Origin: Brevundimonas sp. PAMC22021
GTDB taxonomy: Bacteria; Pseudomonadota; Alphaproteobacteria; Caulobacterales; Caulobacteraceae
Length of the DNA stretch: 64,000 bases
Reading direction: 5' to 3'
NCBI RefSeq assembly: GCF_019443405.1
Contig: NZ_CP080376.1
Coordinates: 2,851,593-2,915,592, forward strand
Numbering within the stretch: position 1 is the first letter of the stretch; each line of letters begins with the position of its first letter. Under the pieces are notes generated by a model. The model ran no database searches. It saw only the letters and a list, made by a program, of their open reading frames with translations, and was not told where the DNA came from. Shown piece by piece: positions 1-64,000 of the stretch. Both the position numbers and the translations under genes were made by a program.

Positions 1-323
1 CCGATCAGGCGAAAGGCGAACCAGCGTTGCTTCTGGCCGGTGAAGCCGCGCCAGGCCTTGGCGTTGTTCATGGCCTCGGGCGGAAAGTCGTACAGGATCC
101 AATCGTCGGTCGCCGCCAAGAGTTCAGCGGACACGACGCCGGTCTCCTCGCGCAGTTCGCGCCGCGCCGCCGCCTCCAGGTCTTCGCCCTCGTCCACGCC
201 GCCTTGCGGAAACTGCCAGTTCCAGGGCGGCGGCGTGGCGTGGCGCTGTCCGTACCAGACTTGGCCCTCCCGGTTGAACAGGACGACCCCAACGTTCGCC
301 CGATAGAGATCGAGATCGGTCAC
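1..323 (-). CDS. rppH: RNA pyrophosphohydrolase RppH (5' part, runs off the window)
   Basis: Nudix hydrolase that removes pyrophosphate from the 5' end of mRNA and so opens it to RNase E decay. Reading leftwards from a GTG at 323 the protein begins VTDLDLYRANVGVV and contains a complete Nudix box, GGVDEGEDLEAAARRELREE followed by TG, with the G-x5-E-x7-RE-x2-EE layout. WNWQFPQGGVDEGE is the usual RppH signature. The GTG overlaps the stop of the upstream deacetylase gene by four bases (GTGA), so the two are translationally coupled. The C-terminus lies outside the window. The only real alternative would be another Nudix hydrolase, but the match along the visible part is good. Confidence 0.93.
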   Translation of the reverse strand, partial: MTDLDLYRANVGVVLFNREGQVWYGQRHATPPPWNWQFPQGGVDEGEDLEAAARRELREETGVVSAELLAATDDWILYDFPPEAMNNAKAWRGFTGQKQRWFAFRLI

Positions 324-1516
324 CGCCCCGGCCGCTGCGTCATGGCGGATGCGGGCGCCAGCTGCAGCCCGCGCTGCTCCAGACCGGCGGTCCAGCGCGC
401 GGCTGCCTCCACCGTCACCGGATAGGAGAAGCCGGTCCCGAGCGCCGAGCCCCGAATCTTGGCCTGGGCCTCTAGGCTGTTCAGGGCGGCGATGATGGCG
501 GCGGGCGACTGGGTCTGGTCGATCACCTTGTCGGCGCTGGCGCGCGCCCAGGCGCCGGGCCGCCGCTGGAACGAGCCGTCGTCGAGGAAGGCGACGCCGC
601 GCTGGCGCAGCGTGGTCAGAAAGGCGTTCATGCCCGCATCCGACGCCGAGAACCGGTCGCCCAGATAGTTGGTGACGCCGAAATAGCCGGTGGCGCGGCC
701 CAGGAGCCAGTTCATCTTGGCGCCGATGTCGTCGGCCCCGCCGTCGGCCAGCAGGGTGTAGGGACCGGGGTCGTTGTTGGGATAGCCGGTCGGCTCCATC
801 GGCATCTCGAGCATGACCTCGTGGCCCTGGGCTCGCGCCTGGTCGATCCAGCCCTGAAGGTTCTCGGCATAGGGCACGAAGCTGAGCGTCACATCGGCCG
901 GCAGTCGCTCGATGGCCGCCTTGGTGGTCACGGCGTTCAGCCCGAGGCCGCCGACGATCAGGGCCACGCGCGGCTTGCCGTTGGAACGGAACGGCCGGGC
1001 ATAGGCCTGCGCGGGCACCCGCCCGTCCGGCGCGATCACCGGCAGCGGCCCGTTCGGTCCCGGTCCCGAAAGACCGGCAAGCGGCGCCTTGGCGAGCGGA
1101 GACGCGACCTGCATCGGCGCCGAATAGCTGGAGCCGCCGCCCGCCACCGTGGCTCCGTCCGGCAGGGTGATCAGCGCCTCGCCGCCGGCCGCGCCGCTCA
1201 GCGGATCGCCGGTCCCGGTCAGGTCCTGGTACAGTCCCATGGCGCCCATGGAAAAGGCGTCGAAGCCCGAGGGAGCCGGGGTCTCGGCCGCGGCCTCGCG
1301 CTTCAGGGCGATGCGCGCCGACGGCGTTCCCGCGCGCGGATCGCCCAGCACCGTCAGAAACAGCGCGCCGGTGGACAGCAGCAGCAGGCCCGCCAGCCCC
1401 GCGATCACCGGCGGCTTGCGCACGGCCGCCTTTAGCACCTCGACCGGCTTCAGGGCGCGATCGGGCGGCGGGCTGCCGGCGGCGGCGGCGAGGGCGGACT
1501 GGCGTTTGGCGAACAT
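320..1516 (-). CDS. Divergent polysaccharide deacetylase family protein
   Basis: 398 residues: a short cytoplasmic N-terminus, one membrane anchor near residues 38-58 (VIAGLAGLLLLSTGALFLTVL), an Ala/Pro/Gly-rich linker, then a globular domain starting at RVALIVGGLGLNAVTTKAAI. The domain (LPADVTLSFVPYAENLQGW, GHEVMLEMPMEPTGYPNNDP) matches the divergent polysaccharide deacetylase family (DUF610/YibQ), which often sits next to an S41 carboxy-terminal protease and an EnvC-type factor. The protein is expected to face the periplasm and act on, or bind, a cell-wall or surface glycan. Substrate and activity are unknown. It is followed with a 4-base overlap by rppH and preceded by the ctp protease gene. 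Confidence 0.85.
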   Translation of the reverse strand: MFAKRQSALAAAAGSPPPDRALKPVEVLKAAVRKPPVIAGLAGLLLLSTGALFLTVLGDPRAGTPSARIALKREAAAETPAPSGFDAFSMGAMGLYQDLTGTGDPLSGAAGGEALITLPDGATVAGGGSSYSAPMQVASPLAKAPLAGLSGPGPNGPLPVIAPDGRVPAQAYARPFRSNGKPRVALIVGGLGLNAVTTKAAIERLPADVTLSFVPYAENLQGWIDQARAQGHEVMLEMPMEPTGYPNNDPGPYTLLADGGADDIGAKMNWLLGRATGYFGVTNYLGDRFSASDAGMNAFLTTLRQRGVAFLDDGSFQRRPGAWARASADKVIDQTQSPAAIIAALNSLEAQAKIRGSALGTGFSYPVTVEAAARWTAGLEQRGLQLAPASAMTQRPGR

Positions 1517-1608
1517 GATGCGAGCTTTGGGACCGAACGGAATCCTTCGACCGCCACTCTCGCGCGGGGCGGGTTAAGAAACCCTAACGCCCGTTCACCA
1601 CGTTATCG

Positions 1609-3048
1609 CTATCGCTGGGGCTCGGGCCGAGGCTCGTTGCCGGGCGTGATCTCGGGCGTGCGCGCCGGCGGCTCGACCGGATCGGCTGGCTCGGTCGCGG
1701 GAGCAGCCTCGTCCGTCGCATCCTTGCTCTTTTCGGTCACCACCACAGTCTCGGGCGGCGCCGACACCCTGGACACGTCGCCGCCGGCGCGCAGCACGTC
1801 CAGCGCCCGCTCCAGCTGATAGTCCGTGTCCTTGTCATAGTCTTCGCCCGGCGCCTCGCGCGGGGTGTGCGGTCCCTTGCGCTCGGCCCCGATCGAGGAG
1901 TCCAGCGCCGTGGCGTAGGCGGCTTCCGAATAGATGAAGCTGGAGCGCGAGACGATGCGCGCCTCGGCTTCGGAACGGGCGACCTCCAGGTCCGGCTCGA
2001 TGCCGATCTTCTGGATCGAGGCGCCGGACGGGGTGTAGTAGCGCGCCGTCGTGATCGACACCGCGCCGTCGCGCCCCCCGCGCAGCGGGATCACCGTCTG
2101 CACCGAGCCCTTGCCGAAGCTGGTCAGGCCGACCACCGACGCCCGCTCGTGGTCCTTCAGCGCGCCCGCCACGATCTCGGACGCCGAGGCCGAGCCGTAG
2201 TTGATCAGCACCACCAGCGGCAGGCCGCCGATCAGGTCGCCCGGCTTGGCCGCATAGCGTTCGATGTCCTCGGCCTTGCGTCCGCGCTGGCTGACGATCT
2301 CGCCGCGCTCGAGGAAGGCGTCCGACACGTCGATGGCGGCGTTCAGCAGGCCCCCGCCGTTGTTGCGCAGGTCCAGCACATAGCCCTTCACGCCGGGCTT
2401 CTCGGCCTTGATCTTGTTGATCGCTTCCGTCAGCTCGCGCCCGGTGTTCTCGTTGAAGGTCGAGACGCGCAGATAGCCGAAGTCGCCCTTCACCTCGCCG
2501 GTGACCGACTGCACCTTGATCACCTCGCGTGTCAGGGTCACCTCGCGCGGCTCCTCGCCGTCACGCAAAAAGGTCACGCGGATGGAGGTGCCCACCGCGC
2601 CGCGCAGTTTCTCCGACACCTGGCTGACGGTCAGGCCCGAGGCGCTCTGGCCCTCGATGGCGCTGATCACATCGCCGGCCTGGACACCGGCGCGGGACGC
2701 CGGGCTGTTGTCCATCGGCGAGATCACCTTCACCAGGCCGCCTTCGGAGGTGATGGTCAGGCCAACGCCCGAATATTGCCCCTCGGTGCGCTCGCGCAGC
2801 TCGTCGAAGTTTTCCGGCGGCAGATAGTTGGAGTGCGGGTCCAGCGCCGTCATCATGCCCTGAAGCGCCGCCTCGATCAGCTTCTTGTTGTCGACCGGCA
2901 CCACATAGGCCTGCTCGACGATGCCCAGCACGTCGCCGAACAGCTCAAGCAGGCGGAAGGTCTCGTTGCGCGGGGTCTGGCTGGCCACAGCCGCGGCCGA
3001 TCCGCCGAGCGCCAGGACGGCGCAGCCGACAACAAGCAGTTTACGCAT
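1609..3048 (-). CDS. ctpA: S41 family carboxy-terminal processing protease
   Basis: 479 residues: a signal peptide (MRKLLVVGCAVLALGGSAAA), a PDZ domain around residues 90-170, and the S41 catalytic core. By comparison with Ctp enzymes the Ser/Lys dyad is S288 in YGSASASEI and K313 in FGKGSVQ. It is a periplasmic tail-specific protease for envelope proteins and murein hydrolase regulators. The start at 3048 was chosen because it gives a clean signal peptide and has AAAGAGA just upstream. An in-frame ATG at 3075 would add nine polar residues. A longer frame reaching 3300 would overlap the upstream gene and is rejected. The acidic/proline-rich C-terminus (PATEPADPVEPPARTPE) is typical of alphaproteobacterial members. 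It lies downstream of the EnvC-like gene, whose product family it may regulate. Confidence 0.93.
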   Translation of the reverse strand: MRKLLVVGCAVLALGGSAAAVASQTPRNETFRLLELFGDVLGIVEQAYVVPVDNKKLIEAALQGMMTALDPHSNYLPPENFDELRERTEGQYSGVGLTITSEGGLVKVISPMDNSPASRAGVQAGDVISAIEGQSASGLTVSQVSEKLRGAVGTSIRVTFLRDGEEPREVTLTREVIKVQSVTGEVKGDFGYLRVSTFNENTGRELTEAINKIKAEKPGVKGYVLDLRNNGGGLLNAAIDVSDAFLERGEIVSQRGRKAEDIERYAAKPGDLIGGLPLVVLINYGSASASEIVAGALKDHERASVVGLTSFGKGSVQTVIPLRGGRDGAVSITTARYYTPSGASIQKIGIEPDLEVARSEAEARIVSRSSFIYSEAAYATALDSSIGAERKGPHTPREAPGEDYDKDTDYQLERALDVLRAGGDVSRVSAPPETVVVTEKSKDATDEAAPATEPADPVEPPARTPEITPGNEPRPEPQR

Positions 3049-3175
3049 TCGGTCTCTTTCGGTGGGCTCGGTCATCGACGCCCTGCGGTGAAGGAAGGCC
3101 TTGAGACCGCGACGAAATCGAGGCCAATCGGCATTGTTTCCGATGTAAGCCGCCGCGACCGCACTTGCAAAGCGG

Positions 3176-4261
3176 CTATTGCAGCCACGGTCGGGGGTCG
3201 ATCGGTCGTTCGTCGCGCCGCAGCTCGAAATAGACCTCGCCGTCGCGGCCGCTGCGGCCCAGCGACTGGCCATCGGCGACGCGCTGGTCGGCCTGGACAT
3301 CCAGCGTCTCCAGCCCCGCCACCACCGCTCGCCAGCCGGGGCCGAGATCCAGGATCACCACCTGCCCCCAGCCGCCCAGCGGTCCGGCATAGGCGACCCG
3401 CGAGGCCGCCGGCGCCCCGACGACGGCGCGATCCGCCCGCCAGCGCCAGCCGCTGGAGCCGCCGCCGTAGCGCTCCGCCGGCTCGGCCGACAGCGGCGGG
3501 CTGAGGCGTGCGCGTCCCGCCGGTCGGCTGGCGGTCTGCGTCTCGGTCGCCGGCGGCGTGCTGACCTGTCCACCCAGCGCCCGGATCCGGTCCTCAATCA
3601 CCCGGGCCGAGCGTTCGGCCGTCAGCGCTTCCGCTCGCAGCACCGCGACCAAGGCGGTCTTTCTGGCCGTCAGGCTTTCAACTTCGGCGCGACGATCGCC
3701 TTGCGCGCTTTCGGTGGTCAGCAGCCGTTCACTGGACAGCACCGCCAGCCGACGAATGCGGCCGATCTCCGCCTGCTGGTCCGACAGCGCCTTGGCGCGG
3801 CTCTGCAACTCAGGCGCAACCGCCTTGATCAGAATGGCGGCGCGCACCGTATCCACCGCCTTGTCAGCCGGGACCAGCAGCGGCGGCGGCGGCCTGCGAC
3901 TCATCATCTGCAGCGCGCTGAGCAGCCGGCCCTGGCGTCCGCGCTCGCGCGACAGCTCGCCCACCAGCCGCCCTTCGCGGTCGCTCAGCTCCTTCAGGCG
4001 CGCCCGCTGCGCCTCCAGCTGCACGTCTTCGGCCGAGGCTTCGCGCCTGAGCTCGGCCAGGCGCTCCTCAAGATCCCGCAACTCATTGCGAGCCGCGTCG
4101 GCGTCGGCCCGCAGTCTTTGCGCCCGCACCGCCTCGTCGCGATATTCGGCCTGCAGGCGCGACAGCTCCGACGGCGGCGCGCGACGGCTGGCGGCGGGCG
4201 TCGCGGCCGCCAGCGCCAGAACGGCGACGCCCGCGACACGAAGAAGACCGCCCGTCCGCAT
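3176..4261 (-). CDS. EnvC-like murein hydrolase activator with degenerate LytM domain
   Basis: 361 residues: signal peptide (VAVLALAAATPAASRRA), a long coiled coil of roughly residues 30-225 rich in Leu, Glu and Arg, a Pro/Ser-rich linker, and a C-terminal M23/LytM-type domain (GWGQVVILDLGPGWRAVVAG to YFELRRDERPIDPRPWL). In active M23 peptidases the last motif reads HxH before FELR; here it is EVYFELR, and no HxxxD motif is visible. The domain has therefore lost its zinc ligands, as in EnvC and NlpD, which activate amidases rather than cut peptidoglycan. Probable role: periplasmic activator of a cell-division amidase. It overlaps no neighbour and ends 127 bases before ctpA, downstream of rlmH. 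Confidence 0.85.
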   Translation of the reverse strand: MRTGGLLRVAGVAVLALAAATPAASRRAPPSELSRLQAEYRDEAVRAQRLRADADAARNELRDLEERLAELRREASAEDVQLEAQRARLKELSDREGRLVGELSRERGRQGRLLSALQMMSRRPPPPLLVPADKAVDTVRAAILIKAVAPELQSRAKALSDQQAEIGRIRRLAVLSSERLLTTESAQGDRRAEVESLTARKTALVAVLRAEALTAERSARVIEDRIRALGGQVSTPPATETQTASRPAGRARLSPPLSAEPAERYGGGSSGWRWRADRAVVGAPAASRVAYAGPLGGWGQVVILDLGPGWRAVVAGLETLDVQADQRVADGQSLGRSGRDGEVYFELRRDERPIDPRPWLQ

Positions 4262-4266
4262 CGCCG

Positions 4267-4731
4267 TCAGTCGCGGTGATAGGGCGAGCCGGACAGGATG
4301 GTCACGGCGCGGTACAGCTGTTCAGCCAGCATGGCGCGGGCCAGGGCGTGCGGCCAGGTCTGCGGTCCAAAGGCCAGGGTTGAAGCGGCCGCCGCGCGTA
4401 CGCTGTCGTCCAGCCCGTCCGCACCGCCGATGGCGAACACCACGCGCCTCTCGCCCCGATCTCTCAGCGCGGCGATGTGGTCGGCGAAGGCGCGCGAGGC
4501 GTAGGTCCGGCCCCGCTCGTCGCAGGCGATCAGATGCGCGCCCTCCGCCGCCTGCAGGATCAACTCCGCTTCCGGCGCCTTGCCGCTCCTTCGCGGCTCA
4601 AGGTCGATCAGTTCGAGCGGGCCCAGACCCAGCGCCCGTCCCGCCAGGGTCGCGCGCCGGGCATAGTCGTCGGCCAGCGTCGCCTCCGGCCCGCGTCCGG
4701 GCTTGCCGATGGCGACGACGGCCAGCCTCAC
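4267..4731 (-). CDS. rlmH: 23S rRNA (pseudouridine1915-N3)-methyltransferase RlmH
   Basis: 154 residues, the usual RlmH length. It is a SPOUT-fold enzyme that methylates pseudouridine 1915 in helix 69 of 23S rRNA using SAM. Family marks are the N-terminal strand RLAVVAIGKPG, the motif IACDERGRTYASRAFA, the SAM-binding loop FAIGGADGLDD and the C-terminal ILSGSPYHRD. The start is GTG. It lies 7 bases after rsfS and 5 bases before the EnvC-like gene, which is the normal rsfS-rlmH pairing and suggests one transcript. Confidence 0.96.
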   Translation of the reverse strand: MRLAVVAIGKPGRGPEATLADDYARRATLAGRALGLGPLELIDLEPRRSGKAPEAELILQAAEGAHLIACDERGRTYASRAFADHIAALRDRGERRVVFAIGGADGLDDSVRAAAASTLAFGPQTWPHALARAMLAEQLYRAVTILSGSPYHRD

Positions 4732-4738
4732 CGAAGGA

Positions 4739-5323
4739 TCAGACGCTCGCGGGCCGGCGGTGGGCGCTGTCGACGGCCCAGATCTTTTCGATGTTGTAGA
4801 AGGTGCGCACTTCCGGCCGGAACAGGTGCACGATCACGTCGCCGGCGTCGATCAGCACCCAGTCGCAGTGCGGCAGGCCCTCGACCTTGGCCTTGCCCAG
4901 GCCCTGGTCCTTGAGCTCGCGCAGCAGGTGGTCGGCGATGGCGCCGACGTGGCGGTGCGACCGGCCCGAGGCCACGATCATGGCGTCGGCCATCGGGCTC
5001 TTGCCCTTCAGGTCGATCAGGACGATGTCCTGCGCCTTGTCGAAGTCCAGCTTGGCCAGCAGCGCTTCTTCCAGCGGGGTCGAGCCGATCGGGCGCGGCG
5101 TCTCTTCGCCGGTCGGTCCGGCCGAGGCTTCGTCGTCGAAGTCCTCGTCGTCGCCGAAATCCACACCTGCGAAGTCAGAGTCGGTCTCGGCTCCGTCCTC
5201 GGTATGGAGGGGTTCGATGGGATCCATCTCGTTCGCCAGGTTCGAAACGGCGGCGTCTTGCGCATCGTGCGCGGGAGAGGGGGTCAGCGTAGGGCTCCAG
5301 GAGCGTTTGACTAATCCGGACAT
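4739..5323 (-). CDS. rsfS: Ribosomal silencing factor RsfS
   Basis: RsfS binds uL14 on the 50S subunit and blocks subunit joining when nutrients are short. The conserved domain occupies the C-terminal 110 residues: DIVLIDLKGKSPMADAMIVA, GRSHRHVGAIADHL, HCDWVLIDAGDVIVHLF and RTFYNIEKIW. An acidic extension of about 80 residues (FGDDEDFDDEASAG) precedes it. Acidic N-termini occur in this family, but this one is long. An internal ATG at 5226 would remove 32 residues. It is the second gene of the nadD-rsfS-rlmH string. Confidence 0.93.
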   Translation of the reverse strand: MSGLVKRSWSPTLTPSPAHDAQDAAVSNLANEMDPIEPLHTEDGAETDSDFAGVDFGDDEDFDDEASAGPTGEETPRPIGSTPLEEALLAKLDFDKAQDIVLIDLKGKSPMADAMIVASGRSHRHVGAIADHLLRELKDQGLGKAKVEGLPHCDWVLIDAGDVIVHLFRPEVRTFYNIEKIWAVDSAHRRPASV

Positions 5324-5345
5324 ATAGCACGTCCGGCGCGAAACG

Positions 5346-5927
5346 TCACCCGACCACGCGATCCGCCGTGCGCCCGGCCCGGATCGCCGTCGAAGAGCGC
5401 GCGTTCAGCGGCGCCGCCAGATAGGTCCACGCCGGCGCCTGAAGCGTCGGCAACAGGCCGGCCTGCGCGTCCGGCACGCGAAAGGCGGAAAAGCGCCGGG
5501 CCGCCGGGGCGCTGCGGCTGTCCAGCTGCGATCCGGGTCGCGCCACCACCGCCACAGGCGCCATCCGCATGATGTCGGTCCAGCCGCGCCAGCGATGAAA
5601 GCTGGCCAGATTGTCCGATCCCATCAGCCAGACGAAATGCACGCCCGGATGCCGACTCTTCAGCGCCCGCAGGGTGTCCACCGTCCACTGCGTCCCCGCG
5701 CGCGTTTCAAAGTCGGAAACGATCATGGCCGGCCCTTGCGCCTGCATCCGCGCCGAGGCCATGCGGTCGGACAGCGGCGCGCTGTGCCGCGCGTCCTTTA
5801 GCGGGTTCTGCGGCGACACCAGCCAGATCACCCGGTCCAGGCCCAGCCGCCTCAACGCCGTCTCGGCAACATGGGCATGGCCGTCGTGGGCCGGATTGAA
5901 CGAGCCCCCGAACAGTCCGACCTTCAT
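5346..5927 (-). CDS. nadD: Nicotinate-nucleotide adenylyltransferase NadD
   Basis: Transfers AMP from ATP to nicotinate mononucleotide in NAD synthesis. The nucleotidyltransferase motif GLFGGSFNPAHDGH lies at the N-terminus; VSPQNPLKD and WLMGSDNLASFHRW follow; the C-terminal SSTAIRAG is the ISSTxIR motif. I chose ATG 5927 because it puts the catalytic strand at residue 3, gives 193 residues and has GGGG close upstream. A TTG at 6014 would add 29 residues of weak conservation (PRGFGPRIGALRDGLPITAG). The motif order and the following rsfS-rlmH genes make the identity secure. Confidence 0.94.
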   Translation of the reverse strand: MKVGLFGGSFNPAHDGHAHVAETALRRLGLDRVIWLVSPQNPLKDARHSAPLSDRMASARMQAQGPAMIVSDFETRAGTQWTVDTLRALKSRHPGVHFVWLMGSDNLASFHRWRGWTDIMRMAPVAVVARPGSQLDSRSAPAARRFSAFRVPDAQAGLLPTLQAPAWTYLAAPLNARSSTAIRAGRTADRVVG

Positions 5928-6090
5928 CCCCGCCGTGATCGGCAGGCCGTCGCGCAGCGCCCCGATGCGGGGGCCAAAGCCTCGGGGCGCGGGACCGGCG
6001 TGGAAGAAGGACAAGAGGGCGGCGGCTCGAGAACGGTTATGCTCATCGACGCCCTATCAGGCGCCGCAAGGCGTGTCCCGCCAAAATCCG

Positions 6091-6981
6091 TCAGACGGCG
6101 GCGTCCAGCAGCGCGCTTCGCACCACCTGCGGCTCCGTCATGGGAAACAGGTGCCGGGCGCCGGGCACGACCTCCACCCGCCGCCGTCCGTCCGCCGATG
6201 CTCTGGTCGCCAGATGGCACGTGGAGGCGATCTCCGCCTTCAGGATGCGTGTCCGCCCGTCGTAGCGCCGCAGCGCCCGCCAGGGATCGTGGCTCTGCGC
6301 GGCGTAGTTCGAGGCCTCCCACTCCGGCGTGGCGCTGAGCGCATAACCGCCTTCGCTCTCGAGCAGGCCGTCGGACAGATAGTCGGTCAGGGCCGCATCC
6401 GGCCATCCGCGGAAGGCGCCGCGACCCCGGTAGGCGGCCAGCGCCTGCTCGCGGCTGTCAAAGGCGCTGCGTCGGCGTCGCGCCGTCTTCGCCAGCGGAT
6501 TGTTGTACAGGCCCGCCCGCATCACCGGCAGGCGGAACAACAGGCTGGTCGCCCGGCTCCAGATCACCGGATCGAATAGCACCAGGCTGGCGGTCCGCTC
6601 CGGCCGCTCGGCCGCCGCCAGCAAGGCCGAGGTCCCGCCCATCGAATGACCGCTCAACACCACCGGCGGACCACCCACGGCGTCCAGCAGGGCGATCAGG
6701 TCGTCGCGATGGTCGCGCCAGTCCCAGCGCCGGTGCGTACGGATCGGCAGCGTCGTGCGCCCGTGCCCGCGCAGGTCCGGCGCCCAGATGCGCAAGGAGG
6801 CCGACAGCGGCGCCAGCACGCTGCGATAGGTCGCGGCGTTGAATCCGTTGGCGTGAGCGAAGATCACATCGACCGGACGCTCGGGCGGGCCGAAGTCCAG
6901 CACCGCCATTTCGCCGCCGCCCCACCGGTTGTCGATGGCGATGCTCAGACGGCGCGGCGCGTCGAGCCCGGACGGGTCCAT
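6091..6981 (-). CDS. Alpha/beta hydrolase
   Basis: 296 residues with the alpha/beta hydrolase fold: oxyanion region FAHANGFNAATYRSVLAPL, APDLRGHGRT, and the nucleophile elbow LSGHSMGGTSALLA, whose Ser is the expected nucleophile. The terminal His is probably in GARHLFPMTEP. No signal peptide is visible, so it should be cytoplasmic. The substrate cannot be read from the sequence; the closest general groups are small-molecule ester or C-C bond hydrolases. It starts 3 bases after the zur stop, so it may be co-transcribed with zur, although no zinc-related feature is visible in the protein. Confidence 0.85.
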   Translation of the reverse strand: MDPSGLDAPRRLSIAIDNRWGGGEMAVLDFGPPERPVDVIFAHANGFNAATYRSVLAPLSASLRIWAPDLRGHGRTTLPIRTHRRWDWRDHRDDLIALLDAVGGPPVVLSGHSMGGTSALLAAAERPERTASLVLFDPVIWSRATSLLFRLPVMRAGLYNNPLAKTARRRRSAFDSREQALAAYRGRGAFRGWPDAALTDYLSDGLLESEGGYALSATPEWEASNYAAQSHDPWRALRRYDGRTRILKAEIASTCHLATRASADGRRRVEVVPGARHLFPMTEPQVVRSALLDAAV

Positions 6982-6984
6982 GGA

Positions 6985-7476
6985 TCAGGCGGCCTCTCGA
7001 CAGGCGGCGCAGCGTCCGTGCGCCTCGATGGTGGTGCGCTGCACCGCATAGCCCGCCTCCTGCGCGGCCTGATGCAGGCGGTCGTCCTCGCCGATCGCCA
7101 CCTCGCGCGTCGCGCCGCAGCAGTCGCAGATCAGAAAGGCGGCCGCGTGCGCGCTCTGGTCGTCGCCGCTGCACGCCACATAGGCGCTGATGGAGGCGAT
7201 GCGGTGCGCCAGCCCCAGTCGCTCCAGGAAATCCAGAGCGCGATAAACGGTGGGCGGCTTGGCCGCCTGGCCCTCTGCGCCGCCGAAGCGGGCGATCAGG
7301 TCGTAGGCCTTGACCGGCTCTCCCGCCTCCAGCAGCAGCGTCAGCACGCGCCGGCGTGGCGCGGTCATCCGCTCGCCGGCGTCGGCGATGCGGCGCTCGG
7401 AGGCGCCCAGCGCGCGCTCCAGCGCCCCGCCGTGCAAACCGCCGTGAACATGATCGTGATCGCAGCCCGCGCCCAT
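6985..7476 (-). CDS. zur: Fur-family zinc-responsive repressor Zur
   Basis: 163 residues: a His-rich N-terminus (CDHDHVHGGLHGG), a winged-helix DNA-binding domain (MTAPRRRVLTLLLEAGEPVK, PPTVYRALDFLERLGLAHRI), and a dimerisation domain holding two CxxC pairs (CDCCG and CAAC) for the structural zinc. The His-rich start and the HAAAFLICDCCG segment fit Zur better than Fur or PerR. It would repress zinc uptake genes when zinc is sufficient. It is transcribed divergently from the SapC gene with 134 bases between them; I could not find a convincing Zur palindrome there. Confidence 0.88.
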   Translation of the reverse strand: MGAGCDHDHVHGGLHGGALERALGASERRIADAGERMTAPRRRVLTLLLEAGEPVKAYDLIARFGGAEGQAAKPPTVYRALDFLERLGLAHRIASISAYVACSGDDQSAHAAAFLICDCCGATREVAIGEDDRLHQAAQEAGYAVQRTTIEAHGRCAACREAA

Positions 7477-7610
7477 GGCCCACAGCTAATGCTTGCGGTC
7501 CCCCGCCGCAACACGGCGCGCACAGCATGGCGAACGGCGATGTTTGCCGCGTGCCTGCCCTTCGGCTAGAAGGCCGGTTCCTTACGGCTTCTCAGCGATC
7601 CTGCTTACCC

Positions 7611-8411
7611 ATGACCGACGCCCCCATGACCGACGCTTCGTCCTCGCCGCTTTCGGGCAACGTCCTGTTCTACAACCAGCCCGAGCCGCTGGACCCCGCC
7701 CGTCACGGCGGGCTGGGCGTCAACGCCGCCGACAAGCCCTACGCCTTCGTGGGCGCGACCAACTTCGTGCCGCTGACGGTGACCGAGTTCGCCGCCGGCG
7801 CCCTGTCCTTCCCGGTGGTCTTCATGGGCGACCAGAAGCAGCCGGTCGCGGTGATGGGCCTGCGCCAGGGCGAGAACCTGTATGTCTCCAATGAGGGCGA
7901 CTATCGCCCAGACGCCTACATCCCCGCCTATGTGCGCCGCTTCCCGTTCGTCTTCGCCGACGACAAGCAGAACTCGCGTCTGATCCTGTGCATCGACCGC
8001 GGCGCGCCGATCGTGACCGAAGGCGGCGAAACGCCGCTGTTCGTCGACGGCCAGCCCAGCGACTACACCAAGATGGCGATGGAGTTCTGCAACAACTTCG
8101 AGCAGGAGCGCCTGCGCACCGAAGCCTTTGTTCAGCTGCTGGGCGAGCTTGACCTGTTCGAGACGCGCACCGCCAACTTCACCCCGCGCAACCCCGACGG
8201 CAGCGCCGGCGAGCCGCAGCGTTTGGCCGAGTACTTCGCCGTGTCGGAAGACAAGCTGAAGGCCCTGCCGGCCGAGAAGCTGGCCGAGCTGCGCGACAAC
8301 GGCGCCCTGGGCCAGATCTACGCGCACCTGGTGTCGCTGCTGGGCTGGGATCGCCTGATCGCCCTGGCGTTCCAACGCTCGGCCCAGACGCCGTCGGCCG
8401 CCAACAACTAA
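7611..8411 (+). CDS. SapC family protein
   Basis: 266 residues matching the SapC family throughout: GNVLFYNQPEPLDPARHGG, YAFVGATNFVPLTVTEFAAG, FPVVFMGDQKQPVAVMGLR, YIPAYVRRFPFVF, and a C-terminal helical part. The name comes from an S-layer-associated gene of Campylobacter, but the biochemical function is not established; in alphaproteobacteria members often occur near TonB receptors or tryptophan halogenases. No signal peptide is visible. The start at 7611 (MTDAPMTDASS) was chosen because the conserved part begins soon after it; the upstream frame has no family similarity. A strong terminator follows. Confidence 0.88.
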   Translation: MTDAPMTDASSSPLSGNVLFYNQPEPLDPARHGGLGVNAADKPYAFVGATNFVPLTVTEFAAGALSFPVVFMGDQKQPVAVMGLRQGENLYVSNEGDYRPDAYIPAYVRRFPFVFADDKQNSRLILCIDRGAPIVTEGGETPLFVDGQPSDYTKMAMEFCNNFEQERLRTEAFVQLLGELDLFETRTANFTPRNPDGSAGEPQRLAEYFAVSEDKLKALPAEKLAELRDNGALGQIYAHLVSLLGWDRLIALAFQRSAQTPSAANN

Positions 8412-8434
8412 GGCGCCCTCGCTCCGCTTTACAG

Positions 8435-8466
8435 AAGGCTCCGCTGACGATCCGGCGGGGCCTTTT
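8435..8466 (+). terminator. Intrinsic terminator after sapC
   Basis: A 10-bp stem, AAGGCTCCGC at 8435-8444 paired with GCGGGGCCTT at 8455-8464 (one T-G pair), a 10-base loop, and TTTT at 8463-8466. It ends the sapC transcript. Confidence 0.85.
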
Positions 8467-8536
8467 GCAACTTGACGGCGAGATTCACCACAAGCGTTGA
8501 CGCGGGGGAAAGGCTGTTCGCCGCATAACGGCGTTC

Positions 8537-8725
8537 ATGACCGACACGCCCTTTCTGCACCCGCCTGTCGAACCCGTCGATCTGATGCCGGCGCAAGCCG
8601 ATCGGCTGGAAATCGACGTCCAGACACAAGGCCGGCCCGACACCCCGTCCGCCCGCGCCGACCACGCCTTTGCCTATCGATCGGGCGACCGCGACGGCGA
8701 CCGCAGCTTCGGCGCCCTGTTCTAG
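8537..8725 (+). CDS. Small hypothetical protein
   Basis: 62 codons beginning MTDTPFLHPPVEPVDLM and ending RSFGALF; polar, no signal peptide, no membrane segment, no recognised domain. No clear Shine-Dalgarno sequence precedes the ATG. Its stop overlaps the stop of the convergent MaoC-like gene (shared CTAG at 8722-8725). It follows the sapC terminator and would need its own promoter. It is kept because the frame is open and of balanced composition, but it could be a chance frame. Confidence 0.38.
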   Translation: MTDTPFLHPPVEPVDLMPAQADRLEIDVQTQGRPDTPSARADHAFAYRSGDRDGDRSFGALF

Positions 8726-9129
8726 CGCCGCGAGAACACCGCCCGCGTCAGGCAGGCGAACACCAGCCGACCGCTTTCGTCCAGCAGGTCGTGCGAGGCG
8801 ATGACGATGCCCTTTTCGTCGCCGACCGGATCCTTGCCCATCACCGTCATGCGCCCGCGCAGCAGCTCGCCCGCCGGCGGATTGCGCATGAAGCGCAGGC
8901 CATCGACTGCCAGAACCTTGGACTGGGCCCAGCCCGCCGCCTTGTCCGCGAACAGCCGGCTCCAAAGCGCATAGACCATGGCGTCCGGCGCGCCATAGGC
9001 CGTGTCCCAACCCGGCGCGAACCGCTCCACAAAGACGTCCAGCGCCCCCTGATCGACCGCGCAGGCTCCCAGAGGCGCGACCTGACCGACGTCCAGGTCT
9101 TCGAAATGGGCCAGCAGGGGATCGCTCAT
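8722..9129 (-). CDS. MaoC/hotdog-fold protein, possibly non-catalytic
   Basis: 135 residues. The start LLAHFEDLDVGQVAPLGACA resembles the opening of MaoC-type acyl-CoA hydratases (FEDLxVGQ), and the later GRMTVMGKDPVGDEKGIV and LVFACLTRAVFSRR fit the remaining hotdog strands. In active MaoC enzymes the helix carries a D-x4-H motif; here the region reads RFAPGWDTAYGAPDA, so the catalytic pair is not evident. It could be a thioesterase-like or binding protein for a CoA ester. It follows the oxidoreductase gene by 13 bases and is probably co-transcribed with it. The start at 9129 gives the conserved N-terminus. Confidence 0.72.
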   Translation of the reverse strand: MSDPLLAHFEDLDVGQVAPLGACAVDQGALDVFVERFAPGWDTAYGAPDAMVYALWSRLFADKAAGWAQSKVLAVDGLRFMRNPPAGELLRGRMTVMGKDPVGDEKGIVIASHDLLDESGRLVFACLTRAVFSRR

Positions 9130-9142
9130 GCAGGTCGGGTCC

Positions 9143-10162
9143 TTAGGCCGGTTCGTCCGAGACGCGGACCAGCAGCTTGCCGTCATGGTCGCCGGTGAAC
9201 AAGCGGTTGAGCGAGTCCACCGCGCCTTCCAGGCCCTCGTCGACGTGGACCTTCCACTTCACCCGGCCGTCCGCAAGCCACGGGCCCATCTCCGTGACCA
9301 TCTCCCGGGCGCGGTGGGCGTAGTCCAGCACCAGAAAGCCCTGCACGTCGAGGCGATGGGTGATGATCCGGGCGAAGTTCGGCGACGGCGGGGCCTTGGT
9401 CGCATTGTAGGACGACACCAGCCCGCACACGGCCATGCGCCCGTGAACCTTCAACCGGTTGAACACGGCGATCATGATGTCGCCGCCGACGTTTTCGAAG
9501 TTCAGGTCGATCCCGTCCGGCGCCAGCCGGTCCAGCGCCTCGCCCACGTCCTCGTTCTTGTAGTCGACGGCGGCGTCGAAGCCGAGCTCCTCGGTCAGCC
9601 AGCGACACTTGTCTGGCCCGCCGGCGATGCCGATCACGCGCGCGCCGCGCTGCTTGGCCACCTGCCCGGCGATGGAGCCCACCGCGCCCGCGGCCGCCGA
9701 GATCACCAGCGTCTCGCCCGCCTGGACCTTCAGCACGTCGGTGATCCCGAAATAGGCCGTCAGCCCGGTCATGCCCAGAACCGACAGATTGGCCGTCAGC
9801 GGCAGGCCGGCCGCGCGGTGCACCGGCCGCAGCGCCTGTTCCGGCACAACGGCGTAGTCGGCCCAGCCGCCGGACAGCGGCGTCACCACATCGCCCGCCT
9901 TGAACCGGTCGGAGCGCGACTGCTCCACCACCCCCAGCGTCAGGCCGCGCATGACCTCGCCCAGCCCCACCGGCGGCAGATAGCCTTCGGCGTCGTTCAT
10001 CCAGGTGCGGTTGGTGGGATCCAGCGACAGATAGACGGTGCGCACCAGCACCTCGGACTCCTTCAGATCCGGGATCGGGCTCTCGACCAGCTCCAGATCA
10101 CCGGGCTGGACCATGCCGCGCGGTCGCTGGCGCAGCACCCACTGCCGATTGATCTTCGTCAT
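9143..10162 (-). CDS. NADP-dependent MDR-family oxidoreductase (enone reductase type)
   Basis: 339 residues of the zinc-free medium-chain dehydrogenase type, like prostaglandin reductase 2 and CurA: INRQWVLRQRPRGMVQPGDL, LSLDPTNRTWMND, the nucleotide-binding ISAAAGAVGSIAGQVAKQRG, and GIDLNFENVGGDIM. Such enzymes reduce the double bond of alpha,beta-unsaturated ketones with NADPH. The start at 10162 fits the family N-terminus; an open frame further upstream crosses a terminator hairpin and is not used. The MaoC-like gene follows after 13 bases. Confidence 0.9.
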   Translation of the reverse strand: MTKINRQWVLRQRPRGMVQPGDLELVESPIPDLKESEVLVRTVYLSLDPTNRTWMNDAEGYLPPVGLGEVMRGLTLGVVEQSRSDRFKAGDVVTPLSGGWADYAVVPEQALRPVHRAAGLPLTANLSVLGMTGLTAYFGITDVLKVQAGETLVISAAAGAVGSIAGQVAKQRGARVIGIAGGPDKCRWLTEELGFDAAVDYKNEDVGEALDRLAPDGIDLNFENVGGDIMIAVFNRLKVHGRMAVCGLVSSYNATKAPPSPNFARIITHRLDVQGFLVLDYAHRAREMVTEMGPWLADGRVKWKVHVDEGLEGAVDSLNRLFTGDHDGKLLVRVSDEPA

Positions 10163-10230
10163 CGTGTTCTCCGATCCGCTGGCTTCGATCTCATAGTGGC
10201 CAAGCCACGCCGATGGGTCGAGCCCGCGCA

Positions 10231-10263
10231 AAAAGAAAAGGCGGCCCGCCGGGGACCGCCTTT
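10231..10263 (-). terminator. Orphan intrinsic terminator on the minus strand
   Basis: An 8-bp stem (AAAGGCGG at 10237-10244 with CCGCCTTT at 10256-10263), extended inside by a CCC/GGG pairing with one bulged base. On the minus strand it is followed by a U-rich tract (TTTTCTTTTT). No minus-strand gene ends here; it lies 69 bases upstream of the oxidoreductase start. The 324 bases between 10163 and 10486 contain no gene I can support. Confidence 0.7.
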
Positions 10264-10486
10264 CAGTGGCATCATCGAGAATGAGGCGCGGAGGCGACAG
10301 GCCGGCAGAGCCAGCCTCGAGTCGGGGGGCGTCGCCGCCTCCGCCCACCATGAACGGCAAGCGCCGAACGCGGTTCCGTGTCCGACGAAGATTAATCAAG
10401 CCGACCGATCGTCGGTCTCCGGAACGGTGAAGCTCGAAGCCGCGTTGATACAGGTCTGCAAACAACCTTCAGGACGGATCGCGGCC

Positions 10487-10846
10487 ATGACTCACGAAGA
10501 CCCCCAGGTTCGAGCCTCCGCCCCTGTCGACGCCGCCCAGACGGCCGGCGCGCAGGATACTCGCCAGGGCCGCCCCGGCAGGCGCATCCTGTGGCTGCTG
10601 ATCGTCTCAGCGGGCGCCGCGGCCATCCTGCTGCTGGGCATGTGGTTCGTCAGCCAGAACGGCATGTCGCAGACCAACGCCAACGACGGTGGTCAGGTCG
10701 TGGACGCCCAGGCGTTCCAGGGCGACAGCCAGACCGCGCCGACAGCCGATGCGCCCACCACCTCGACAGGAGAGCCGACCACGCCCGCGACCGGTGAAGC
10801 CCCCAACGTCAACGCGCCCACGACCTCGGTCCAGCCCTCGAACTGA
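10487..10846 (+). CDS. Small single-pass membrane protein, Thr/Pro-rich
   Basis: 119 residues: a polar N-terminus of about 34 residues, one membrane helix (ILWLLIVSAGAAAILLLGMW), then a low-complexity Thr/Pro/Ala tail (PTADAPTTSTGEPTTPATGE). The tail is probably periplasmic. No domain recognised and no function proposed. AGGACGG lies about 10 bases upstream of the ATG. It is convergent with the zinc-ribbon gene to its right. Confidence 0.7.
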   Translation: MTHEDPQVRASAPVDAAQTAGAQDTRQGRPGRRILWLLIVSAGAAAILLLGMWFVSQNGMSQTNANDGGQVVDAQAFQGDSQTAPTADAPTTSTGEPTTPATGEAPNVNAPTTSVQPSN

Positions 10847-10873
10847 CCGGCGTCGATGCGGAAGCGCGCGGGG

Positions 10874-11239
10874 TCAGTCGAAGATGTCGAAGATGCTGTC
10901 GCGCTTCTTTTTCTTGTAGCCGTAGCGATGATCGTCCCCGTGACGGTGGTCGCGATCATCGCGATACCGCTCGTCCTTGTAGCGGCGATCGTCGTCGCGA
11001 TAGGCGCCGCCTCCCCAGGGCTGGGCCTGCGGCGGCGGCGCATAGCCGGGCTGCGGGGGCGGGGCGTGCGCGGCCGGGGCGCTGGCGCGACCCTCGTCCA
11101 TCGCCGCCTCCATCAGCTTTTCGAGCTCTCCCCGATCCAGCCAGACGCCACGGCATTTGGGGCACATGTCGAACTGAACGCCGGAGCGTTCCAGCGTCTG
11201 CATCGGGGCGTCGTCGTTGGGGCACATCAATAGGGGCAT
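10874..11239 (-). CDS. zf-TFIIB zinc-ribbon protein
   Basis: 121 residues. The N-terminal 45 residues form a TFIIB-type zinc ribbon with two CPxxC/CPxC pairs (MCPNDD, MCPKCRGVWLDRGELEKLM); the WLDxGELE segment is the family signature. A Pro/Gly linker and a highly charged Asp/Arg/Lys/His tail follow (RDDRDHRHGDDHRYGYKKKK), with a short hydrophobic end. The function of these small proteins is unknown; the tail suggests binding to nucleic acid or metal. Confidence 0.85.
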   Translation of the reverse strand: MPLLMCPNDDAPMQTLERSGVQFDMCPKCRGVWLDRGELEKLMEAAMDEGRASAPAAHAPPPQPGYAPPPQAQPWGGGAYRDDDRRYKDERYRDDRDHRHGDDHRYGYKKKKRDSIFDIFD

Positions 11240-11301
11240 GACACAAAGCTAGGCGCAGCCCGCGCCCGCGCAATGCGGCCGACCGCCGCAAGCGATCGGG
11301 C

Positions 11302-12498
11302 TCAGCAGGCCTGGCCGGCCGCCCACCCGGACGACCAGGCCCACTGGAAGTTATAGCCCCCCAACCAGCCGGTGATGTCCACCGCCTCGCCGATGAAGAA
11401 CAGGCCCGGCACGCTCTTCACCGCCATGGTGGTCTGGTCCAGCACGGCCGTGTCGATCCCGCCCAGCGTCACCTCGGCGGTGCGATAGCCCTCCGACCCG
11501 ACCGGCTTCACGGTCCAGCCGTTAACAGCCGCATCCAGCGCGCGCAGCCGCTTGTCCGACAACTCCGCCAGCTTGCCCGCCGCCCCTTCGCGCGCGGCGA
11601 CGCTCTCGGCCAGGCGGCGCGGGACGATCTGGGCCAGGGCCGTATGCACCGCCTGCTTGCCGTTCTCGTCCTTGGCCGTTTTCAGGCGGGCGAAGACATC
11701 CTGCCCCGGCGCCATGGCCAAGGTGATCGGATCGCCTTCCTTCCAATAGGAGCTGATCTGCAGGATCGCCGGCCCCGACAGACCCCGGTGGGTGAACAGC
11801 ATGGCCTCGGCGAACCGGCCTTCGCCCGCTTGGGCCACCGCATCGACCGCCACGCCCGCCAGCGGCTTCAACTGCTCCAGCAGCCCCGCCTCGAACGTCA
11901 GCGGCACCAGCGCCGGCCGCGTATCGGTGACCCGCAGCCCGAACTGGCGCGCCACCTCATAGGCCCAGCCGGTCGCCCCCATCTTGGGGATCGACTTGCC
12001 GCCCGTGGCGATCACCACCGATGGCGCGCGCACCACCGATCCGTCCGACAACCGCGCCTCGAACCCCTCGCCGGTCCGCTCCAGCCTGTCGATCAAGACG
12101 CCGAGCTTCATCTCGACGCCGCCCGCCCGCATGTCGTCCATCAGCATACGGACGATCTGCTTGGCGCTTTCGTCGCAGAACAGCTGACCCAGCGTCTTCT
12201 CGTGCCACGCGATTCCCGCCCGATCCACGCGACGCACGAAGTCGCCTTGGGTGTAGCGCCTCAACGCCGAGGTCGAGAAGCGCGGGTTCTCGCCCAGGAA
12301 GTTGGCCGGACTCGTCCCCGTATTGGTGAAGTTGCAGCGCCCGCCGCCCGAGATGCGGATCTTCTCGCCCGGCGCCCGCGCGTGATCGACCACCAGCACC
12401 CGCCGCCCGCGCCGACCCGCCTCGCCCGCACACATCATCCCGGCCGCACCGGCCCCGACGATCAGGACATCAAGGGCGTTCGCCGATCTGGCGCTCAA
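11302..12498 (-). CDS. HI0933-family flavoprotein (aminoacetone oxidase type)
   Basis: 398 residues of the NAD(P)/FAD-dependent HI0933/YhiN family. The Rossmann motif IVGAGAAGMMCAGEAGRRG is followed by the family signature ISGGGRCNFTNT, and the C-terminus has GEAVDITGWLGGYNFQWAWS, which closes over FAD. Annotated members are called aminoacetone oxidases or BaiN reductases, but the physiological substrate is uncertain. The start overlaps the polA stop by four bases (ATGA), so it is translated with polA. Confidence 0.9.
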   Translation of the reverse strand: MSARSANALDVLIVGAGAAGMMCAGEAGRRGRRVLVVDHARAPGEKIRISGGGRCNFTNTGTSPANFLGENPRFSTSALRRYTQGDFVRRVDRAGIAWHEKTLGQLFCDESAKQIVRMLMDDMRAGGVEMKLGVLIDRLERTGEGFEARLSDGSVVRAPSVVIATGGKSIPKMGATGWAYEVARQFGLRVTDTRPALVPLTFEAGLLEQLKPLAGVAVDAVAQAGEGRFAEAMLFTHRGLSGPAILQISSYWKEGDPITLAMAPGQDVFARLKTAKDENGKQAVHTALAQIVPRRLAESVAAREGAAGKLAELSDKRLRALDAAVNGWTVKPVGSEGYRTAEVTLGGIDTAVLDQTTMAVKSVPGLFFIGEAVDITGWLGGYNFQWAWSSGWAAGQAC

Positions 12499-15407
12499 TG
12501 CGCCTCGTCCCAGTTGGCGGCGGCGCGGGCCTCGACCACCAGGGGCACGCTGAGCGCGGCGGCGGGTTCGGCGGCGCCTTCCATGACCCGGCGCACCAGG
12601 GCGATGGCCGTGTCCGCCTCCGCTTCCGGAGCCTCGAACACCAGTTCGTCGTGGACCTGCAGCAGCATTCGGGTCTTCAGGCCCCCCGCCTCCAGCGCCC
12701 CTGGCATGCGGATCATGGCGCGGCGGATGATGTCGGCCGCCGCCCCCTGAATGGGAGCGTTGATCGCCGCGCGCTCGCCAAAGCTGCGCTCGGCCGCCGA
12801 CTTGGCGCCGATCGCCGGAATGTGGATCTTGCGCCCGAACAGGGTGGAGACGAAGCCGGTCTGCTTCACCTCCGCCTTGGTCTTGTCCATGTAGGCGCGG
12901 ATGCCGGGGAACCGCTCGAAATAGGTCTTGATGTAGGCTCCGGCCTCGCCCTGATCGATGCCCAGCTGGTTGGACAGCCCAAAGGCCGAGATGCCGTAGA
13001 CGATGCCGAAGTTGATGGCCTTGGCCCGCCGGCGGGTCTCCGGGTCCATCTGCTCGACCGGCACGCCGAACATCTCGGACGCGGTGGCCGTGTGGATGTC
13101 GATGCCGGCCTTGAAGGCCCGCTTCAGCTCGGGGATGTCGCCGATGTGGGCCAAGAGCCGCAGTTCGATCTGCGAATAGTCGGCCGAGATCAGCACATGG
13201 CCGGGCGCGGCGATAAAGGCCTGGCGAATCTGGCGACCGATCTCGTTCCTGATCGGGATGTTCTGCAGGTTCGGTTCGGACGAGGACAGCCGCCCGGTCG
13301 TGGTCGCCGCCAGCTGATAGGAGGTGTGCACCCGGTCCGTGTTCGGATCAGCCGCCGCCGACAGGGCGTCGGTATAGGTGTTCTTCAGCTTGGAGAGTTG
13401 GCGCCACTCCAGGATGGCGCGCGGCAGGTCGTGGCTCAGCGCCAGTTCGTCCAGCACGCTGGCGTCGGTGCCCCACTGGCCCGAGGCCGTCTTCTTGCCG
13501 CCCGGCAGGTTCAGTTCCCCAAACAGGATTTCGCCGATCTGGCGCGGCGAGCCGATGTTGAAGGGTCGGCCGGCCAGCTCGTGCGCCTTGCCTTCCAGCT
13601 CGGCCATCCGCAGGCCGAACTCGCTCGACAGGGACTTCAGCCGTTCCGGATCGATGCGGACGCCGGCCAGTTCCATGTCGGCGAGCACCGCCGGCAATCC
13701 GCGCTCCAGCGTCTCATAGACGGTGGACAGCCCCTGCTCGGCCAGCCGGGGTTTGAGGATGTTGTAGAGCCGCAGCGTCACGTCCGCGTCTTCGGCGGCG
13801 TAGCAGGTCGCCGGCTTCAGCTCGACGTGCTTGAAGCTCTTTTGCGACTTTCCGGTCCCCGCCACCGACTTGAAGGTGATCGGCGTGTGACCGAGGTGGA
13901 GGCGCGCCAGCTCGTCCATGCCGTGCCCGTGCAGCCCGCCCTCCAGCACATAGGAGATCAGCATGGTGTCCTCGACCGGCGAGACGCGGATGCCTCGCCG
14001 CGCCATCACCGCCATGTCGTATTTGATGTTCTGCCCGACCTTGAGGACGCTGGGGTCCTCCAGCAGCGTCTTCAGCCGCGCCAGAACCGTGGGCTTGTGC
14101 AGCTGGTTCAGCGGCTCGCGCGATGCATCCTCCCCGCCGCCGAAGTCCAGCCCGCCGCCTTCGACCGGCGGATGCTCGTGCGTCAGCGGAATGTAGCAGG
14201 CGTCGTTCGGCCCCAGCGCCAGGGACACGCCGCACAGTCCGGCGTGCGTCGCCGAAAGCTTGTCCGTCTCGGTGTCGAACCCCACCACGCCGGCCTCAAG
14301 GGCGCGCTCGATCCAGCGATCCAGATCGGCCAAGTCGCGGATGCAGTGGTAGGCGTCGGTATCGACCGTCTGCGCCTCCACCTCTGCGGGCTCGGCCGGG
14401 GCGTAGCGCGGCGTCAGCACCGGCGCGCTCGGCTGGCGCGTGAAGGCCGAGCCCTCCTTGGGCGGCGCCTTTCCGTCACCGACGCGACGCTGCAGCCCGC
14501 GGAACTCCATCCGCTCCAGGAAGTCGCTGAGCGTCGCCGGATCGGGATCGCGCACGGCGAAGTCCTCGATGGCTTCCGGCGCCGGCGCATCGCACGTCAG
14601 CCGGACCAGTTCGCGGCTGAGGCGGATTTGATCCGCGTACTGAACAAGAGTGTCGCGACGTTTCGGCTGCTTGATCTCACTGGCCCGCTCCAGCAGCGTG
14701 TCGAGGTCGCCAAACTGGTCCAGCAGCTGCGCCGCCGTCTTTGGCCCGATGCCCGGCGCGCCCGGCACATTGTCGACGCTGTCGCCGATCAGGGCCTGCA
14801 GATCGACCATCTTCTCCGGCCCCACGCCGAACTTCTCGATGACCTCGGGCTCGGCCAGGCGGCGGTCCTTCATCGGGTCCCACATGACCACGCCGCGCCC
14901 GATCAGCTGCATCAGGTCCTTGTCGGACGAGACGATCACCGCCTCGCCTCCCATGTCGCGCGCCTTGCAGGCATAGGTGGCGATCAGGTCGTCGGCCTCG
15001 TAGCCGGGCAGTTCGACGCAGTGGACGCCGAACGCCGCCGTCGCCTCGCGCACCAGCGGAAACTGCGGCGCCAAATCCTCCGGCGCGGGCGGACGGTGCG
15101 CCTTGTACTGGTCGTACAGCTCGTTCCTGAACGTCTTTTCCGAATGGTCGAAGATGGCCACCAGGTGGGTCGGCCCGTCCTCGCCCTTCATGTCGCGCAA
15201 CAGCTTCCACAGCATGTTGCAGTAGCCCTGCACCGCCCCGACCGGCAGGCCGTCCGATTTGCGCGTCAGCGGCGGCAGGGCGTGATAGGCGCGGAAGATG
15301 TAGGCCGAGGCGTCGATCATCCACAGCCTCAGCGCCGGCCCGTCCTGGGTCAGCGGGCGGTCGGTCTCAGGCAGTGCATCTGCGGCTTCGGCGGGGGCGT
15401 CGGTCAT
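12495..15407 (-). CDS. polA: DNA polymerase I
   Basis: 970 residues with all three domains. The 5' nuclease domain spans about residues 25-310 (DASAYIFRAYHAL, GYEADDLIATYA, DSVDNVPGAPGIGPKTA). The 3'-5' exonuclease keeps its acidic residues (VGFDTETDKLS; YAAEDADVTLRLY). The polymerase domain has SADYSQIELRLLAHI and the C-terminal QVHDELVFEAPE. It fills gaps and removes primers in replication and repair. ATG 15407 is used; an ATG four codons upstream at 15419 is equally possible. The flavoprotein gene is coupled downstream. Confidence 0.97.
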   Translation of the reverse strand: MTDAPAEAADALPETDRPLTQDGPALRLWMIDASAYIFRAYHALPPLTRKSDGLPVGAVQGYCNMLWKLLRDMKGEDGPTHLVAIFDHSEKTFRNELYDQYKAHRPPAPEDLAPQFPLVREATAAFGVHCVELPGYEADDLIATYACKARDMGGEAVIVSSDKDLMQLIGRGVVMWDPMKDRRLAEPEVIEKFGVGPEKMVDLQALIGDSVDNVPGAPGIGPKTAAQLLDQFGDLDTLLERASEIKQPKRRDTLVQYADQIRLSRELVRLTCDAPAPEAIEDFAVRDPDPATLSDFLERMEFRGLQRRVGDGKAPPKEGSAFTRQPSAPVLTPRYAPAEPAEVEAQTVDTDAYHCIRDLADLDRWIERALEAGVVGFDTETDKLSATHAGLCGVSLALGPNDACYIPLTHEHPPVEGGGLDFGGGEDASREPLNQLHKPTVLARLKTLLEDPSVLKVGQNIKYDMAVMARRGIRVSPVEDTMLISYVLEGGLHGHGMDELARLHLGHTPITFKSVAGTGKSQKSFKHVELKPATCYAAEDADVTLRLYNILKPRLAEQGLSTVYETLERGLPAVLADMELAGVRIDPERLKSLSSEFGLRMAELEGKAHELAGRPFNIGSPRQIGEILFGELNLPGGKKTASGQWGTDASVLDELALSHDLPRAILEWRQLSKLKNTYTDALSAAADPNTDRVHTSYQLAATTTGRLSSSEPNLQNIPIRNEIGRQIRQAFIAAPGHVLISADYSQIELRLLAHIGDIPELKRAFKAGIDIHTATASEMFGVPVEQMDPETRRRAKAINFGIVYGISAFGLSNQLGIDQGEAGAYIKTYFERFPGIRAYMDKTKAEVKQTGFVSTLFGRKIHIPAIGAKSAAERSFGERAAINAPIQGAAADIIRRAMIRMPGALEAGGLKTRMLLQVHDELVFEAPEAEADTAIALVRRVMEGAAEPAAALSVPLVVEARAAANWDEAH

Positions 15408-15453
15408 GCGCCGCAACATAGGGGCGGACGGCGCGTCCGTCAGCCGTTTCCGA

Positions 15454-16068
15454 TCAGAAGGCGGTCCAGCTCTGCCCCGGATCGCGCTCGCCGGGCTGGG
15501 CCTGCTGCTGGCCCCAGTTGATCACCATCAGCACCTGGTGGCTGCGGATGCGATAGCGGCCGATCATCGGCGTCACCGCGCCCAGCGGCGAACCGGTCTG
15601 GGCGTCGTAAAGGAAGCCCGAGAACTCGGCCACGCCGACCCGGTCGCGCTGGCTGTAGACCGACAGCTCGGGCACCGAAACGAAGTTCCATTCCTCGATC
15701 GGGATGCGCATGGCCGGAATGCCGACGACCCGCCGCATCTGCTCCAGCGACAGGGCGCCGGCCCGGACCTCGAAGATCACGCTGGCGGTGTTGCGATCGC
15801 GCGCCAGCGCATAGCCGGCCTCCGACAGCGCCGCCCGGATCGAACCCACGGCGTAGCGCGCGCTTTCGGCCTGGAAATAGGTGTCGTCCACGAAGATGCG
15901 CGATCCCACCGGGATCGGCAGCACCAGCCCCTCCACCGCCATGTCGGCGGCGCGCGACACCAGCAGCTGCTCGGTCGCCGTGCGGCCCGGATTGGTCTCG
16001 GTGGTCGAGGCGCAGGCGGACAGCACGCCCGCCAGCATCAGCGTCAGGACGACGCCGAGGCGTGTCAT
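15454..16068 (-). CDS. Putative lipoprotein of unknown function
   Basis: 204 residues with a lipoprotein signal peptide ending LAGVLSACAS, so Cys 20 or so is lipidated. The mature part (GSRIFVDDTYFQAESARYAV, IGRYRIRSHQVLMVINWG) resembles a family of alphaproteobacterial outer-membrane-associated lipoproteins without assigned role. The start codon shares one base with the stop of gloA (TGATG), a sign of coupled translation. It lies 34 bases before the 3' side of polA's upstream region. I propose no function. Confidence 0.8.
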   Translation of the reverse strand: MTRLGVVLTLMLAGVLSACASTTETNPGRTATEQLLVSRAADMAVEGLVLPIPVGSRIFVDDTYFQAESARYAVGSIRAALSEAGYALARDRNTASVIFEVRAGALSLEQMRRVVGIPAMRIPIEEWNFVSVPELSVYSQRDRVGVAEFSGFLYDAQTGSPLGAVTPMIGRYRIRSHQVLMVINWGQQQAQPGERDPGQSWTAF

Positions 16069-16511
16069 CACCAGCTGCCCGTGTTCGGCATGGAGGCCCA
16101 CGGCTCGGCCGGGGCGAGCGGCCGGCCCTCTTGCAGCAGTTCGATGGAGATGCCGTCCGGCGAGCGCACGAACGCCATGTTGCCGTCGCGCGGCGGCCGG
16201 TTCACCACCACGCCGGCGTCCATGAACCGCTGGCAGGCGGCGTAGATGTCGTCGACCTTGTAGGCCAGGTGGCCGAAGTTGCGGCCGCCCTGATAATCCT
16301 CGGCGTCCCAGTTGTAGGTCAGCTCGACCTCCGGCGCGCGCTCGGCCGCCGACTGCTCCAGGTTCCTGGGCGCCGTCAGGAACACCAGGGTGTAGCGTCC
16401 AGCCTCGTTCTCGGTGCGCCGCACCTCCTGCAGACCCAAGAGGTCGCAATAGAAGCGCAAGGACGCGTCCAGGTCCTTCACGCGCACCATGGTGTGAAGA
16501 TAACGCATCAC
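16068..16511 (-). CDS. gloA: Lactoylglutathione lyase (glyoxalase I)
   Basis: 147 residues. Converts the hemithioacetal of methylglyoxal and glutathione to S-lactoylglutathione. It has the vicinal oxygen chelate repeats and expected metal ligands: His in LHTMVRVKDLDASLRFY, Glu in PEVELTYNWD, His in NFGHLAYKVDDIY and Glu in GISIELLQ. KVDDIYAACQRFMDAGV is typical of GloA. The gene is followed with one-base overlap by the lipoprotein gene. Confidence 0.95.
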   Translation of the reverse strand: MMRYLHTMVRVKDLDASLRFYCDLLGLQEVRRTENEAGRYTLVFLTAPRNLEQSAAERAPEVELTYNWDAEDYQGGRNFGHLAYKVDDIYAACQRFMDAGVVVNRPPRDGNMAFVRSPDGISIELLQEGRPLAPAEPWASMPNTGSW

Positions 16512-16530
16512 GAGAACTCCGAAAAAAGGA

Positions 16531-16770
16531 TCAGTGCGCCTCGGACCCGCGCACGGCCGGGCTCAGATACTCGTTCTCGTCGCGCGGATGATCCGACAGC
16601 TTGAAGCGGCGGTCGCAGTAGCCGCATTCGGCCCAATCGTGCTTGCCCATGTCGAGGTACACGAGCGGATGGCCCAGCGCCCCGCCGCCGCCGTCGCAGG
16701 CCACGCGCTTGGTCGAGACCACGATCTCTTCGGGCGGCGGGATGATCGCATCCGGGTGGCGAGGCGGCAT
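16531..16770 (-). CDS. zf-CHCC zinc-finger protein
   Basis: 79 residues. The CHCC zinc finger is complete: Cys in KRVACDGGGGALGHPLVYLD (with the His) and CxxC in WAECGYCDRRFKL. It is related to the zinc-binding domain of complex I subunit NDUFS6 and is common as a free-standing small protein in alphaproteobacteria. Role not established; an accessory role in respiratory complex I is possible. ATG 16770 is chosen; a longer frame reaching 16851 adds an Arg/Pro-rich stretch without family similarity. It lies 19 bases upstream of gloA. Confidence 0.85.
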   Translation of the reverse strand: MPPRHPDAIIPPPEEIVVSTKRVACDGGGGALGHPLVYLDMGKHDWAECGYCDRRFKLSDHPRDENEYLSPAVRGSEAH

Positions 16771-16874
16771 TTGAGGCTGGGACCTTGGCGGGAGGAGGTG
16801 CGGCGCATACCTATGCGGCCCGCCCGGCGGCGTCAAACGTGGCCGCAGCACTTCCGCGAGAGCCCCGAGACCCG

Positions 16875-17849
16875 ATGACCGACGCCGCCCGCCTGCCCGA
16901 CAACGCCATCGAGGTGCAGGGCCTGAAGAAGACCTATGCGGGCTCCAAGAAGGCGGCGCCGAAGACGGCGCTGCGCGGCGTCGATCTGGTGATCCCGCGC
17001 GGCTCGATGTTCGGACTGCTGGGTCCCAACGGCGCGGGCAAGTCGACGCTGATCAACATTCTGGCCGGGGTGGTCAAGAAATCCGAAGGCTCGGTCAAGA
17101 TCTGGGGCCGCGACATCGATCATGAGCCGCGTGACGCCGCCGCCGCACTGGGCGTGGTGCCGCAGGAGATCGTGGCCGACGTCTTCTTCACTCCGCGCGA
17201 GGCGCTGGAGGTTCAGGCCGGCTTCTATGGCGTACCCAAGGACGAGCGGCGCTCGGACGAGCTGCTGGCTGCGCTGGGCCTGTCGGACAAGGCCAACGCC
17301 TACGTCCGCGCCCTGTCCGGCGGCATGAAGCGTCGCCTGATGGTGGCCAAGGCCCTGGTGCACAATCCGCCGATCCTGATCCTGGACGAACCCACCGCCG
17401 GCGTGGACGTGGAGCTGCGCCGCCAGCTGTGGGCCTATGTGCGCCGCATCAACGCCGAGGGCGTCACCATCCTGTTGACCACCCACTATCTGGAAGAGGC
17501 GCAGGAGCTCTGCGACACCATCGCCATCGTCAATCACGGCGAGGTGGTGGCCTGCGAGCCGACGCCGCAGCTGCTGCGCCGCCTGGACACCCGCAATGTG
17601 GTGGTCACGCCGGATACGCCCGTGGGCGAACTGCCGACCCTTTCGGGCTTTGACGTGACGGCGCGCCCGAACGGCGCCTTTGCGGTCACCTACAAGAAGG
17701 GTCAGTCTTCGGTCGAACAGGTGATCAACGCCGTGCGCGAGGCCGGCGTCCACATCGCCGACATAACAACCGAGGACCCGGACCTGGAGGACGTCTTCCT
17801 GGCCCTGACTTACGGCGACCTCTCCAGGGCCGATCCGACGCGGGACTGA
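16875..17849 (+). CDS. ABC transporter ATP-binding protein, permease absent nearby
   Basis: 324 residues: one ABC ATPase domain with Walker A LLGPNGAGKST, Q-loop VVPQEIV, signature ALSGGMKRRLMVAKAL and Walker B ILILDEPTAGVD, then a C-terminal extension ending LEDVFLALTYGD as in DrrA/NodI-type exporters (ABC-2). It would energise export through an ABC-2 membrane protein, but the next gene is an aminotransferase and no membrane partner is encoded here. ATG 16875 gives the usual N-terminus. Confidence 0.9.
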   Translation: MTDAARLPDNAIEVQGLKKTYAGSKKAAPKTALRGVDLVIPRGSMFGLLGPNGAGKSTLINILAGVVKKSEGSVKIWGRDIDHEPRDAAAALGVVPQEIVADVFFTPREALEVQAGFYGVPKDERRSDELLAALGLSDKANAYVRALSGGMKRRLMVAKALVHNPPILILDEPTAGVDVELRRQLWAYVRRINAEGVTILLTTHYLEEAQELCDTIAIVNHGEVVACEPTPQLLRRLDTRNVVVTPDTPVGELPTLSGFDVTARPNGAFAVTYKKGQSSVEQVINAVREAGVHIADITTEDPDLEDVFLALTYGDLSRADPTRD

Positions 17850-17976
17850 CATCCGCTCGTTGCATGGCGCAACGCGAAGTGAGTCTCGCCCATTTGGTCC
17901 GCATGGCTCCTTTTGATACAGGAGCCGCCGACATGCGGCCTCATCGGCCGCCGCCTTTCTCGAAACGGAGAGCGCC

Positions 17977-19134
17977 ATGATCCCCTTTATCGACCTTCAG
18001 GCCCAGCGCCTGCGCCTGGGCGGCAAGATCGAGGCTGCCGTCGCCGAGGCTGTGGTGGGCGGCGCCTGGGTCATGGGCCCGCAGGTGCGCCAGTTCGAAA
18101 CCGACCTCGCCGCCTTTGGTCAGGCCAAGCACGCCCTGGGCTGCGCCAACGGCACCGACGCCCTGGCCCTGCCGCTGATGGCCTGGGGGATCGGGCGGGG
18201 CGACGCAGTCTTCGTGCCCTCCTTCACCTTCGCCGCCACGGCCGAAGTCGTGCCCTGGTTCGACGCCGAGCCGGTCTTCGTCGACGTGGACGAAAAGACC
18301 TACAACATGAGCCCGGCCGCGCTTGAGGCCGCCATCGACGGCGTCAAGGCCGAGGGGCGTCTGGTCCCCCGCGTGGTCATCGCCGTGGACCTCTTCGGCC
18401 AGCCCGCCGACTATCCGGCGATCAAGGCGATCTGCGACAAGCATGGGCTGAAGCTGATCTCGGACTCGGCGCAAGGGTTCGGCTGCACCGTCGACGGCGC
18501 CCATCCGCTGAAGTGGGCGGACGTGACCACCACCAGCTTCTTTCCGGCCAAGCCGCTCGGCTGCTACGGCGACGGCGGGGCGGTGCTGACCGACGACGAT
18601 GAATTGGCTCAGCTGATGGATTCGATCCGCGTCCACGGCAAGGCGGTGGCCGTGGACCTGAAGGACCGAACCTTCGACCACGATCCCAAATACCTGAACA
18701 TGCGCATCGGCCTGAACAGCCGGCTGGACACTATCCAGGCGGCCGTCCTGATCGAAAAGCTCAAGGTCTTCGGCCAGGAGATCGAGTGGCGAAACGCCGC
18801 CGCCGCCCGCTACAACGAAGGCCTTCGCCCCCACGTCTCGGCCGTGCCGGACGTGCCGGCCGGCAACGTCTCCAACTGGGCGCAGTACACGATCGAGCAC
18901 CCGGACCGCGACGGCCTGGCCGCGCACCTGAGGGCGCAGGACATCCCCACCGCCGTCTACTACCCCATCCCCCTACACCTGCAGCCGGCCTATGAACACT
19001 ACCCGCGCGGCGCGGGCGGCCTGCCGGTCACCGAGCGGCTGAAGGACGTGGTGATCAGCCTGCCCATGCACGCGGACCTGGACGAAGCGACCCAGCACCG
19101 CATCGTCACCGCCGTCGCCGCCTACAAGGGATAA
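17977..19134 (+). CDS. DegT/DnrJ/EryC1/StrS sugar aminotransferase
   Basis: 385 residues, PLP-dependent. MIPFIDLQAQRLRLGGKIEA is the classic start; GCANGTDALALPL, the cofactor region SDSAQGFGCTVDG and the PLP-Lys motif SFFPAKPLGCYGDGG follow. It is closest to the WbpE/WlbC type, which transfers an amino group to a 3-keto UDP-sugar. The next gene, 6 bases later, is a Gfo/Idh dehydrogenase that could make the keto sugar, so the pair probably builds an amino sugar for a surface polysaccharide. AACGGAGAG precedes the ATG. Confidence 0.92.
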   Translation: MIPFIDLQAQRLRLGGKIEAAVAEAVVGGAWVMGPQVRQFETDLAAFGQAKHALGCANGTDALALPLMAWGIGRGDAVFVPSFTFAATAEVVPWFDAEPVFVDVDEKTYNMSPAALEAAIDGVKAEGRLVPRVVIAVDLFGQPADYPAIKAICDKHGLKLISDSAQGFGCTVDGAHPLKWADVTTTSFFPAKPLGCYGDGGAVLTDDDELAQLMDSIRVHGKAVAVDLKDRTFDHDPKYLNMRIGLNSRLDTIQAAVLIEKLKVFGQEIEWRNAAAARYNEGLRPHVSAVPDVPAGNVSNWAQYTIEHPDRDGLAAHLRAQDIPTAVYYPIPLHLQPAYEHYPRGAGGLPVTERLKDVVISLPMHADLDEATQHRIVTAVAAYKG

Positions 19135-19140
19135 AGCCTC

Positions 19141-20073
19141 ATGCCGAACCCCACTCCGCTCAAGATCGGCGTCGCCGGCGCCGGCGTCATGGGCCGCAAC
19201 CATGCGCGGGTCGCCGCCGAGATGCGCGAGTTCGACCTCGCCGCCATCTTCGATCCGGACGCCATCACGGCGGAGGGCGTGGCCGCCGCCTATGGCGCAT
19301 CGCCGGTCACTACCGCCGAGGCCTTCGTGGACGCCGGACTGGACGCGGCCATCGTGTCCACGCCCAACCGCTTTCACGCCCAGGTCGGCGTGGCCCTGCT
19401 GGAGCGGGGGGTCCACGTCCTGGTGGAAAAGCCGATCGCCGCCACCGTCGCCGACGCTCAGCGGATGATCGATGCGGCCAAGGCCAACAACCGCGTGCTG
19501 ATGGTCGGCCAGGTCGAGCGGTTCAATCCGGCGGTCGAGACCGTCAAGCGCGCCGTCGCCGACGATGACATCATCTCCATTCAGATCACCCGCGTCGGCC
19601 CCTTCCCGCCGCGCATGGGCGAGGTCGGCGTGGTCATCGACCTAGCCGTCCACGACATCGACATCATCCGCCACCTGACGGGCTCCGAGATCGTCGAGGT
19701 CCAGCCGCAGCTCGCCCGCAGCCGCGCCGAGCGCGAAGACACGGCCCTGCTCCAGTTCCGCATGGACAACGGCGCCATCGCCCACATCACCACCAACTGG
19801 GTCACGCCCTACAAGACCCGCACGCTTCAGGTCGCCACCAAGACCAAGTTCGTGGTCGCCGACCTGATCACCCGTCAGGTGACCGAATATTTCGGCCAGC
19901 AGCCGGACGGCTCCTACTCCACCCGCATGCTGAACAGCTGGCCGGCCGAACCGCTGCGCAAGGAGCTGGAGGCCTTTGCCCACGCGATTCGCACCGGCGA
20001 GACGCCCGCCGTCACCGGCGAGGACGGCCTGCGCAATCTCGAGGTCGCGCTGAGGTGCCTGGGCGAGGTCTGA
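19141..20073 (+). CDS. Gfo/Idh/MocA sugar dehydrogenase
   Basis: 310 residues: N-terminal Rossmann fold (IGVAGAGVMGRNHARVAA), the family motif VEKPIAA, and a C-terminal alpha/beta domain with DLAVHDIDIIRHLTG. It oxidises or reduces a hydroxyl of a nucleotide sugar with NAD(H). Resemblance to WlbA/WbpB-type UDP-sugar 3-dehydrogenases is supported by the aminotransferase 6 bases upstream. The exact sugar cannot be stated from sequence alone. Confidence 0.9.
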   Translation: MPNPTPLKIGVAGAGVMGRNHARVAAEMREFDLAAIFDPDAITAEGVAAAYGASPVTTAEAFVDAGLDAAIVSTPNRFHAQVGVALLERGVHVLVEKPIAATVADAQRMIDAAKANNRVLMVGQVERFNPAVETVKRAVADDDIISIQITRVGPFPPRMGEVGVVIDLAVHDIDIIRHLTGSEIVEVQPQLARSRAEREDTALLQFRMDNGAIAHITTNWVTPYKTRTLQVATKTKFVVADLITRQVTEYFGQQPDGSYSTRMLNSWPAEPLRKELEAFAHAIRTGETPAVTGEDGLRNLEVALRCLGEV

Positions 20074-20142
20074 CCCCTTCGTCTCGGTGGCTCTCGCCAG
20101 GGTTCGGCTTCCAGTCCTGCGCGACAGGAAGGAGAGGAAGGG

Positions 20143-20928
20143 TCAGATCGCCGCGCGCCTGAGCGTGACCAGGGCCTGGTCGATCAGGCGTGCGTCGCCG
20201 ACCGCAAGGACCTGGCCGCCGTCGTCGGGGGCCGCGCCGCGCCAGTTGACCACCTGGCCGCCCGCCGCCTCGACCACGGGAACAAGGGCCGACCAGTCCC
20301 AGGGCTTCAGGCTGGTTTCGGCCACCAGGTCCATGCGCCCGGCCGCGACCATGGCGTAGGCATAGGCGTCGCAGCCGAGGCGGGCGAGCTTCGACGCCGC
20401 CCGCACCTGGGTCCAGGCGCCCAGTTCGGCGCCGTTGAAGATGTCGGGGTCGGTGGTCGAGATCACCGCCTCGGTCAGCCGTTCGCAGGCGCGCGTCTTC
20501 AACGGGGTTTTCGCCTCGCCCCGGATCAGCCAGGCGCCCGACGGCCCGCCGATGAAGACCTCGTCCAGATAGGGCTGGGCGATCACCCCCACGCTCGGTT
20601 GTCCGCCGGTGCGCAGGGCGATGAGCGTGGTCCACAGCGGCAGACCCGCGATAAAGGCGCGGGTGCCGTCGACCGGGTCCAGCACCCAGACGTGCTCGGC
20701 GTCAGGGCGGTCCTCGCCATACTCCTCGCCGATGACGCCGTGGTGCGGGTATCGTTCGCCGATCAGGCGGCGGATGGCGGCCTCGGCGTTGCAGTCCGCG
20801 GCCGTGACCGGATCGAACCCGCCGTTGCTGAGCTTGTTGTCGGCCTCGCAGTCGCCCCGGAACAGCGGCAGGGTCTCGGCGGCCGCGACATGCGCGAGTT
20901 CGAGGGCGAAGGCTTCGTGTTCGGTCAT
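20143..20928 (-). CDS. hisN: Inositol monophosphatase family, probable histidinol-phosphatase
   Basis: 261 residues. Metal-binding motifs of the family are present: GEEYGEDR, WVLDPVDGTRAFIAG and the C-terminal LKPWDWSALVPVVEAAGG. The W-V-L-D-P-V-D-G-T-R-A-F-I version, with FIAGLPLWTTLIAL, is typical of HisN, which dephosphorylates L-histidinol phosphate in many Actinobacteria and alphaproteobacteria. No other his gene lies here, so the histidine role rests on the sequence motif only. ATG 20928 is preferred over 20958, which adds an Arg-rich tail. Confidence 0.85.
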   Translation of the reverse strand: MTEHEAFALELAHVAAAETLPLFRGDCEADNKLSNGGFDPVTAADCNAEAAIRRLIGERYPHHGVIGEEYGEDRPDAEHVWVLDPVDGTRAFIAGLPLWTTLIALRTGGQPSVGVIAQPYLDEVFIGGPSGAWLIRGEAKTPLKTRACERLTEAVISTTDPDIFNGAELGAWTQVRAASKLARLGCDAYAYAMVAAGRMDLVAETSLKPWDWSALVPVVEAAGGQVVNWRGAAPDDGGQVLAVGDARLIDQALVTLRRAAI

Positions 20929-20976
20929 CCGCCGGCCATAGCGGCGGACGTTCGACAAGTCACGAACGCCATTGGG

Positions 20977-21351
20977 TCAGGCGGCGTCGCTTTCGGTGTG
21001 CAGCGACTTGGCGAGATCGAGCAGGCGGCGGCGTGGTCGCTCGCCCAGCTGATAATAGGCCTGGATCAGGTCCAGCGTCTCCTTGCGGGAAAAGGAGTCG
21101 CCGTTCGCGGCGGCCTCCCTGCGCTCCATGGCCTCGGCCAGGCCGTCATAGAAATAGCTGACGGGCGTCTCCAGCGCCTCGGCCAGTTCCCACAGGCGGG
21201 CGGCCGAGATGCGGTTGGCGCCGCACTCGTACTTCTGGATCTGCTGAAAGCGGATGCCGACCTTGAGCGCCAACTGCTGCTGGGTCAGGCCGAGCAGGCG
21301 GCGCCGACGCCGCAGCCGGCGGCCGAGGTGAAGATCGATGTCGGTGGCCAT
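20977..21351 (-). CDS. XRE-family transcriptional regulator
   Basis: 124 residues. The helix-turn-helix (LLGLTQQQLALKVGIRFQQI, QKYECGANRISAARLWELAE) is preceded by a run of arginines (LGRRLRRRRRLLG) and followed by a helical C-terminal part (FYDGLAEAMERREAA; LGERPRRRLLDLAKSL). It is like the short rhizobial and Caulobacter XRE regulators, some of which act in quorum or biofilm control. Target unknown. Start 21351 (MATDIDLHLG) matches the family; a longer frame to 21480 is less likely. Confidence 0.88.
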   Translation of the reverse strand: MATDIDLHLGRRLRRRRRLLGLTQQQLALKVGIRFQQIQKYECGANRISAARLWELAEALETPVSYFYDGLAEAMERREAAANGDSFSRKETLDLIQAYYQLGERPRRRLLDLAKSLHTESDAA

Positions 21352-21520
21352 GCGCCTGATCCCTGTCCGAGGTCGTCCCGGAGCGGGACGGTTCGCCTCG
21401 GAAGGGGCAAAGCTCGTGCCGAGTTCGCCCTTGAGGCGAGCCGTGTTCGGAGCGGGGCAACCCGGAGGCCCCAAGCGCATTTATGTCCCGGCTAAGCTTT
21501 TAACTGGAAGGGACACCACC

Positions 21521-21760
21521 ATGGGCATTATCGCCTGGATCATCATCGGCATCGTCGCGGGCTGGCTCGCGGAACAGATCATGGGCCGCAACCACGGCCT
21601 TCTCACCAACCTGATCGTCGGCGTCGTCGGCGCCCTGATCGGCGGTTTCATCGCCAACGCGCTGGGCTTCGCCTGGGGCGGCTGGATCGGCTCCACCATC
21701 GTCGCCACCATCGGCGCGGTGATCCTGCTGTTCCTGCTGGGCCTGATCAAGCGTCGCTAA
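21521..21760 (+). CDS. GlsB/YeaQ/YmgE stress-response membrane protein
   Basis: 79 residues with three hydrophobic segments (IIAWIIIGIVAGWLAEQIMG; LIVGVVGALIGGFIANALG; IGAVILLFLLGLI), the transglycosylase-associated GlsB/YeaQ pattern. It is a small inner-membrane protein associated with general stress; molecular role unclear. GGAAGGGA lies 9 bases before the ATG. A very strong terminator follows 29 bases after the stop. Confidence 0.9.
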   Translation: MGIIAWIIIGIVAGWLAEQIMGRNHGLLTNLIVGVVGALIGGFIANALGFAWGGWIGSTIVATIGAVILLFLLGLIKRR

Positions 21761-21789
21761 GCCGACGCGCAATCCGACCTAAGAACGAG

Positions 21790-21817
21790 GGCGGCTCCGG
21801 ATGGAGCCGCCTTTTTT
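21790..21817 (+). terminator. Intrinsic terminator of the glsB-like gene
   Basis: Perfect 9-bp stem GGCGGCTCC (21790-21798) and GGAGCCGCC (21803-21811), loop GGAT, then six T. Confidence 0.93.
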
Positions 21818-21841
21818 CGTGTGCAGACCATCGGACAACAG

Positions 21842-21869
21842 CAAAAAGAAGGGCCGGCGAACCGGCCCT
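21842..21869 (-). terminator. Intrinsic terminator of the periplasmic protein gene (minus strand)
   Basis: 8-bp stem AGGGCCGG/CCGGCCCT (21850-21857 with 21862-21869), loop CGAA (TTCG on the minus strand), followed on the minus strand by TCTTTTTG. It lies 26 bases after the stop of the minus-strand gene ending at 21895, back to back with the glsB terminator. Confidence 0.9.
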
Positions 21870-21894
21870 CCTGAAATCGTGACGCACGCGGCGC

Positions 21895-22410
21895 TTACTG
21901 AGGCGTGGTCGGCTCCGGCACGGTCGAGGCGTCGGGCGAAGCCGCGGGCTCGGCGGCGTCCGGGCCTGCAGTGTCCGGCACGGCCGGCGTGGCCGGCATG
22001 GTCGAGTCGGAAGCCGAAGGCTGGGCCGGGGCGGCCGAGCTCGCAGCCGGAGCGGCGGGAGCGGTTTCGCCGCTGACTGCAGGCGCGGCCTGATATTCGG
22101 CGGTGGACCAGCCGACAACCACGTCCGAACCTTCCTGACGGATGCCGGGCAGCGGCACGGCGCGCACCTGACCATCCGCACCGCGCACCGTCAGTTCCTG
22201 CTCGCCGGAAGCGTTGTTCTGGGCGCCGACCAGCTTGCCGATCTCGGCGCCGTCCGAGCCGCGCACCGTCGCGCCGGGCGTCAGGGTCAGGCTCTGCGGC
22301 TGAGCGGCCGGCGCTGGCGTCGCCGCGGCGGGGACGTCCTGCGCCAGGGCGGGTGCGGAGGTCATCAGCACGGCGGCTGCGCCAGCGAGGAAAGCGGTCT
22401 TGATCGTCAT
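21895..22410 (-). CDS. Secreted hypothetical protein with Ala/Pro-rich tail
   Basis: 171 residues: signal peptide (MTIKTAFLAGAAAVLMTSAP), a small domain of about 70 residues (LTPGATVRGSDGAEIGKLVG, ELTVRGADGQVRAVPLPGI) that resembles a PRC-barrel-like sheet, then an Ala/Pro/Thr-rich tail with no clear fold. Expected in the periplasm. GGATGATCCC precedes the ATG at 22410. No function assigned. It has its own terminator. Confidence 0.8.
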   Translation of the reverse strand: MTIKTAFLAGAAAVLMTSAPALAQDVPAAATPAPAAQPQSLTLTPGATVRGSDGAEIGKLVGAQNNASGEQELTVRGADGQVRAVPLPGIRQEGSDVVVGWSTAEYQAAPAVSGETAPAAPAASSAAPAQPSASDSTMPATPAVPDTAGPDAAEPAASPDASTVPEPTTPQ

Positions 22411-22568
22411 GGGATCATCCCCGTTATTGCTCGGGCTCATCGCCCGCCCATTAACAATCCGTCATGTTTCCGTTTGTTTCGCCTGTCGTGAAATGACCTC
22501 GGCAGCGCCGCGATCGGTCGGAAATCGGGCTAAGCTGCGGCGGCGACCTCGCTTCAGGAGATTCGACG

Positions 22569-24248
22569 CTGACCTCCAAGTCCGCAGCCAAGCCTTTACC
22601 CGCCGCCAGTCTGCTGCGGCGAATCGCCGGGCTCGGTTTCGAGCTGACGCCGCTGGTGTTCGCGGTGCTGGCCTTTCTGGCCGGATCGCTGATGCTTGCA
22701 TCCGCCATGACGCCGGCGTTCACCGACCGGCTGCGTCTGCTGTCCGGCGCTGCGCCGCCGCTGCTGATCGACCTGTCGCACTTCGCCGCCAGCGTGGCCG
22801 GCTTTCTGTTGCTGATCCTGTCGGCGGGCCTGTGGCGCAGGCGACGCGGGGCCTACTGGGCGGCCCTGGTCGTGCTGCTGGGCGGCGCGGTCTTCTCCTT
22901 GCTGAAGGGCCTGGACTGGGAAGAGGCGGCGGCGCTGCTGGCCGTCGCCCTGATGCTGTTTCCATGTCGGGAGGCGTTTCGCCGACGCTCGCGCCTGGCC
23001 GAGCCGCTTCGGCCTTCATGGCTGATGCTGGTCTGTGTTGCGGTATTGGCCATGCTGTGGCTCGGCCTGTTCGCCTATCGCGGCGTCGATCTCTCGACCG
23101 AGCTGTGGTGGACCTTTCTGGTGGATCGCCAGGTGTCCGGCTTTGTCCGCGACGGCACGGCGCTGGCGCTGCTGACGCTGGTGGCGGCGGCCCTGTCGCT
23201 GATGGCGGCGCCCGGCGCCAGCAGCCACGGCCCGGCCTCCGCGCTCGATCTGGCGCGGGCGCGAGCGGCGCTGGAACTGGCCGACCAGTCGACGCCGGAG
23301 GCCTGGCTGGCCATGCTGGGCGACAAGGCGTTGTTGTTCAGCCCGTCGGGCCGCAGCTTCATTGCCTATCGCGTCCGGGGTCGGCGCTGGATCGCCATGG
23401 GCGGACCGGCGGGCGCCAGATCAGAGGCGCGCGACCTGCTGTGGACCTTTGCGGAACTGGCGGACTCCTACGGCGGCTCGGCGGTGTTCTATTCGATCGG
23501 CGAGAGCCTGCTGGGGGACGTCGCCACCATGGGGTTCGCGGTGCGCAAAGTCGGCGAGACCGCCCTGGTGGACGCCGCCCGCTTCACCACCGAGGGCAAG
23601 GGCAAGCAGAACCTGCGCACCGCACTGAACCGCGCCGAGCGGGAGGGGGCGAGCTTCGAGGTCCTGCCGCCGGGGTCGGCCACGCCGTTGGCCGAGGAGT
23701 TGCGCCAGGTCTCCAATGCCTGGCTTGGGCTGCACCAGGGCGAGGAGAAGGCCTTTTCGCTCGGCCGCTTCGATCCCGACTATCTGGATCTGACGCCGCT
23801 GGCGGTGGTGCGGGAGGAGGGCCGGATCGTCGCCTTCGCCAACATCCTGATGGGCGAGGGGCCGGCGCGCGAGGCCGCCATCGACCTGATGCGCCACAGC
23901 CCCGACGGTCCGCATGGCGTGATGGATTATCTGTTCGTGCGCTGCATCCAATGGGCCAGGGCGGAGGGGTTGGCGGCGATGGACCTCGGCATGGCGCCGC
24001 TGGCGGGGCTGGAAGATCGCCGCCTCGCCCCGGTGTTCGCCCGGGTCGGCGCCCTGGTGTTCGAGGAAGGGGGCGCCCTCTACGGCTTCCAGGGCCTGCG
24101 CAGCTACAAGGCGAAGTTCTTTCCCGACTGGAAGCCGCGCTTCATCGCCGCGCCGATTTCGACGCCGCTGCCGCTGGCCCTGCTGGACGTGGCCTTGCTG
24201 AGCAGCGGCGGCTGGCCGGGGCTGCTGGGGCTCCGGCGCAGAATCTAG
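22569..24248 (+). CDS. Short MprF-like protein (DUF2156 aminoacyl-phosphatidylglycerol synthase type), CTG start
   Basis: About 559 residues: N-terminal hydrophobic segments (residues about 25-230, five or six helices) and a cytoplasmic DUF2156 domain with the GNAT-like fold (DKALLFSPSGRSFIAYRVRG, RWIAMGGPAGARSEARDLLW, GKQNLRTALNRAEREGASFE, DLGMAPLAGL, LRSYKAKFFPDWKPRF). This is the catalytic half of MprF, which transfers an amino acid from aminoacyl-tRNA to phosphatidylglycerol and lowers surface charge. The N-terminal flippase is much shorter than in full MprF. No ATG or GTG occurs in frame before GTG 22656, which lies inside the first helix without a Shine-Dalgarno. CTG 22569 has AGGAG 8 bases upstream and restores a cytosolic N-terminus. 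Confidence 0.85.
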   Translation: MTSKSAAKPLPAASLLRRIAGLGFELTPLVFAVLAFLAGSLMLASAMTPAFTDRLRLLSGAAPPLLIDLSHFAASVAGFLLLILSAGLWRRRRGAYWAALVVLLGGAVFSLLKGLDWEEAAALLAVALMLFPCREAFRRRSRLAEPLRPSWLMLVCVAVLAMLWLGLFAYRGVDLSTELWWTFLVDRQVSGFVRDGTALALLTLVAAALSLMAAPGASSHGPASALDLARARAALELADQSTPEAWLAMLGDKALLFSPSGRSFIAYRVRGRRWIAMGGPAGARSEARDLLWTFAELADSYGGSAVFYSIGESLLGDVATMGFAVRKVGETALVDAARFTTEGKGKQNLRTALNRAEREGASFEVLPPGSATPLAEELRQVSNAWLGLHQGEEKAFSLGRFDPDYLDLTPLAVVREEGRIVAFANILMGEGPAREAAIDLMRHSPDGPHGVMDYLFVRCIQWARAEGLAAMDLGMAPLAGLEDRRLAPVFARVGALVFEEGGALYGFQGLRSYKAKFFPDWKPRFIAAPISTPLPLALLDVALLSSGGWPGLLGLRRRI

Positions 24249-25144
24249 GCCTTGGGGATCGGCGTGGTGCGTGGGTCGGGGCCGTTGGTGACCACGCGGT
24301 CGCGGTCCGACAGGTCCTTGACCACCTTGACGCCCAGCAGGCCCGCCTCTTCGAACAGAGCCTTGACCGCCGGTCCCTGGTCCCAGCCGATCTCGACCGC
24401 GAACACGCCGCCCGGCTTCAGGATGCGCAGGATCTCCGGCGCCAGGTCGCGATAGGCCTGCAGGCCGTCCGGCCCGCCATCCAGCGCCAGCACCGGGTCG
24501 TGGTCGCGCACCTCCGGGTCCAGGCCGGCGATGTCGCCTGTCGGAATGTAGGGCGGATTGGACGCCACGAAGTCGAAGCTGTGATCGCCAAAGCCCGTCG
24601 CCCACTCCGTGCGCAGAAAGGTCGCGCGGCCGTCGAGGTCGAGGTTCGCCGCATTCTCTCGCGCCACGGCCAGAGCTTCCGACGAGATGTCTGTACCGAC
24701 GCCCTTGGCCGCCGGGCGCTCGCTGAGCACGGCCAGCAGGATCGCGCCCGAGCCGGTGCCCAGGTCGATCATCTGGAACGCCTCGCCCTGCGGAAAGGCG
24801 GCCAGGGCCACGTCCATGATGGTTTCGGTGTCGGGGCGGGGGCTGAGCACGTCGGGGGTGACGTTCAGCATGATCTTCCAGAAGCCCTTGCGCCCCAGGA
24901 TGCGCGACACCGGCTCGCGCCGCAGCCGCCGCTCGATCATGGCGTCATAGGCAAGCAGCTGATCGGCGCTCATCGCGCGGTAGGGATCGGTCAGGATGTC
25001 GGTGCGGGTGGCGCCGGCCGCCGCCTCCAGCAGCAGGCGGGCGTCGATGGCGGGGCTGTCGACCGCGCCCTGCTTCAGGCGCGCTTGCGCCGCCTTCCAG
25101 GCGGTCAGCAGGGTCGGGGCGGCGGAGGATGCGGCGTCGGTCAT
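24245..25144 (-). CDS. prmC: Release factor glutamine methyltransferase PrmC
   Basis: 299 residues. Methylates the Gln of the GGQ motif in peptide chain release factors 1 and 2. N-terminal helical domain, then a SAM-dependent methyltransferase with MIDLGTGSGAILLAVL and the substrate motif FVASNPPYIPTGDI. SPRPDTETIMDVAL is also characteristic. The start at 25144 (MTDAASSAAP) is used; an upstream in-frame start would add basic residues. Its stop overlaps the stop of the convergent MprF-like gene. In many genomes prmC follows prfA; that gene is not here. Confidence 0.94.
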   Translation of the reverse strand: MTDAASSAAPTLLTAWKAAQARLKQGAVDSPAIDARLLLEAAAGATRTDILTDPYRAMSADQLLAYDAMIERRLRREPVSRILGRKGFWKIMLNVTPDVLSPRPDTETIMDVALAAFPQGEAFQMIDLGTGSGAILLAVLSERPAAKGVGTDISSEALAVARENAANLDLDGRATFLRTEWATGFGDHSFDFVASNPPYIPTGDIAGLDPEVRDHDPVLALDGGPDGLQAYRDLAPEILRILKPGGVFAVEIGWDQGPAVKALFEEAGLLGVKVVKDLSDRDRVVTNGPDPRTTPIPKA

Positions 25145-25233
25145 GGATCGGTCATTCGCCCGCCCGGCCGGCGATTTCAAGCGCGACCGCACGCCGGCTG
25201 GAACGGCCCGCAGGCTTGACCGTTCGCCCCTCC

Positions 25234-26514
25234 ATGAGCCAGCGCCCCCCTTCCGTCATCGACAGCCTGCGCCTGCGCGCCCGCGCCTTTCGGTCGCCGC
25301 CGAGGCGCGCACCCAGCGTCGCCCGGTTCGTGGGTGCGGCGGCGGGCGGGCTGGCGGCCGGCGCGGGCGCGGCGCACCTGCTCTATACCCAGGGCCACAA
25401 GATCGGCCTGGACCTGCGTGAAAAGGTCCCGCCGCCCGAGCCGCCCAAGGCCATGGAGCCGCACGACTACGACGCGCATGAGCCCGGCCGCGGGCGGATG
25501 GCGCAGCGACCCCACCACATTCCGCTAAAGGGCTGGGTCGACATCCTGTGGCGGACGGGCGCGGCCTACAACGGCGACCGCGTGGGCTTTGTCGCGGGCG
25601 GCGTGACCTTTTTCACCCTGCTGTCGCTGTTCCCGATCCTGGGTTCGTTTGTCACTATCTATGGCCTGTTCGCCGATCCGGCGGGCGCGTGGGAGCGGCT
25701 GCAGTTCCTGAACGGCCTGTTGCCCGCGAACGTGGCTACCTTTGTCGGCGACCAGATGCAGCGCCTGGCCGAGAACTCCAGCAGCGACCTGACCATCACC
25801 CTGATCTGGACCCTGGCGCTGTCGCTGTGGAGCGCCAACGGGGCGGTCAAGACGCTGTTCTACGGGTTGAACGTCGCCTATCACGAGGTCGAGAAGCGCA
25901 ACATCATCAAATACAACCTGATCTGCCTGGCGTTCACGCTGGGCGGCATTCTGGCGGTGCTGACGCTGGCGGGCCTGGTGGTGGGCGTGCCGGTGGTGCT
26001 GGCCCTGTTCGGCCTGCAGGAGGAGTGGGCCTATGTCGCCTGGCTGCGCTGGCCGGTGCTGCTGCTGTGCTACATGGGGGCGCTGGCGCTGATCTACCGC
26101 TTCGGCCCGTGCCGGCAGAGGGCGCGCTGGTCCTGGCTGACGCCCGGGGCCATTTTCGCGGCGGTGGTCAGCGTGACGATCTCGCTGCTGTTCAGCTGGT
26201 ACCTGTCGACATTCGTCAAGACCGACAGCTATGGGCCGCTGGCGGCGGTCATGGGCGTGCTGCTGTGGATCTGGATCTCGTCGCAGGTGATCCTGATGGG
26301 CGCCGAGCTGAACGCCGAGGTGGAGCACCAGACGGCGGTGGACACCACAACCGGTCGGCCCGAGCCGCTGGGCGGGCGGGGCGCCACCGTGGCCGACACC
26401 GTGGGCGCCCGACGCGGCAACCCGGCGGCGCTGGCCTTTACGATGAAGCACGCCGAGGAGATCGCCAACAAGGTGACCAAGCGCAAGCATCAGCCGAAGC
26501 CTCCATCATCCTGA
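25234..26514 (+). CDS. YihY/BrkB family inner-membrane protein
   Basis: 426 residues. After a basic, Pro-rich cytosolic N-terminus of about 100 residues the YihY domain has six hydrophobic helices (GGVTFFTLLSLFPILGSFV, LTITLIWTLALSLWSANGAV, LAFTLGGILAVLTLAGLVVG, LLCYMGALALIYRFGP, AVVSVTISLLFSWYLS, VMGVLLWIWISSQVILMGAE). GAELNAEVEHQ closes the family signature. Once called ribonuclease BN by mistake; the true function is unknown. ATG 25234 gives a normal N-terminus. Confidence 0.93.
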   Translation: MSQRPPSVIDSLRLRARAFRSPPRRAPSVARFVGAAAGGLAAGAGAAHLLYTQGHKIGLDLREKVPPPEPPKAMEPHDYDAHEPGRGRMAQRPHHIPLKGWVDILWRTGAAYNGDRVGFVAGGVTFFTLLSLFPILGSFVTIYGLFADPAGAWERLQFLNGLLPANVATFVGDQMQRLAENSSSDLTITLIWTLALSLWSANGAVKTLFYGLNVAYHEVEKRNIIKYNLICLAFTLGGILAVLTLAGLVVGVPVVLALFGLQEEWAYVAWLRWPVLLLCYMGALALIYRFGPCRQRARWSWLTPGAIFAAVVSVTISLLFSWYLSTFVKTDSYGPLAAVMGVLLWIWISSQVILMGAELNAEVEHQTAVDTTTGRPEPLGGRGATVADTVGARRGNPAALAFTMKHAEEIANKVTKRKHQPKPPSS

Positions 26515-26562
26515 CGCGGTGTCACGCGACCGTGACTCCCGTCGAGGCGGGCGACCGCTAGA

Positions 26563-27294
26563 ATGGCGATCATGACTGCAAAGGGCTGGATGGCGGTTGC
26601 GGCCGCTTGCGCGATCGGCGTGCTTGCGACCTCGGGCGAGGCCGCGCCGCGCCGCACGGCCGAGCGGCCGGTGGTGGTGGAGCTGTTCACCGCCCAAGGA
26701 TGCGGCGGTTGCCCCGAGGCCAACGCCGCGGTGGAAGAGGCGGCCGAAACGGCCGGCGTGATCGCCCTGACCTATGGCGTCGATTATTGGGACTATCTCG
26801 GCTGGCGCGACACCTTCGCCAAGCCCGCCTTCAGCGCGCGGCAACGGGCCTATCGGTCGGCCATGCGGCTGCGCGGCGTATCGACGCCGCAGGTGGTGAT
26901 CGGCGGACGCAGCCAGGTCTCCGGCGCGCGCGAGCCCGAGCTGGAAACCGCCATCCAGCGCGAGGCGGCGCGCGAAACCTGGCCGCCTGAGATCGAGTTC
27001 CGCGAGACCGGCCGCCAGGTCGGGGTCGGCTCCGGTCGGGCGCCGACCGGCGGGGCCGAGGTGGTGGCCGTCACCTACCGGCCGGGTCCACAGGTGGTCG
27101 AGGTCGCGCGCGGCGACAACCGAGGCCAGACCGTGCGGCACATGAACGTGGTGCGCGAGATCACGCGCCTGGGCGACTGGCGGGGACGGCCCGTGCTGTT
27201 CGACCTGCCCGCCACGGCGACGGGCGAGGAGACGGTGGTGATGGTGCAGGGCAAGTCCGACCGCCGCATCCTGGGCGCCGCCTCCAGCCGGTGA
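26563..27294 (+). CDS. DUF1223 periplasmic thioredoxin-like protein
   Basis: 243 residues: signal peptide (GWMAVAAACAIGVLATSGEA), then the DUF1223 domain starting VVVELFTAQGCGGCPEANAA. The CGGC sequence sits where thioredoxins carry CxxC, and DYWDYLGWRDTFA is the next conserved segment. Likely periplasmic; a redox role is plausible but not demonstrated for the family. ATG 26563 or 26572 could be the start. It ends 7 bases from the convergent phosphotransferase gene. Confidence 0.88.
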   Translation: MAIMTAKGWMAVAAACAIGVLATSGEAAPRRTAERPVVVELFTAQGCGGCPEANAAVEEAAETAGVIALTYGVDYWDYLGWRDTFAKPAFSARQRAYRSAMRLRGVSTPQVVIGGRSQVSGAREPELETAIQREAARETWPPEIEFRETGRQVGVGSGRAPTGGAEVVAVTYRPGPQVVEVARGDNRGQTVRHMNVVREITRLGDWRGRPVLFDLPATATGEETVVMVQGKSDRRILGAASSR

Positions 27295-27301
27295 TCGCCG
27301 C

Positions 27302-28375
27302 TCAGGCGCCGGCCTTTCTGGCCCAGCCCCAGGCGGCGTCGGCCAGCGGCTGGACCTGGGCCGCCATGGCGCGGGCGTGGTCGGAGGCGGCGGTGCCGTC
27401 GCGCACCCGCCCGGCGATGCCTTGGCAGATGGCCGCCAGCCGGAACAGGTTGTAGGCGAACAGCCACGGCAGGTTCGCCGGTCGGGCGCCCGTCTGCGCC
27501 GCATACAGATCGACCATCTCCTCGACGGACGGAATGCCCAGCGCCTCCAGGTCGGCTCCGGCGAGACCATTGCGCAGGGACGCCGGGATGGCCCAGGCGA
27601 TCAGCAGATAGGAGACGTCGGCCATCGGGTCGCCCAGGGTCGACAGCTCCCAGTCCAGCACCGCCCGCACCTCGGCCGCGTCGGGCGCCAGGATCAGGTT
27701 GTCGAGGCGGAAGTCGCCATGGACGATGCGGGTCTCGCCGTCCGGCGGCAGGCTGTCGGGCAGAAAGGCGATCAGCCGGTCCATGGCCGACACGGGCTCG
27801 GTTTCGGAGGCGCGGTACTGTTTGGTCCAGCGCGAGACCTGGCGTTCGAAATAGTTGCCGGCGCGGCCGAAGTCGGAAAGATCGAGGGTGGCCGGATCAA
27901 AGGCGTGCAGGCGCGCCAGCGTCTCGACCTGGGCCTGGTAGATGGCGCGACGCTCGGGCGGCTGCAGGCCGGGCAGCTTCAGGTCCCAGAAGATCCGGCC
28001 CTGAACCTCCGCCATGACATAGAAGACCGAGCCGATCACGCCCTCGTCCTCGCACAGGGCGTAGGGGCGGGCGACGGGGAAGCCGTGCGCGGACAGGGCC
28101 GAGATGACGCGGAACTCGCGATCCACCGCATGGGCCGAGGCCAGCAAGGCGCCGCTCGGTTTGCGCCGCAGAACATAGGTCCGGCTGGGCGTGGTCAGCC
28201 GATAGGTCGGGTTCGACTGGCCGCCCTTGAACTGCTGGATCGTCAGCGGGCCGGCGTAGCCCTCGACATGGGCCGACAGCCAGCGGTCCAGCGCCGCCTC
28301 GTCCAGCGCATGGCGCGGATCGACCGGGCGGACGCCGGAGAAGGCGGCCTGTGCATCGTCGTGAGGCTCGGTCAC
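27302..28375 (-). CDS. Phosphotransferase family protein (APH/ACAD10-like)
   Basis: 357 residues with the aminoglycoside-phosphotransferase kinase fold: FKGGQSNPTYRLTTPSRTYV, LRRKPSGALLASAHAVDREF, catalytic loop VHGDFRLDNLILA and metal loop VLDWELSTLGDPMADVSYLL. This is the ACAD10/11 N-terminal type, common in acyl-CoA metabolism, possibly phosphorylating 4-hydroxyacyl-CoA, not an antibiotic resistance gene. It overlaps glpK by four bases, an unusual pairing. No acyl-CoA dehydrogenase lies beside it. Confidence 0.88.
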   Translation of the reverse strand: MTEPHDDAQAAFSGVRPVDPRHALDEAALDRWLSAHVEGYAGPLTIQQFKGGQSNPTYRLTTPSRTYVLRRKPSGALLASAHAVDREFRVISALSAHGFPVARPYALCEDEGVIGSVFYVMAEVQGRIFWDLKLPGLQPPERRAIYQAQVETLARLHAFDPATLDLSDFGRAGNYFERQVSRWTKQYRASETEPVSAMDRLIAFLPDSLPPDGETRIVHGDFRLDNLILAPDAAEVRAVLDWELSTLGDPMADVSYLLIAWAIPASLRNGLAGADLEALGIPSVEEMVDLYAAQTGARPANLPWLFAYNLFRLAAICQGIAGRVRDGTAASDHARAMAAQVQPLADAAWGWARKAGA

Positions 28376-29880
28376 CGGGCGCTCTCCCCATCGTCTCCAG
28401 CCGCGACCATGGCGGCCCGCACCGCACGACGCCAGCCCTGCAGCAGACGCTGGCGGTCCTCATGCCCCATGCGGGTACGCCACACCGCCGGCGCCTCGCT
28501 GGGCCGCGCCTCCAGGTCGTCGATCAGGCCGCAGCCGAGCGCAGCCAGCCGGGCCGCGCCCAGCGCCGTCATCTCCTGAAAGGCCGGCCGCACCACCTCC
28601 ACTTCGCAGATGTCGGCGATGAATTGCATGGCGAAGCTGTTCGCGGTGACCCCGCCGTCTACCTTCAGCGTGGTCAGCGGCGGGGCTCCGTCGGCGGAGA
28701 GGGCGTCCAGAAGGTCGCGCGTCTGATAGGCCAGCGCCTCAAGCGCGGCGCGGACGAAGTGGGCGGGGCCGGCGTCGCGCGTCAGCCCCACGATCGTGCC
28801 CCGCGCATCCGGCCTCCACCAGGGCGCGCCCAGACCGGTAAAGCCGGGAACCAGATAGACGCCGCCGTTGTCGGGCAGGCTCTGCGCCATGGCCTCGGAC
28901 TGGCGGGACTCGCCCAGCAGGCCCACGCCGTCGCGCAGCCACTGGATGGCCGAACCGGCCGAGAAGATGGAGCCCTCCAGAGCATAGGCGGTGACGCCGT
29001 TCGCCTGATAGCCGAGCGTGCCCAGCAGTCGGCGGGTGGAGGCGACGGGCGTCTGGCCCACATTCGCGACCAGGAAGGCGCCGGTGCCGTAGGTGATCTT
29101 GGCGTCGCCGGCCTTCAGCGCGCCGTGGCCGACCAGCGCGGCCTGCTGGTCGCCGGCCGAGCCGCAGATCGGCAGGGCGCGGCCAAACAGCGACGGCTCG
29201 GTCTCGCCGATCAGACCGGCGCAAGCGTGGATGTCCGGCAGCGCCTCGATCGGCACGTCGAACAGCGCGCACAGGTCCGGCCGCCATTGCAGCGTCTCAA
29301 GGTCCATCAGCGAGGTGCGGGCGGCGTTCGAGGCGTCGGTGGCGTGGACGCGCCCGCCGGTCAGCTTCCAGATCAGCCAGCTGTCGATCGTGCCGAGCCG
29401 GATCTCGCCCTGCCGGGCGCGAGCGCGTCCGTCCGGGATCGCGTCCAGCAGCCAGGCGAACTTGGCGGCCGAGAAATAGGGATCGAGAATCAGTCCGGTC
29501 GCGGCCTGAACCCCCGGCTCGTGACCCTCTGCCGTCAGGCGGGCGGTGACGTCGGCGGTGCGGCGGTCCTGCCAGACGATGGCGCGGTGCAGGGGCTCGC
29601 CGGTCGCGGCGTCCCAGATCACCGCCGTCTCGCGCTGATTGGTGATGCCGATGGACGAGAAGCGCGCGGCGCCGCCCGCCTTGGTCGCCGCCTCCCGGCA
29701 GGTCTGCAGCGTGGCCCTCCAGATCTCGCCGGCGTCGTGCTCGACCCAGCCGGAGCGGGGGAAGTGCTGCGTCAGCTCGATCTGGCTGACGGCGACCGGC
29801 TGTAGGTCACCGTTCCGCACCTCAAAGGCGATGGCGCGGGTCGAGGTGGTGCCCTGGTCGATGGCGAGGATCAGGCTCAT
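28372..29880 (-). CDS. glpK: Glycerol kinase
   Basis: 502 residues, full FGGY-family length. Phosphorylates glycerol to glycerol 3-phosphate. Motifs: LILAIDQGTTSTRAIAF, SIGITNQRETAVIWD, the FGGY signatures GSAGDQQAALVGHG and GGVTANSFAMQFIADI, and the substrate region TYGTGAFLVANVG. Neither glpF nor glpD is adjacent; the downstream gene is the phosphotransferase, coupled by a 4-base overlap. It is divergent from the dehydratase gene with 62 bases between. Confidence 0.96.
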   Translation of the reverse strand: MSLILAIDQGTTSTRAIAFEVRNGDLQPVAVSQIELTQHFPRSGWVEHDAGEIWRATLQTCREAATKAGGAARFSSIGITNQRETAVIWDAATGEPLHRAIVWQDRRTADVTARLTAEGHEPGVQAATGLILDPYFSAAKFAWLLDAIPDGRARARQGEIRLGTIDSWLIWKLTGGRVHATDASNAARTSLMDLETLQWRPDLCALFDVPIEALPDIHACAGLIGETEPSLFGRALPICGSAGDQQAALVGHGALKAGDAKITYGTGAFLVANVGQTPVASTRRLLGTLGYQANGVTAYALEGSIFSAGSAIQWLRDGVGLLGESRQSEAMAQSLPDNGGVYLVPGFTGLGAPWWRPDARGTIVGLTRDAGPAHFVRAALEALAYQTRDLLDALSADGAPPLTTLKVDGGVTANSFAMQFIADICEVEVVRPAFQEMTALGAARLAALGCGLIDDLEARPSEAPAVWRTRMGHEDRQRLLQGWRRAVRAAMVAAGDDGESAR

Positions 29881-29942
29881 GGTCGTGTTTTCTCCCTGCC
29901 GCTCACCTTACGCGCGGGATCGGCGGTGCGGTAAGGGGAGGG

Positions 29943-30923
29943 ATGCGCACCACCCCTCCCAGCTTCGATGGCGTCCTCGACGCCGCCCTTCAGATCGCCG
30001 GCGTCGCCGTGCGTACTCCCCTGATCGAGAGCCCGGCCCTGAACGAGCGTCTTGGCGGACGCGTGCTGATGAAGGCGGAAACCTTTCAACGAGTCGGCGC
30101 TTTCAAATTTCGCGGCGCCTATAACCGCATCAGCCGGCTGAGCGAGGACGAGCGCCAGAGAGGCGTGGTCGCCTTCTCGTCCGGCAATCATGCGCAAGGC
30201 GTGGCGGCGGCTGCGGCGCTGATCGGGACACCCTCCGTGATCGTCATGCCGTCGGACTCGCCGCGCGTGAAGGTGGAGGGGGTGCTCGGCTTCGGCGGCG
30301 AGGTGAGGATGTACGACCGCTGGACCGAGAGCCGCGAGGAGATCGGGGCGGCCTTGGCTTTGGAGCGCGGCTGCGTGCTGGTGCCGCCGTTCGACGATCC
30401 GTTCGTCATCGAGGGGCAGGGCACGGTGGGGCTTGAGCTGCTGGAACAGGCGGACGCGCCCGTGGACCAGCTGCTGTGCGGCGCCTCGGGCGGCGGGCTG
30501 ATCGCCGGCATCAATCTGGTCATGGCCGAGCGAAGCCCGGACACGCGCGTGATGGTGGTCGAGCCGGAGGCGTTCGACGACACCGCAAGGTCGCTGCAGG
30601 CCGGCGAACGCATCGGCCATCCCGTGGGTGCGCCATCGATCTGCGACGCGCTTATGTCGCCTATGCCCGGCGAGCTGACCTTTCCCATCAACCGACGGCT
30701 GGCGGGCGCGATGACTGTGTCGGACGCGGAAGTCGCCGAGGCGATGCGGTTCGCCTTCAGTCAGCTGAAGCTGGTGGTGGAGCCGGGCGGGGCGGTGTCG
30801 CTGGCGGCGCTGTTGGCGGGGAAGGCGGAGACGCGCGGCCTGACGACCGCCATTGTCCTGTCCGGCGGCAATGTCGATCCCGGCCTGTTCGCCAGCATCA
30901 TCGAAGGCCGCTTTCCCCACTGA
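29943..30923 (+). CDS. PLP-dependent threonine/serine dehydratase
   Basis: 326 residues of fold type II. The PLP Lys is in GAFKFRGAYNRISRL, the substrate loop is SSGNHAQGVA, and the phosphate-binding loop is GASGGGLIAG. Length and lack of a C-terminal ACT domain fit a catabolic threonine/serine dehydratase or serine racemase-like enzyme rather than biosynthetic IlvA. It would form 2-oxobutyrate or pyruvate plus ammonia. A bidirectional terminator follows. Confidence 0.9.
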   Translation: MRTTPPSFDGVLDAALQIAGVAVRTPLIESPALNERLGGRVLMKAETFQRVGAFKFRGAYNRISRLSEDERQRGVVAFSSGNHAQGVAAAAALIGTPSVIVMPSDSPRVKVEGVLGFGGEVRMYDRWTESREEIGAALALERGCVLVPPFDDPFVIEGQGTVGLELLEQADAPVDQLLCGASGGGLIAGINLVMAERSPDTRVMVVEPEAFDDTARSLQAGERIGHPVGAPSICDALMSPMPGELTFPINRRLAGAMTVSDAEVAEAMRFAFSQLKLVVEPGGAVSLAALLAGKAETRGLTTAIVLSGGNVDPGLFASIIEGRFPH

Positions 30924-30938
30924 CGACCGACAAGAAAA

Positions 30939-30966
30939 AAGGCCCGGAACCTGCGTTCCGGGCCTT
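30939..30966. terminator. Bidirectional terminator between the dehydratase gene and infB
   Basis: Perfect stem GGCCCGGAAC (30941-30950) with GTTCCGGGCC (30955-30964), loop CTGC, flanked by six A on the left and TTTT on the right, so it can stop transcription from both sides. It serves the plus-strand dehydratase gene and the minus-strand infB operon. Confidence 0.95.
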
Positions 30967-30974
30967 TTCTGCGC

Positions 30975-34043
<3,069 letters not shown>

Positions 34044-34084
34044 CCGGTCGCTTTACTCGTGGCGGAAAAGCCCGCCGTCGCTCA

Positions 34085-34126
34085 ATGCAAATAAACGGGC
34101 GTGAGCCCGTCTCCGTCGCAGGAGAC
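34085..34126 (-). terminator. Tandem hairpins between ylxR and infB, possible internal terminator
   Basis: ACGGGC/GCCCGT (34095-34100 with 34105-34110, loop GTGA) is followed on the minus strand by TTTATTTGC. A second stem GTCTCC/GGAGAC (from 34109 to about 34126) overlaps its base. They lie in the 105-base gap between ylxR and infB and could cause partial termination or processing. The T tract is interrupted, so a strong terminator is unlikely. Confidence 0.4.
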
Positions 34127-34148
34127 AGGCCCAAGCCCGCCGAAATCC

Positions 34149-34823
34149 TCAGCTCGCCTCTGGTCCCGTCGAACGGGTCGGGCGCGCTCCAGCCGTCTCG
34201 TCCTCGCCTCCGGGATGATCCCATGAAGTTGGTCGAAGCGGCCGGAAGCCAGCCAGTCGATCGACCTCCACGGTCCAGCGATCGGCGCGTCCGCCCGCAA
34301 GCAGGACCGCATGTATCGCATTTTCCAGCCCCAGGGCCAAACTCAAATCGTCGCCGGTGAAGGCGCCGCAGACGCGAGCGGTTCCATGGGACGCCAGGGC
34401 CAGGATCTTGCCCCGTCCGTCGGCCGAGCCGTCGGACGCCTCGATCACCCAGGCCGCGCGTCCGGACCGGATCGCCGCCGCCGATTTCTCGAAGCCGGAG
34501 ATAAGCACGCCTTCGCGTCTGGCAAGACCCAGTTGGTCGAGACAGCGGCGATGCAGCAGCCGTTCGACCAGGTCCGGCAAGTCGTCCGGCGCGGCCAGTC
34601 GGGTCTTGGCCGCGCGTGAGAAAAGATTCTTCTTCGCCGCGGTCTGGATGGAGGCGCGGTCGGCCGCGACCCACAGGCCGCGGCCCGGCAGCTTGCGCCC
34701 CAGGTCGGGAACCACCTGACCGTCCGGCCCGGCGACAAAGCGGATCAAGCGAGATTCGTCCATCACCTGGTGCGAAGCCAGGTCCCGGCGTTCCCTATCG
34801 ATCGTTGCGTCGCGCAGGCTCAT
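34149..34823 (-). CDS. ylxR: YlxR (DUF448) RNA-binding protein fused to L7Ae-like domain
   Basis: 224 residues. The N-terminal DUF448 domain (ESRLIRFVAGPDGQVVPDLG, KLPGRGLWVAADRASIQTAA) is the nucleic-acid-binding YlxR fold, followed by an L7Ae-like region (LGLARREGVLISGFEKSAAA; RSGRAAWVIEASDGSADGRG), the arrangement normal in alphaproteobacteria. YlxR modulates transcription or RNase P activity in other bacteria. Its place between nusA and infB is conserved. The tail (HPGGEDETAGARPTRSTGPE) is low complexity. Confidence 0.92.
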   Translation of the reverse strand: MSLRDATIDRERRDLASHQVMDESRLIRFVAGPDGQVVPDLGRKLPGRGLWVAADRASIQTAAKKNLFSRAAKTRLAAPDDLPDLVERLLHRRCLDQLGLARREGVLISGFEKSAAAIRSGRAAWVIEASDGSADGRGKILALASHGTARVCGAFTGDDLSLALGLENAIHAVLLAGGRADRWTVEVDRLAGFRPLRPTSWDHPGGEDETAGARPTRSTGPEAS

Positions 34824-34841
34824 GAACGGTCAGGGTCTCCA

Positions 34842-36584
34842 TCACGCGTCGCGCGTCGGCTCGGAGGCGTCGGCGGCCTCCGCGTCTTCGACCGGCGTTT
34901 CGTCGCCCGCGGGCGCGTCGCCGAACACCTGGTCCGGATCGTATTCGCCCTCGGCGTACTCGCCTTCGTCCTCGTACTCAGGCTCGGGCTGCGGCAGTTC
35001 GGAGGCGTCGATCCATCCGGCCGCCACGCGCGCCTGCAGGATCAGCAGCTCGGCGTCTTCCTGAGCCAGGTTGAAGCTTTCCAGCACGCCCGGGACCTTG
35101 ACCCGCTCACCGCCCTTGACCTCATAGCCGCCGCGGATTTCGTCGGTGGCCAGATCGGCCAGATCCTCGACCGTCTTTACGCCGCCTTGGCCGAGGGCCA
35201 CGGCCATGGCCAGGGTCACGCCCGGCACCTGCAGCACGCCGTCCTCGACGCCCAGTTCGGTGCGCTTGGCGTCAAGCTCGGCGGCCTGGCGATCCAGGAA
35301 GTCGCGGGCGCGAGCCTGCAGCTCCTCGGCGGTCTCCTCGTCGAAGCCTTCGATCTCGGACACTTCGTAGGGTTCGACATAGGCCAGGTCTTCCACCGTG
35401 GCGAAGCCTTCGGTGACCAGCAGCTGGGCGATGACCTCGTCGACGTCCAGCGCTTCCTGGAACAGGGTGGTGCGTTCGCTGAACTCGCGCTGGCGACGCT
35501 CGCTGTCCTGCGCTTCGGTGATGATGTCGATCTGCCAGCCGGTCAGCTGCGAGGCCAGGCGCACGTTCTGGCCGCGACGGCCGATGGCCAGCGACAGCTG
35601 CTCGTCCGGCACCACCACTTCGACGCGGCCGGCTTCTTCGTCCAGCACCACCTTGGCCACTTCGGCCGGGGCCAGGGCGTTGACGATGAAGGTCGGCTCG
35701 TCCGGGTTCCACTGGATGATGTCGATCTTCTCGCCCTGAAGCTCGGCGACCACCGCCTGCACCCGCGAGCCGCGCATGCCGACGCAGGCGCCGACGGGGT
35801 CGATCGAGCTGTCGTTGGACAGCACCGCCATCTTGGCGCGCGAGCCCGAGTCGCGGGCGGCGGCGCGGATTTCGATCACGCCGTCGTACACTTCCGGCAC
35901 TTCCTGGGCGAACAGCTTGGCCATGAAGCCGGGGTGCGCGCGGCTCAGCATCACCTGCGGGCCCTTCGCCTCGGGGCGCACGTCATAGATGTAGGTGCGG
36001 ATGCGGTCGCCGATGTTGAACACCTCGCGCGGGATCGACTGGTCGCGGCGCATCACGCCCTCGCCCCGGCCCAGGTCGACAATGGTGTTGCCGTATTCGA
36101 CGCGCTTGACCGTGCCGTTGACGATCTCGCCCACGCGGTCCTTGAACTCTTCGTACTGGTTGGCGCGCTCGGCCTCGCGGACCTTTCCGGTCACCACCTG
36201 ACGGGCCATCTGGGTCTGGACGCGGCCGAACTCGAACGGCGGCAGGACCTCGACGTATTCCTTGCCGACCTCGGCCTCGGCGTCGCGCTTGGAGGCGTCA
36301 CGCAGGCGCACCATGGCGCTGTCGTTGAACTCTTCCAGCTCGTCTTCCGGCTGCCAGTCGTCCTCGACCACGGTGACGTGGCGGGTCAGCAGCAGTTCGC
36401 CGGTCTTGTGGTCGATCTTGGCGCGGATGTCGTGGTGGGCGCCATAGCGCGACTTGGCGCCCTTCTGGATCGCTTCCTCGATGGCTTCGATGACGATCTC
36501 GCGTTCGATGTTCTTTTCGCGCGCGACCGAGTCGGCGATCTGCAGAAGTTCGAGACGGTTGGCGGAAATACCGGTGACGGCCAT
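34842..36584 (-). CDS. nusA: Transcription termination/antitermination factor NusA
   Basis: 580 residues: N-terminal RNA-polymerase-binding domain ([20 protein letters not shown]), S1 domain ([20 protein letters not shown]), KH domains ([40 protein letters not shown]) and two C-terminal helix-hairpin repeats, ending in a strongly acidic tail ([20 protein letters not shown]). It slows RNA polymerase at hairpins and takes part in antitermination. Its start shares one base with the rimP stop. NusA itself could act on the terminator hairpin upstream of rimP. Confidence 0.97.
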
Positions 36585-37177
36585 CAGGCGTTGTCCTCAG
36601 AGGGGATCGTGGTGGTGTCTTCGTCGGCCGAGCCTTCCGGCAGGCCGTCGTCTTCAGGTTCGCCGCGCTGGGCGCGGATCGCGGCGCCGCGCTTCAGCAG
36701 GGCGTCGGTCATGACCAGCTTGGCGTCCGCCAGCCAGTCGAATGGGATCAGGGCGGTTTCGTCCTCGCCGTCAAGGTCGATGGCGATGTTGTCGCCGTCC
36801 AGGCCCGCCAGCATGCCTTTGAAGCGCTTGCGCCCCTCGATCATGCGGTCGGTCTCGAGCCGCGCCTCGAAGCCGTCGAACAGTTCGAAATCGATCGGGC
36901 GGGTCAGCGGCCGGTCTATGCCCGGCGAGGACACCTCCAGCAGGTACTCGCCGGCGATGGGGTCGGCCGCGTCCAGCACCTCGGACACCGCGCGGCTGAG
37001 GCGCGCGCATTCCTCCACCGCGATGTCGTGGTCGCTGGGGCGCTCGGCCATGATCTGCAGGCGACGACGCAGGGTGCCGCCCATCAGACGCACCCGCACG
37101 ACCTCAAGCCCCAGGCTCTCGGCCACCGGGTCGATCAGCTCCAGCAGGGCGCGGTCTTCGGCGGTCTTTGCGCGCAA
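36584..37177 (-). CDS. rimP: Ribosome maturation factor RimP
   Basis: About 197 residues. Needed for 30S subunit assembly. N-terminal KH-like part ([40 protein letters not shown]) with [11 protein letters not shown], then the SH3-like C-terminal domain. The start is not ATG: TTG 37177 ([13 protein letters not shown]) has GGA about 7 bases upstream and fits the family start, while TTG 37189 has only the U tract of the upstream terminator before it. First gene of the nusA operon. Confidence 0.9.
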
Positions 37178-37189
37178 GGTCAGGTCCAA

Positions 37190-37223
37190 ACAAAAAGCGG
37201 CGAGCCGTCCAGGGCCGCCGCTT
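37190..37223 (-). terminator. Terminator hairpin immediately upstream of rimP (candidate attenuator)
   Basis: Stem AAGCGGCG (37195-37202) with CGCCGCTT (37216-37223), extended by a GCC/GGC pairing inside, followed on the minus strand by TTTTTGTTT at 37188-37196. It lies between the promoter at 37267-37295 and the TTG start of rimP, so it can only act in the leader of the operon. A separate hairpin, GGCGTC/GACGCC at 37230-37247, precedes it. Confidence 0.8.
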
Positions 37224-37266
37224 GGAAACGGCGTCTCGTCGGACGCCGGTCTAACGATGTGAGGCG

Positions 37267-37295
37267 CTTATAGGCGGCTTTCGCGAGGTTGTCAG
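37267..37295 (-). promoter_or_regulatory. Predicted housekeeping promoter of the rimP-nusA-ylxR-infB operon
   Basis: On the minus strand CTGACA (37295-37290) and TATAAG (37272-37267) are separated by exactly 17 bases, close to the sigma-70 consensus. Transcription would start near 37260, giving a leader of about 70 nt that holds two hairpins, the second with terminator character. Confidence 0.65.
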
Positions 37296-37376
37296 CCCTG
37301 TTGTTCGCGCGGTCACGGCGAACCGAACGGCCGTGGCCGGGTTCTGCTGGTCTGCACCATCAGACGCGAGGACCTC

Positions 37377-37946
37377 ATGTTCCAGAAGATACCGGCGAGC
37401 CTCGGCAAGGCGCTGGGCGGCGTGCGCGCGGGCGTGGACAAGCTGCTGCTGAACGAGGAGGGCGCCCAGGCCCCCGAAACCATCCAGGTCGAAAGCGCGG
37501 CCTTTAGGGACGGCGGCGCCATTCCCCTGCGCTTCACCGCCGATGGCGAAGGAACGTCGCCGCCGCTGTCGTGGTCCAACCTGCCGGAAGGGACCAAGCA
37601 GGTGCTGGTGGTGGTCGAGGATCCCGACATACCGGCGCCCCAGCCCTTTATTCACCTGATCGCGGTGTTCGATGCGGCGGTGACCAGCGTGGACGAAGGC
37701 GGGCTGAAGGAAGGCTCGAGCCTCGCACGCCTCGGCAAGCACTCCATGGGCGGCGTCGGCTGGCTGCCGAACGACCCGCCGCCGGGACATGGACCGCACC
37801 ACTACCTGTTCCAGGTCTTCGCCCTGAACCGCGCGATCGACTGGGACGACAAGCCCGGCAAGGACGAGGTCAAGACGGCCATCGTCAAGACGGTGCTGGC
37901 CAAGGGCGTGCTGACCGGGATCTATGAGCGGGTGAAGCCGAGCTGA
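37377..37946 (+). CDS. YbhB/YbcL family (PEBP, Raf kinase inhibitor-like) protein
   Basis: 189 residues with the phosphatidylethanolamine-binding fold: GGAIPLRFTADGEGTSPPLS, the family motif VVVEDPDIPAPQPFIHLIAV, and GPHHYLFQVFALNRAIDW. No signal peptide. Bacterial members have no settled function. The 3' end overlaps the convergent membrane-protein gene by 25 bases. The rimP promoter region lies upstream in the opposite direction. Confidence 0.9.
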   Translation: MFQKIPASLGKALGGVRAGVDKLLLNEEGAQAPETIQVESAAFRDGGAIPLRFTADGEGTSPPLSWSNLPEGTKQVLVVVEDPDIPAPQPFIHLIAVFDAAVTSVDEGGLKEGSSLARLGKHSMGGVGWLPNDPPPGHGPHHYLFQVFALNRAIDWDDKPGKDEVKTAIVKTVLAKGVLTGIYERVKPS

Positions 37947-38416
37947 GGGCCAGTCCAGAGGCGGTAAGCCCCGCCGGCCAGCCCGCCCGAGAGCAACAGG
38001 CTCGCCATAATGCAGGCGTCGACGCGCCAAGGCTCGGGATCGCGCAACATGCCGGCCCAGGGCGCCAGAAGGTCGAAGGCGGGGATGCGGTGCAGCAGCG
38101 TCGCCAGAGCGACGTAGACGCCCGCCGTCGCCACGCCGGCTCCGCTCCAGACCCAGAAGGGGCGACCCTGCAGATATCGCTCCGCAAGAAAGCACCCCGC
38201 CAAACCGAAGATGACGCTGGATGGAGCCCCTAGCACCGACACCAGCAGAAAGGCGGGAGGACTCAGCAGCAGTTCGGGTTCTATGGACCTCAAGCCTTGA
38301 GCGTCCTGCGGCAGGAGGTGCGCCAGAAGTCCACAGATCAGGACCGACATTCCCGGGGCGAGCAGGGCGCAGGCCAGAAAGGGAGCGGGATGGATCCTGA
38401 CGGAGCCGTTTGTCAC
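37922..38416 (-). CDS. Hypothetical membrane protein
   Basis: 164 residues with four or five hydrophobic segments (FLACALLAPGMSVLICGLLA, AFLLVSVLGAPSSVIFGLAG, VWSGAGVATAGVYVALATLL, CIMASLLLSGGLAGGAYRL). No recognised domain. The GTG start overlaps the trmB stop by four bases (GTGA), which supports it as a real, co-translated gene. Its 3' end overlaps the YbhB-like gene by 25 bases. Confidence 0.7.
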   Translation of the reverse strand: MTNGSVRIHPAPFLACALLAPGMSVLICGLLAHLLPQDAQGLRSIEPELLLSPPAFLLVSVLGAPSSVIFGLAGCFLAERYLQGRPFWVWSGAGVATAGVYVALATLLHRIPAFDLLAPWAGMLRDPEPWRVDACIMASLLLSGGLAGGAYRLWTGPQLGFTRS

Positions 38417-39111
38417 TCCTTTTCAAACTCCAGAAAGATCGGCGCGGTGTCGCCGAGCTTCTTTTCCTCATAGCGGGTGACGACGTGGTCGGGCGGGGCG
38501 ATGCGCCAGTCGTCGGCCTCGTCCGCCAGCCAGCGCAGGCCGGCCGTGCGGCCCAGGCGCTCCAGCGCCCAGTCGGCATAGTCCTTCCAGTCGGTGACGA
38601 AGCGCAGCCGGCCGCCGGGTTTCAGGATGCGGGCAAAGGCCTGAGCGGTTTCGTCCTGCACCAGACGACGCTTGTTGTGGCGCGCCTTGTGCCAGGGGTC
38701 GGGAAACAGGATCAGCACCCGGTCGACCGATGCGTCCGGCAGAGCGTCCACCAGGTCGCGGGCGTCGTCGGCGTGGATGCGGACGTTGTTCAAGCCGCCT
38801 TCGTCCACGTGACGCAGAGCCGAGGCCACGCCGTTCAGAAACGGCTCGCAGCCGATCACCAGCACGTCGGGACGTCGCGCGGCCTGCGCCGCCATGTGCT
38901 CGCCCCCGCCAAAACCGATTTCCAGCCAGACCTCCTGCGCCTCGGGCATCAGAGCACGGGGGTCGATGGGACCGGCCCTGGGATCGGGCACGGCGATCGC
39001 CGGCAGCAGGGTGTCCATCAGCGCGGCCTGGCGCGGCTTGATCGGACGCGCCTTGATCCGCCCGAATGAGCGCAAGGGACGATCGAGGTGCGGATTGTCG
39101 GAGGCGGTCAC
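38413..39111 (-). CDS. trmB: tRNA (guanine46-N7)-methyltransferase TrmB
   Basis: 232 residues from GTG 39111. Makes m7G46 in the tRNA variable loop using SAM. Motifs: WLEIGFGGGEHMAAQA (SAM binding), RVLILFPDPWHKARHNKRRL and GRLRFVTDWKDYADWAL. The start is uncertain; GTG 39156 would add 15 residues and neither has a strong Shine-Dalgarno. RSFGRIKARPIKPRQ is the usual N-terminal part. Followed by the membrane-protein gene with a 4-base overlap. Confidence 0.93.
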   Translation of the reverse strand: MTASDNPHLDRPLRSFGRIKARPIKPRQAALMDTLLPAIAVPDPRAGPIDPRALMPEAQEVWLEIGFGGGEHMAAQAARRPDVLVIGCEPFLNGVASALRHVDEGGLNNVRIHADDARDLVDALPDASVDRVLILFPDPWHKARHNKRRLVQDETAQAFARILKPGGRLRFVTDWKDYADWALERLGRTAGLRWLADEADDWRIAPPDHVVTRYEEKKLGDTAPIFLEFEKE

Positions 39112-39246
39112 GGGAACTCGGATCGGGGAAGCGGAAGAACAGTCGTTCCTCCACACGATGCGCCGCGCCGGAGCAAGCGCTTTCCTGACGCCGCGGCGCT
39201 TGCGCGCCCCGCCCGATCAGGCTATGTCGCCGCCTCCCAAGCGGCC

Positions 39247-39321
39247 GGATGCGTAGCTCAGCGGGAGAGCACCTCGTTCACACCGAGGGGGTCACAGGTT
39301 CAATCCCTGTCGCATCCACCA
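39247..39321 (+). tRNA. tRNA-Val (anticodon CAC)
   Basis: Complete cloverleaf of 75 nt with encoded CCA: acceptor stem GGATGCG/CGCATCC, D-stem GCTC/GAGC, anticodon stem CCTCG/CGAGG with loop TTCACAC (anticodon CAC, reading GTG), and T-arm ACAGG-TTCAATC-CCTGT. A TTTTT run follows the CCA. The genes to the right are accessory in nature, so the tRNA may be an integration site. Confidence 0.97.
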
Positions 39322-39634
39322 CTTTTTCCTTTGTTATCCAGCGGTTTGTTGGACACAACAGGAACTGTCCGCAGCTTGCGGTTCAGACGCGCAGCTTGGA
39401 TGGGGCGGGAGTGGGGCAAGCCAGAGAAATTTGCCTTGTTGCTGTCCGTCTGGCTCCGAACGGTTTCATCCAGTCGCCCTCAGCTTGTTCCGCCGTCGCA
39501 ACAAGCGCTACGGTCGCGGCGATAAGGAACACGGGGGCTTAGTTAGCTTGATGCTTCCTGACGTACCGAAGCGTAGATCGCCGACATAACCGCTTTGAAA
39601 GACCAGTCGTCCGTCTGACAGCCATCTGGGTGGT
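39322..39634. other. Stretch without a supported gene beyond tRNA-Val
   Basis: 313 bases, with GTTGGACACAAC and other short repeats near the tRNA. Short frames here have no Shine-Dalgarno and no protein-like conservation. No integrase fragment could be recognised. Confidence 0.5.
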
Positions 39635-40384
39635 TCAAAGCTGAAACAGGGTTGGCGGAGCTTGGGCCAGTGGCTTTGCGTCTGGCCTGTCGCCGCGCAG
39701 ATGCAATTCGGTCTCAGCCGAGAACCGCACATCGAGGTCGCGCTCGCGGGCTAGTCGTTCCAGCGCGTCTCTGTCCAACGTCTTCCAGGCCTTGCCGCGA
39801 TCAGGGCCTGAGGGCACACGCGGCAGGAGACCCGGCTCGCGGCTCCACGCCAGCAGCTGTTCCAAGGATGTCTCGTTCAGCATGTCGCGCAGATGGTGGG
39901 CGGTGACATAGGCGTCCGGCAGGGCGCGGTGGGCGGGCAGGCCCAGCTCGTGCACCAGCCCCTCAGGACGGCGCTGATAGCGCAGCATCTGGTTGGAGAA
40001 GCGCTCAAGGCGCGGCCACAGTCGCAGCGCGCACTTCCAGGTGCAGATCCAGCTGGCGCCGCCCGAGAGCACAGGCGTGCAGTAGCGTTGTTCGAACGTT
40101 GCCCGATGTGCCGCCAGCGCCAGCACGCCGCCGTCCGGCCGCAGAACGTCTGGCGCGACCGCCTTCCAGAACGGCGCGTCCTTCACCTGCTCATCCAGGA
40201 TGTGGTGGATCGCCATGGTGTCCGGCGAGATCGGCCGGCCTGGATTGACAAACAGGGCGCCGCGTTCCTCGTCCAGTCTCCAGGATCCGTCAGCATCCTG
40301 CACCACGTCCTGCCAGCCGATCTCGCAAACCTCGGCGGAGCCGTTGCCGCCGGTCTCGAGATCGATGACGCGAACGCGCTGCAC
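39635..40384 (-). CDS. DEDD-family 3'-5' exonuclease
   Basis: 249 residues. DnaQ-like fold: Exo I RVIDLETGGNGSAEVCEIGW (Asp, Glu), Exo II ALAAHRATFEQRY, where the usual N-x3-D reads R-x3-E, and Exo III HRALPDAYVTAHHL (His and Asp of the DEDDh type). It resembles the ExoX-like nucleases on mobile and accessory DNA. The altered Exo II could lower activity. The 77-residue gene lies 2 bases upstream in the same direction, and the two are probably co-transcribed. Confidence 0.82.
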   Translation of the reverse strand: MQRVRVIDLETGGNGSAEVCEIGWQDVVQDADGSWRLDEERGALFVNPGRPISPDTMAIHHILDEQVKDAPFWKAVAPDVLRPDGGVLALAAHRATFEQRYCTPVLSGGASWICTWKCALRLWPRLERFSNQMLRYQRRPEGLVHELGLPAHRALPDAYVTAHHLRDMLNETSLEQLLAWSREPGLLPRVPSGPDRGKAWKTLDRDALERLARERDLDVRFSAETELHLRGDRPDAKPLAQAPPTLFQL

Positions 40385-40386
40385 GG

Positions 40387-40620
40387 CTAGGCTTGCTCGC
40401 CGACGAGGACATGCAGTTCATCCTCGGCTTCCTGGCTCGCCTGGTCCAACCAAGCGACCACCTCCAGCCAGTTCGCGACCAGCGTGCCCAGGCTCACCTC
40501 GGGCCCGAGCTCCGGCTGCACGTTCAGCGATAGACGGTTCACCAAGTCCGTCATCTCGGCCACGGCGCGGGCGCGGCCGGCGAGTTCGCCTGCACGGTAC
40601 TCGGGGCTTTGATCATCCAT
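40387..40620 (-). CDS. Small hypothetical protein upstream of the exonuclease
   Basis: 77 residues, acidic, helical in character (YRAGELAGRARAVAEMTDLV; LVANWLEVVAWLDQASQEAE). No domain recognised. It ends 2 bases before the exonuclease start, which suggests they are made together. Confidence 0.65.
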   Translation of the reverse strand: MDDQSPEYRAGELAGRARAVAEMTDLVNRLSLNVQPELGPEVSLGTLVANWLEVVAWLDQASQEAEDELHVLVGEQA

Positions 40621-40742
40621 GCGCTATCGCCTCTTCGATGCTCAGCCGCCTTCCCGGCTGCTGGCTGATCCCGCCTAGCACCCCGGTTTGCCAGCGGCGA
40701 GGGAAGGGTGCGCCGCTCCACGTCGGCATCCGCCATTCACGC

Positions 40743-41615
40743 TTAGTCCCGAGCCGCTCGCCATCCAGCAGCGGCGGCTTCAGTCTCGCTGCAGAACCAC
40801 TGTTCACCGCGTGCAGTGTCGATGCGAGTCGCCGCATAGGAAGACCACCCGGGCAGATGGTAGATGCGCTCGCCCTTGCGGCTGATGTTGCCCTTGATCG
40901 TGCACCCGCTCTGCGGCGGTTCCTGAGGTGCGGTCCGCGGCGACGGGGCTGATCGGCTTCTCTGCTCGCGCCGCCACTGTGCTGGCTCGGTGAAGACGCT
41001 GTTGTGAATGCCGGCATGGGTGCGCTCGGCCTGCCGCTGTGCTGCGGCGTAGCGACCGTCGCTGTAGTCAGCGTACTCGATCGCCCAGCCGTTGATCACC
41101 AGCCAACGCCCGATGTCCTCGCCTCCGACGGTGCAGCGGGAGACGCTACGGCCATCCTGGTCCTTGTCGATCTCCACGCAGGCGACCGGCCGTGCGCCCA
41201 GCCAGGCATCCAGGGCGTTCGCCGCCTGCTGTCCGCAGCGCCAGGGTTCCCCCGCCTGGGTGCAGGTCTGGCGGCTTTCCGGGGCGTCCACGCCCCACAG
41301 CCGGATGCGCCGGCCCGCCAGCTCCAGCGTATCGCCGTCGATGACCGAAGCGCGCCCGGTCAGCGCCCCCGGCTGGATCACTGCTGACTCCACCGCATCC
41401 GGCTCCGCCGCACTCGGCTGGGCGGCATGGCCTTGGACGGTCGATCTCGCTGCGGCTGGTTCAGGCGGCGAGGTCACCAGCCATGTCGCACCGAACGCGC
41501 CGCCTGCCACCAGCAGCACCGTGAGCATGCCCGACGACGCCTTTGCTCGTGCGGAGCTTCGTGTCTTCTTTCCCTTGTGAGGTCTGCGGGTCATCTGACG
41601 GAGCAGAGAGCGCAT
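40743..41615 (-). CDS. Membrane-anchored SNase-like nuclease with C-terminal Cys motif domain
   Basis: 290 residues: basic N-terminus, one membrane segment (GMLTVLLVAGGAFGATWLVT), an SNase domain (RASVIDGDTLELAGRRIRLW, GVDAPESRQTC, KDQDGRSVSRCTVGG) with the Asp, Arg and Glu pattern of thermonucleases, and a C-terminal region with GCTIKGNISRKGERIYHLPG and YAATRIDTARGEQWFCSETE, the sunset/Excalibur-like repeat seen after bacterial SNase domains. The catalytic part would lie in the periplasm. ATG 41615 has GGAG directly upstream; ATG 41594 is an alternative. Confidence 0.85.
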   Translation of the reverse strand: MRSLLRQMTRRPHKGKKTRSSARAKASSGMLTVLLVAGGAFGATWLVTSPPEPAAARSTVQGHAAQPSAAEPDAVESAVIQPGALTGRASVIDGDTLELAGRRIRLWGVDAPESRQTCTQAGEPWRCGQQAANALDAWLGARPVACVEIDKDQDGRSVSRCTVGGEDIGRWLVINGWAIEYADYSDGRYAAAQRQAERTHAGIHNSVFTEPAQWRREQRSRSAPSPRTAPQEPPQSGCTIKGNISRKGERIYHLPGWSSYAATRIDTARGEQWFCSETEAAAAGWRAARD

Positions 41616-41664
41616 CTCCGGGCTTGGGAGCAAGTCTCGATCTACCCTGTGCGCAGCGGCTGGC

Positions 41665-41751
41665 TCACGTCTTACGCCGCAAGGCCCAGACCAGGGTGGC
41701 TATCGCCGAGACGAGGGCTGCGGCGGCGGTAAGATGTTCAGGGGTGATCAT
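41665..41751 (-). CDS. 28-residue single-helix membrane peptide
   Basis: MITPEHLTAAAALVSAIATL followed by VWALRRKT: one hydrophobic helix with a positively charged C-terminus, so the tail should be in the cytosol. GGAG lies 9 bases before the ATG. It is the next minus-strand gene upstream of the SNase gene and is divergent from the SOS operon. Small helical proteins of this size can regulate division or transport in the membrane, but no function can be given from sequence. Confidence 0.5.
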   Translation of the reverse strand: MITPEHLTAAAALVSAIATLVWALRRKT

Positions 41752-41994
41752 GGGGTGGAGCTCCTTTGGCCTCATCCTGCGCCCGCTTTCAGCTCAGGCG
41801 GGCAAAGTCGCTCAGCTCAACACCCATACTTGCTCCGCTGAACCTGCAACTTGCTGAAGATGCTGACCTTGTTCTCTGCGCAGGCTGGCAGGGCCCACCG
41901 CTAGCTAGCGCATCAGGGTGGATCTGCTTTGCATCGGCAGCCCGCCTTATCCCCAAGCGGCGAACAGGATTCTCTCCCGATGGCGATGTAGGAT

Positions 41995-42009
41995 GTTCCT
42001 GTTTCGTTC
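41995..42009. promoter_or_regulatory. LexA (SOS) box, GTTC-N7-GTTC
   Basis: GTTC at 41995-41998, seven bases (CTGTTTC), GTTC at 42006-42009: the exact alphaproteobacterial LexA site. It lies 47 bases before the first gene of the operon that contains umuD and umuC, so the operon should be repressed by LexA and induced by DNA damage. Confidence 0.88.
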
Positions 42010-42056
42010 ATGTTCATAGTAGGTGAGGGCGAGCCGACGGTTCGATGGAGGACGGA

Positions 42057-42299
42057 ATGAACGACGGAGATTTGGCGCGGTCGCTGGAGGCGCTGGATCA
42101 GGCGCTTGAAGAACGCCACCGGGCCACTGAGCCGCAGCCGAACTACGGCTTGAACACGCCTGAACCTGACGCCGTCATGCGCCAGCTGGCGATTAATCTG
42201 CAGGCCTTCGCACGTAGTAGCCACCGCGTCTCGGAGGACGATCGGCTCCGCATCCTTGAGAGGACGCTGCGCGAAGTCCGTCTTCAAGCAGCCGGCTGA
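42057..42299 (+). CDS. Hypothetical protein, first gene of the SOS umuDC operon
   Basis: 80 residues, charged and probably all helical (LARSLEALDQALEERHRATE; RLRILERTLREVRLQAAG). No domain recognised. ATG 42057 is preferred because GGAGG lies 5 bases upstream; ATG 42045 is also in frame. It lies between the SOS box and umuD and ends 11 bases before umuD, so it is induced with the translesion polymerase and may be a partner of it. Confidence 0.75.
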   Translation: MNDGDLARSLEALDQALEERHRATEPQPNYGLNTPEPDAVMRQLAINLQAFARSSHRVSEDDRLRILERTLREVRLQAAG

Positions 42300-42310
42300 C
42301 TGCGAGACCC

Positions 42311-42754
42311 ATGAAGACGAGGATAGGCGTTCAGGTCAGACTGGGCGCGCCGCTGCTGGTGACCCTGATGGGCTCGCGGCTCTGCGCTGGCTTTCCTTCG
42401 CCTGCCGACGACTACGTCGAGGAGGCGCTGGATCCGGCGCGCTTGGTCGTGACTAATCCGACAGCGACCTTCATGTGGCGCGTCGCGGGCCACAGCATGG
42501 TGGGCGCCGGGATCAACGACGGCGACTACGTCGTGGTTGATCGCTCACTCGTCCCACGCGCCGGCGACGCCGTGGTCGCGGTGATCGACGGCCAGCCCAG
42601 CGCCAAACGCGTTGTACGCCTGGTCAGCGGCCGTTTGGCTCTGGACTTCGACAATCCGGCCATGCGGCCGCTCGTCCTGGACGAGGCGTCGGAGGCGCTG
42701 ATCTGGGGCGTCATCACCTGGTCGATGACGCCGCACCGTCCAGCGCCGCGATGA
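42311..42754 (+). CDS. umuD: UmuD-type S24 peptidase, translesion polymerase subunit
   Basis: 147 residues. Cleavage site in LCAGFPSPADDYVEEAL (between Ala-Gly or Cys-Ala), then the S24 catalytic dyad: Ser in RVAGHSMVGAGINDGDYVVV and Lys in GQPSAKRVVRLV. RecA-stimulated self-cleavage would yield UmuD', which joins UmuC. Overlaps umuC by four bases (ATGA). Confidence 0.93.
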   Translation: MKTRIGVQVRLGAPLLVTLMGSRLCAGFPSPADDYVEEALDPARLVVTNPTATFMWRVAGHSMVGAGINDGDYVVVDRSLVPRAGDAVVAVIDGQPSAKRVVRLVSGRLALDFDNPAMRPLVLDEASEALIWGVITWSMTPHRPAPR

Positions 42755-44013
42755 GCGGGCGGGTTTTCGGCCTATCGGACGGCAACAGCTTCTACTGCTC
42801 GTGTGAGCGGGTGTTCGAGCCGGCTCTGGAAGGTCGGCCGGTGATCGTGCTGTCTAACAACGACGGCTGCGCCATCGCCAGGACCTCCGAGGCCAAGGCG
42901 CTGGGCATCCGCATGGGCGATCCCTGGTTCAAGATCCGCGACGAGGCGACCGCCGCTGGTGTCGTGGCGCGGTCATCCAACTACGTCCTCTACGGCGACA
43001 TGAGCCGGCGGGTGAACGAGGTCTACCGGGCCTACGCCCGCGACGTGGAGGTCTACTCGATCGACGAGAGCTTCCTGGACTTCACCGGCGAGCCGGACGC
43101 CGCGGGCCGCGCGCGCGAGATGCGCGAGGTGGTGCGGCGCTGGACCGGGATCCCGACGTGCGTCGGCCTCGGTCCCACGCGCACCCTGGCCAAGGTGGCG
43201 AACCACCTGGCCAAGCAACGGCCGGAGCTGAACGGCGTGTGCGACCTGATCGACGCCGCCACGCGCGAGGCCTTGCTGCCGACGGTGGAAATCGGTGACG
43301 TATGGGGCGTCGGTCACGCCTCGGCTGCGAAGCTCAGGGCGATCGGCGTCACCACGGCGGCCGCGCTGCGCGACATGGAACCTCGCGCGGCGCGGTCGTT
43401 GCTGACGGTGTCGGGCGAGCGCCTAGTGCTCGAACTGCGCGGGATCCTCTGCCAGGATCTCGAGTTGACGCCGCCGGTGCGGAAGGGCATCGCCGTGACG
43501 CGGATGTTCGGCCGGCCGATCACCGACCAGCACGAGATGCTGCAGGCGGTGACGACCTATGTTGCGCGCGCGGCTGAGAAGCTGCGCCAGCACCAGCTGG
43601 CTTCCGCCGACATGACGGTTTTCTTCCACACCGGCGCGCATGCGCCTGGGACCCCGCGATCGGTCAGCGGCCGCGCCGGGCTGTGGGCGGCGACGTCCGA
43701 CACGCTCGAGATGGTGAAGGCGGCCAACGCTGTGGTGCGCCGGCTTTGGGCTCCGGGTTTCCGCTACGCCAAGGCTGGCGTGATGCTCGATGACCTGGTG
43801 CGTCCGGACGCGGCGCCTCGAAGCTTGCTCGACGCGCCGGACCTGCGCCGCGATCAGCTGATGGTCGCGCTCGATCGCGTGAATCGCCGTTTTGGCCGAG
43901 GCGCACTCGTCCCGGCGTCGGCGGGCCTGATCAAGGCGTGGACAAAGCGGGCCGACATGCTGAGCCCGGCCTACACCACGAAGCTGTCGGAGACGCCCAT
44001 CGCGCGGGCGTGA
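42751..44013 (+). CDS. umuC: UmuC, Y-family DNA polymerase V catalytic subunit
   Basis: 420 residues. Translesion polymerase active after DNA damage. Catalytic residues in FGLSDGNSFYCSCERVFEP (Asp) and EVYSIDESFLDFTG (Asp-Glu); little-finger domain from about residue 240. ARTSEAKALGIRMGDPWFKI is the UmuC signature after the first motif. It is a full-length copy. The chromosomal context just beyond a tRNA suggests it may be carried on acquired DNA. Confidence 0.96.
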   Translation: MSGRVFGLSDGNSFYCSCERVFEPALEGRPVIVLSNNDGCAIARTSEAKALGIRMGDPWFKIRDEATAAGVVARSSNYVLYGDMSRRVNEVYRAYARDVEVYSIDESFLDFTGEPDAAGRAREMREVVRRWTGIPTCVGLGPTRTLAKVANHLAKQRPELNGVCDLIDAATREALLPTVEIGDVWGVGHASAAKLRAIGVTTAAALRDMEPRAARSLLTVSGERLVLELRGILCQDLELTPPVRKGIAVTRMFGRPITDQHEMLQAVTTYVARAAEKLRQHQLASADMTVFFHTGAHAPGTPRSVSGRAGLWAATSDTLEMVKAANAVVRRLWAPGFRYAKAGVMLDDLVRPDAAPRSLLDAPDLRRDQLMVALDRVNRRFGRGALVPASAGLIKAWTKRADMLSPAYTTKLSETPIARA

Positions 44014-44473
44014 AGTCGCCGGTGACGAGCAGAACGAGTCGCAGAGCTCAATGGTGAATCTACCTTCAACAGGAGGGTTCGAATGTCCGCTATCTCCTCA
44101 GCACGTGCAGACCACCGCGGTCGCATGAATCTGCTAAGAAGGTGGGGCGGAGACTGCATATGCGGAGGAGGTGCGTTTGTCGTCAGGACTCAATCGTGCA
44201 AGATCCGCTTGAGCGTGGCTTCTGCTGAGACCCCTCTTCGGCGGCTGCGTAGAAGTTGATGATCGGACAGTTGGGGAGCGGGTACCGATCAGCGCTCAGG
44301 ACGATGCAGGGCCTTCGACGGCGCCTGGAGCTGCGTCCTAGCCGATCCGGGGATCACGTACGCCATGCTGCAGTAGGACGGGCGGATCGTCACCCACCTA
44401 CACCGCCAGGGTCAGAGGTGAAGGTCCGCTTCCGACCCGTTGCGCACCTCGCAACATCAAGTAGGCTCCCGCC
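44014..44473. other. Gene-poor stretch between umuC and the acetyltransferase
   Basis: 460 bases with lower GC than the surroundings. The longest frames have no Shine-Dalgarno, and their composition is unlike a protein. A segment near 44420 (GGTCCGCTTCCGACCC) resembles a dispersed proteobacterial intergenic palindrome but is degenerate. I see no RNA gene. Confidence 0.5.
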
Positions 44474-45052
44474 ATGCAGTCCCTTGCAACAACGCGTCTG
44501 CACCTGATCCCGCTGTCCATAGGCGACGCGCCCGCAATTCAGCGCTCATTTCCGAAGTGGGAAATTGTGCGTTGGATGAATGATGCAGTGCCATGGCCCT
44601 ACCCCGAGGATGGAGCCGAAGGTTACCTGCGGGGCGTTGCGCTTCCTGCTATAGAAGCCGGGAAAGCCTGGCACTGGAGCCTAAGACCACGAGAACAGCC
44701 TGATATCTTGATCGGGGTGATCAGCTTAATAGATCAGCCTGACGACAACAGAGGATTTTGGCTTACCCCGGAATGGCAGCAGCGAGGGCTTATGACTGAA
44801 GCTAGCGACGCTGTGACAGACTACTGGTTCGAAGTTCTTGGACGAGAAATTCTCCGAGTTCCCAAGGCGGTCGACAATCCGTCGTCGCGCCGAATTTCGG
44901 AGAAGCAAGGCATGCGCGTGATCGCTTGCTTCCCGAGACAATTGGTGTCCGGCGTTCATCAAGTGGAGCTGTGGGAGATCAGCCGAGACGTATGGAGGGC
45001 GCAGCGCACTAAGCGGACCCTAGTTCAGGATGTCAGTAGTCGACGCCACTGA
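44474..45052 (+). CDS. GNAT N-acetyltransferase, RimJ/RimL type
   Basis: 192 residues. The RimJ/L pattern is clear: TTRLHLIPLSIGDAPAIQRS, ILIGVISLIDQPDDNRGFWL, TPEWQQRGLMTEASDAVTDY (the acetyl-CoA loop, Q-x2-G-x-A/M variant) and ISEKQGMRVIACFPRQ. Substrate may be a protein N-terminus or a small molecule. Codon use is less GC-rich than neighbours, consistent with acquisition from another source. Confidence 0.85.
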   Translation: MQSLATTRLHLIPLSIGDAPAIQRSFPKWEIVRWMNDAVPWPYPEDGAEGYLRGVALPAIEAGKAWHWSLRPREQPDILIGVISLIDQPDDNRGFWLTPEWQQRGLMTEASDAVTDYWFEVLGREILRVPKAVDNPSSRRISEKQGMRVIACFPRQLVSGVHQVELWEISRDVWRAQRTKRTLVQDVSSRRH

Positions 45053-45285
45053 ATTTCGGTCGAGCAGTCGTCAGACCGCCAGCATTCAGTTTTGTGCCTT
45101 TGACCGGCATCCACCCTTAGCCGCAGTTCACCTCCGACCTAAAGCGGGCATTCACAGCGATCCGTTCTCCACGATGCCCTGCCGCCGTTTGGAGGGATGC
45201 GAAATTTCAAAGGCTGGTGCATCCGGATCCCCAGTTCCCCGCCTCCTCTTCCAGAGCGTGACTGTTGCGCAGAAAGGGGATCTCG

Positions 45286-46662
45286 ATGTTGGCCTTCTCT
45301 CCTGTCCCGGCGCGTCAGCGCCGACGAGGCGCACTTCTGATGGCGGCGCTGGGCGCCCTGACGTTGGTGTCCGCCCCCGCCGCAGCGCAGGACGTCGCCC
45401 GCATGGATCAGGTGGTCCGCGCTTCGGCAGAGCGTGACGCCTTCTCGGGCGCTGTTCTGGTCGCGAAGAACGGCGACGTTCTGCTCGACCAGGGCTACGG
45501 CTTGGCGAACCGCGAGTGGAGCATTCCCAACGACAGCCAGACCAAGTTCCGCCTGGGCTCATTGACCAAACAGTTCACGGCCGTCGCCATCCTGATGTTG
45601 GCTGATCAGGGCAAGGTCGATCTGGACGCGCCCATCAAGACCCTGCTGCCGGGCTCTCCAGCCGCCTGGGACACGGTGACGGTCCGCCATCTCTTGTCGC
45701 ATACGTCGGGCGTGCCGGATTTCACGCGCCAGGCTGACTACGAAGCGCTGAAGACGCGCCCGACGAAGCTGGCCAGCCTTATCGCGCGGTTCAGCAGCCA
45801 GCCGCTGGCATTCCCGCCCGGCGAGCGCTTCTCTTATTCCAACTCGGGATACATCCTATTGAGCGCGGTCATCGAGGCGGCGAGCGGCCAGCCTTACGCC
45901 GACTTTGTGACTTCCAACCTGTTCCAGCCGCTGGGCATGAGTGACAGTGGCTACGACCGCCACGATGTGATCACGCCTCGACGGGCATCGGGCTACGCTT
46001 CGACGGCTGGCGGCGTCATCAATGCCGACTACGTGGACATGAGCATACCCCAGGGCGCCGGGGCGCTGTTCTCGACCACCCGCGACCTTCTCAAGTGGGA
46101 GCAAGGCCTGTTCAGCGGCCGGCTGTTGAGCGAGACATCGATGGACGCTCTAACGACGCCTGTGCGCGACGGCTACGCCATGGGTTTGGTCGTCTCCCGC
46201 TCGGAAGGACGCACCCTGATCTGGCACAACGGAGGGATCGAGGGCTTCAACACCTACATGGCCTACGATCCAGACGACCGGTTCGCGGTGATCGTGCTGG
46301 GCAACCTCAACGGCGAGGCGCCGGACAAGATCGGGAACGATCTGACGACGCTGATGCGCGGGGGCGCCGTCACCTTGGCCAGCGAGCGCCGATCCATCGT
46401 CGTAGCGCCGGATGTCCTGCAATCCTACGTCGGCGTCTATGAGCTCGCGCCCGGCTTCGACCTGACGTTCTCGGTCGTGGACGGCGCGCTGATGGCGCAA
46501 GCCACCGGTCAGCAGGCGAACCGGTTGAGGGCCGATGCTACGGACGCATTCTTCTTGGAAGCCGTGGATGCTGAGATCGTCTTCACGCGTGACCCAGCAG
46601 GCGCTGTGCAGGGGGTGGTGCTGCACCAGGGCGGGCGAGATATGCCTGGCCGCAAGCGGTGA
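45286..46662 (+). CDS. Secreted serine hydrolase (beta-lactamase/PBP4* family)
   Basis: 458 residues: signal peptide with cleavage near SAPAAAQDVA, then the class C-type domain with SxxK (FRLGSLTKQFTAVAIL), YxN (FSYSNSGYILLSAVIEAAS) and HxG (LIWHNGGIEGFNTYM). A C-terminal lipocalin-like domain (LQSYVGVYELAPGFDLTFSV) follows, as in many esterase or D-aminopeptidase members. ATG 45286 has GGGG upstream and opens a normal signal peptide. It stands alone between the acetyltransferase and the thiolase gene. Confidence 0.9.
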   Translation: MLAFSPVPARQRRRGALLMAALGALTLVSAPAAAQDVARMDQVVRASAERDAFSGAVLVAKNGDVLLDQGYGLANREWSIPNDSQTKFRLGSLTKQFTAVAILMLADQGKVDLDAPIKTLLPGSPAAWDTVTVRHLLSHTSGVPDFTRQADYEALKTRPTKLASLIARFSSQPLAFPPGERFSYSNSGYILLSAVIEAASGQPYADFVTSNLFQPLGMSDSGYDRHDVITPRRASGYASTAGGVINADYVDMSIPQGAGALFSTTRDLLKWEQGLFSGRLLSETSMDALTTPVRDGYAMGLVVSRSEGRTLIWHNGGIEGFNTYMAYDPDDRFAVIVLGNLNGEAPDKIGNDLTTLMRGGAVTLASERRSIVVAPDVLQSYVGVYELAPGFDLTFSVVDGALMAQATGQQANRLRADATDAFFLEAVDAEIVFTRDPAGAVQGVVLHQGGRDMPGRKR

Positions 46663-46906
46663 ATACGGATGGTCTTCCTGAGCGAAACGGCTAGCAGCTG
46701 ACAAACGCGTCGACCGCCTTCCAGGAAGCGGAGCTATGATGGACTTCGGCACATCCGATGCCGGGATGACGCTGTTAGGTCGAACACAACCCGCACACTC
46801 TGGTCTCGCGCCTCACTCCACAATCCGTTGCGAAGCGAACCTCCAACAAGGATCTGGTTGTGCGGTGATGAGCAGCATGAGACACGTTCCAGCCCTGCAA
46901 CAACCC

Positions 46907-48085
46907 TCAGCAGCGCTCGAAGATGGCGGCGATGCCTTGGCCTCCGCCGATGCACATGGTCACTAAGGCGTAACGGCCTCTCGTGCGTTGAAGCTCATAC
47001 AACGCCTTGACGCTGTTGATCGCTCCTGTAGCCCCGACGGGGTGGCCTATGGATATGCCGCTACCGTTCGGATTGACCTTGTCAGGATCGAAGCCGAGAT
47101 CGCGCGAGACGGCGCAGGCTTGCGCGGCGAAGGCCTCGTTGGACTCGATCACATCCATGTCGGCGATCAACAGGCCAGCGCGCTTCAGTGCTTGCCTGAC
47201 CGCCGGGATGGGGCCGAGGCCCATATAGGCTGGATCGACGCCTGCGTGACCCCAGGCCACGACTCTGGCCAGTGGCGCAAGCGCCGCGCGCTTCACCATC
47301 TCTTCGCCGGCCAGCAGAAGGGCCGCCGCGCCATCGTTGATGCCGGAGGCGTTGCCGGCGGTGACCGAGCCGTCTGCCTTGAACACCGGCTTCAGCCGAT
47401 CGAAATCGGCGCGAGAGGCGTCATGACGGATGTGCTCATCACGATCGAAGACGAGCGGCTTTCCCTTCAGCTTCACTTCGATCGGCAGGATCTGCTCGAC
47501 GAAGCGGCCGCCTCGGTCGGCAGCCGAGGCGCGGCGATGGCTTTCAAAGGCGGCGTCGTCCTGAGCCGTGCGGTCGATGCCGTACCGTTCCGCCACGTTC
47601 TCGGCGGTCATGCCCATGTGGTAGCGGTTGAAGGGGTCGGTCAGAGCGCCTGTGAGGCCGTCGATCAAAGCGGTGTCGCCCATCTTGGCGCCGAATCGTG
47701 CGGAAGGCACGAGGTACGGTGCTCGGCTCATCGACTCCGCGCCGCCGGCCAAGGCGACGTCGGCCTCGCCCAGCTTCACCAACTGCGCGGCGGACACCAG
47801 CGCCTGGAGGCCCGAGCCGCACAGACGATTGACGCCGAAGGCGGGCGTCTCCGCGGCGCAGCCCGACGTCAGCGCCGCCCAGCGCGCAAGATAGGCGTCG
47901 CGCGGCTCTGTCTGAATCACCTGACCGAAGACCACATGGCCGACCTGCTTGGGCTCGACACCAGACCGGTGGATCGCCTCGGCCGAGACTTGAGCCGCCA
48001 GCTCGGTCGGCGGCGTATCTTTCAGCGCGCCGCCGAAGGCGCCGACGGCGGTCCGGACGCCGGAAAGAATGAACACCTCGGTCAT
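46907..48085 (-). CDS. Thiolase (acetyl-CoA acyltransferase)
   Basis: 392 residues. Catalytic Cys in NRLCGSGLQALVSAAQLV, then ESNEAFAAQACAV, His in GISIGHPVGATGA and the second Cys in VTMCIGGGQGIAAIF. It carries out thiolytic cleavage of a 3-oxoacyl-CoA or the reverse condensation. In this cluster, with an SDR and an acyl-CoA ligase, degradation is more likely than biosynthesis. It lies 102 bases downstream of the SDR gene on the same strand. Confidence 0.94.
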   Translation of the reverse strand: MTEVFILSGVRTAVGAFGGALKDTPPTELAAQVSAEAIHRSGVEPKQVGHVVFGQVIQTEPRDAYLARWAALTSGCAAETPAFGVNRLCGSGLQALVSAAQLVKLGEADVALAGGAESMSRAPYLVPSARFGAKMGDTALIDGLTGALTDPFNRYHMGMTAENVAERYGIDRTAQDDAAFESHRRASAADRGGRFVEQILPIEVKLKGKPLVFDRDEHIRHDASRADFDRLKPVFKADGSVTAGNASGINDGAAALLLAGEEMVKRAALAPLARVVAWGHAGVDPAYMGLGPIPAVRQALKRAGLLIADMDVIESNEAFAAQACAVSRDLGFDPDKVNPNGSGISIGHPVGATGAINSVKALYELQRTRGRYALVTMCIGGGQGIAAIFERC

Positions 48086-48187
48086 GATGGATGGTCCTGA
48101 AGGCCAGTGCCGCCTGGCGTTCAAGAACGGCAAGCGACGAAGGTGATTAGACGTTTGAACGGCATGGGCCCCGTGATTGCGAGGACC

Positions 48188-49099
48188 TTAGGTCTCGTTC
48201 GTTGCGCCAGCGAATGTCCGGTCCGCGAGGTGGGAAGACGTGTTCACCTCATGGCTGTACTGAGCCGCCCCCGAAGCCGGCACGAACTCGCCCTCTCTAT
48301 CTCGGATGCGCTCCCACTGCGCCTCGATGCGCTCTGCGGCGCCGGGCGCGTCGCCGATGTGGACGCCTTGCGTCATGGTGACATGCGCCTGCTCGAAGGC
48401 GCCCGCGCCGGCAAGCAGGATTGTGCGCGTCGGCGCGTTCTCGCTCGCCAGCGCCACGACGCCCGGGCTCACCAGATCCGTTGAAAGGCCGCGGAGATCG
48501 TCCTCTGAATAAAGACCTTCCGTCATCTGCGTCGCCGCGCTGGGCGCCAAACAGTTGACGTGGATGCCCGATTTTTGGCCTTCGAGCGCCAGGGTCTGCA
48601 TCAGTCCGACGAGCGCCATCTTGGCTGCGCCGTAGTTCGACTGCCCGAAGTTGCCGTAGAGCCCCGATGAGGAGGTGGTGAAGATCACCCGGCCGTAGCC
48701 CTTGTCGCGCATGTGCGGCCACGCCGCCTTGGTCAGGTTGACCGATCCCATAAGGTGCACGTCCAGCACCAGCGCGAAGTCGTCGAGGTCCATCTTGGCG
48801 AAGGTTCGGTCGCGCAGGATGCCGGCGTTGTTGACCAGGATATCGACACCGCCCCAGCGCGCGACCACCTCCTCCACCATGGCGAAGACGGCTGCGCGGT
48901 CGGTGACGCTGCAGGTCCATGGCAGGGCCTCACCGCCATCTTCTTGTATCTCTCTAGCGACCGCCTCGCAGGCAGCGGACGCCAGGTCGTTGACGACCAC
49001 CTTTGCCCCATGCCGCGCCAACGCAAGCGCATGACTGCGGCCCAAGCCGCCGCCCGCACCCGTGACGATCGCGGTCCGTCCGTTGAGATCAATGGCCAT
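48188..49099 (-). CDS. SDR-family 3-hydroxyacyl-CoA dehydrogenase-like enzyme
   Basis: 303 residues: Rossmann motif AIVTGAGGGLGRSHALAL, DILVNNAGILRDRTFAKM, active-site Ser in FTTSSSGLYGNFGQSNYGAA with YxxxK. The N-terminal pattern and the size with an extra C-terminal part (PGVVALASENAPTRTILLAG) match the dehydrogenase domain of the multifunctional peroxisomal beta-oxidation protein. The predicted step is oxidation of 3-hydroxyacyl-CoA. The conserved operator lies in the intergenic region upstream. Confidence 0.9.
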   Translation of the reverse strand: MAIDLNGRTAIVTGAGGGLGRSHALALARHGAKVVVNDLASAACEAVAREIQEDGGEALPWTCSVTDRAAVFAMVEEVVARWGGVDILVNNAGILRDRTFAKMDLDDFALVLDVHLMGSVNLTKAAWPHMRDKGYGRVIFTTSSSGLYGNFGQSNYGAAKMALVGLMQTLALEGQKSGIHVNCLAPSAATQMTEGLYSEDDLRGLSTDLVSPGVVALASENAPTRTILLAGAGAFEQAHVTMTQGVHIGDAPGAAERIEAQWERIRDREGEFVPASGAAQYSHEVNTSSHLADRTFAGATNET

Positions 49100-49165
49100 G
49101 GCTCTCCCTTCGCGGTCTGTCGCCGCGTCCTCTCTTCGTCCCACTCTGAAGAAACTGTCCGTAAG

Positions 49166-49199
49166 GTCAATATTCACTAGGCGACGGGTGAACATTGAC
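49166..49199. promoter_or_regulatory. Inverted repeat in the divergent promoter region, probable TetR operator
   Basis: Arms GTCAATATTCAC (49166-49177) and GTGAACATTGAC (49188-49199) match at 11 of 12 positions around a 10-base spacer. It lies between the SDR and the TonB receptor genes, 75 bases before the receptor ATG. A TetR regulator is encoded in the same cluster and is the natural binder. Confidence 0.7.
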
Positions 49200-49274
49200 G
49201 GCGGACGGGATCGGTGAGACGGTCCGCGAATGGCGCCGACAGAGCGCTCGAGGAAACATCGAGGGAGAGAGACC

Positions 49275-51443
49275 ATGGGGCGCAAGCTCTGGCTGACCAC
49301 ATCCGCCGCGGTCCTGCTGTGGACCGGAGCCGCCCAGGCTCAAACCGCGCCACAAGAGACCGACGGTCAAGAAGAGGCGACGTCACTAGGCGAGGTGCTT
49401 GTCACCGCCGAGCGCCGAACGACCAATCTTCAGGAAACGGCTGTCGCCGCCACTGTGCTCTCCGGCGAAAGCCTGGATGACCGCGGCGTCTTCTCCCTGG
49501 AGCAGCTTCAGTTCGTGGCGCCGTCGACGACGGTGCAGAACTACGGCCAAGGCAACTTCTTCAACGTTCGCGGCATCGGAAAGTCGGAAGCGACAACGGC
49601 CATCGGCGTGGGCGTGACCACCTATCGCGACGGCGTTCCTGTGTTTCCCGGCTACTTCCAGACCGAACCCTACTATGACATCGGCAGCGTCGAACTGCTG
49701 CGGGGTCCACAGGGCACCTTCGCAGGCACCAACGCCACGGGGGGCGCGGTCTTCATCACCTCACGCAATCCGGATTTCACGGGGGTGAACGGCTATGTGC
49801 TGGGACAGGTCGGCAACTACGACAATCTGAAGCTCCAAGGCGCGGTCAACGTGCCGCTGAGCGACACCCTGGCCGCCCGCTTCGCCGTGAACAGCGAGCA
49901 ACGCTCCAGCTTCCACGACATCACCGGGCCCTACCGTGGAACCCCGGGCGAGGTGGACTCCAACAGCGTGCGCGCCAGCTTCCTGTGGACCCCGACGCCC
50001 GCGCTGCGGGTGCTGCTGAAGGGCGACTACAACAAGCTGGACTTCGGCGGCTATCCGGCTGATCCGGCCTTGTCGACCAACGATCCCTTCGAGATCACTG
50101 CGAACGGCCCCCACTCCGGCCTGGACGAGACGGCCCGCATCTCGCTGAACGTCAGCTACGTCTTCGACAACGGGATCACCCTGCGTTCGATTACCGGCTA
50201 CCAGGATGGAACAAGCGAGTTCTCGACCGATCTGGACGGGACCAGCGCTCTCAACAACACCTTCTATGACCGCGTCGAAGAGCAGGTCTGGTCGCAGGAG
50301 ATCAATCTGATCTCGCCCGACAACCAGCGTCTCACCTGGCTGCTGGGCGCCTTCTGGCAGCAGGACGACGTAACCTTCCCGGTCACCACCTTCCCGGAGG
50401 GCGCGTACCACGTCGGCTTCCCGGAAGGCGTGCTCGACTACTACATCTTCGGCGACACGCCCAAGGAGACCAAGGCCGTGTTCGGCCAGGTCAGCTATGA
50501 CATCTCGGATCGCCTGCAGATCCAGGTCGGCGCACGCTGGTCCGAAAGCACGTCGCGCAACGAAAACGTCTACACCACCTATCCTGCGCTCGGCCTGCAG
50601 CTGCTGCAGAACGACGAGGTCACCGCCGATAAGGCCACCGGCAAGGTGAGCATCAACTACAAGATAGACGACAACAACTTCGTCTACGGCTTTGTGGCGA
50701 ACGGCTTCAAGATGGGCGGACTGAACGCTCCGAACTTCTATGCTCCGGCAAGTTCGTTCGGTCCGGAAGACGTGGTCGATTACGAACTAGGCTGGAAGTC
50801 GACCTTGCTCGGCGGTCAGGTCCGCACCCAGCTTGGGGCCTACTACATGACCTATGAGGGCTTCCAGGTCGTGGTCGGCGATCCGGCTGTTCCGCTGTTC
50901 AGCTCCATCGTCAATGTCGCTGACGAGACCGTGCTGATGGGGTTGGAAGCCTCGGCTCAAGTCCGTCTGAACGCCTGGACCTTGGATGTCGGCGCTGCGG
51001 TGTCGAACTCTGAACTGGGCGAGTTCTACGCCGCCGATCCCCGCGTCGCACGCAGCGGCACGTGCGACGCTAACACCGGGCCGGCGACCGCCAATTGCCT
51101 GAACCTCGACGGGAACACTCAAGGGTATGCGCCCGAACTGACGTTCAACATCGGAGTCCAGTACGACTTCGCACTGCCGAACGGCGCGACCCTGTCGCCG
51201 CGGATCGATTACGCGCACATTGACGAGGCCTGGACGAGCATCTTCAACAACGAGGCTTTGGGCGACCGCCTGGAGTCCCGCGACCTGGTCAACCTTCTCC
51301 TTAGCTACAAGACGGGCGACTGGACACTCGCGGCCTATGCGCTGAACGCGACGGATCAGACCTATATCGCGGCGGTCAACTCGGGCCTTCGCTATGCGGG
51401 CGCTCCGCGGCAGTTCGGCGTCAATCTGACGAAGACGTTCTGA
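49275..51443 (+). CDS. TonB-dependent outer-membrane receptor
   Basis: 722 residues: signal peptide of about 23 residues ending AAQAQ, TonB-box region and plug domain (LGEVLVTAERRTTNLQETAV, FNVRGIGKSEATTAIGVGVT, DIGSVELLRGPQGTFAGTNA), then the 22-strand barrel ending FGVNLTKTF, with the terminal Phe. The energy-coupled substrate is unknown; the following genes suggest an ester or fatty-acid-like compound. It is the first gene of the right-hand arm; the operator is upstream. Confidence 0.95.
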   Translation: MGRKLWLTTSAAVLLWTGAAQAQTAPQETDGQEEATSLGEVLVTAERRTTNLQETAVAATVLSGESLDDRGVFSLEQLQFVAPSTTVQNYGQGNFFNVRGIGKSEATTAIGVGVTTYRDGVPVFPGYFQTEPYYDIGSVELLRGPQGTFAGTNATGGAVFITSRNPDFTGVNGYVLGQVGNYDNLKLQGAVNVPLSDTLAARFAVNSEQRSSFHDITGPYRGTPGEVDSNSVRASFLWTPTPALRVLLKGDYNKLDFGGYPADPALSTNDPFEITANGPHSGLDETARISLNVSYVFDNGITLRSITGYQDGTSEFSTDLDGTSALNNTFYDRVEEQVWSQEINLISPDNQRLTWLLGAFWQQDDVTFPVTTFPEGAYHVGFPEGVLDYYIFGDTPKETKAVFGQVSYDISDRLQIQVGARWSESTSRNENVYTTYPALGLQLLQNDEVTADKATGKVSINYKIDDNNFVYGFVANGFKMGGLNAPNFYAPASSFGPEDVVDYELGWKSTLLGGQVRTQLGAYYMTYEGFQVVVGDPAVPLFSSIVNVADETVLMGLEASAQVRLNAWTLDVGAAVSNSELGEFYAADPRVARSGTCDANTGPATANCLNLDGNTQGYAPELTFNIGVQYDFALPNGATLSPRIDYAHIDEAWTSIFNNEALGDRLESRDLVNLLLSYKTGDWTLAAYALNATDQTYIAAVNSGLRYAGAPRQFGVNLTKTF

Positions 51444-51533
51444 CCCAGACCCTGACGGGGCGCGGTCACTCGATCGCCGTCCCGTCAAATCCCTGCCCCC
51501 AGCATCTGTAACCTGTTGGATTGTTGCTCAAGG

Positions 51534-53120
51534 ATGATCGGCTCCCCGCCAAGCTTCATGCAGGACTACGCCCTGACCGTGGACCGCTTCCTCGACCACG
51601 GCGCCAAATGGCACGGGTCCTCGGGGGTGGTGACGGCGGGCGCGCAAGCCGACCGACGCATCAACTACTTCGACCTTCGCGAGCGCGCCAATCGCCTGTC
51701 CGGCGCCCTACTGAGTTGCGGCGTGGAGCCCGGCGACCGGATCGCCACCCTGGCCTGGAACACTCAACACCATGTTGAGGCCTGGTACGCCGCGATGGGC
51801 GTGGGCCTCGTCTGCCACACCCTAAACCCGCGGCTGACGGTCGCGCAGTTGGCTGCGATGGTCGACCAGGCCGACGATCGCGTGCTGGCCGTCGGCGCAG
51901 GCTTGCGCCACATCGCCGAAGCCCTGCTGGAAGCCTGTCCTTCGCTGGAGCGCCTGATCCTGCTGGACGACGACGCGGCTAAGAACGGACGCCCCGAGAT
52001 CTTCAGTCTTGAGAGCCTGCTCGCCGAGCAAGGTCACGCCGTCTCCTGGGGCGGTTTCGAAGAGACCGCGCTTGCCGGACTGTGCTTCACCTCCGGCACC
52101 ACCGGCGCGCCGAAGGGCGTCGCCTACACCCATCGCTCCAATTACCTGCACACTCTTCGCGCTCTGCAGGCGGATTCCATCGCCCTCACCGCCAAGGACG
52201 CCGTTCTTGTCGCCGTGCCCATGTTCCACGCCAACGCGTGGGGCCTGCCCTTTGCGGCGCCAGCCGTAGGCGCCGATCTGGTGCTGCCCGGGCGCTCGAC
52301 CGACGGAGCCACTCTGGCGGGCCTGATCGAAAGGCAGGGTGTGACGGTCGCCGTGGGCGTTCCCACCGTCTGGCTAGGCCTGTTGGATCATCTCGACGCC
52401 ACAGGCGGCGAAACGCCAAGCTTGGAGCGCATCATCATCGGCGGATCGAGCTGTCCCGACAGCCTGCTGCAAAGAATGGAGCGACGGTTCGGCGCCACGG
52501 TGCAGACCAGCTGGGGCATGACCGAGCTGTCGCCGTTGGGCGCCATCTCCCCCCGCAGCGATGTCCAGGGCGCCGCACGAGGCTCAGGTCGTCCCCCCAT
52601 GGGCCTGGACCTGCTGCTCACCGACGCGGACGGCCGCCCCCTGCCCGACCAGCGCAACGCCGTCGGCCACCTGAAGGTGAAGGGGCAAAGCGTTGTTCAA
52701 AGCTATTTCGGCGCCAGCCAGCCGGCCGTCGACGCCGACGGCTGGTTCGACACCGGCGACCTGGCCCAGCTGGACAACGACGGCAACCTGACCCTGGCGG
52801 GCCGTTCCAAGGACTTGATCAAGTCCGGGGGCGAATGGATCAACCCCGTCGAAATCGAGGAAATCGTCGGCGCTCTGCCCGCAGTCAGCCTCGTGGCGGT
52901 AATCGGCCGAGCCGACTCGAAGTGGGGCGAGCGTCCCCTGATGGTGATCGAGCCCGCGCGCGGACAGGACATCGACGATGCGCAACTGAAGGCGTCGCTC
53001 AAGGGCCGCGTAGCCGACTGGTGGATCCCCGAGCGGGTCGTGCGGGTAGAGGCCATGCCGCTTGCGGCCACGGGCAAGATCAACAAGGCCGTGCTTCGCG
53101 CCGCTCATGGAGGCGCCTAG
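51534..53120 (+). CDS. Acyl-CoA ligase (AMP-binding)
   Basis: 528 residues of the ANL superfamily: ATP loop LCFTSGTTGAPKGVAYTH, A5 motif TSWGMTELSPLGAISP, hinge DGWFDTGDLAQLDNDGNLTL and C-terminal catalytic Lys in PLAATGKINKAVLRAAHG. It activates a carboxylic acid as its CoA thioester, expected for a medium- or long-chain or aromatic acid released by the esterases here. ATG 51534 has AAGG next to it; ATG 51558 (MQDYALTVDRF) is an alternative. The TetR gene follows at TAGGATG. Confidence 0.93.
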   Translation: MIGSPPSFMQDYALTVDRFLDHGAKWHGSSGVVTAGAQADRRINYFDLRERANRLSGALLSCGVEPGDRIATLAWNTQHHVEAWYAAMGVGLVCHTLNPRLTVAQLAAMVDQADDRVLAVGAGLRHIAEALLEACPSLERLILLDDDAAKNGRPEIFSLESLLAEQGHAVSWGGFEETALAGLCFTSGTTGAPKGVAYTHRSNYLHTLRALQADSIALTAKDAVLVAVPMFHANAWGLPFAAPAVGADLVLPGRSTDGATLAGLIERQGVTVAVGVPTVWLGLLDHLDATGGETPSLERIIIGGSSCPDSLLQRMERRFGATVQTSWGMTELSPLGAISPRSDVQGAARGSGRPPMGLDLLLTDADGRPLPDQRNAVGHLKVKGQSVVQSYFGASQPAVDADGWFDTGDLAQLDNDGNLTLAGRSKDLIKSGGEWINPVEIEEIVGALPAVSLVAVIGRADSKWGERPLMVIEPARGQDIDDAQLKASLKGRVADWWIPERVVRVEAMPLAATGKINKAVLRAAHGGA

Positions 53121-53121
53121 G

Positions 53122-53895
53122 ATGACCGCCGTCTCCATCATCGAGTCGGCGCGCCCATTGCACGGGGCGCCAGAACGCCCCGAGGCCAAGACCATGACCA
53201 CATCGCCCCGCAGGCCGCGCCGCAAGGCGGAGCAACGCGCCGAAAGCCTGGAGCAGCTGCTGGACGCCGCCGAGGAGCTCTTCTCCCGCCACGGCTTCTA
53301 CGGCGTGACGATCAAGGACATCGCCGACAAGGTCGGCGTCCACAAGTCGTTGATCCACTACTACTTCACCGACAAGCAGGAGGTGTTCGACAAGGTGATG
53401 GCGCGTCGTGCGCCGATCACAAGCGGACGCCGAATGGACGCGCTGGACGCCTATGAAAAGGCGGCCGCAGGCACTCCGACCGTCGAGGGCGCTCTGCGCG
53501 CCTTCCTCGACACCGATCTGGACACCTATTCCACCGGCGGCGACGGCTGGCGCCATTTCGGGGCGCTGAGCGCTCAGATCAACAACACGCCTGCCTGGGG
53601 CGCCGAGGTCATGGATCGCCTTTACGACCCCGTGGTCCTCAGGCTCATCGGCCTGCTGAAGCAGGCCATGCCTGACGCGCTCGAAGAGGACATCTTCTGG
53701 GGCTACCACTTCGTGACCGGCGCCCTGACGCTCAGCCTGGCGCGCACGGGCCGGATCGACCACCTCTCCGGCGGTAAGTGCCGGTCCGACGACTTCGAGG
53801 CGATCAAGGCGCGGATGGCCGCCTTCATGGCGCACGGTTTCATGGGTGTCTGCCGGGACCGCGCCGAGGAACGTCGAAAGCAGGCGCGTGAATGA
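53122..53895 (+). CDS. TetR/AcrR-family regulator of the catabolic cluster
   Basis: 257 residues. HTH domain: SLEQLLDAAEELFSRHGFYG, VTIKDIADKVGVHKSLIHYY; ligand-binding C-terminal domain follows (RAFLDTDLDTYSTGGDGWRH). Likely ligand: an acyl-CoA intermediate of the pathway. Starts 1 base after the ligase stop; an ATG at 53194 is possible. The next gene starts 4 bases inside its end. It probably binds the inverted repeat at 49166-49199. Confidence 0.92.
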   Translation: MTAVSIIESARPLHGAPERPEAKTMTTSPRRPRRKAEQRAESLEQLLDAAEELFSRHGFYGVTIKDIADKVGVHKSLIHYYFTDKQEVFDKVMARRAPITSGRRMDALDAYEKAAAGTPTVEGALRAFLDTDLDTYSTGGDGWRHFGALSAQINNTPAWGAEVMDRLYDPVVLRLIGLLKQAMPDALEEDIFWGYHFVTGALTLSLARTGRIDHLSGGKCRSDDFEAIKARMAAFMAHGFMGVCRDRAEERRKQARE

Positions 53896-55139
53896 CAGCC
53901 GGCAGCTTGCCCTTCGCGGAGAACCCCGAGGTTCTCGGCTTCAGCTCAGCCCGCCTCGCCGACCTCAACGGCTACATGTCGGGCATGGTCGAGGCGGGGC
54001 TGGTGGCGGGAACCTCCACTCTGCTGATGCGCCATGGGCAGGTCGCCGCCTTCCAAACCTTCGGCCATGCTCGCCTGGGCGACGCGGCGCCACTGAGCCC
54101 CGACACCATCTTCCGCATCTACTCCATGACCAAGCCTGTCACCGGCGTGGCCATGATGATCCTGTTCGAAGAAGGGCGGTGGCGGCTTGATGATCCCGTC
54201 ACCGATCATCTTCCGGAGCTGGAGGGCCAGAAGGTCTTTGTCGGCATGGCCGATGACGGGTCCATGATGACCGAAGACGTTGTGCGTCCACCGACCATGC
54301 GCGAGCTGATGAGCCATACGGCCGGCTTGGGCTATGGCCTGTTCGACGTGCATCCGATCGAGCGCGCCTATCGGAAGGCGGGCGTGATGACCGCCGACAG
54401 CCATGACGATCTGCTGGGCCGCGTCGCCCGCATCCCGTTGATGTTCCAGCCGGGATCGGAGTGGTTCTACTCCATCGCCACGGACCTTCAGGCGCTGGTG
54501 GTGAAACGCCTGGCGGGGATGAGCTTCGGGGAGTTCCTTAGGACTCGCATCCTCGAACCACTGGGCATGGTGGACACCGGCTTTCAGGCGCCGGCGGATC
54601 AACTCCACCGGCTGGCGGAAATGTACTGCGATGGCGGCGCGGGCGAGCTTGAAGTGGCCACCAAGGCCTTCGACATGCCCATCAACGACTACACCCGCCC
54701 TCCTCGCTTCGAGAGCGGCGGCGGCGGCCTCGTGTCGACGGCGGTCGACTACGCCCGCTTCTGCCAGATGATCCTGAACCGCGGTGAACTGGACGGGATC
54801 CGCATTCTAAAGCCTGAGACCGTCGCGCTGATGGCGACCAACGTCATCCCCGATGCGGTGCTCGGGACGACCAATCCCCTTCGCCTGCTGCCCTTCAACC
54901 CGGCATTCGGTTTCGGACTGGACCTCGCGGTAGCAATTGATCCGCGGGCGCTCGGCATGGTCGAAGGCAAGGGCACACTGAGCTGGGGTGGGGGCGGGGG
55001 AACCTGGTTCTGGATCGACCCGACCAACGACCTGATCTTCGTGGGCATGATCCAGCGCATGGCCGATCCGGTCAGCAACGAGTTTCGCGCTCGGGCGCGG
55101 ACCCTGACCTACGCCGCCCTGACCCATCCTGAAAAATAG
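53892..55139 (+). CDS. Serine hydrolase, beta-lactamase family (esterase-like)
   Basis: 415 residues with SxxK (IFRIYSMTKPVTGVAMMILF), YxN-like (EWFYSIATDLQALVVKRLAG, where the motif reads Y-S-I) and a Gly-rich loop (GTLSWGGGGGTWFWIDP). It resembles EstB-type carboxylesterases of family VIII. No signal peptide; cytosolic. ATGA overlap with the TetR gene. Likely hydrolyses an ester inside the cell, upstream of the CoA ligase step. Confidence 0.9.
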   Translation: MTAGSLPFAENPEVLGFSSARLADLNGYMSGMVEAGLVAGTSTLLMRHGQVAAFQTFGHARLGDAAPLSPDTIFRIYSMTKPVTGVAMMILFEEGRWRLDDPVTDHLPELEGQKVFVGMADDGSMMTEDVVRPPTMRELMSHTAGLGYGLFDVHPIERAYRKAGVMTADSHDDLLGRVARIPLMFQPGSEWFYSIATDLQALVVKRLAGMSFGEFLRTRILEPLGMVDTGFQAPADQLHRLAEMYCDGGAGELEVATKAFDMPINDYTRPPRFESGGGGLVSTAVDYARFCQMILNRGELDGIRILKPETVALMATNVIPDAVLGTTNPLRLLPFNPAFGFGLDLAVAIDPRALGMVEGKGTLSWGGGGGTWFWIDPTNDLIFVGMIQRMADPVSNEFRARARTLTYAALTHPEK

Positions 55140-55174
55140 ACGGGCCAAAAGGCTCGCTTCACCGAGGAACGACC

Positions 55175-56494
55175 ATGAGTGCGACGCCCCTAGAGCCCGA
55201 TCGGCCGCCGCTCGCCGCCAAGCCCCTAGTCGGCAGTCGCGCCTGGGTCGCGTTGGGCGTCCTGTGGTTCATCTATGTGCTGAACTTCCTGGACCGCCAG
55301 CTGCTGTCGATCCTGGCCAAGCCGATCCAGGATGCGCTGCAGATCACCGACGGCCAACTGGGCTTGCTGGGCGGGCTGTACTTTGCGTTCTTCTACTGTT
55401 TCATCGCCATTCCGGTGGGTTGGTTCGCGGACCGGACCAACCGGGTCGCCGTGGTGTCGATCGCCTGCGCAATATGGAGCGCGGCCACCATCGCCTGCGG
55501 CCTGTCACGCAGTTTCGGTCAACTGGCGGTTTCGCGCATGACCGTTGGCTTCGGAGAGGCGGGCGGCGTACCGCCCTCCTACGCCATCATCACCGATTAT
55601 TTCCCCCCGGGCCGTCGCGGCATGGCGCTGGGCCTGTACAACCTCGGACCGCCGGTGGGTGCGGCGCTGGGCATCGCATTTGGCGCGTCGGTGGCGGCCG
55701 CCTTCAGCTGGCGCGACGCGTTTATCGCGATCGGCGTCGTCGGTTTGATCGTCGCCGTGGTCACTCCCTTCCTGGTTAAGGAACCGCGGCGCGGCGGCCT
55801 GGATCAGGCGACCTCGGCCTCGGCGCCTGTTCGCGCCGGCTTCTGGGCGACGGTGAAGATGTTCTTCTCCAACCCCGTGCTTGTGCTTGCCTCTCTTGGC
55901 AGCGGCGTGACCCAGATCGTCACCTACGGCCTCGGCAACTTCGCAGTCCTTTTCCTGATGCGCGAGAAAGGGATGACCCTGAACGATGTGGCCCTGTGGT
56001 ACGCACTGGTGGTGGCCGTCGGCATGGGCGGCGGCATCTTCGCTTCCGGCTGGCTGATCGACCGCTACACGCGGCGCTCCAAGAAGGCCTACGCTCTGCT
56101 GCCCGCGATCTCGCTGTCGCTGGCGCTGCCGCTCTACGTCGCCTTTGTGTGGGCGCCGTCGTGGCCGCTTGCCCTGGCCTTGATGCTGGGGCCGAACTTC
56201 CTCAACTACTTCTATCTGTCGTCGTCGGTCGCCCTGGTGCAGGAAGAAGTGCGGCCGAACCAGCGCGTCATGGCCGGCGCGCTTCTGCTGCTGGTGATGA
56301 ACTTCATCGGCATGGGCGTTGGACCGACCTATGTGGGCGCCGCCAGCGACTTCTTCCGCGCGGCTCACCCGGACAACTCGCTCCAGATCGCGCTCTACAC
56401 CCTAATCCCCGTGTATCTGGCGGCCATCGGCCTGTTCCTGGGGCTGGCGCGGGTGCTGGGCCGCGACACCTCACGCGCGGGAGGCGCACAATGA
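55175..56494 (+). CDS. MFS transporter, spinster-like
   Basis: 439 residues, 12 predicted helices. The first helix region VLWFIYVLNFLDRQLLSILA followed by IPVGWFADRTNRVAVVSI (the DRxxR loop motif after helix 2) and MTVGFGEAGGVPPSYAII matches the spinster-like MFS group of sphingomonads and Caulobacter. Direction of transport is not evident; in this cluster import of the substrate or export of a product are both possible. It overlaps the carboxylesterase gene by four bases. Confidence 0.92.
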   Translation: MSATPLEPDRPPLAAKPLVGSRAWVALGVLWFIYVLNFLDRQLLSILAKPIQDALQITDGQLGLLGGLYFAFFYCFIAIPVGWFADRTNRVAVVSIACAIWSAATIACGLSRSFGQLAVSRMTVGFGEAGGVPPSYAIITDYFPPGRRGMALGLYNLGPPVGAALGIAFGASVAAAFSWRDAFIAIGVVGLIVAVVTPFLVKEPRRGGLDQATSASAPVRAGFWATVKMFFSNPVLVLASLGSGVTQIVTYGLGNFAVLFLMREKGMTLNDVALWYALVVAVGMGGGIFASGWLIDRYTRRSKKAYALLPAISLSLALPLYVAFVWAPSWPLALALMLGPNFLNYFYLSSSVALVQEEVRPNQRVMAGALLLLVMNFIGMGVGPTYVGAASDFFRAAHPDNSLQIALYTLIPVYLAAIGLFLGLARVLGRDTSRAGGAQ

Positions 56495-58122
56495 TCCCGA
56501 AGATCGTCGCGTTGGGAATGGCGCTAGCCCTGCTGACCGGTGCGTCCGCATCCGCCGAAACGCCGCCCGTGGTGACTGCACCCGCCGGCGCCGTGCGTGG
56601 CGTGGTCGAAGGCGAGATCGCCAGCTTCAAGGGCATCCCTTACGCCGCGCCTCCGGTGGGAGAGATGCGCTGGCGACCGCCCGCACCCGCCAGAGCCTGG
56701 AACGGCGAACGTGACGCCACCCGCTACGGCGCCGCCTGCGTGCAGCCGACTCCTGGTGCGCCGTCCATCTATTCAGCCGATCTGGGACGAACCAGCGAGG
56801 ATTGTCTCACCCTTAACGTTTGGACGCCTTCAGCTACGGGGAAGGCTCCCGTCATGGTGTGGATCCATGGCGGCGCGCTGGTCACCGGATCGAGCAAGGA
56901 GACGCTGTACGACGGTGCGCGGCTCGCGCGCGAAGGCGTGGTTGTGGTGTCGATCAACTATCGGCTGGGCGTGCTCGGCTGGTTGTCTCACCCCGACCTG
57001 AGCGCCGAGAGCCCTGCGAGCGTCTCCGGCAACTACGGCTTGATGGATCAGGTCAGCGCGCTCCAGTGGGTCAAGCAGAACATCGCGAGCTTTGGCGGCG
57101 ATCCGGAAAACGTCACAATCGCCGGCGAGTCAGCGGGCGGCCTGAGCGTCCTCTATCTGATGAGTTCACCGCTGGCGCGTGGGCTGTTCGATCGGGCCGT
57201 CGCTCAAAGCGCTTACATGATCTCCACGCCCGAGCTTAAGGAGGCGCGCCACGGCGCCCCGGCCGCTGAGGCGGCCGGCGCCACGCTCGCGCGCACACTT
57301 CAGGCGCCGAGTCTGAGGGCCTTGCGCGGTTTGGACGCTCAAGAGTTGACGGATCGGGCTGCGCTCGGCGGCTTCGCCACCTTTGGCGTGATCGACGGCG
57401 TGGTTCTGCCGCGACAGATCGTTGATGTATTCGATCGTGGCGAACAGGCCAAGGTCCCGGTTCTGGCCGGCTTCAACAGCGGCGAGATCCGCTCTCTCCG
57501 CATACTGGCTCCGCCTGTGCCAGGCAGCACCGCAGAATACGAGCGCGTCATACGGGAGCGCTACGGCGATCTGGCGGAGGAGTTCCTGCGCCTGTATCCC
57601 TCGTCGGAGATGGAGGAGAGCATACTCGCCACCACACGGGACGCGCTTTATGGTTGGACTTCCGAGCGCCTCGTCCGCTCCCAAACAGCAGCAGGCCAGT
57701 CCTCCTTCCTCTACCTGTTCGATCATGGCTACCCGGCCGCCGACGCCGCCGGTCTGCGCGCTTTTCACGCCAGCGAACTGCCCTTCATGTTCGGCAACCT
57801 GCAAAGGACTCCGCCCCGCTGGCCTGCGATCTCAAGCGCCCAGAAAGAGGCGCACCTAAGTGATGCGATGATCGCCTACTGGACCAGTTTCATGCGCAGC
57901 GGGGCTCCAGAGGCGGAAGGGTATCCCACATGGGCATCCTATGGAGTCGGCGAAGCGTTTATGACTTTCCGCGACAGCCCGGTCCCGGAGAAAGACTTGT
58001 CCCCGGGCATGTTCGAACTTCACGACGCTACGGTGGAGCGTCGCCGCGCGACTGGAGATCAGCCGTGGAACTGGAACACGGGATTGGCTTCTCCGGCCCT
58101 TTCGAAGTCGGCCTCCCATTAG
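56491..58122 (+). CDS. Secreted type B carboxylesterase
   Basis: 543 residues: signal peptide (MIPKIVALGMALALLTGASA), then the carboxylesterase fold with the oxyanion loop VMVWIHGGALVTGSSKETLY, nucleophile elbow NVTIAGESAGGLSVLYL and the disulphide-type ends of type B esterases. RLGVLGWLSHPDLSAES also fits. Expected in the periplasm, where it could hydrolyse the incoming ester after passage through the TonB receptor. Last gene of the cluster; no terminator is apparent. Confidence 0.93.
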   Translation: MIPKIVALGMALALLTGASASAETPPVVTAPAGAVRGVVEGEIASFKGIPYAAPPVGEMRWRPPAPARAWNGERDATRYGAACVQPTPGAPSIYSADLGRTSEDCLTLNVWTPSATGKAPVMVWIHGGALVTGSSKETLYDGARLAREGVVVVSINYRLGVLGWLSHPDLSAESPASVSGNYGLMDQVSALQWVKQNIASFGGDPENVTIAGESAGGLSVLYLMSSPLARGLFDRAVAQSAYMISTPELKEARHGAPAAEAAGATLARTLQAPSLRALRGLDAQELTDRAALGGFATFGVIDGVVLPRQIVDVFDRGEQAKVPVLAGFNSGEIRSLRILAPPVPGSTAEYERVIRERYGDLAEEFLRLYPSSEMEESILATTRDALYGWTSERLVRSQTAAGQSSFLYLFDHGYPAADAAGLRAFHASELPFMFGNLQRTPPRWPAISSAQKEAHLSDAMIAYWTSFMRSGAPEAEGYPTWASYGVGEAFMTFRDSPVPEKDLSPGMFELHDATVERRRATGDQPWNWNTGLASPALSKSASH

Positions 58123-58413
58123 CCCTGTGCTGCGCTCGAGAGCGTCAGGGTGCGAGGCGACAGGGAGCTAGGAACATCCGGTCCTGCTTCGCCGATGATC
58201 TTACAGACGCAGGGCGTCTCCTTGACCGCCTTCGCAGATCAGGGTGGGGAAGACGCCGGGGCCGGGATTGCTTCACGTCAACAGTTGCGGCGTCCGGCAG
58301 ACCTCCATGGTCATGCCTGAAACGTCTGCTTCTCAGTTGGCCGGCAACGTCGCTTCTCGGACTCCAAGCCGACATTCACTCAGCGCCGAAAACACGACAT
58401 TCAACCAAGCTGT
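58123..58413. other. Non-coding junk between the carboxylesterase and the SIR2 fragment
   Basis: 291 bases with frames lacking any similarity or ribosome site. GAACGTCCGCTTTGTCGA near 58425 resembles the degenerate intergenic palindrome noted elsewhere in this half of the window. No RNA gene is recognisable. Confidence 0.5.
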
Positions 58414-58605
58414 CTAAGACTGCGAACGTCCGCTTTGTCGATTGCCTCTCCTTCCCGCAAGCAGACCTAGCCAGCGGGTAAGGTCGAGGGTGATTTCCCA
58501 GCCTGTCGGAATCTCAACGGCGCGGGAGACACCGGTACCCAATACCAAGGCATGTACACCCCGGTTCGCAAACATTGAGAAGGCTAGAGCGGTCGCATGG
58601 GTCAT
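58414..58605 (-). pseudogene. SIR2-family gene remnant (N-terminal fragment)
   Basis: The frame begins MTHATALAFSMFANRGVHAL and continues VLGTGVSRAVEIPTGWEITL, the usual N-terminus of prophage- and island-encoded SIR2-like NADases, where GTGVS is the NAD-binding GAGxS-type loop. After about residue 50 (RWLGLLAG) similarity stops and the frame ends at residue 63. The rest of the SIR2 domain, normally several hundred residues, is missing from the sequence to the left. It begins 12 bases after the stop of the glycosyltransferase gene, in the same direction. Confidence 0.6.
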
Positions 58606-58617
58606 GATCGCCCGCCC

Positions 58618-59724
58618 TCAACTCAAGTCAAAGGCCCGGGGCTCACCGACGTTGATCGAGTCGATAAGCGTGTGCAGAGGACTTATAGGGTCGTCTAGCA
58701 TCGACAGGAGTAAGCTGATCATCCAGCCGGGGCGCTGACGCAGATCCTCGATCTCAAACCGCGGCAACGCCTCGATAACGCCCTGCAGCCGCTCGTCGCC
58801 GTTGAGCCTTCGGCCGAAGAGATGCGCGACAATGCGCGGCAGCAGGGAAAACAGCACGACGTTGTGACCAACGCGAAGACGCTGCGCCATCGGACTGACC
58901 GTGCATCGTGTCTCATCCATCTTGACGCGCGGCCCGCCACTCGCTCGGGCAGCGTCGGCAAACGCGTGCAGCCAGCTTGCCTCGCGGGGAAAGCCGGCAG
59001 TCGCGAAGTTAAGCGTGGGGTTTTCATAGATGCGTCGGGCGGACGTAAGAGCTCCTGCCCGCTCTACTCGCAGGCGTTTCGCGCCCGCGGTCGCGAGCGC
59101 ACGGAGATACATTCGGGAGGTCTCAGCATGGATCTCCGATCCGTCCGGGAGGTGCTCCCGCCTCAAGCCGCCCCAACGCTGATAGTCCCTCAGACGGTAA
59201 CCGCAGGCTTTGTCGTCGATTAGCACCTCGTCGCTATCGGCGACTTCTAGCGACCGTGTTCGACCGTCGACTTCAAGCTCGAGTGCGCGGTAGGTCGCGA
59301 GCCTCGGATCGTCGGGTTTTGCCCGGCCAATGGAGGCTTCCAACAGCGTATCTGCGCCGGCGGCCGCGCGCATGCGTTCGATATAGTAGGGCAGATACTC
59401 GGTGTCCGCGTCGGCTTGGAGGATCAGCAGCTGATCAGCTTGGCAGCCACGCTCAGCGGCCAGTAGAGCAGCGTGCCTGACGCCCCGGTCGCGTGGCGGC
59501 ACAAACCCGCGTTCGCCTTCCACAATTCTTAGTACGGCCCCGGAAGGCGCTTCTGCTGCCACGCGGCCCATCACGTCCCACGTGCCGTCCGATGAGCCGT
59601 TGTCGACGAGGACGAGCTGCGCACCTGCCGGAGGATCTACACCCTCTCCAAACCCCAGTGAACGGGCCGTGGCCGCGATCGTTTCCTGTTCGTTCAGACA
59701 GGGGATTACGACCGCGACGTCCAT
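58618..59724 (-). CDS. Family 2 glycosyltransferase at the end of the RiPP operon
   Basis: 368 residues: GT-A fold with AVVIPCLNEQETIAATARSL, VLVDNGSSDGTWDVMGRV and LLILQADADTEYLPYYIERM. No clear membrane helices. ATG 59724 overlaps the stop of the GNAT gene by one base (TGATG), so it is co-translated with the RiPP genes. It may transfer a sugar to the modified peptide or make a precursor sugar lipid; nothing in the sequence decides. GT2 enzymes are also frequent in surface polysaccharide genes, but none is nearby. Confidence 0.85.
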   Translation of the reverse strand: MDVAVVIPCLNEQETIAATARSLGFGEGVDPPAGAQLVLVDNGSSDGTWDVMGRVAAEAPSGAVLRIVEGERGFVPPRDRGVRHAALLAAERGCQADQLLILQADADTEYLPYYIERMRAAAGADTLLEASIGRAKPDDPRLATYRALELEVDGRTRSLEVADSDEVLIDDKACGYRLRDYQRWGGLRREHLPDGSEIHAETSRMYLRALATAGAKRLRVERAGALTSARRIYENPTLNFATAGFPREASWLHAFADAARASGGPRVKMDETRCTVSPMAQRLRVGHNVVLFSLLPRIVAHLFGRRLNGDERLQGVIEALPRFEIEDLRQRPGWMISLLLSMLDDPISPLHTLIDSINVGEPRAFDLS

Positions 59725-60185
59725 CAAAGCGACTGCTGACGATCCCAGCGCATGAGATGCTGGGTGTAATCTGGCGGCGTCGCGTCTTGGTAGCCAGCCG
59801 CTTGGGCGGCGCGTTTCGAGGGCTCGTTCGACTTCCGCATGTGGGCGAAGATGGTTGGGTACTGGCTGTCTTCGCTGGCGAGCCGGTAGGCGATGCGCCC
59901 AATGCCCCGGCCTTGGCTCTGTCGGTTCAGGTAGATCTGGATGGAGGCATGGGGCCCCACAGGCGGCTCATCGATCCAGTTGATGAAGATGCGCCCGGAT
60001 TTGACGCCCTTCGTGACGATCGACCAGGCCTCGCCTCCCGGGCCCGCCCCCTTGCCGGGCGTGCCCTTTGCCCGAACGAGCACCACGTCTGAGACCCCGA
60101 CACGCTGGTCAGGGGGCAACGGTCGCACGGGCTTTGGTTTGGGCGTCGGCTGGTCGCCTGAGCGCCGCTTAGAGGGCTTCTTCAT
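59724..60185 (-). CDS. GNAT-like acyltransferase in the RiPP operon
   Basis: 153 residues. A basic, Pro-rich N-terminus (MKKPSKRRSGDQPTPKPKPV) leads into a short GNAT fold with the acyl-CoA loop QGRGIG at residues 91-96 (YLNRQSQGRGIGRIAYRLAS) and the C-terminal strands (TIFAHMRKSNEPSKRAAQAA, GYQDATPPDY). The gene overlaps the arginase gene by 17 bases and the glycosyltransferase gene by one. In known selidamide-type clusters a GNAT-like maturase acylates ornithine formed by a peptide arginase; the same pairing occurs here. It could instead acetylate for self-protection. Confidence 0.75.
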   Translation of the reverse strand: MKKPSKRRSGDQPTPKPKPVRPLPPDQRVGVSDVVLVRAKGTPGKGAGPGGEAWSIVTKGVKSGRIFINWIDEPPVGPHASIQIYLNRQSQGRGIGRIAYRLASEDSQYPTIFAHMRKSNEPSKRAAQAAGYQDATPPDYTQHLMRWDRQQSL

Positions 60186-61170
60186 AAAGCTCTCCAAGCG
60201 TAGCACGAAGAGTGGCGTCTGCCTCCTCCCAGAACTCAGAGGGGAAAAAGCCAGGTGAATAGGCCACCACGCCATCGACGATCCGGGGCAGCAATGCGCG
60301 TTCGGACAGTGCGCTAGCGACCGCTCGGATCCGCGCCATGACCTCCGCCCGATCGGGGTCAAGCACCTCGGGGCGATCCCGCCAGTCGCCGTCTCCGTCG
60401 AACCGATTATTGAAGTAGTCCATGTCGATATGCAGCAGGATCGGACCGTCGCCGAGATCGGCGAGCCACTCATCGATGTCAGGCGTCAGAAGGTAACTAT
60501 GAGGCCCGCTCGCTGACGATTCAGGTTTGAGGGTGATGGCGGGCCGAAGCGCACCTGGCTCAATCAAATCGTCGACGGTGGTGTCGGGAATGACCTGAAA
60601 CCGCTGGGTCTCGGTCACCTTCGGCGGCTGGCATAGATGGCGAACTTCAGCCTGCCGATAGTGATGCAGCACCGGCGTCAGGAAACTGCCCATACCGACG
60701 CCGCCCGATTGCAGAGCAGTGAGAACCGTCGCCGGATCGCGGATATCGAAGGGCTGGTTGGTGAAAGGATCGCGCCAACCGCCCTCCGTCCCAAACAGAC
60801 GCGGCGGCATCAGGTCCCGATGATCATCGACATGAAGGATGATGAGGGGCGCGTCGGGAGACCCTTCTTCCGTCGCGAACCAATGCGACCAACTCACAAG
60901 CGTCCAGGTATCGTAGAGCGCTGTCGTCACGCGCCCGCTTTGGCGGACGGCTTGCGCCATTTCTCCTAGGCTGACGCCCCATGGCCGAAGGTGGGTGTCC
61001 AACTCTGGATCAACATGCCGTTCCGGTTCGTCCGGCCAGTAGAGCTCCAGCTCCCACGCGCCGCTGCGCGCGGTCGCCCGAGCATCCCGGTCGCAGAAGT
61101 AGTCCCGCAAAAACCCGTGGCGGGCATGCGTCTCGTCGGGGAGACGATCCATGGGAACACGGATCGTCAT
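60169..61170 (-). CDS. UPF0489-family protein, probable peptide arginase
   Basis: 333 residues. Metal-binding motifs HVDDHRD at residues 113-119 and HIDMDYF at 247-253 (LIILHVDDHRDLMPPRLFG; ILLHIDMDYFNNRFDGDGDW) match the UPF0489 family, whose RiPP members, such as OspR, hydrolyse arginine side chains of a peptide to ornithine and urea using two Mn ions. It overlaps the maturase gene by four bases (ATGA), showing coupling. The precursor peptide has three Arg residues in its core, each in a Tyr/His-x-Arg triplet. Confidence 0.82.
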   Translation of the reverse strand: MTIRVPMDRLPDETHARHGFLRDYFCDRDARATARSGAWELELYWPDEPERHVDPELDTHLRPWGVSLGEMAQAVRQSGRVTTALYDTWTLVSWSHWFATEEGSPDAPLIILHVDDHRDLMPPRLFGTEGGWRDPFTNQPFDIRDPATVLTALQSGGVGMGSFLTPVLHHYRQAEVRHLCQPPKVTETQRFQVIPDTTVDDLIEPGALRPAITLKPESSASGPHSYLLTPDIDEWLADLGDGPILLHIDMDYFNNRFDGDGDWRDRPEVLDPDRAEVMARIRAVASALSERALLPRIVDGVVAYSPGFFPSEFWEEADATLRATLGELYEEAL

Positions 61171-63299
61171 GCCGCCAAGGTGTCGAGCGGCCCACGCTCA
61201 CGCAAGACCGCAGCTAGGGCGCTCCCCGCCTCCGTGAGTGAGCACCCCGATAGCGTTTCGAACGCGCTCGCGAGGTTTTCCTCCGTGTCTCGCAGCTGGT
61301 TTCGTGCACGGCTGTGCATGCGCGTGGGGCCGGTCGCGAGCACGTGCTCCCAAAAGCGTCGGAGCTCAACGAAAACGAAGATGGCGTGGAAGAGACCGGA
61401 GACCGGTCTCGGATCCTCGCGCCAGGGTGAGACCACCAAGTCACCTTGGTGGGTCGTCGGGAAGCGTCTCTCGAATAGATAGAGCTTTTGGTGACGATGC
61501 TCGTGAAGCAGGGAGTCGGCCAGATCGTAGGCATCGATCAATCCCGCACCTTGGCGCACGGAAACGAACAGGGCTCCCGGCACCGCGTCGTCGCTGAAGG
61601 ATACGATCTTGTCCGGGTGCGCCGTCGGGTCACGTACGAACTGCACGGCGGGACTAGCAGCCTGCATTTCGGAAGCCACCGCGGGCCGCCACGAGCGAAG
61701 GAGTTCGAAAGCCTCGGCAACGAGGGGCCTCGCCATCCGAGCGAGATCTTCATCCTCAAACTCGATCGCGGAGCCAAACGGAGCCCGAAGCCAACGATCG
61801 TCCGCACCGACGATCGGGAGTTCACCGGTGGTATGCCGGCGGGCCTCGATGTCGGCCAAGTAGTCCAAGTCGAGTGCGAGCGGCTGGCCGGTCACGTCGC
61901 GAACGGTCCGCCCGTCGCGCGTCGCAAGGACAACCTCGCTCCATGCAATCGACCCGGGCTGCCAGCTCATCGCATCGAACTCGGGCGTCGGCCAATCCAG
62001 GACGCGTTTGGCCCGCCCGGCAGCAGGGTTCGGCAGATTGCCGACGTACTGAAGTGCATCGGTGAACGTCGCCCGGTGGGTGGCACAGGCGGCGGCTCGA
62101 AGAGCCTCAAACTCGGCCTCGCCGGCTTCCGCAAACTCAAACTTGCCAACGTCGATGTCGAGTGCCGCAGGAGCGGCCGTCCCTCCGAGATGTTCCTCCA
62201 GACGAGAGCGTGCATGGGCAACAAGCGCCTTCATCTCGGCGCAGTAGACGGTTGGGTTTGCGAACCCGTCTGCACTACTCCAGCGGTGAGGCACTGCACC
62301 GCCACCGCAAGTCTCTACGATCGGGCAGGCTTGGCACTCGTCACACAAGCCCGCCTTCGACAGGAGGCGGCGGTGCTGCTGCAAGGCGTCGGACGCTGCG
62401 ACCGTGATGATCGCCGTATCTCGCACCGTCCCGCCAAGCTGGGTGCCGTCCCCGACCACCTTGAGAACGTCGAGGTCATGGTACGAACCATCGGTCTCCA
62501 CGGAGATCAAGCTGACATCCCCAAACCCGAATGCGTCGGTGCCAGAAGGCAGACCGAGCACCGCATCCAAAATTCCCTCGAACGTGCGGATGGCCAGGGC
62601 TGGATAGCGGTCAAACCACGCGTCAAAGGCTTGAGTTTGCCACCGGATATAGAGTTCAGGATCGAGCTCTCGACCCGGAGGTAAGCGTTGGTGGTGTGCG
62701 TCTGGCAATAGGAAGTCCAGCCGTGGGGGAGCATGTTGGGCAAAAAATGCGAGCAGCTCCTCAGGGTCTGAGCTGGCATCCACAACCGCAATGACGCCAG
62801 CGAATATCTTGGGGTGCTGCTTCAACCGCTCCAAGGCCGCCTCAACTTTGGTGAAGCTGGACCGGCCCCGCTTCGACGTTCGATGCAGATCGTTGACGGC
62901 TCGTGGACCGTCCAGGCTCAGTGAAACGCCGATGTTTTCGGCCTCGAAGAGCACCAAAGCGGCTTCGTCAAGAAGCAGACCGTTCGTCTGCAAACCGACG
63001 TCCACACTCACGCCGGTTCCGACCGTTTCCCGGATCAATCGCGCGAACTCGCAAAGCGCCTCCGCGCCGGCAAGGAGCGGCTCACCGCCATGAAAAATCA
63101 CAGCGGTTTTGGTTATGCCGGCTTGCGCCACGTACTCAGCCAAGCGATCAGCGAACGCACGCTGATCCGCCGCGCTCAGCAGCTGCGGCATCGTTCGCCA
63201 AGCTTGGTCGGCGTGGTGATAGACATAGCAATAATCGCAGTCCAAGTTGCACCTGGACGCGACCTTGACGAGGAAAGATGTGATCCTCGCCGGCTCCAT
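61167..63299 (-). CDS. Radical SAM/SPASM peptide maturase with C-terminal HExxH domain
   Basis: 710 residues from ATG 63299. Radical SAM motif CNLDCDYC at residues 17-24 (VKVASRCNLDCDYCYVYHHA) binds the 4Fe-4S cluster and SAM. A SPASM region (CDECQACPIVETCGGGAVP, later YCAEM) holds two further clusters. Residues about 420-710 form a second domain with HEHRH at about 599-603 (DSLLHEHRHQKLYLFERRF) and a later Glu-rich helix, the HExxH peptide-modification type, annotated elsewhere as alpha-ketoglutarate-dependent beta-hydroxylase. It should form C-C crosslinks (cyclophanes) in the precursor peptide encoded 7 bases upstream. A longer frame reaching 63962 overlaps that gene and is not used. Confidence 0.93.
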   Translation of the reverse strand: MEPARITSFLVKVASRCNLDCDYCYVYHHADQAWRTMPQLLSAADQRAFADRLAEYVAQAGITKTAVIFHGGEPLLAGAEALCEFARLIRETVGTGVSVDVGLQTNGLLLDEAALVLFEAENIGVSLSLDGPRAVNDLHRTSKRGRSSFTKVEAALERLKQHPKIFAGVIAVVDASSDPEELLAFFAQHAPPRLDFLLPDAHHQRLPPGRELDPELYIRWQTQAFDAWFDRYPALAIRTFEGILDAVLGLPSGTDAFGFGDVSLISVETDGSYHDLDVLKVVGDGTQLGGTVRDTAIITVAASDALQQHRRLLSKAGLCDECQACPIVETCGGGAVPHRWSSADGFANPTVYCAEMKALVAHARSRLEEHLGGTAAPAALDIDVGKFEFAEAGEAEFEALRAAACATHRATFTDALQYVGNLPNPAAGRAKRVLDWPTPEFDAMSWQPGSIAWSEVVLATRDGRTVRDVTGQPLALDLDYLADIEARRHTTGELPIVGADDRWLRAPFGSAIEFEDEDLARMARPLVAEAFELLRSWRPAVASEMQAASPAVQFVRDPTAHPDKIVSFSDDAVPGALFVSVRQGAGLIDAYDLADSLLHEHRHQKLYLFERRFPTTHQGDLVVSPWREDPRPVSGLFHAIFVFVELRRFWEHVLATGPTRMHSRARNQLRDTEENLASAFETLSGCSLTEAGSALAAVLRERGPLDTLAA

Positions 63300-63306
63300 C
63301 ACACGA

Positions 63307-63468
63307 CTACGAGCGATTGTGGCGGTGATGCATCCGATCGTAGCTCGTGATGACTTCGCTCGCCGGTGCGTCCTGGCGGACGCGCCCTTGAAGGCGTTGA
63401 AGTGCCGGATTGGTCGCGGTCGTCGTGAGCACGGACGTACGGAGGCTAGCGGTGCTGGCAGCTTGCAT
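63307..63468 (-). CDS. RiPP precursor peptide with three aromatic-x-Arg motifs
   Basis: 53 residues, absent from simple gene lists because of its size. It starts MQAASTASLRTSVLTTTATN, and the core at residues 40-53 is ITSYDRMHHRHNRS. The core contains YDR (43-45), HHR (47-49) and HNR (50-52), each fitting the aromatic-x-X3 pattern in which SPASM maturases join the aromatic ring to the beta carbon of the third residue. All three third residues are Arg, substrates for the arginase in the operon. A perfect AGGAG lies 9 bases before the ATG. The maturase gene follows after 7 bases without its own Shine-Dalgarno, so it depends on this gene for translation. Confidence 0.85.
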   Translation of the reverse strand: MQAASTASLRTSVLTTTATNPALQRLQGRVRQDAPASEVITSYDRMHHRHNRS

Positions 63469-63476
63469 AGTGTCGT

Positions 63477-63585
63477 TCTCCTACAGGAAGCAGATCTACC
63501 GCTTCCTGTATAGCTTCGCAACCACCTCTTGTATTGTTGCGGCGCATAATCGCGTAGCGAGCAGTCGCATTGAGGCTGTAGGAGA
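63477..63585 (-). promoter_or_regulatory. Leader RNA of the RiPP operon with two exclusive pairings
   Basis: On the minus-strand RNA, TCTCCTACAG (63585-63576) is perfectly complementary to CTGTAGGAGA (63486-63477), which contains the Shine-Dalgarno of the precursor. A local hairpin pairs TACAGGAAGC (63510-63501) with GCTTCCTGTA (63491-63482), perfect over 10 bp with a 9-base loop. The two pairings share bases 63482-63486, so only one can form: one hides, the other frees the ribosome site. Folding and regulation are inferred. Confidence 0.6.
63496..63570 (-). CDS. 24-residue upstream reading frame in the RiPP leader
   Basis: MRLLATRLCAATIQEVVAKL followed by YRKR. The stop codon lies in the loop of the leader hairpin (63482-63510), so a ribosome here would melt its 5' arm. 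The start lies 5 bases after the anti-Shine-Dalgarno segment, so loading would cover that segment. No Shine-Dalgarno of its own is visible, which argues for weak translation or none. Confidence 0.35.
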   Translation of the reverse strand: MRLLATRLCAATIQEVVAKLYRKR

Positions 63586-63916
63586 CTGCTAAACCGTGCA
63601 CCCCAGCGCAGTTTGAACCAATCCTTGATCCCCAACCTAGGCTTTGGCCGTTGTCGATCAGGAACTGCCGTCGCCGGGAAACCTCCGCGAAGCGCCAGAA
63701 GAAGACACTCGGTATTGGTCCGCAAGCTGACATGAAATACGGAGGACCGAAGGCGTTGGGCAGAGTTTAGGAACGTCAAGGCCGAGCCGGCAAAGGTTGA
63801 CGTGCCATGCCTCTGGTACGAGGTCATTGAAGCTTTAACCCCGAGCCCAGGTCGGGAGGCCGGAGGCATGCAAAAGCCGACCAACCCAGAGCTCAAGGGT
63901 CCTTCTGAGCATCCGA
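63571..63916. other. No supported gene upstream of the RiPP leader
   Basis: About 350 bases. Frames on either strand lack similarity to known proteins. The promoter of the RiPP operon must lie here or just inside the leader; I could not pick one with confidence. Confidence 0.5.
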
Positions 63917-64000
63917 CTAAAGCCGCGCTTGATCCTGTCGGGCTTTCAGGTTTGACGTCCACTGCTCCAACGCCGTGATTTCCTGCTCGATGGCCTCGGG
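63917..64000 (-). CDS. C-terminus of an unidentified protein (partial)
   Basis: The last 27 codons of a minus-strand frame entering from the right edge: PEAIEQEITALEQWTSNLKA followed by RQDQARL and TAG. Composition is protein-like, with a helical, charged end. The family cannot be named from this fragment. Confidence 0.4.
   Translation of the reverse strand, partial: PEAIEQEITALEQWTSNLKARQDQARL

Follow-up and report, generated by a model that had tools for sequence, protein, structure and literature searches.

What peptide does a small operon of Brevundimonas sp. PAMC22021 make, and what is that peptide for? The operon lies in the window, by which we mean the whole stretch of DNA analysed (64,000 nucleotides of contig NZ_CP080376.1). 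A preliminary description had read it as five same-direction genes, overlapping or nearly touching. All five were found on the minus strand, and a compact five-gene RiPP operon with the reported gene positions and overlaps is confirmed:

63307..63468, minus strand: yhhA, precursor of 53 aa, MQAASTASLRTSVLTTTATNPALQRLQGRVRQDAPASEVITSYDRMHHRHNRS; NCBIfam NF041705, 67.8 bits (cut-off 36)
61167..63299, minus strand: yhhB, radical SAM/SPASM cyclophane maturase with a fused alpha-KG-HExxH domain, 710 aa
60169..61170, minus strand: peptide-arginase-like ureohydrolase, 333 aa, without a Pfam family
59724..60185, minus strand: GNAT acetyltransferase-fold protein, 153 aa
58618..59724, minus strand: family 2 glycosyltransferase (GT2), last gene of the operon; PF00535, 34.7 bits (cut-off 23.3)

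An AGGAG stands upstream of yhhA, and a 7-base gap separates yhhA from yhhB. The yhhB and arginase-like genes overlap in ATGA, the arginase-like and GNAT genes share 17 bases, and the GNAT and GT2 genes join at TGATG, the GT2 start being the ATG at 59724 (an alternative TTG lies one codon earlier, at 59727). This arrangement is more than chance, because the 53-aa precursor matches a curated family at E 6.3e-19 and relatives show the same gene order. The five genes include no exporter, protease or immunity gene. Several further ideas about the surroundings were set aside: the GC content of the operon (0.63, against 0.65 to its left) differs too little to serve as an argument; tRNA-linked integration found no tRNA in 45000-64000; a viral origin found no relative of P0002 in IMG/VR or INPHARED; and a SIR2 remnant guessed by eye at 58414-58605 had no Pfam match, its similarity to the SIR2 protein at relative locus L016 reaching no better than E 1.3.

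The suggestion that this is a YhhA/YhhB-type cyclophane RiPP operon held at both of its ends. YhhA is a member of NF041705, well above the curated cut-off, and homologous operons keep the precursor; YhhB passes both NF041707 (485.4 bits, cut-off 445) and TIGR04269 (FxsB; 507.2 bits, cut-off 370), so that assignment of the maturase to a non-RiPP family, which would have counted against the reading, did not occur. The fused HExxH domain was likewise borne out, with TIGR04267 (alpha-KG-HExxH peptide beta-hydroxylase) reaching 130 bits over residues 527-697 against a threshold of 40. The two halves of YhhB match PDB entries 9gm3 and 8s5f with 475 and 258 bits, and the SPASM cysteines are present (CDECQACPIVETC). 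PADLOC models gave only weak viperin matches to the operon's own proteins, arising from the radical SAM core, and viperin membership was not accepted for YhhB. The motifs of the maturase and the core of the precursor are as follows:

63228..63251, minus strand: radical SAM cluster motif CNLDCDYC (CxxxCxxC), YhhB residues 17-24, PF04055
61491..61505, minus strand: HEHRH (HExxH) motif, YhhB residues 599-603, intact, at the same residues in the ChlH alignment
63313..63342, minus strand: core triplets YDR (63334-63342), HHR (63322-63330) and HNR (63313-63321), candidate three-residue cyclophanes, aromatic i to Arg i+2

The core reads YDR-M-HHR-HNR-S within YhhA residues 39-53 (VITSYDRMHHRHNRS), and its aromatic-x-Arg motifs make the product a candidate triceptide; three-residue cyclophane chemistry is described for YhhB in the part of the source consulted (PMC11002830). 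The triplets are near-fixed in relatives. In 120 of the 120 best matches, a set chosen by similarity, the core is identical while much of the leader varies, and cross-phylum loci agree with a near-fixed core. One exception is a Pedobacter locus with YSR in place of YDR, though HExxH is present there.

Taken together, we consider it probable that the operon encodes a triceptide-type RiPP pathway, in which YhhB cyclophanes and HExxH hydroxylation are followed by Arg-to-Orn conversion, GNAT acylation and possibly GT2 glycosylation. YhhB would recognise the leader at NPALQRLQxRV, and its radical SAM domain would bond the aromatic ring at Tyr43, at His47 and possibly at His50 to C-beta of the Arg at position i+2, giving two or three three-residue cyclophanes in the core. 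By analogy with published relatives, from which both cyclophane formation and Asp/His hydroxylation are transferred (the beta-hydroxylation specifically from ChlH), the HExxH domain would then beta-hydroxylate the middle residues Asp44 and His48. In the order that we infer, the third protein would turn one or more cross-linked Arg into ornithine, the GNAT would acylate an amine produced in this way or a freed N-terminus, and in operons that have the GT2 this enzyme may glycosylate the peptide, most simply at a new beta-hydroxyl. The analysis itself establishes the folds, the conservation, the gene fusions and gene order, and the family memberships.

The third protein had been described as a UPF0489 protein of the peptide-arginase type; the family name did not stand, since it has no Pfam match at E<=0.1 and hence is not PF12640 by HMM, and it scores only 22.2 bits against NF052474 (cut-off 350). 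What did survive is a more distant kinship, seen in a profile match to 8brp (E 9.9e-7) and in an OspR-like fold. Two metal motifs are invariant in an alignment of 38 sequences including the query, which drew on 21 of the 120 database proteins listed and excluded L006 and L007, where the arginase gene is split in two ORFs:

60814..60834, minus strand: HVDDHRD (DXHXD), residues 113-119; H113, D115, D116, H117 and D119 invariant in 38/38
60412..60432, minus strand: HIDMDYF, residues 247-253; H247, D249, M250, D251, Y252 and F253 invariant in 38/38

The DXHXD motif and the Asp pair of LDIDLDYF are thus kept (D115, H117, D119, D249 and D251), and D249 and D251 pair in the profile alignment with Asp165 and Asp167, which together with His12 are among the OspR metal ligands given in the part of the source seen (PMC10028609). 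The His12 position appears to fall near Asp87 (Glu in Clostridia), and the 38-sequence alignment contains no EEH(N/H)EAF motif, the one that carries the sixth ligand. This loss of the His12 ligand and the EEH motif, together with the guanidinium hydrolase and formiminoglutamase folds that rank next below OspR, is what favours a ureohydrolase-fold enzyme with another reaction, e.g. an amidinohydrolase or deiminase-like step on a side chain already modified, a reading that we hold improbable. Profile, fold and conserved ligands instead support a divergent peptide-arginase relative, with putative Arg-to-Orn activity, in a branch of 684 database proteins, none of the 120 listed having any Pfam domain.

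The window GNAT is known from its fold only: its profile found no PDB sequence at E<=0.1, and an attempt to read its substrate from the fold gave no specific answer, fifty listed entries lying within 1.6 Z. Selidamide-like acylation of ornithine by the GNAT is a hypothetical analogy, and action of the GT2 on the peptide is likewise hypothetical. The GT2 is perhaps loosely linked, because none turned up at L013 or at L015 (where the contig begins directly ahead of the operon) and it is placed upstream at L009 and L014.

Relatives were collected by a pattern scan of GTDB species genomes with the arginase-like protein, which reaches close relatives only. The neighbourhood comparison that had been proposed found the same order again: a YhhB relative lies upstream in 18/18 arginase-like loci and a YhhA-like precursor is present in 17/18, the single locus without one (L003) also missing the start of yhhB. 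Homologous operons lacking a small precursor as a rule thus did not turn up. The cyanobacterial relative L013 has both arginase and GNAT, and a DUF483-like extra gene was observed in relatives. The clostridial loci carry the arginase-like gene without HExxH, no GNAT or glycosyltransferase was found in them, and a second radical SAM gene is present; the later steps are therefore not one fixed chain. L059 conversely has an HExxH-fused YhhB and no arginase nearby. YhhA exceeds its cut-off in only 2/149 family genomes and 1/398 phylum genomes (the own genome being counted in both), and several relatives sit on plasmids. The operon is probably horizontally mobile.

What, then, is the product for? 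Secreted bioactives are common among the cross-linked RiPPs characterised so far, and one may picture a triceptide that is exported as an antimicrobial or a signal and travels as mobile-element cargo, with protease and exporter supplied elsewhere in the genome. The plasmid-borne relatives would suit such a product, as would an ABC exporter-like gene seen by eye downstream of the operon at the clostridial locus L018, which counts against a purely intracellular product. We regard this as less likely than not: the five genes of the window supply no export or immunity function of their own, and a core fixed throughout the best matches is unlike families selected for new targets. The near-fixed core, and the fact that none of the five genes codes for an exporter or a protease, speak less for a diversifying antibiotic than for one product with one conserved job.

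The surroundings hint at a role other than that of an ordinary antibiotic. At the own locus, just upstream and in the same orientation as the operon, an 870-codon open frame continues from one contig end into the other; the part of it at the contig start is a PDC-S06 ATPase (3.8e-189), beyond which follow a HEPN/Toprim protein and LmuA/LmuB/LmuC (Lamassu). A PADLOC match at E<=4e-26 lies within ~9 kb of 11/20 full-type loci: the window, L004 (SIR2 and AbiEi), L016 (SIR2), L005 and L062 (CBASS), L010 and L054 (pAgo), L013 (PDC-S02), L014 (Lamassu), L055 (Septu) and L056 (PDC-S24). L002, L003, L006, L008, L009, L011, L012 and L061, where few neighbours were scanned singly, gave no strong match; L015 gave only a methyltransferase (7e-17), and no defence genes were seen by eye in three clostridial loci.

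Raw PADLOC family counts (169, 30 and 1) were set aside, as one system matches many models, in favour of the number of proteins at E<=1e-50: at least 11/135 operon neighbours, about 5/129 at other radical SAM loci and 0/120 at other places. Compared with arbitrary places this gives p 0.0007; compared with other radical SAM loci the excess falls short of significance, both by protein (one-sided p 0.12, or 0.065 if 4 rather than 5 are counted in that control) and by locus (0.24). The operon count, a minimum with 25 of the 169 families listed, comprises 10 proteins confirmed singly plus L062:9139-10935, taken as the second E1-E2 member; L014:2137-5610 exceeds the 1100-aa limit and was not counted. 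The control count (RmrA, MTase_II, mREase_II and UzuA at E<=1e-50, RTasRmuC at 1.1e-50), from 25 of 30 families, assumes one protein per family. Eligible neighbours were proteins of 180-1100 aa, 157 in the operon set, of which 135 from 17 loci were used and 22 exceeded the residue limit (the remainder of L056, and every protein of L061, the window and L020); L003 was omitted for its similarity to L054. The controls were random draws of 129/195 and 120/222 eligible proteins from 20 loci each, the radical SAM loci hand-picked from matches below cut-off and the other places chosen blind by coordinate, one per genome.

These neighbourhoods, together with the patchy occurrence of YhhA, raise the idea that the operon itself works as a system of anti-phage defence or of some other conflict inside the cell, with the modified peptide as effector, as reported for lanthiphages. 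We think this unlikely, given the non-significant excess over radical SAM loci, the relatives with no strong match, and the operon's having no recognised sensor or phage-triggered part. RiPP clusters are moreover reported, in the portion of the source seen, to adjoin defence genes generally (PMC12715929), so that shared mobile-element cargo suffices. Decidedly unlikely, in our estimate, is the full picture of a RiPP immune module: a fixed, intracellular peptide with two or three cyclophanes, beta-hydroxylated, ornithine-containing, acylated and sometimes glycosylated, made with a new arginase branch of altered metal site, which would protect the cell or mobile element against phage or act by abortive infection.

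Triceptide chemistry itself is already known. A near-fixed core that extends from Alphaproteobacteria to Clostridia, at loci with CBASS, Septu, Lamassu and Argonaute, nevertheless makes the function directly testable, and the arginase branch, if true, would bring cross-linked Arg within the reach of peptide arginases and provide a useful tool enzyme. Among the open-access papers listed, none combines, judging by title and abstract, a triceptide with a peptide arginase, and no biological job for YhhA-type triceptides was found there.

One of the closest known systems is ChlA/ChlB/ChlH from Chlorogloeopsis (PDB 9gm3, 8s5f), for which the part of the source seen describes cyclophane formation and then Asp/His beta-hydroxylation (PMC12636437). 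The window shares the fused radical SAM/SPASM and alpha-KG-HExxH maturase. The fusion of crosslinking and hydroxylation, put forward earlier, stands as a domain assignment and has already been characterised in ChlB/ChlH. YhhABC of Vibrio echinoideorum plasmid p1, as annotated, shares YhhB and a YhhA core of three aromatic-x-Arg triplets; unlike in the window, YhhB is unfused, the 2OG oxygenase YhhC is encoded as its own protein, no match to the arginase was seen, and, as in 4/4 YhhABC-type cores read, Thr rather than Met stands between triplets 1 and 2. With the peptide arginases OspR/FlmR/OhkR and PbsE (PF12640) and KgrD (PF00491), the third protein shares the ureohydrolase fold, DXHXD, the second Asp pair and a RiPP partner, whereas it is missed by the PF12640 and NF052474 models and is without EEH(N/H)EAF. 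YhhA is not among the peptide-arginase precursor types named in the part of PMC12703449 consulted, where selidamides are described as pairing an arginase with a GNAT that acylates ornithine; the adjacent arginase-like and GNAT genes resemble that pair, and the precursor and maturase differ. Lanthiphages, finally, are anti-phage lanthipeptides of actinobacteria encoded in defence islands (PMC12715929, in the part seen). The window operon belongs to another RiPP class and phylum, and any anti-phage activity of it would be hypothetical; like the lanthiphage operons, it is a RiPP operon lying among defence genes.

The operon on the minus strand near the right end of the window is, on well-supported grounds, a novel variant of a triceptide RiPP operon. 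Its five genes, their order and their overlaps had been claimed from the sequence in the preliminary description, and all were borne out on checking the window:

63307-63468, minus strand, YhhA precursor
61167-63299, minus strand, YhhB maturase
60169-61170, minus strand, arginase-like protein
59724-60185, minus strand, GNAT
58618-59724, minus strand, glycosyltransferase

The sole refinement of this layout is the glycosyltransferase start, an ATG at 59724 whose overlap with the GNAT stop gives TGATG; one codon before it, a TTG is a possible alternative start. Among the papers listed by open-access literature searches, no title or abstract connects triceptides, cyclophane radical SAM enzymes or YhhA with a peptide arginase or with phage defence.

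The NCBIfam YhhA model recognises the precursor (67.8 bits, cut-off 36). The maturase scores above the cut-offs of three models, the NCBIfam YhhB family (485.4 bits against 445), the FxsB family (507.2 against 370) and the HExxH beta-hydroxylase domain (130 against 40), and the best PDB matches of its two halves are ChlB and ChlH. According to a section of a review, YhhB bonds Tyr C3 and His C2 to Arg C-beta (PMC11002830), and part of a preprint describes a fused HExxH enzyme hydroxylating Asp and His once the cyclophane scaffold has formed (PMC12636437). The window precursor core reads YDR-M-HHR-HNR-S, three aromatic-x-Arg triplets of which the first two have Asp and His as middle residues. 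These family matches, together with the published chemistry and the core triplets, indicate that the precursor-maturase part is of a known kind; the chemistry predicted for the first enzyme, YhhB, is known by homology. For the third protein, arginase action is predicted and likely. The GNAT barely exceeds the PF13302 cut-off (25.5 vs 25.4), and its predicted structure has a clear GNAT fold with many near matches, including aminoglycoside, bleomycin, spermidine and lasso-peptide acetyltransferases; an amine acceptor would fit these matches, though no particular acceptor is singled out. The last gene exceeds the PF00535 cut-off. These two enzymes may contribute acyl and sugar steps, on substrates that we infer.

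The operon is rare and patchy in distribution. With its own genome included each time, 2 of 149 family genomes and 1 of 398 phylum genomes carry a YhhA above the cut-off, and 3 of 385 class genomes a YhhB above its cut-off. Searching GTDB species genomes for the arginase, by a scan that reaches close relatives, gave 18 loci. All 18 have a YhhB relative, 17 a YhhA-like precursor, 15 an HExxH region, 15 a GNAT and 13 a glycosyltransferase; both counts of 15 include L007, where an insertion element separates the HExxH region from the radical SAM part. An IS21 insertion (L062:13205-15546, pTiL51_94) parts yhhB into radical SAM and HExxH halves. Five plasmid records, all alphaproteobacterial, carry the arginase, and the four with at least 80% of YhhB are all among them.

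Two gene fusions, each a single open frame, tie the operon enzymes together: YhhB-HExxH with arginase in R. leguminosarum (L061:9980-13132), and arginase with GNAT in R. tumorigenes (L056:10100-11608). Against an absolute link counts L059, where an HExxH-fused YhhB is present and an arginase match absent. That locus (L059:6503-12403) has two YhhB genes: one is unfused and accompanied by a YhhC relative, the other (725 aa) is fused to HExxH, and a GNAT and a small HExxH-like protein lie between them. Within the window's own family, L060:1353-6352 holds a YhhA-YhhB-YhhC-type relative with an HExxH-like protein, adjoining a SIR2-like protein.

Three clostridial loci comprise YhhA, a second radical SAM gene, an unfused YhhB, arginase and a DUF483-like protein; no HExxH, GNAT or glycosyltransferase was found there. 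Their second radical SAM proteins, at 60-62% identity to the L017 copy, lie between yhhA and yhhB:

L017:7646-8590, second radical SAM protein
L018:1467-2387, second radical SAM protein
L019:7612-8550, second radical SAM protein

The DUF483-like protein scores under the Pfam cut-off and has GYPxCC and HxPCxxxC motifs. Its gene is an extra operon member at 12 of the 18 arginase loci (L002, L004, L005, L006, L008, L009, L010, L013, L016, L017, L018 and L019); no copy was found in the window.

The precursor C-terminus reads SYDRMHHRH[SN]RS at the proteobacterial loci and in a cyanobacterium; Pedobacter has DYSRMHHRHNRS and the clostridia (S/G)YSRMHNRHNRS. All 14 loci read with HExxH have HHR as triplet 2, and all 3 without it have HNR. 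Among the best 120 of 365 database matches, all 120 precursors end in ITSYDRMHHRH[SN]R[ST], and their leaders are variable except for an NPALQRLQxRV stretch; because these 120 were chosen by similarity, the loci from different phyla give better evidence of conservation.

The contig ends 532 bases past the precursor, and the genes beyond continue at the start of the same contig (L020):

L020:1-2529, on to about window 63917, same strand as the operon and directly upstream of it, PDC-S06 AAA_13 ATPase
L020:3256-9289, after PDC-S06, HEPN/Toprim protein and Lamassu LmuA-LmuB-LmuC

The PDC-S06 open frame of 870 codons spans both contig ends, evidence in favour of a circular chromosome; its contig-start piece gives the PDC-S06 match (E 3.8e-189). 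The HEPN/Toprim match is at 1.9e-49, LmuA is split over two ORFs (2e-64 and 1.2e-44), and LmuB and LmuC match at 9.7e-166 and 3.4e-72. Beside the last gene of the operon, a 63-aa ORF (window 58414-58605) resembles by eye the start of a SIR2 domain; Pfam support was absent and the candidate was rejected.

PADLOC matches at E<=4e-26 lie within about 9 kb at 11 of 20 full-type loci (the window, L004, L005, L010, L013, L014, L016, L054, L055, L056 and L062). The match at L015 is weak, and none was found at L002, L003, L006, L008, L009, L011, L012 and L061, loci with few individually scanned neighbours; no defence genes were seen by eye near the three clostridial loci. Matches at E<=1e-50 number at least 11 among 135 operon neighbours, vs about 5 among 129 proteins near other radical SAM loci (one-sided Fisher, 0.12) and 0 among 120 at other places (0.0007). 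Counted by locus, 7 of 17 match, vs at most 5 of 20 (0.24) and 0 of 20 (0.002), respectively. By these tests and counts, the operon clearly resides in defence islands when set against arbitrary places, and the comparison with other radical SAM loci is no more than suggestive. His-Xaa-Ser maturation genes also occur near the operon on two rhizobial plasmids (hxsB, hxsC and hxsA at L056:13840-16966; hxsC and hxsA at L062:19904-21624).

Class II lanthipeptide clusters are likewise placed near defence genes in part of one paper, which also mentions actinobacterial 'lanthiphages' with anti-phage function (PMC12715929). The YhhABC-type relatives differ from the present operon in their cores: Met is replaced by Thr in 4 of 4, and the middle residues are different as well.
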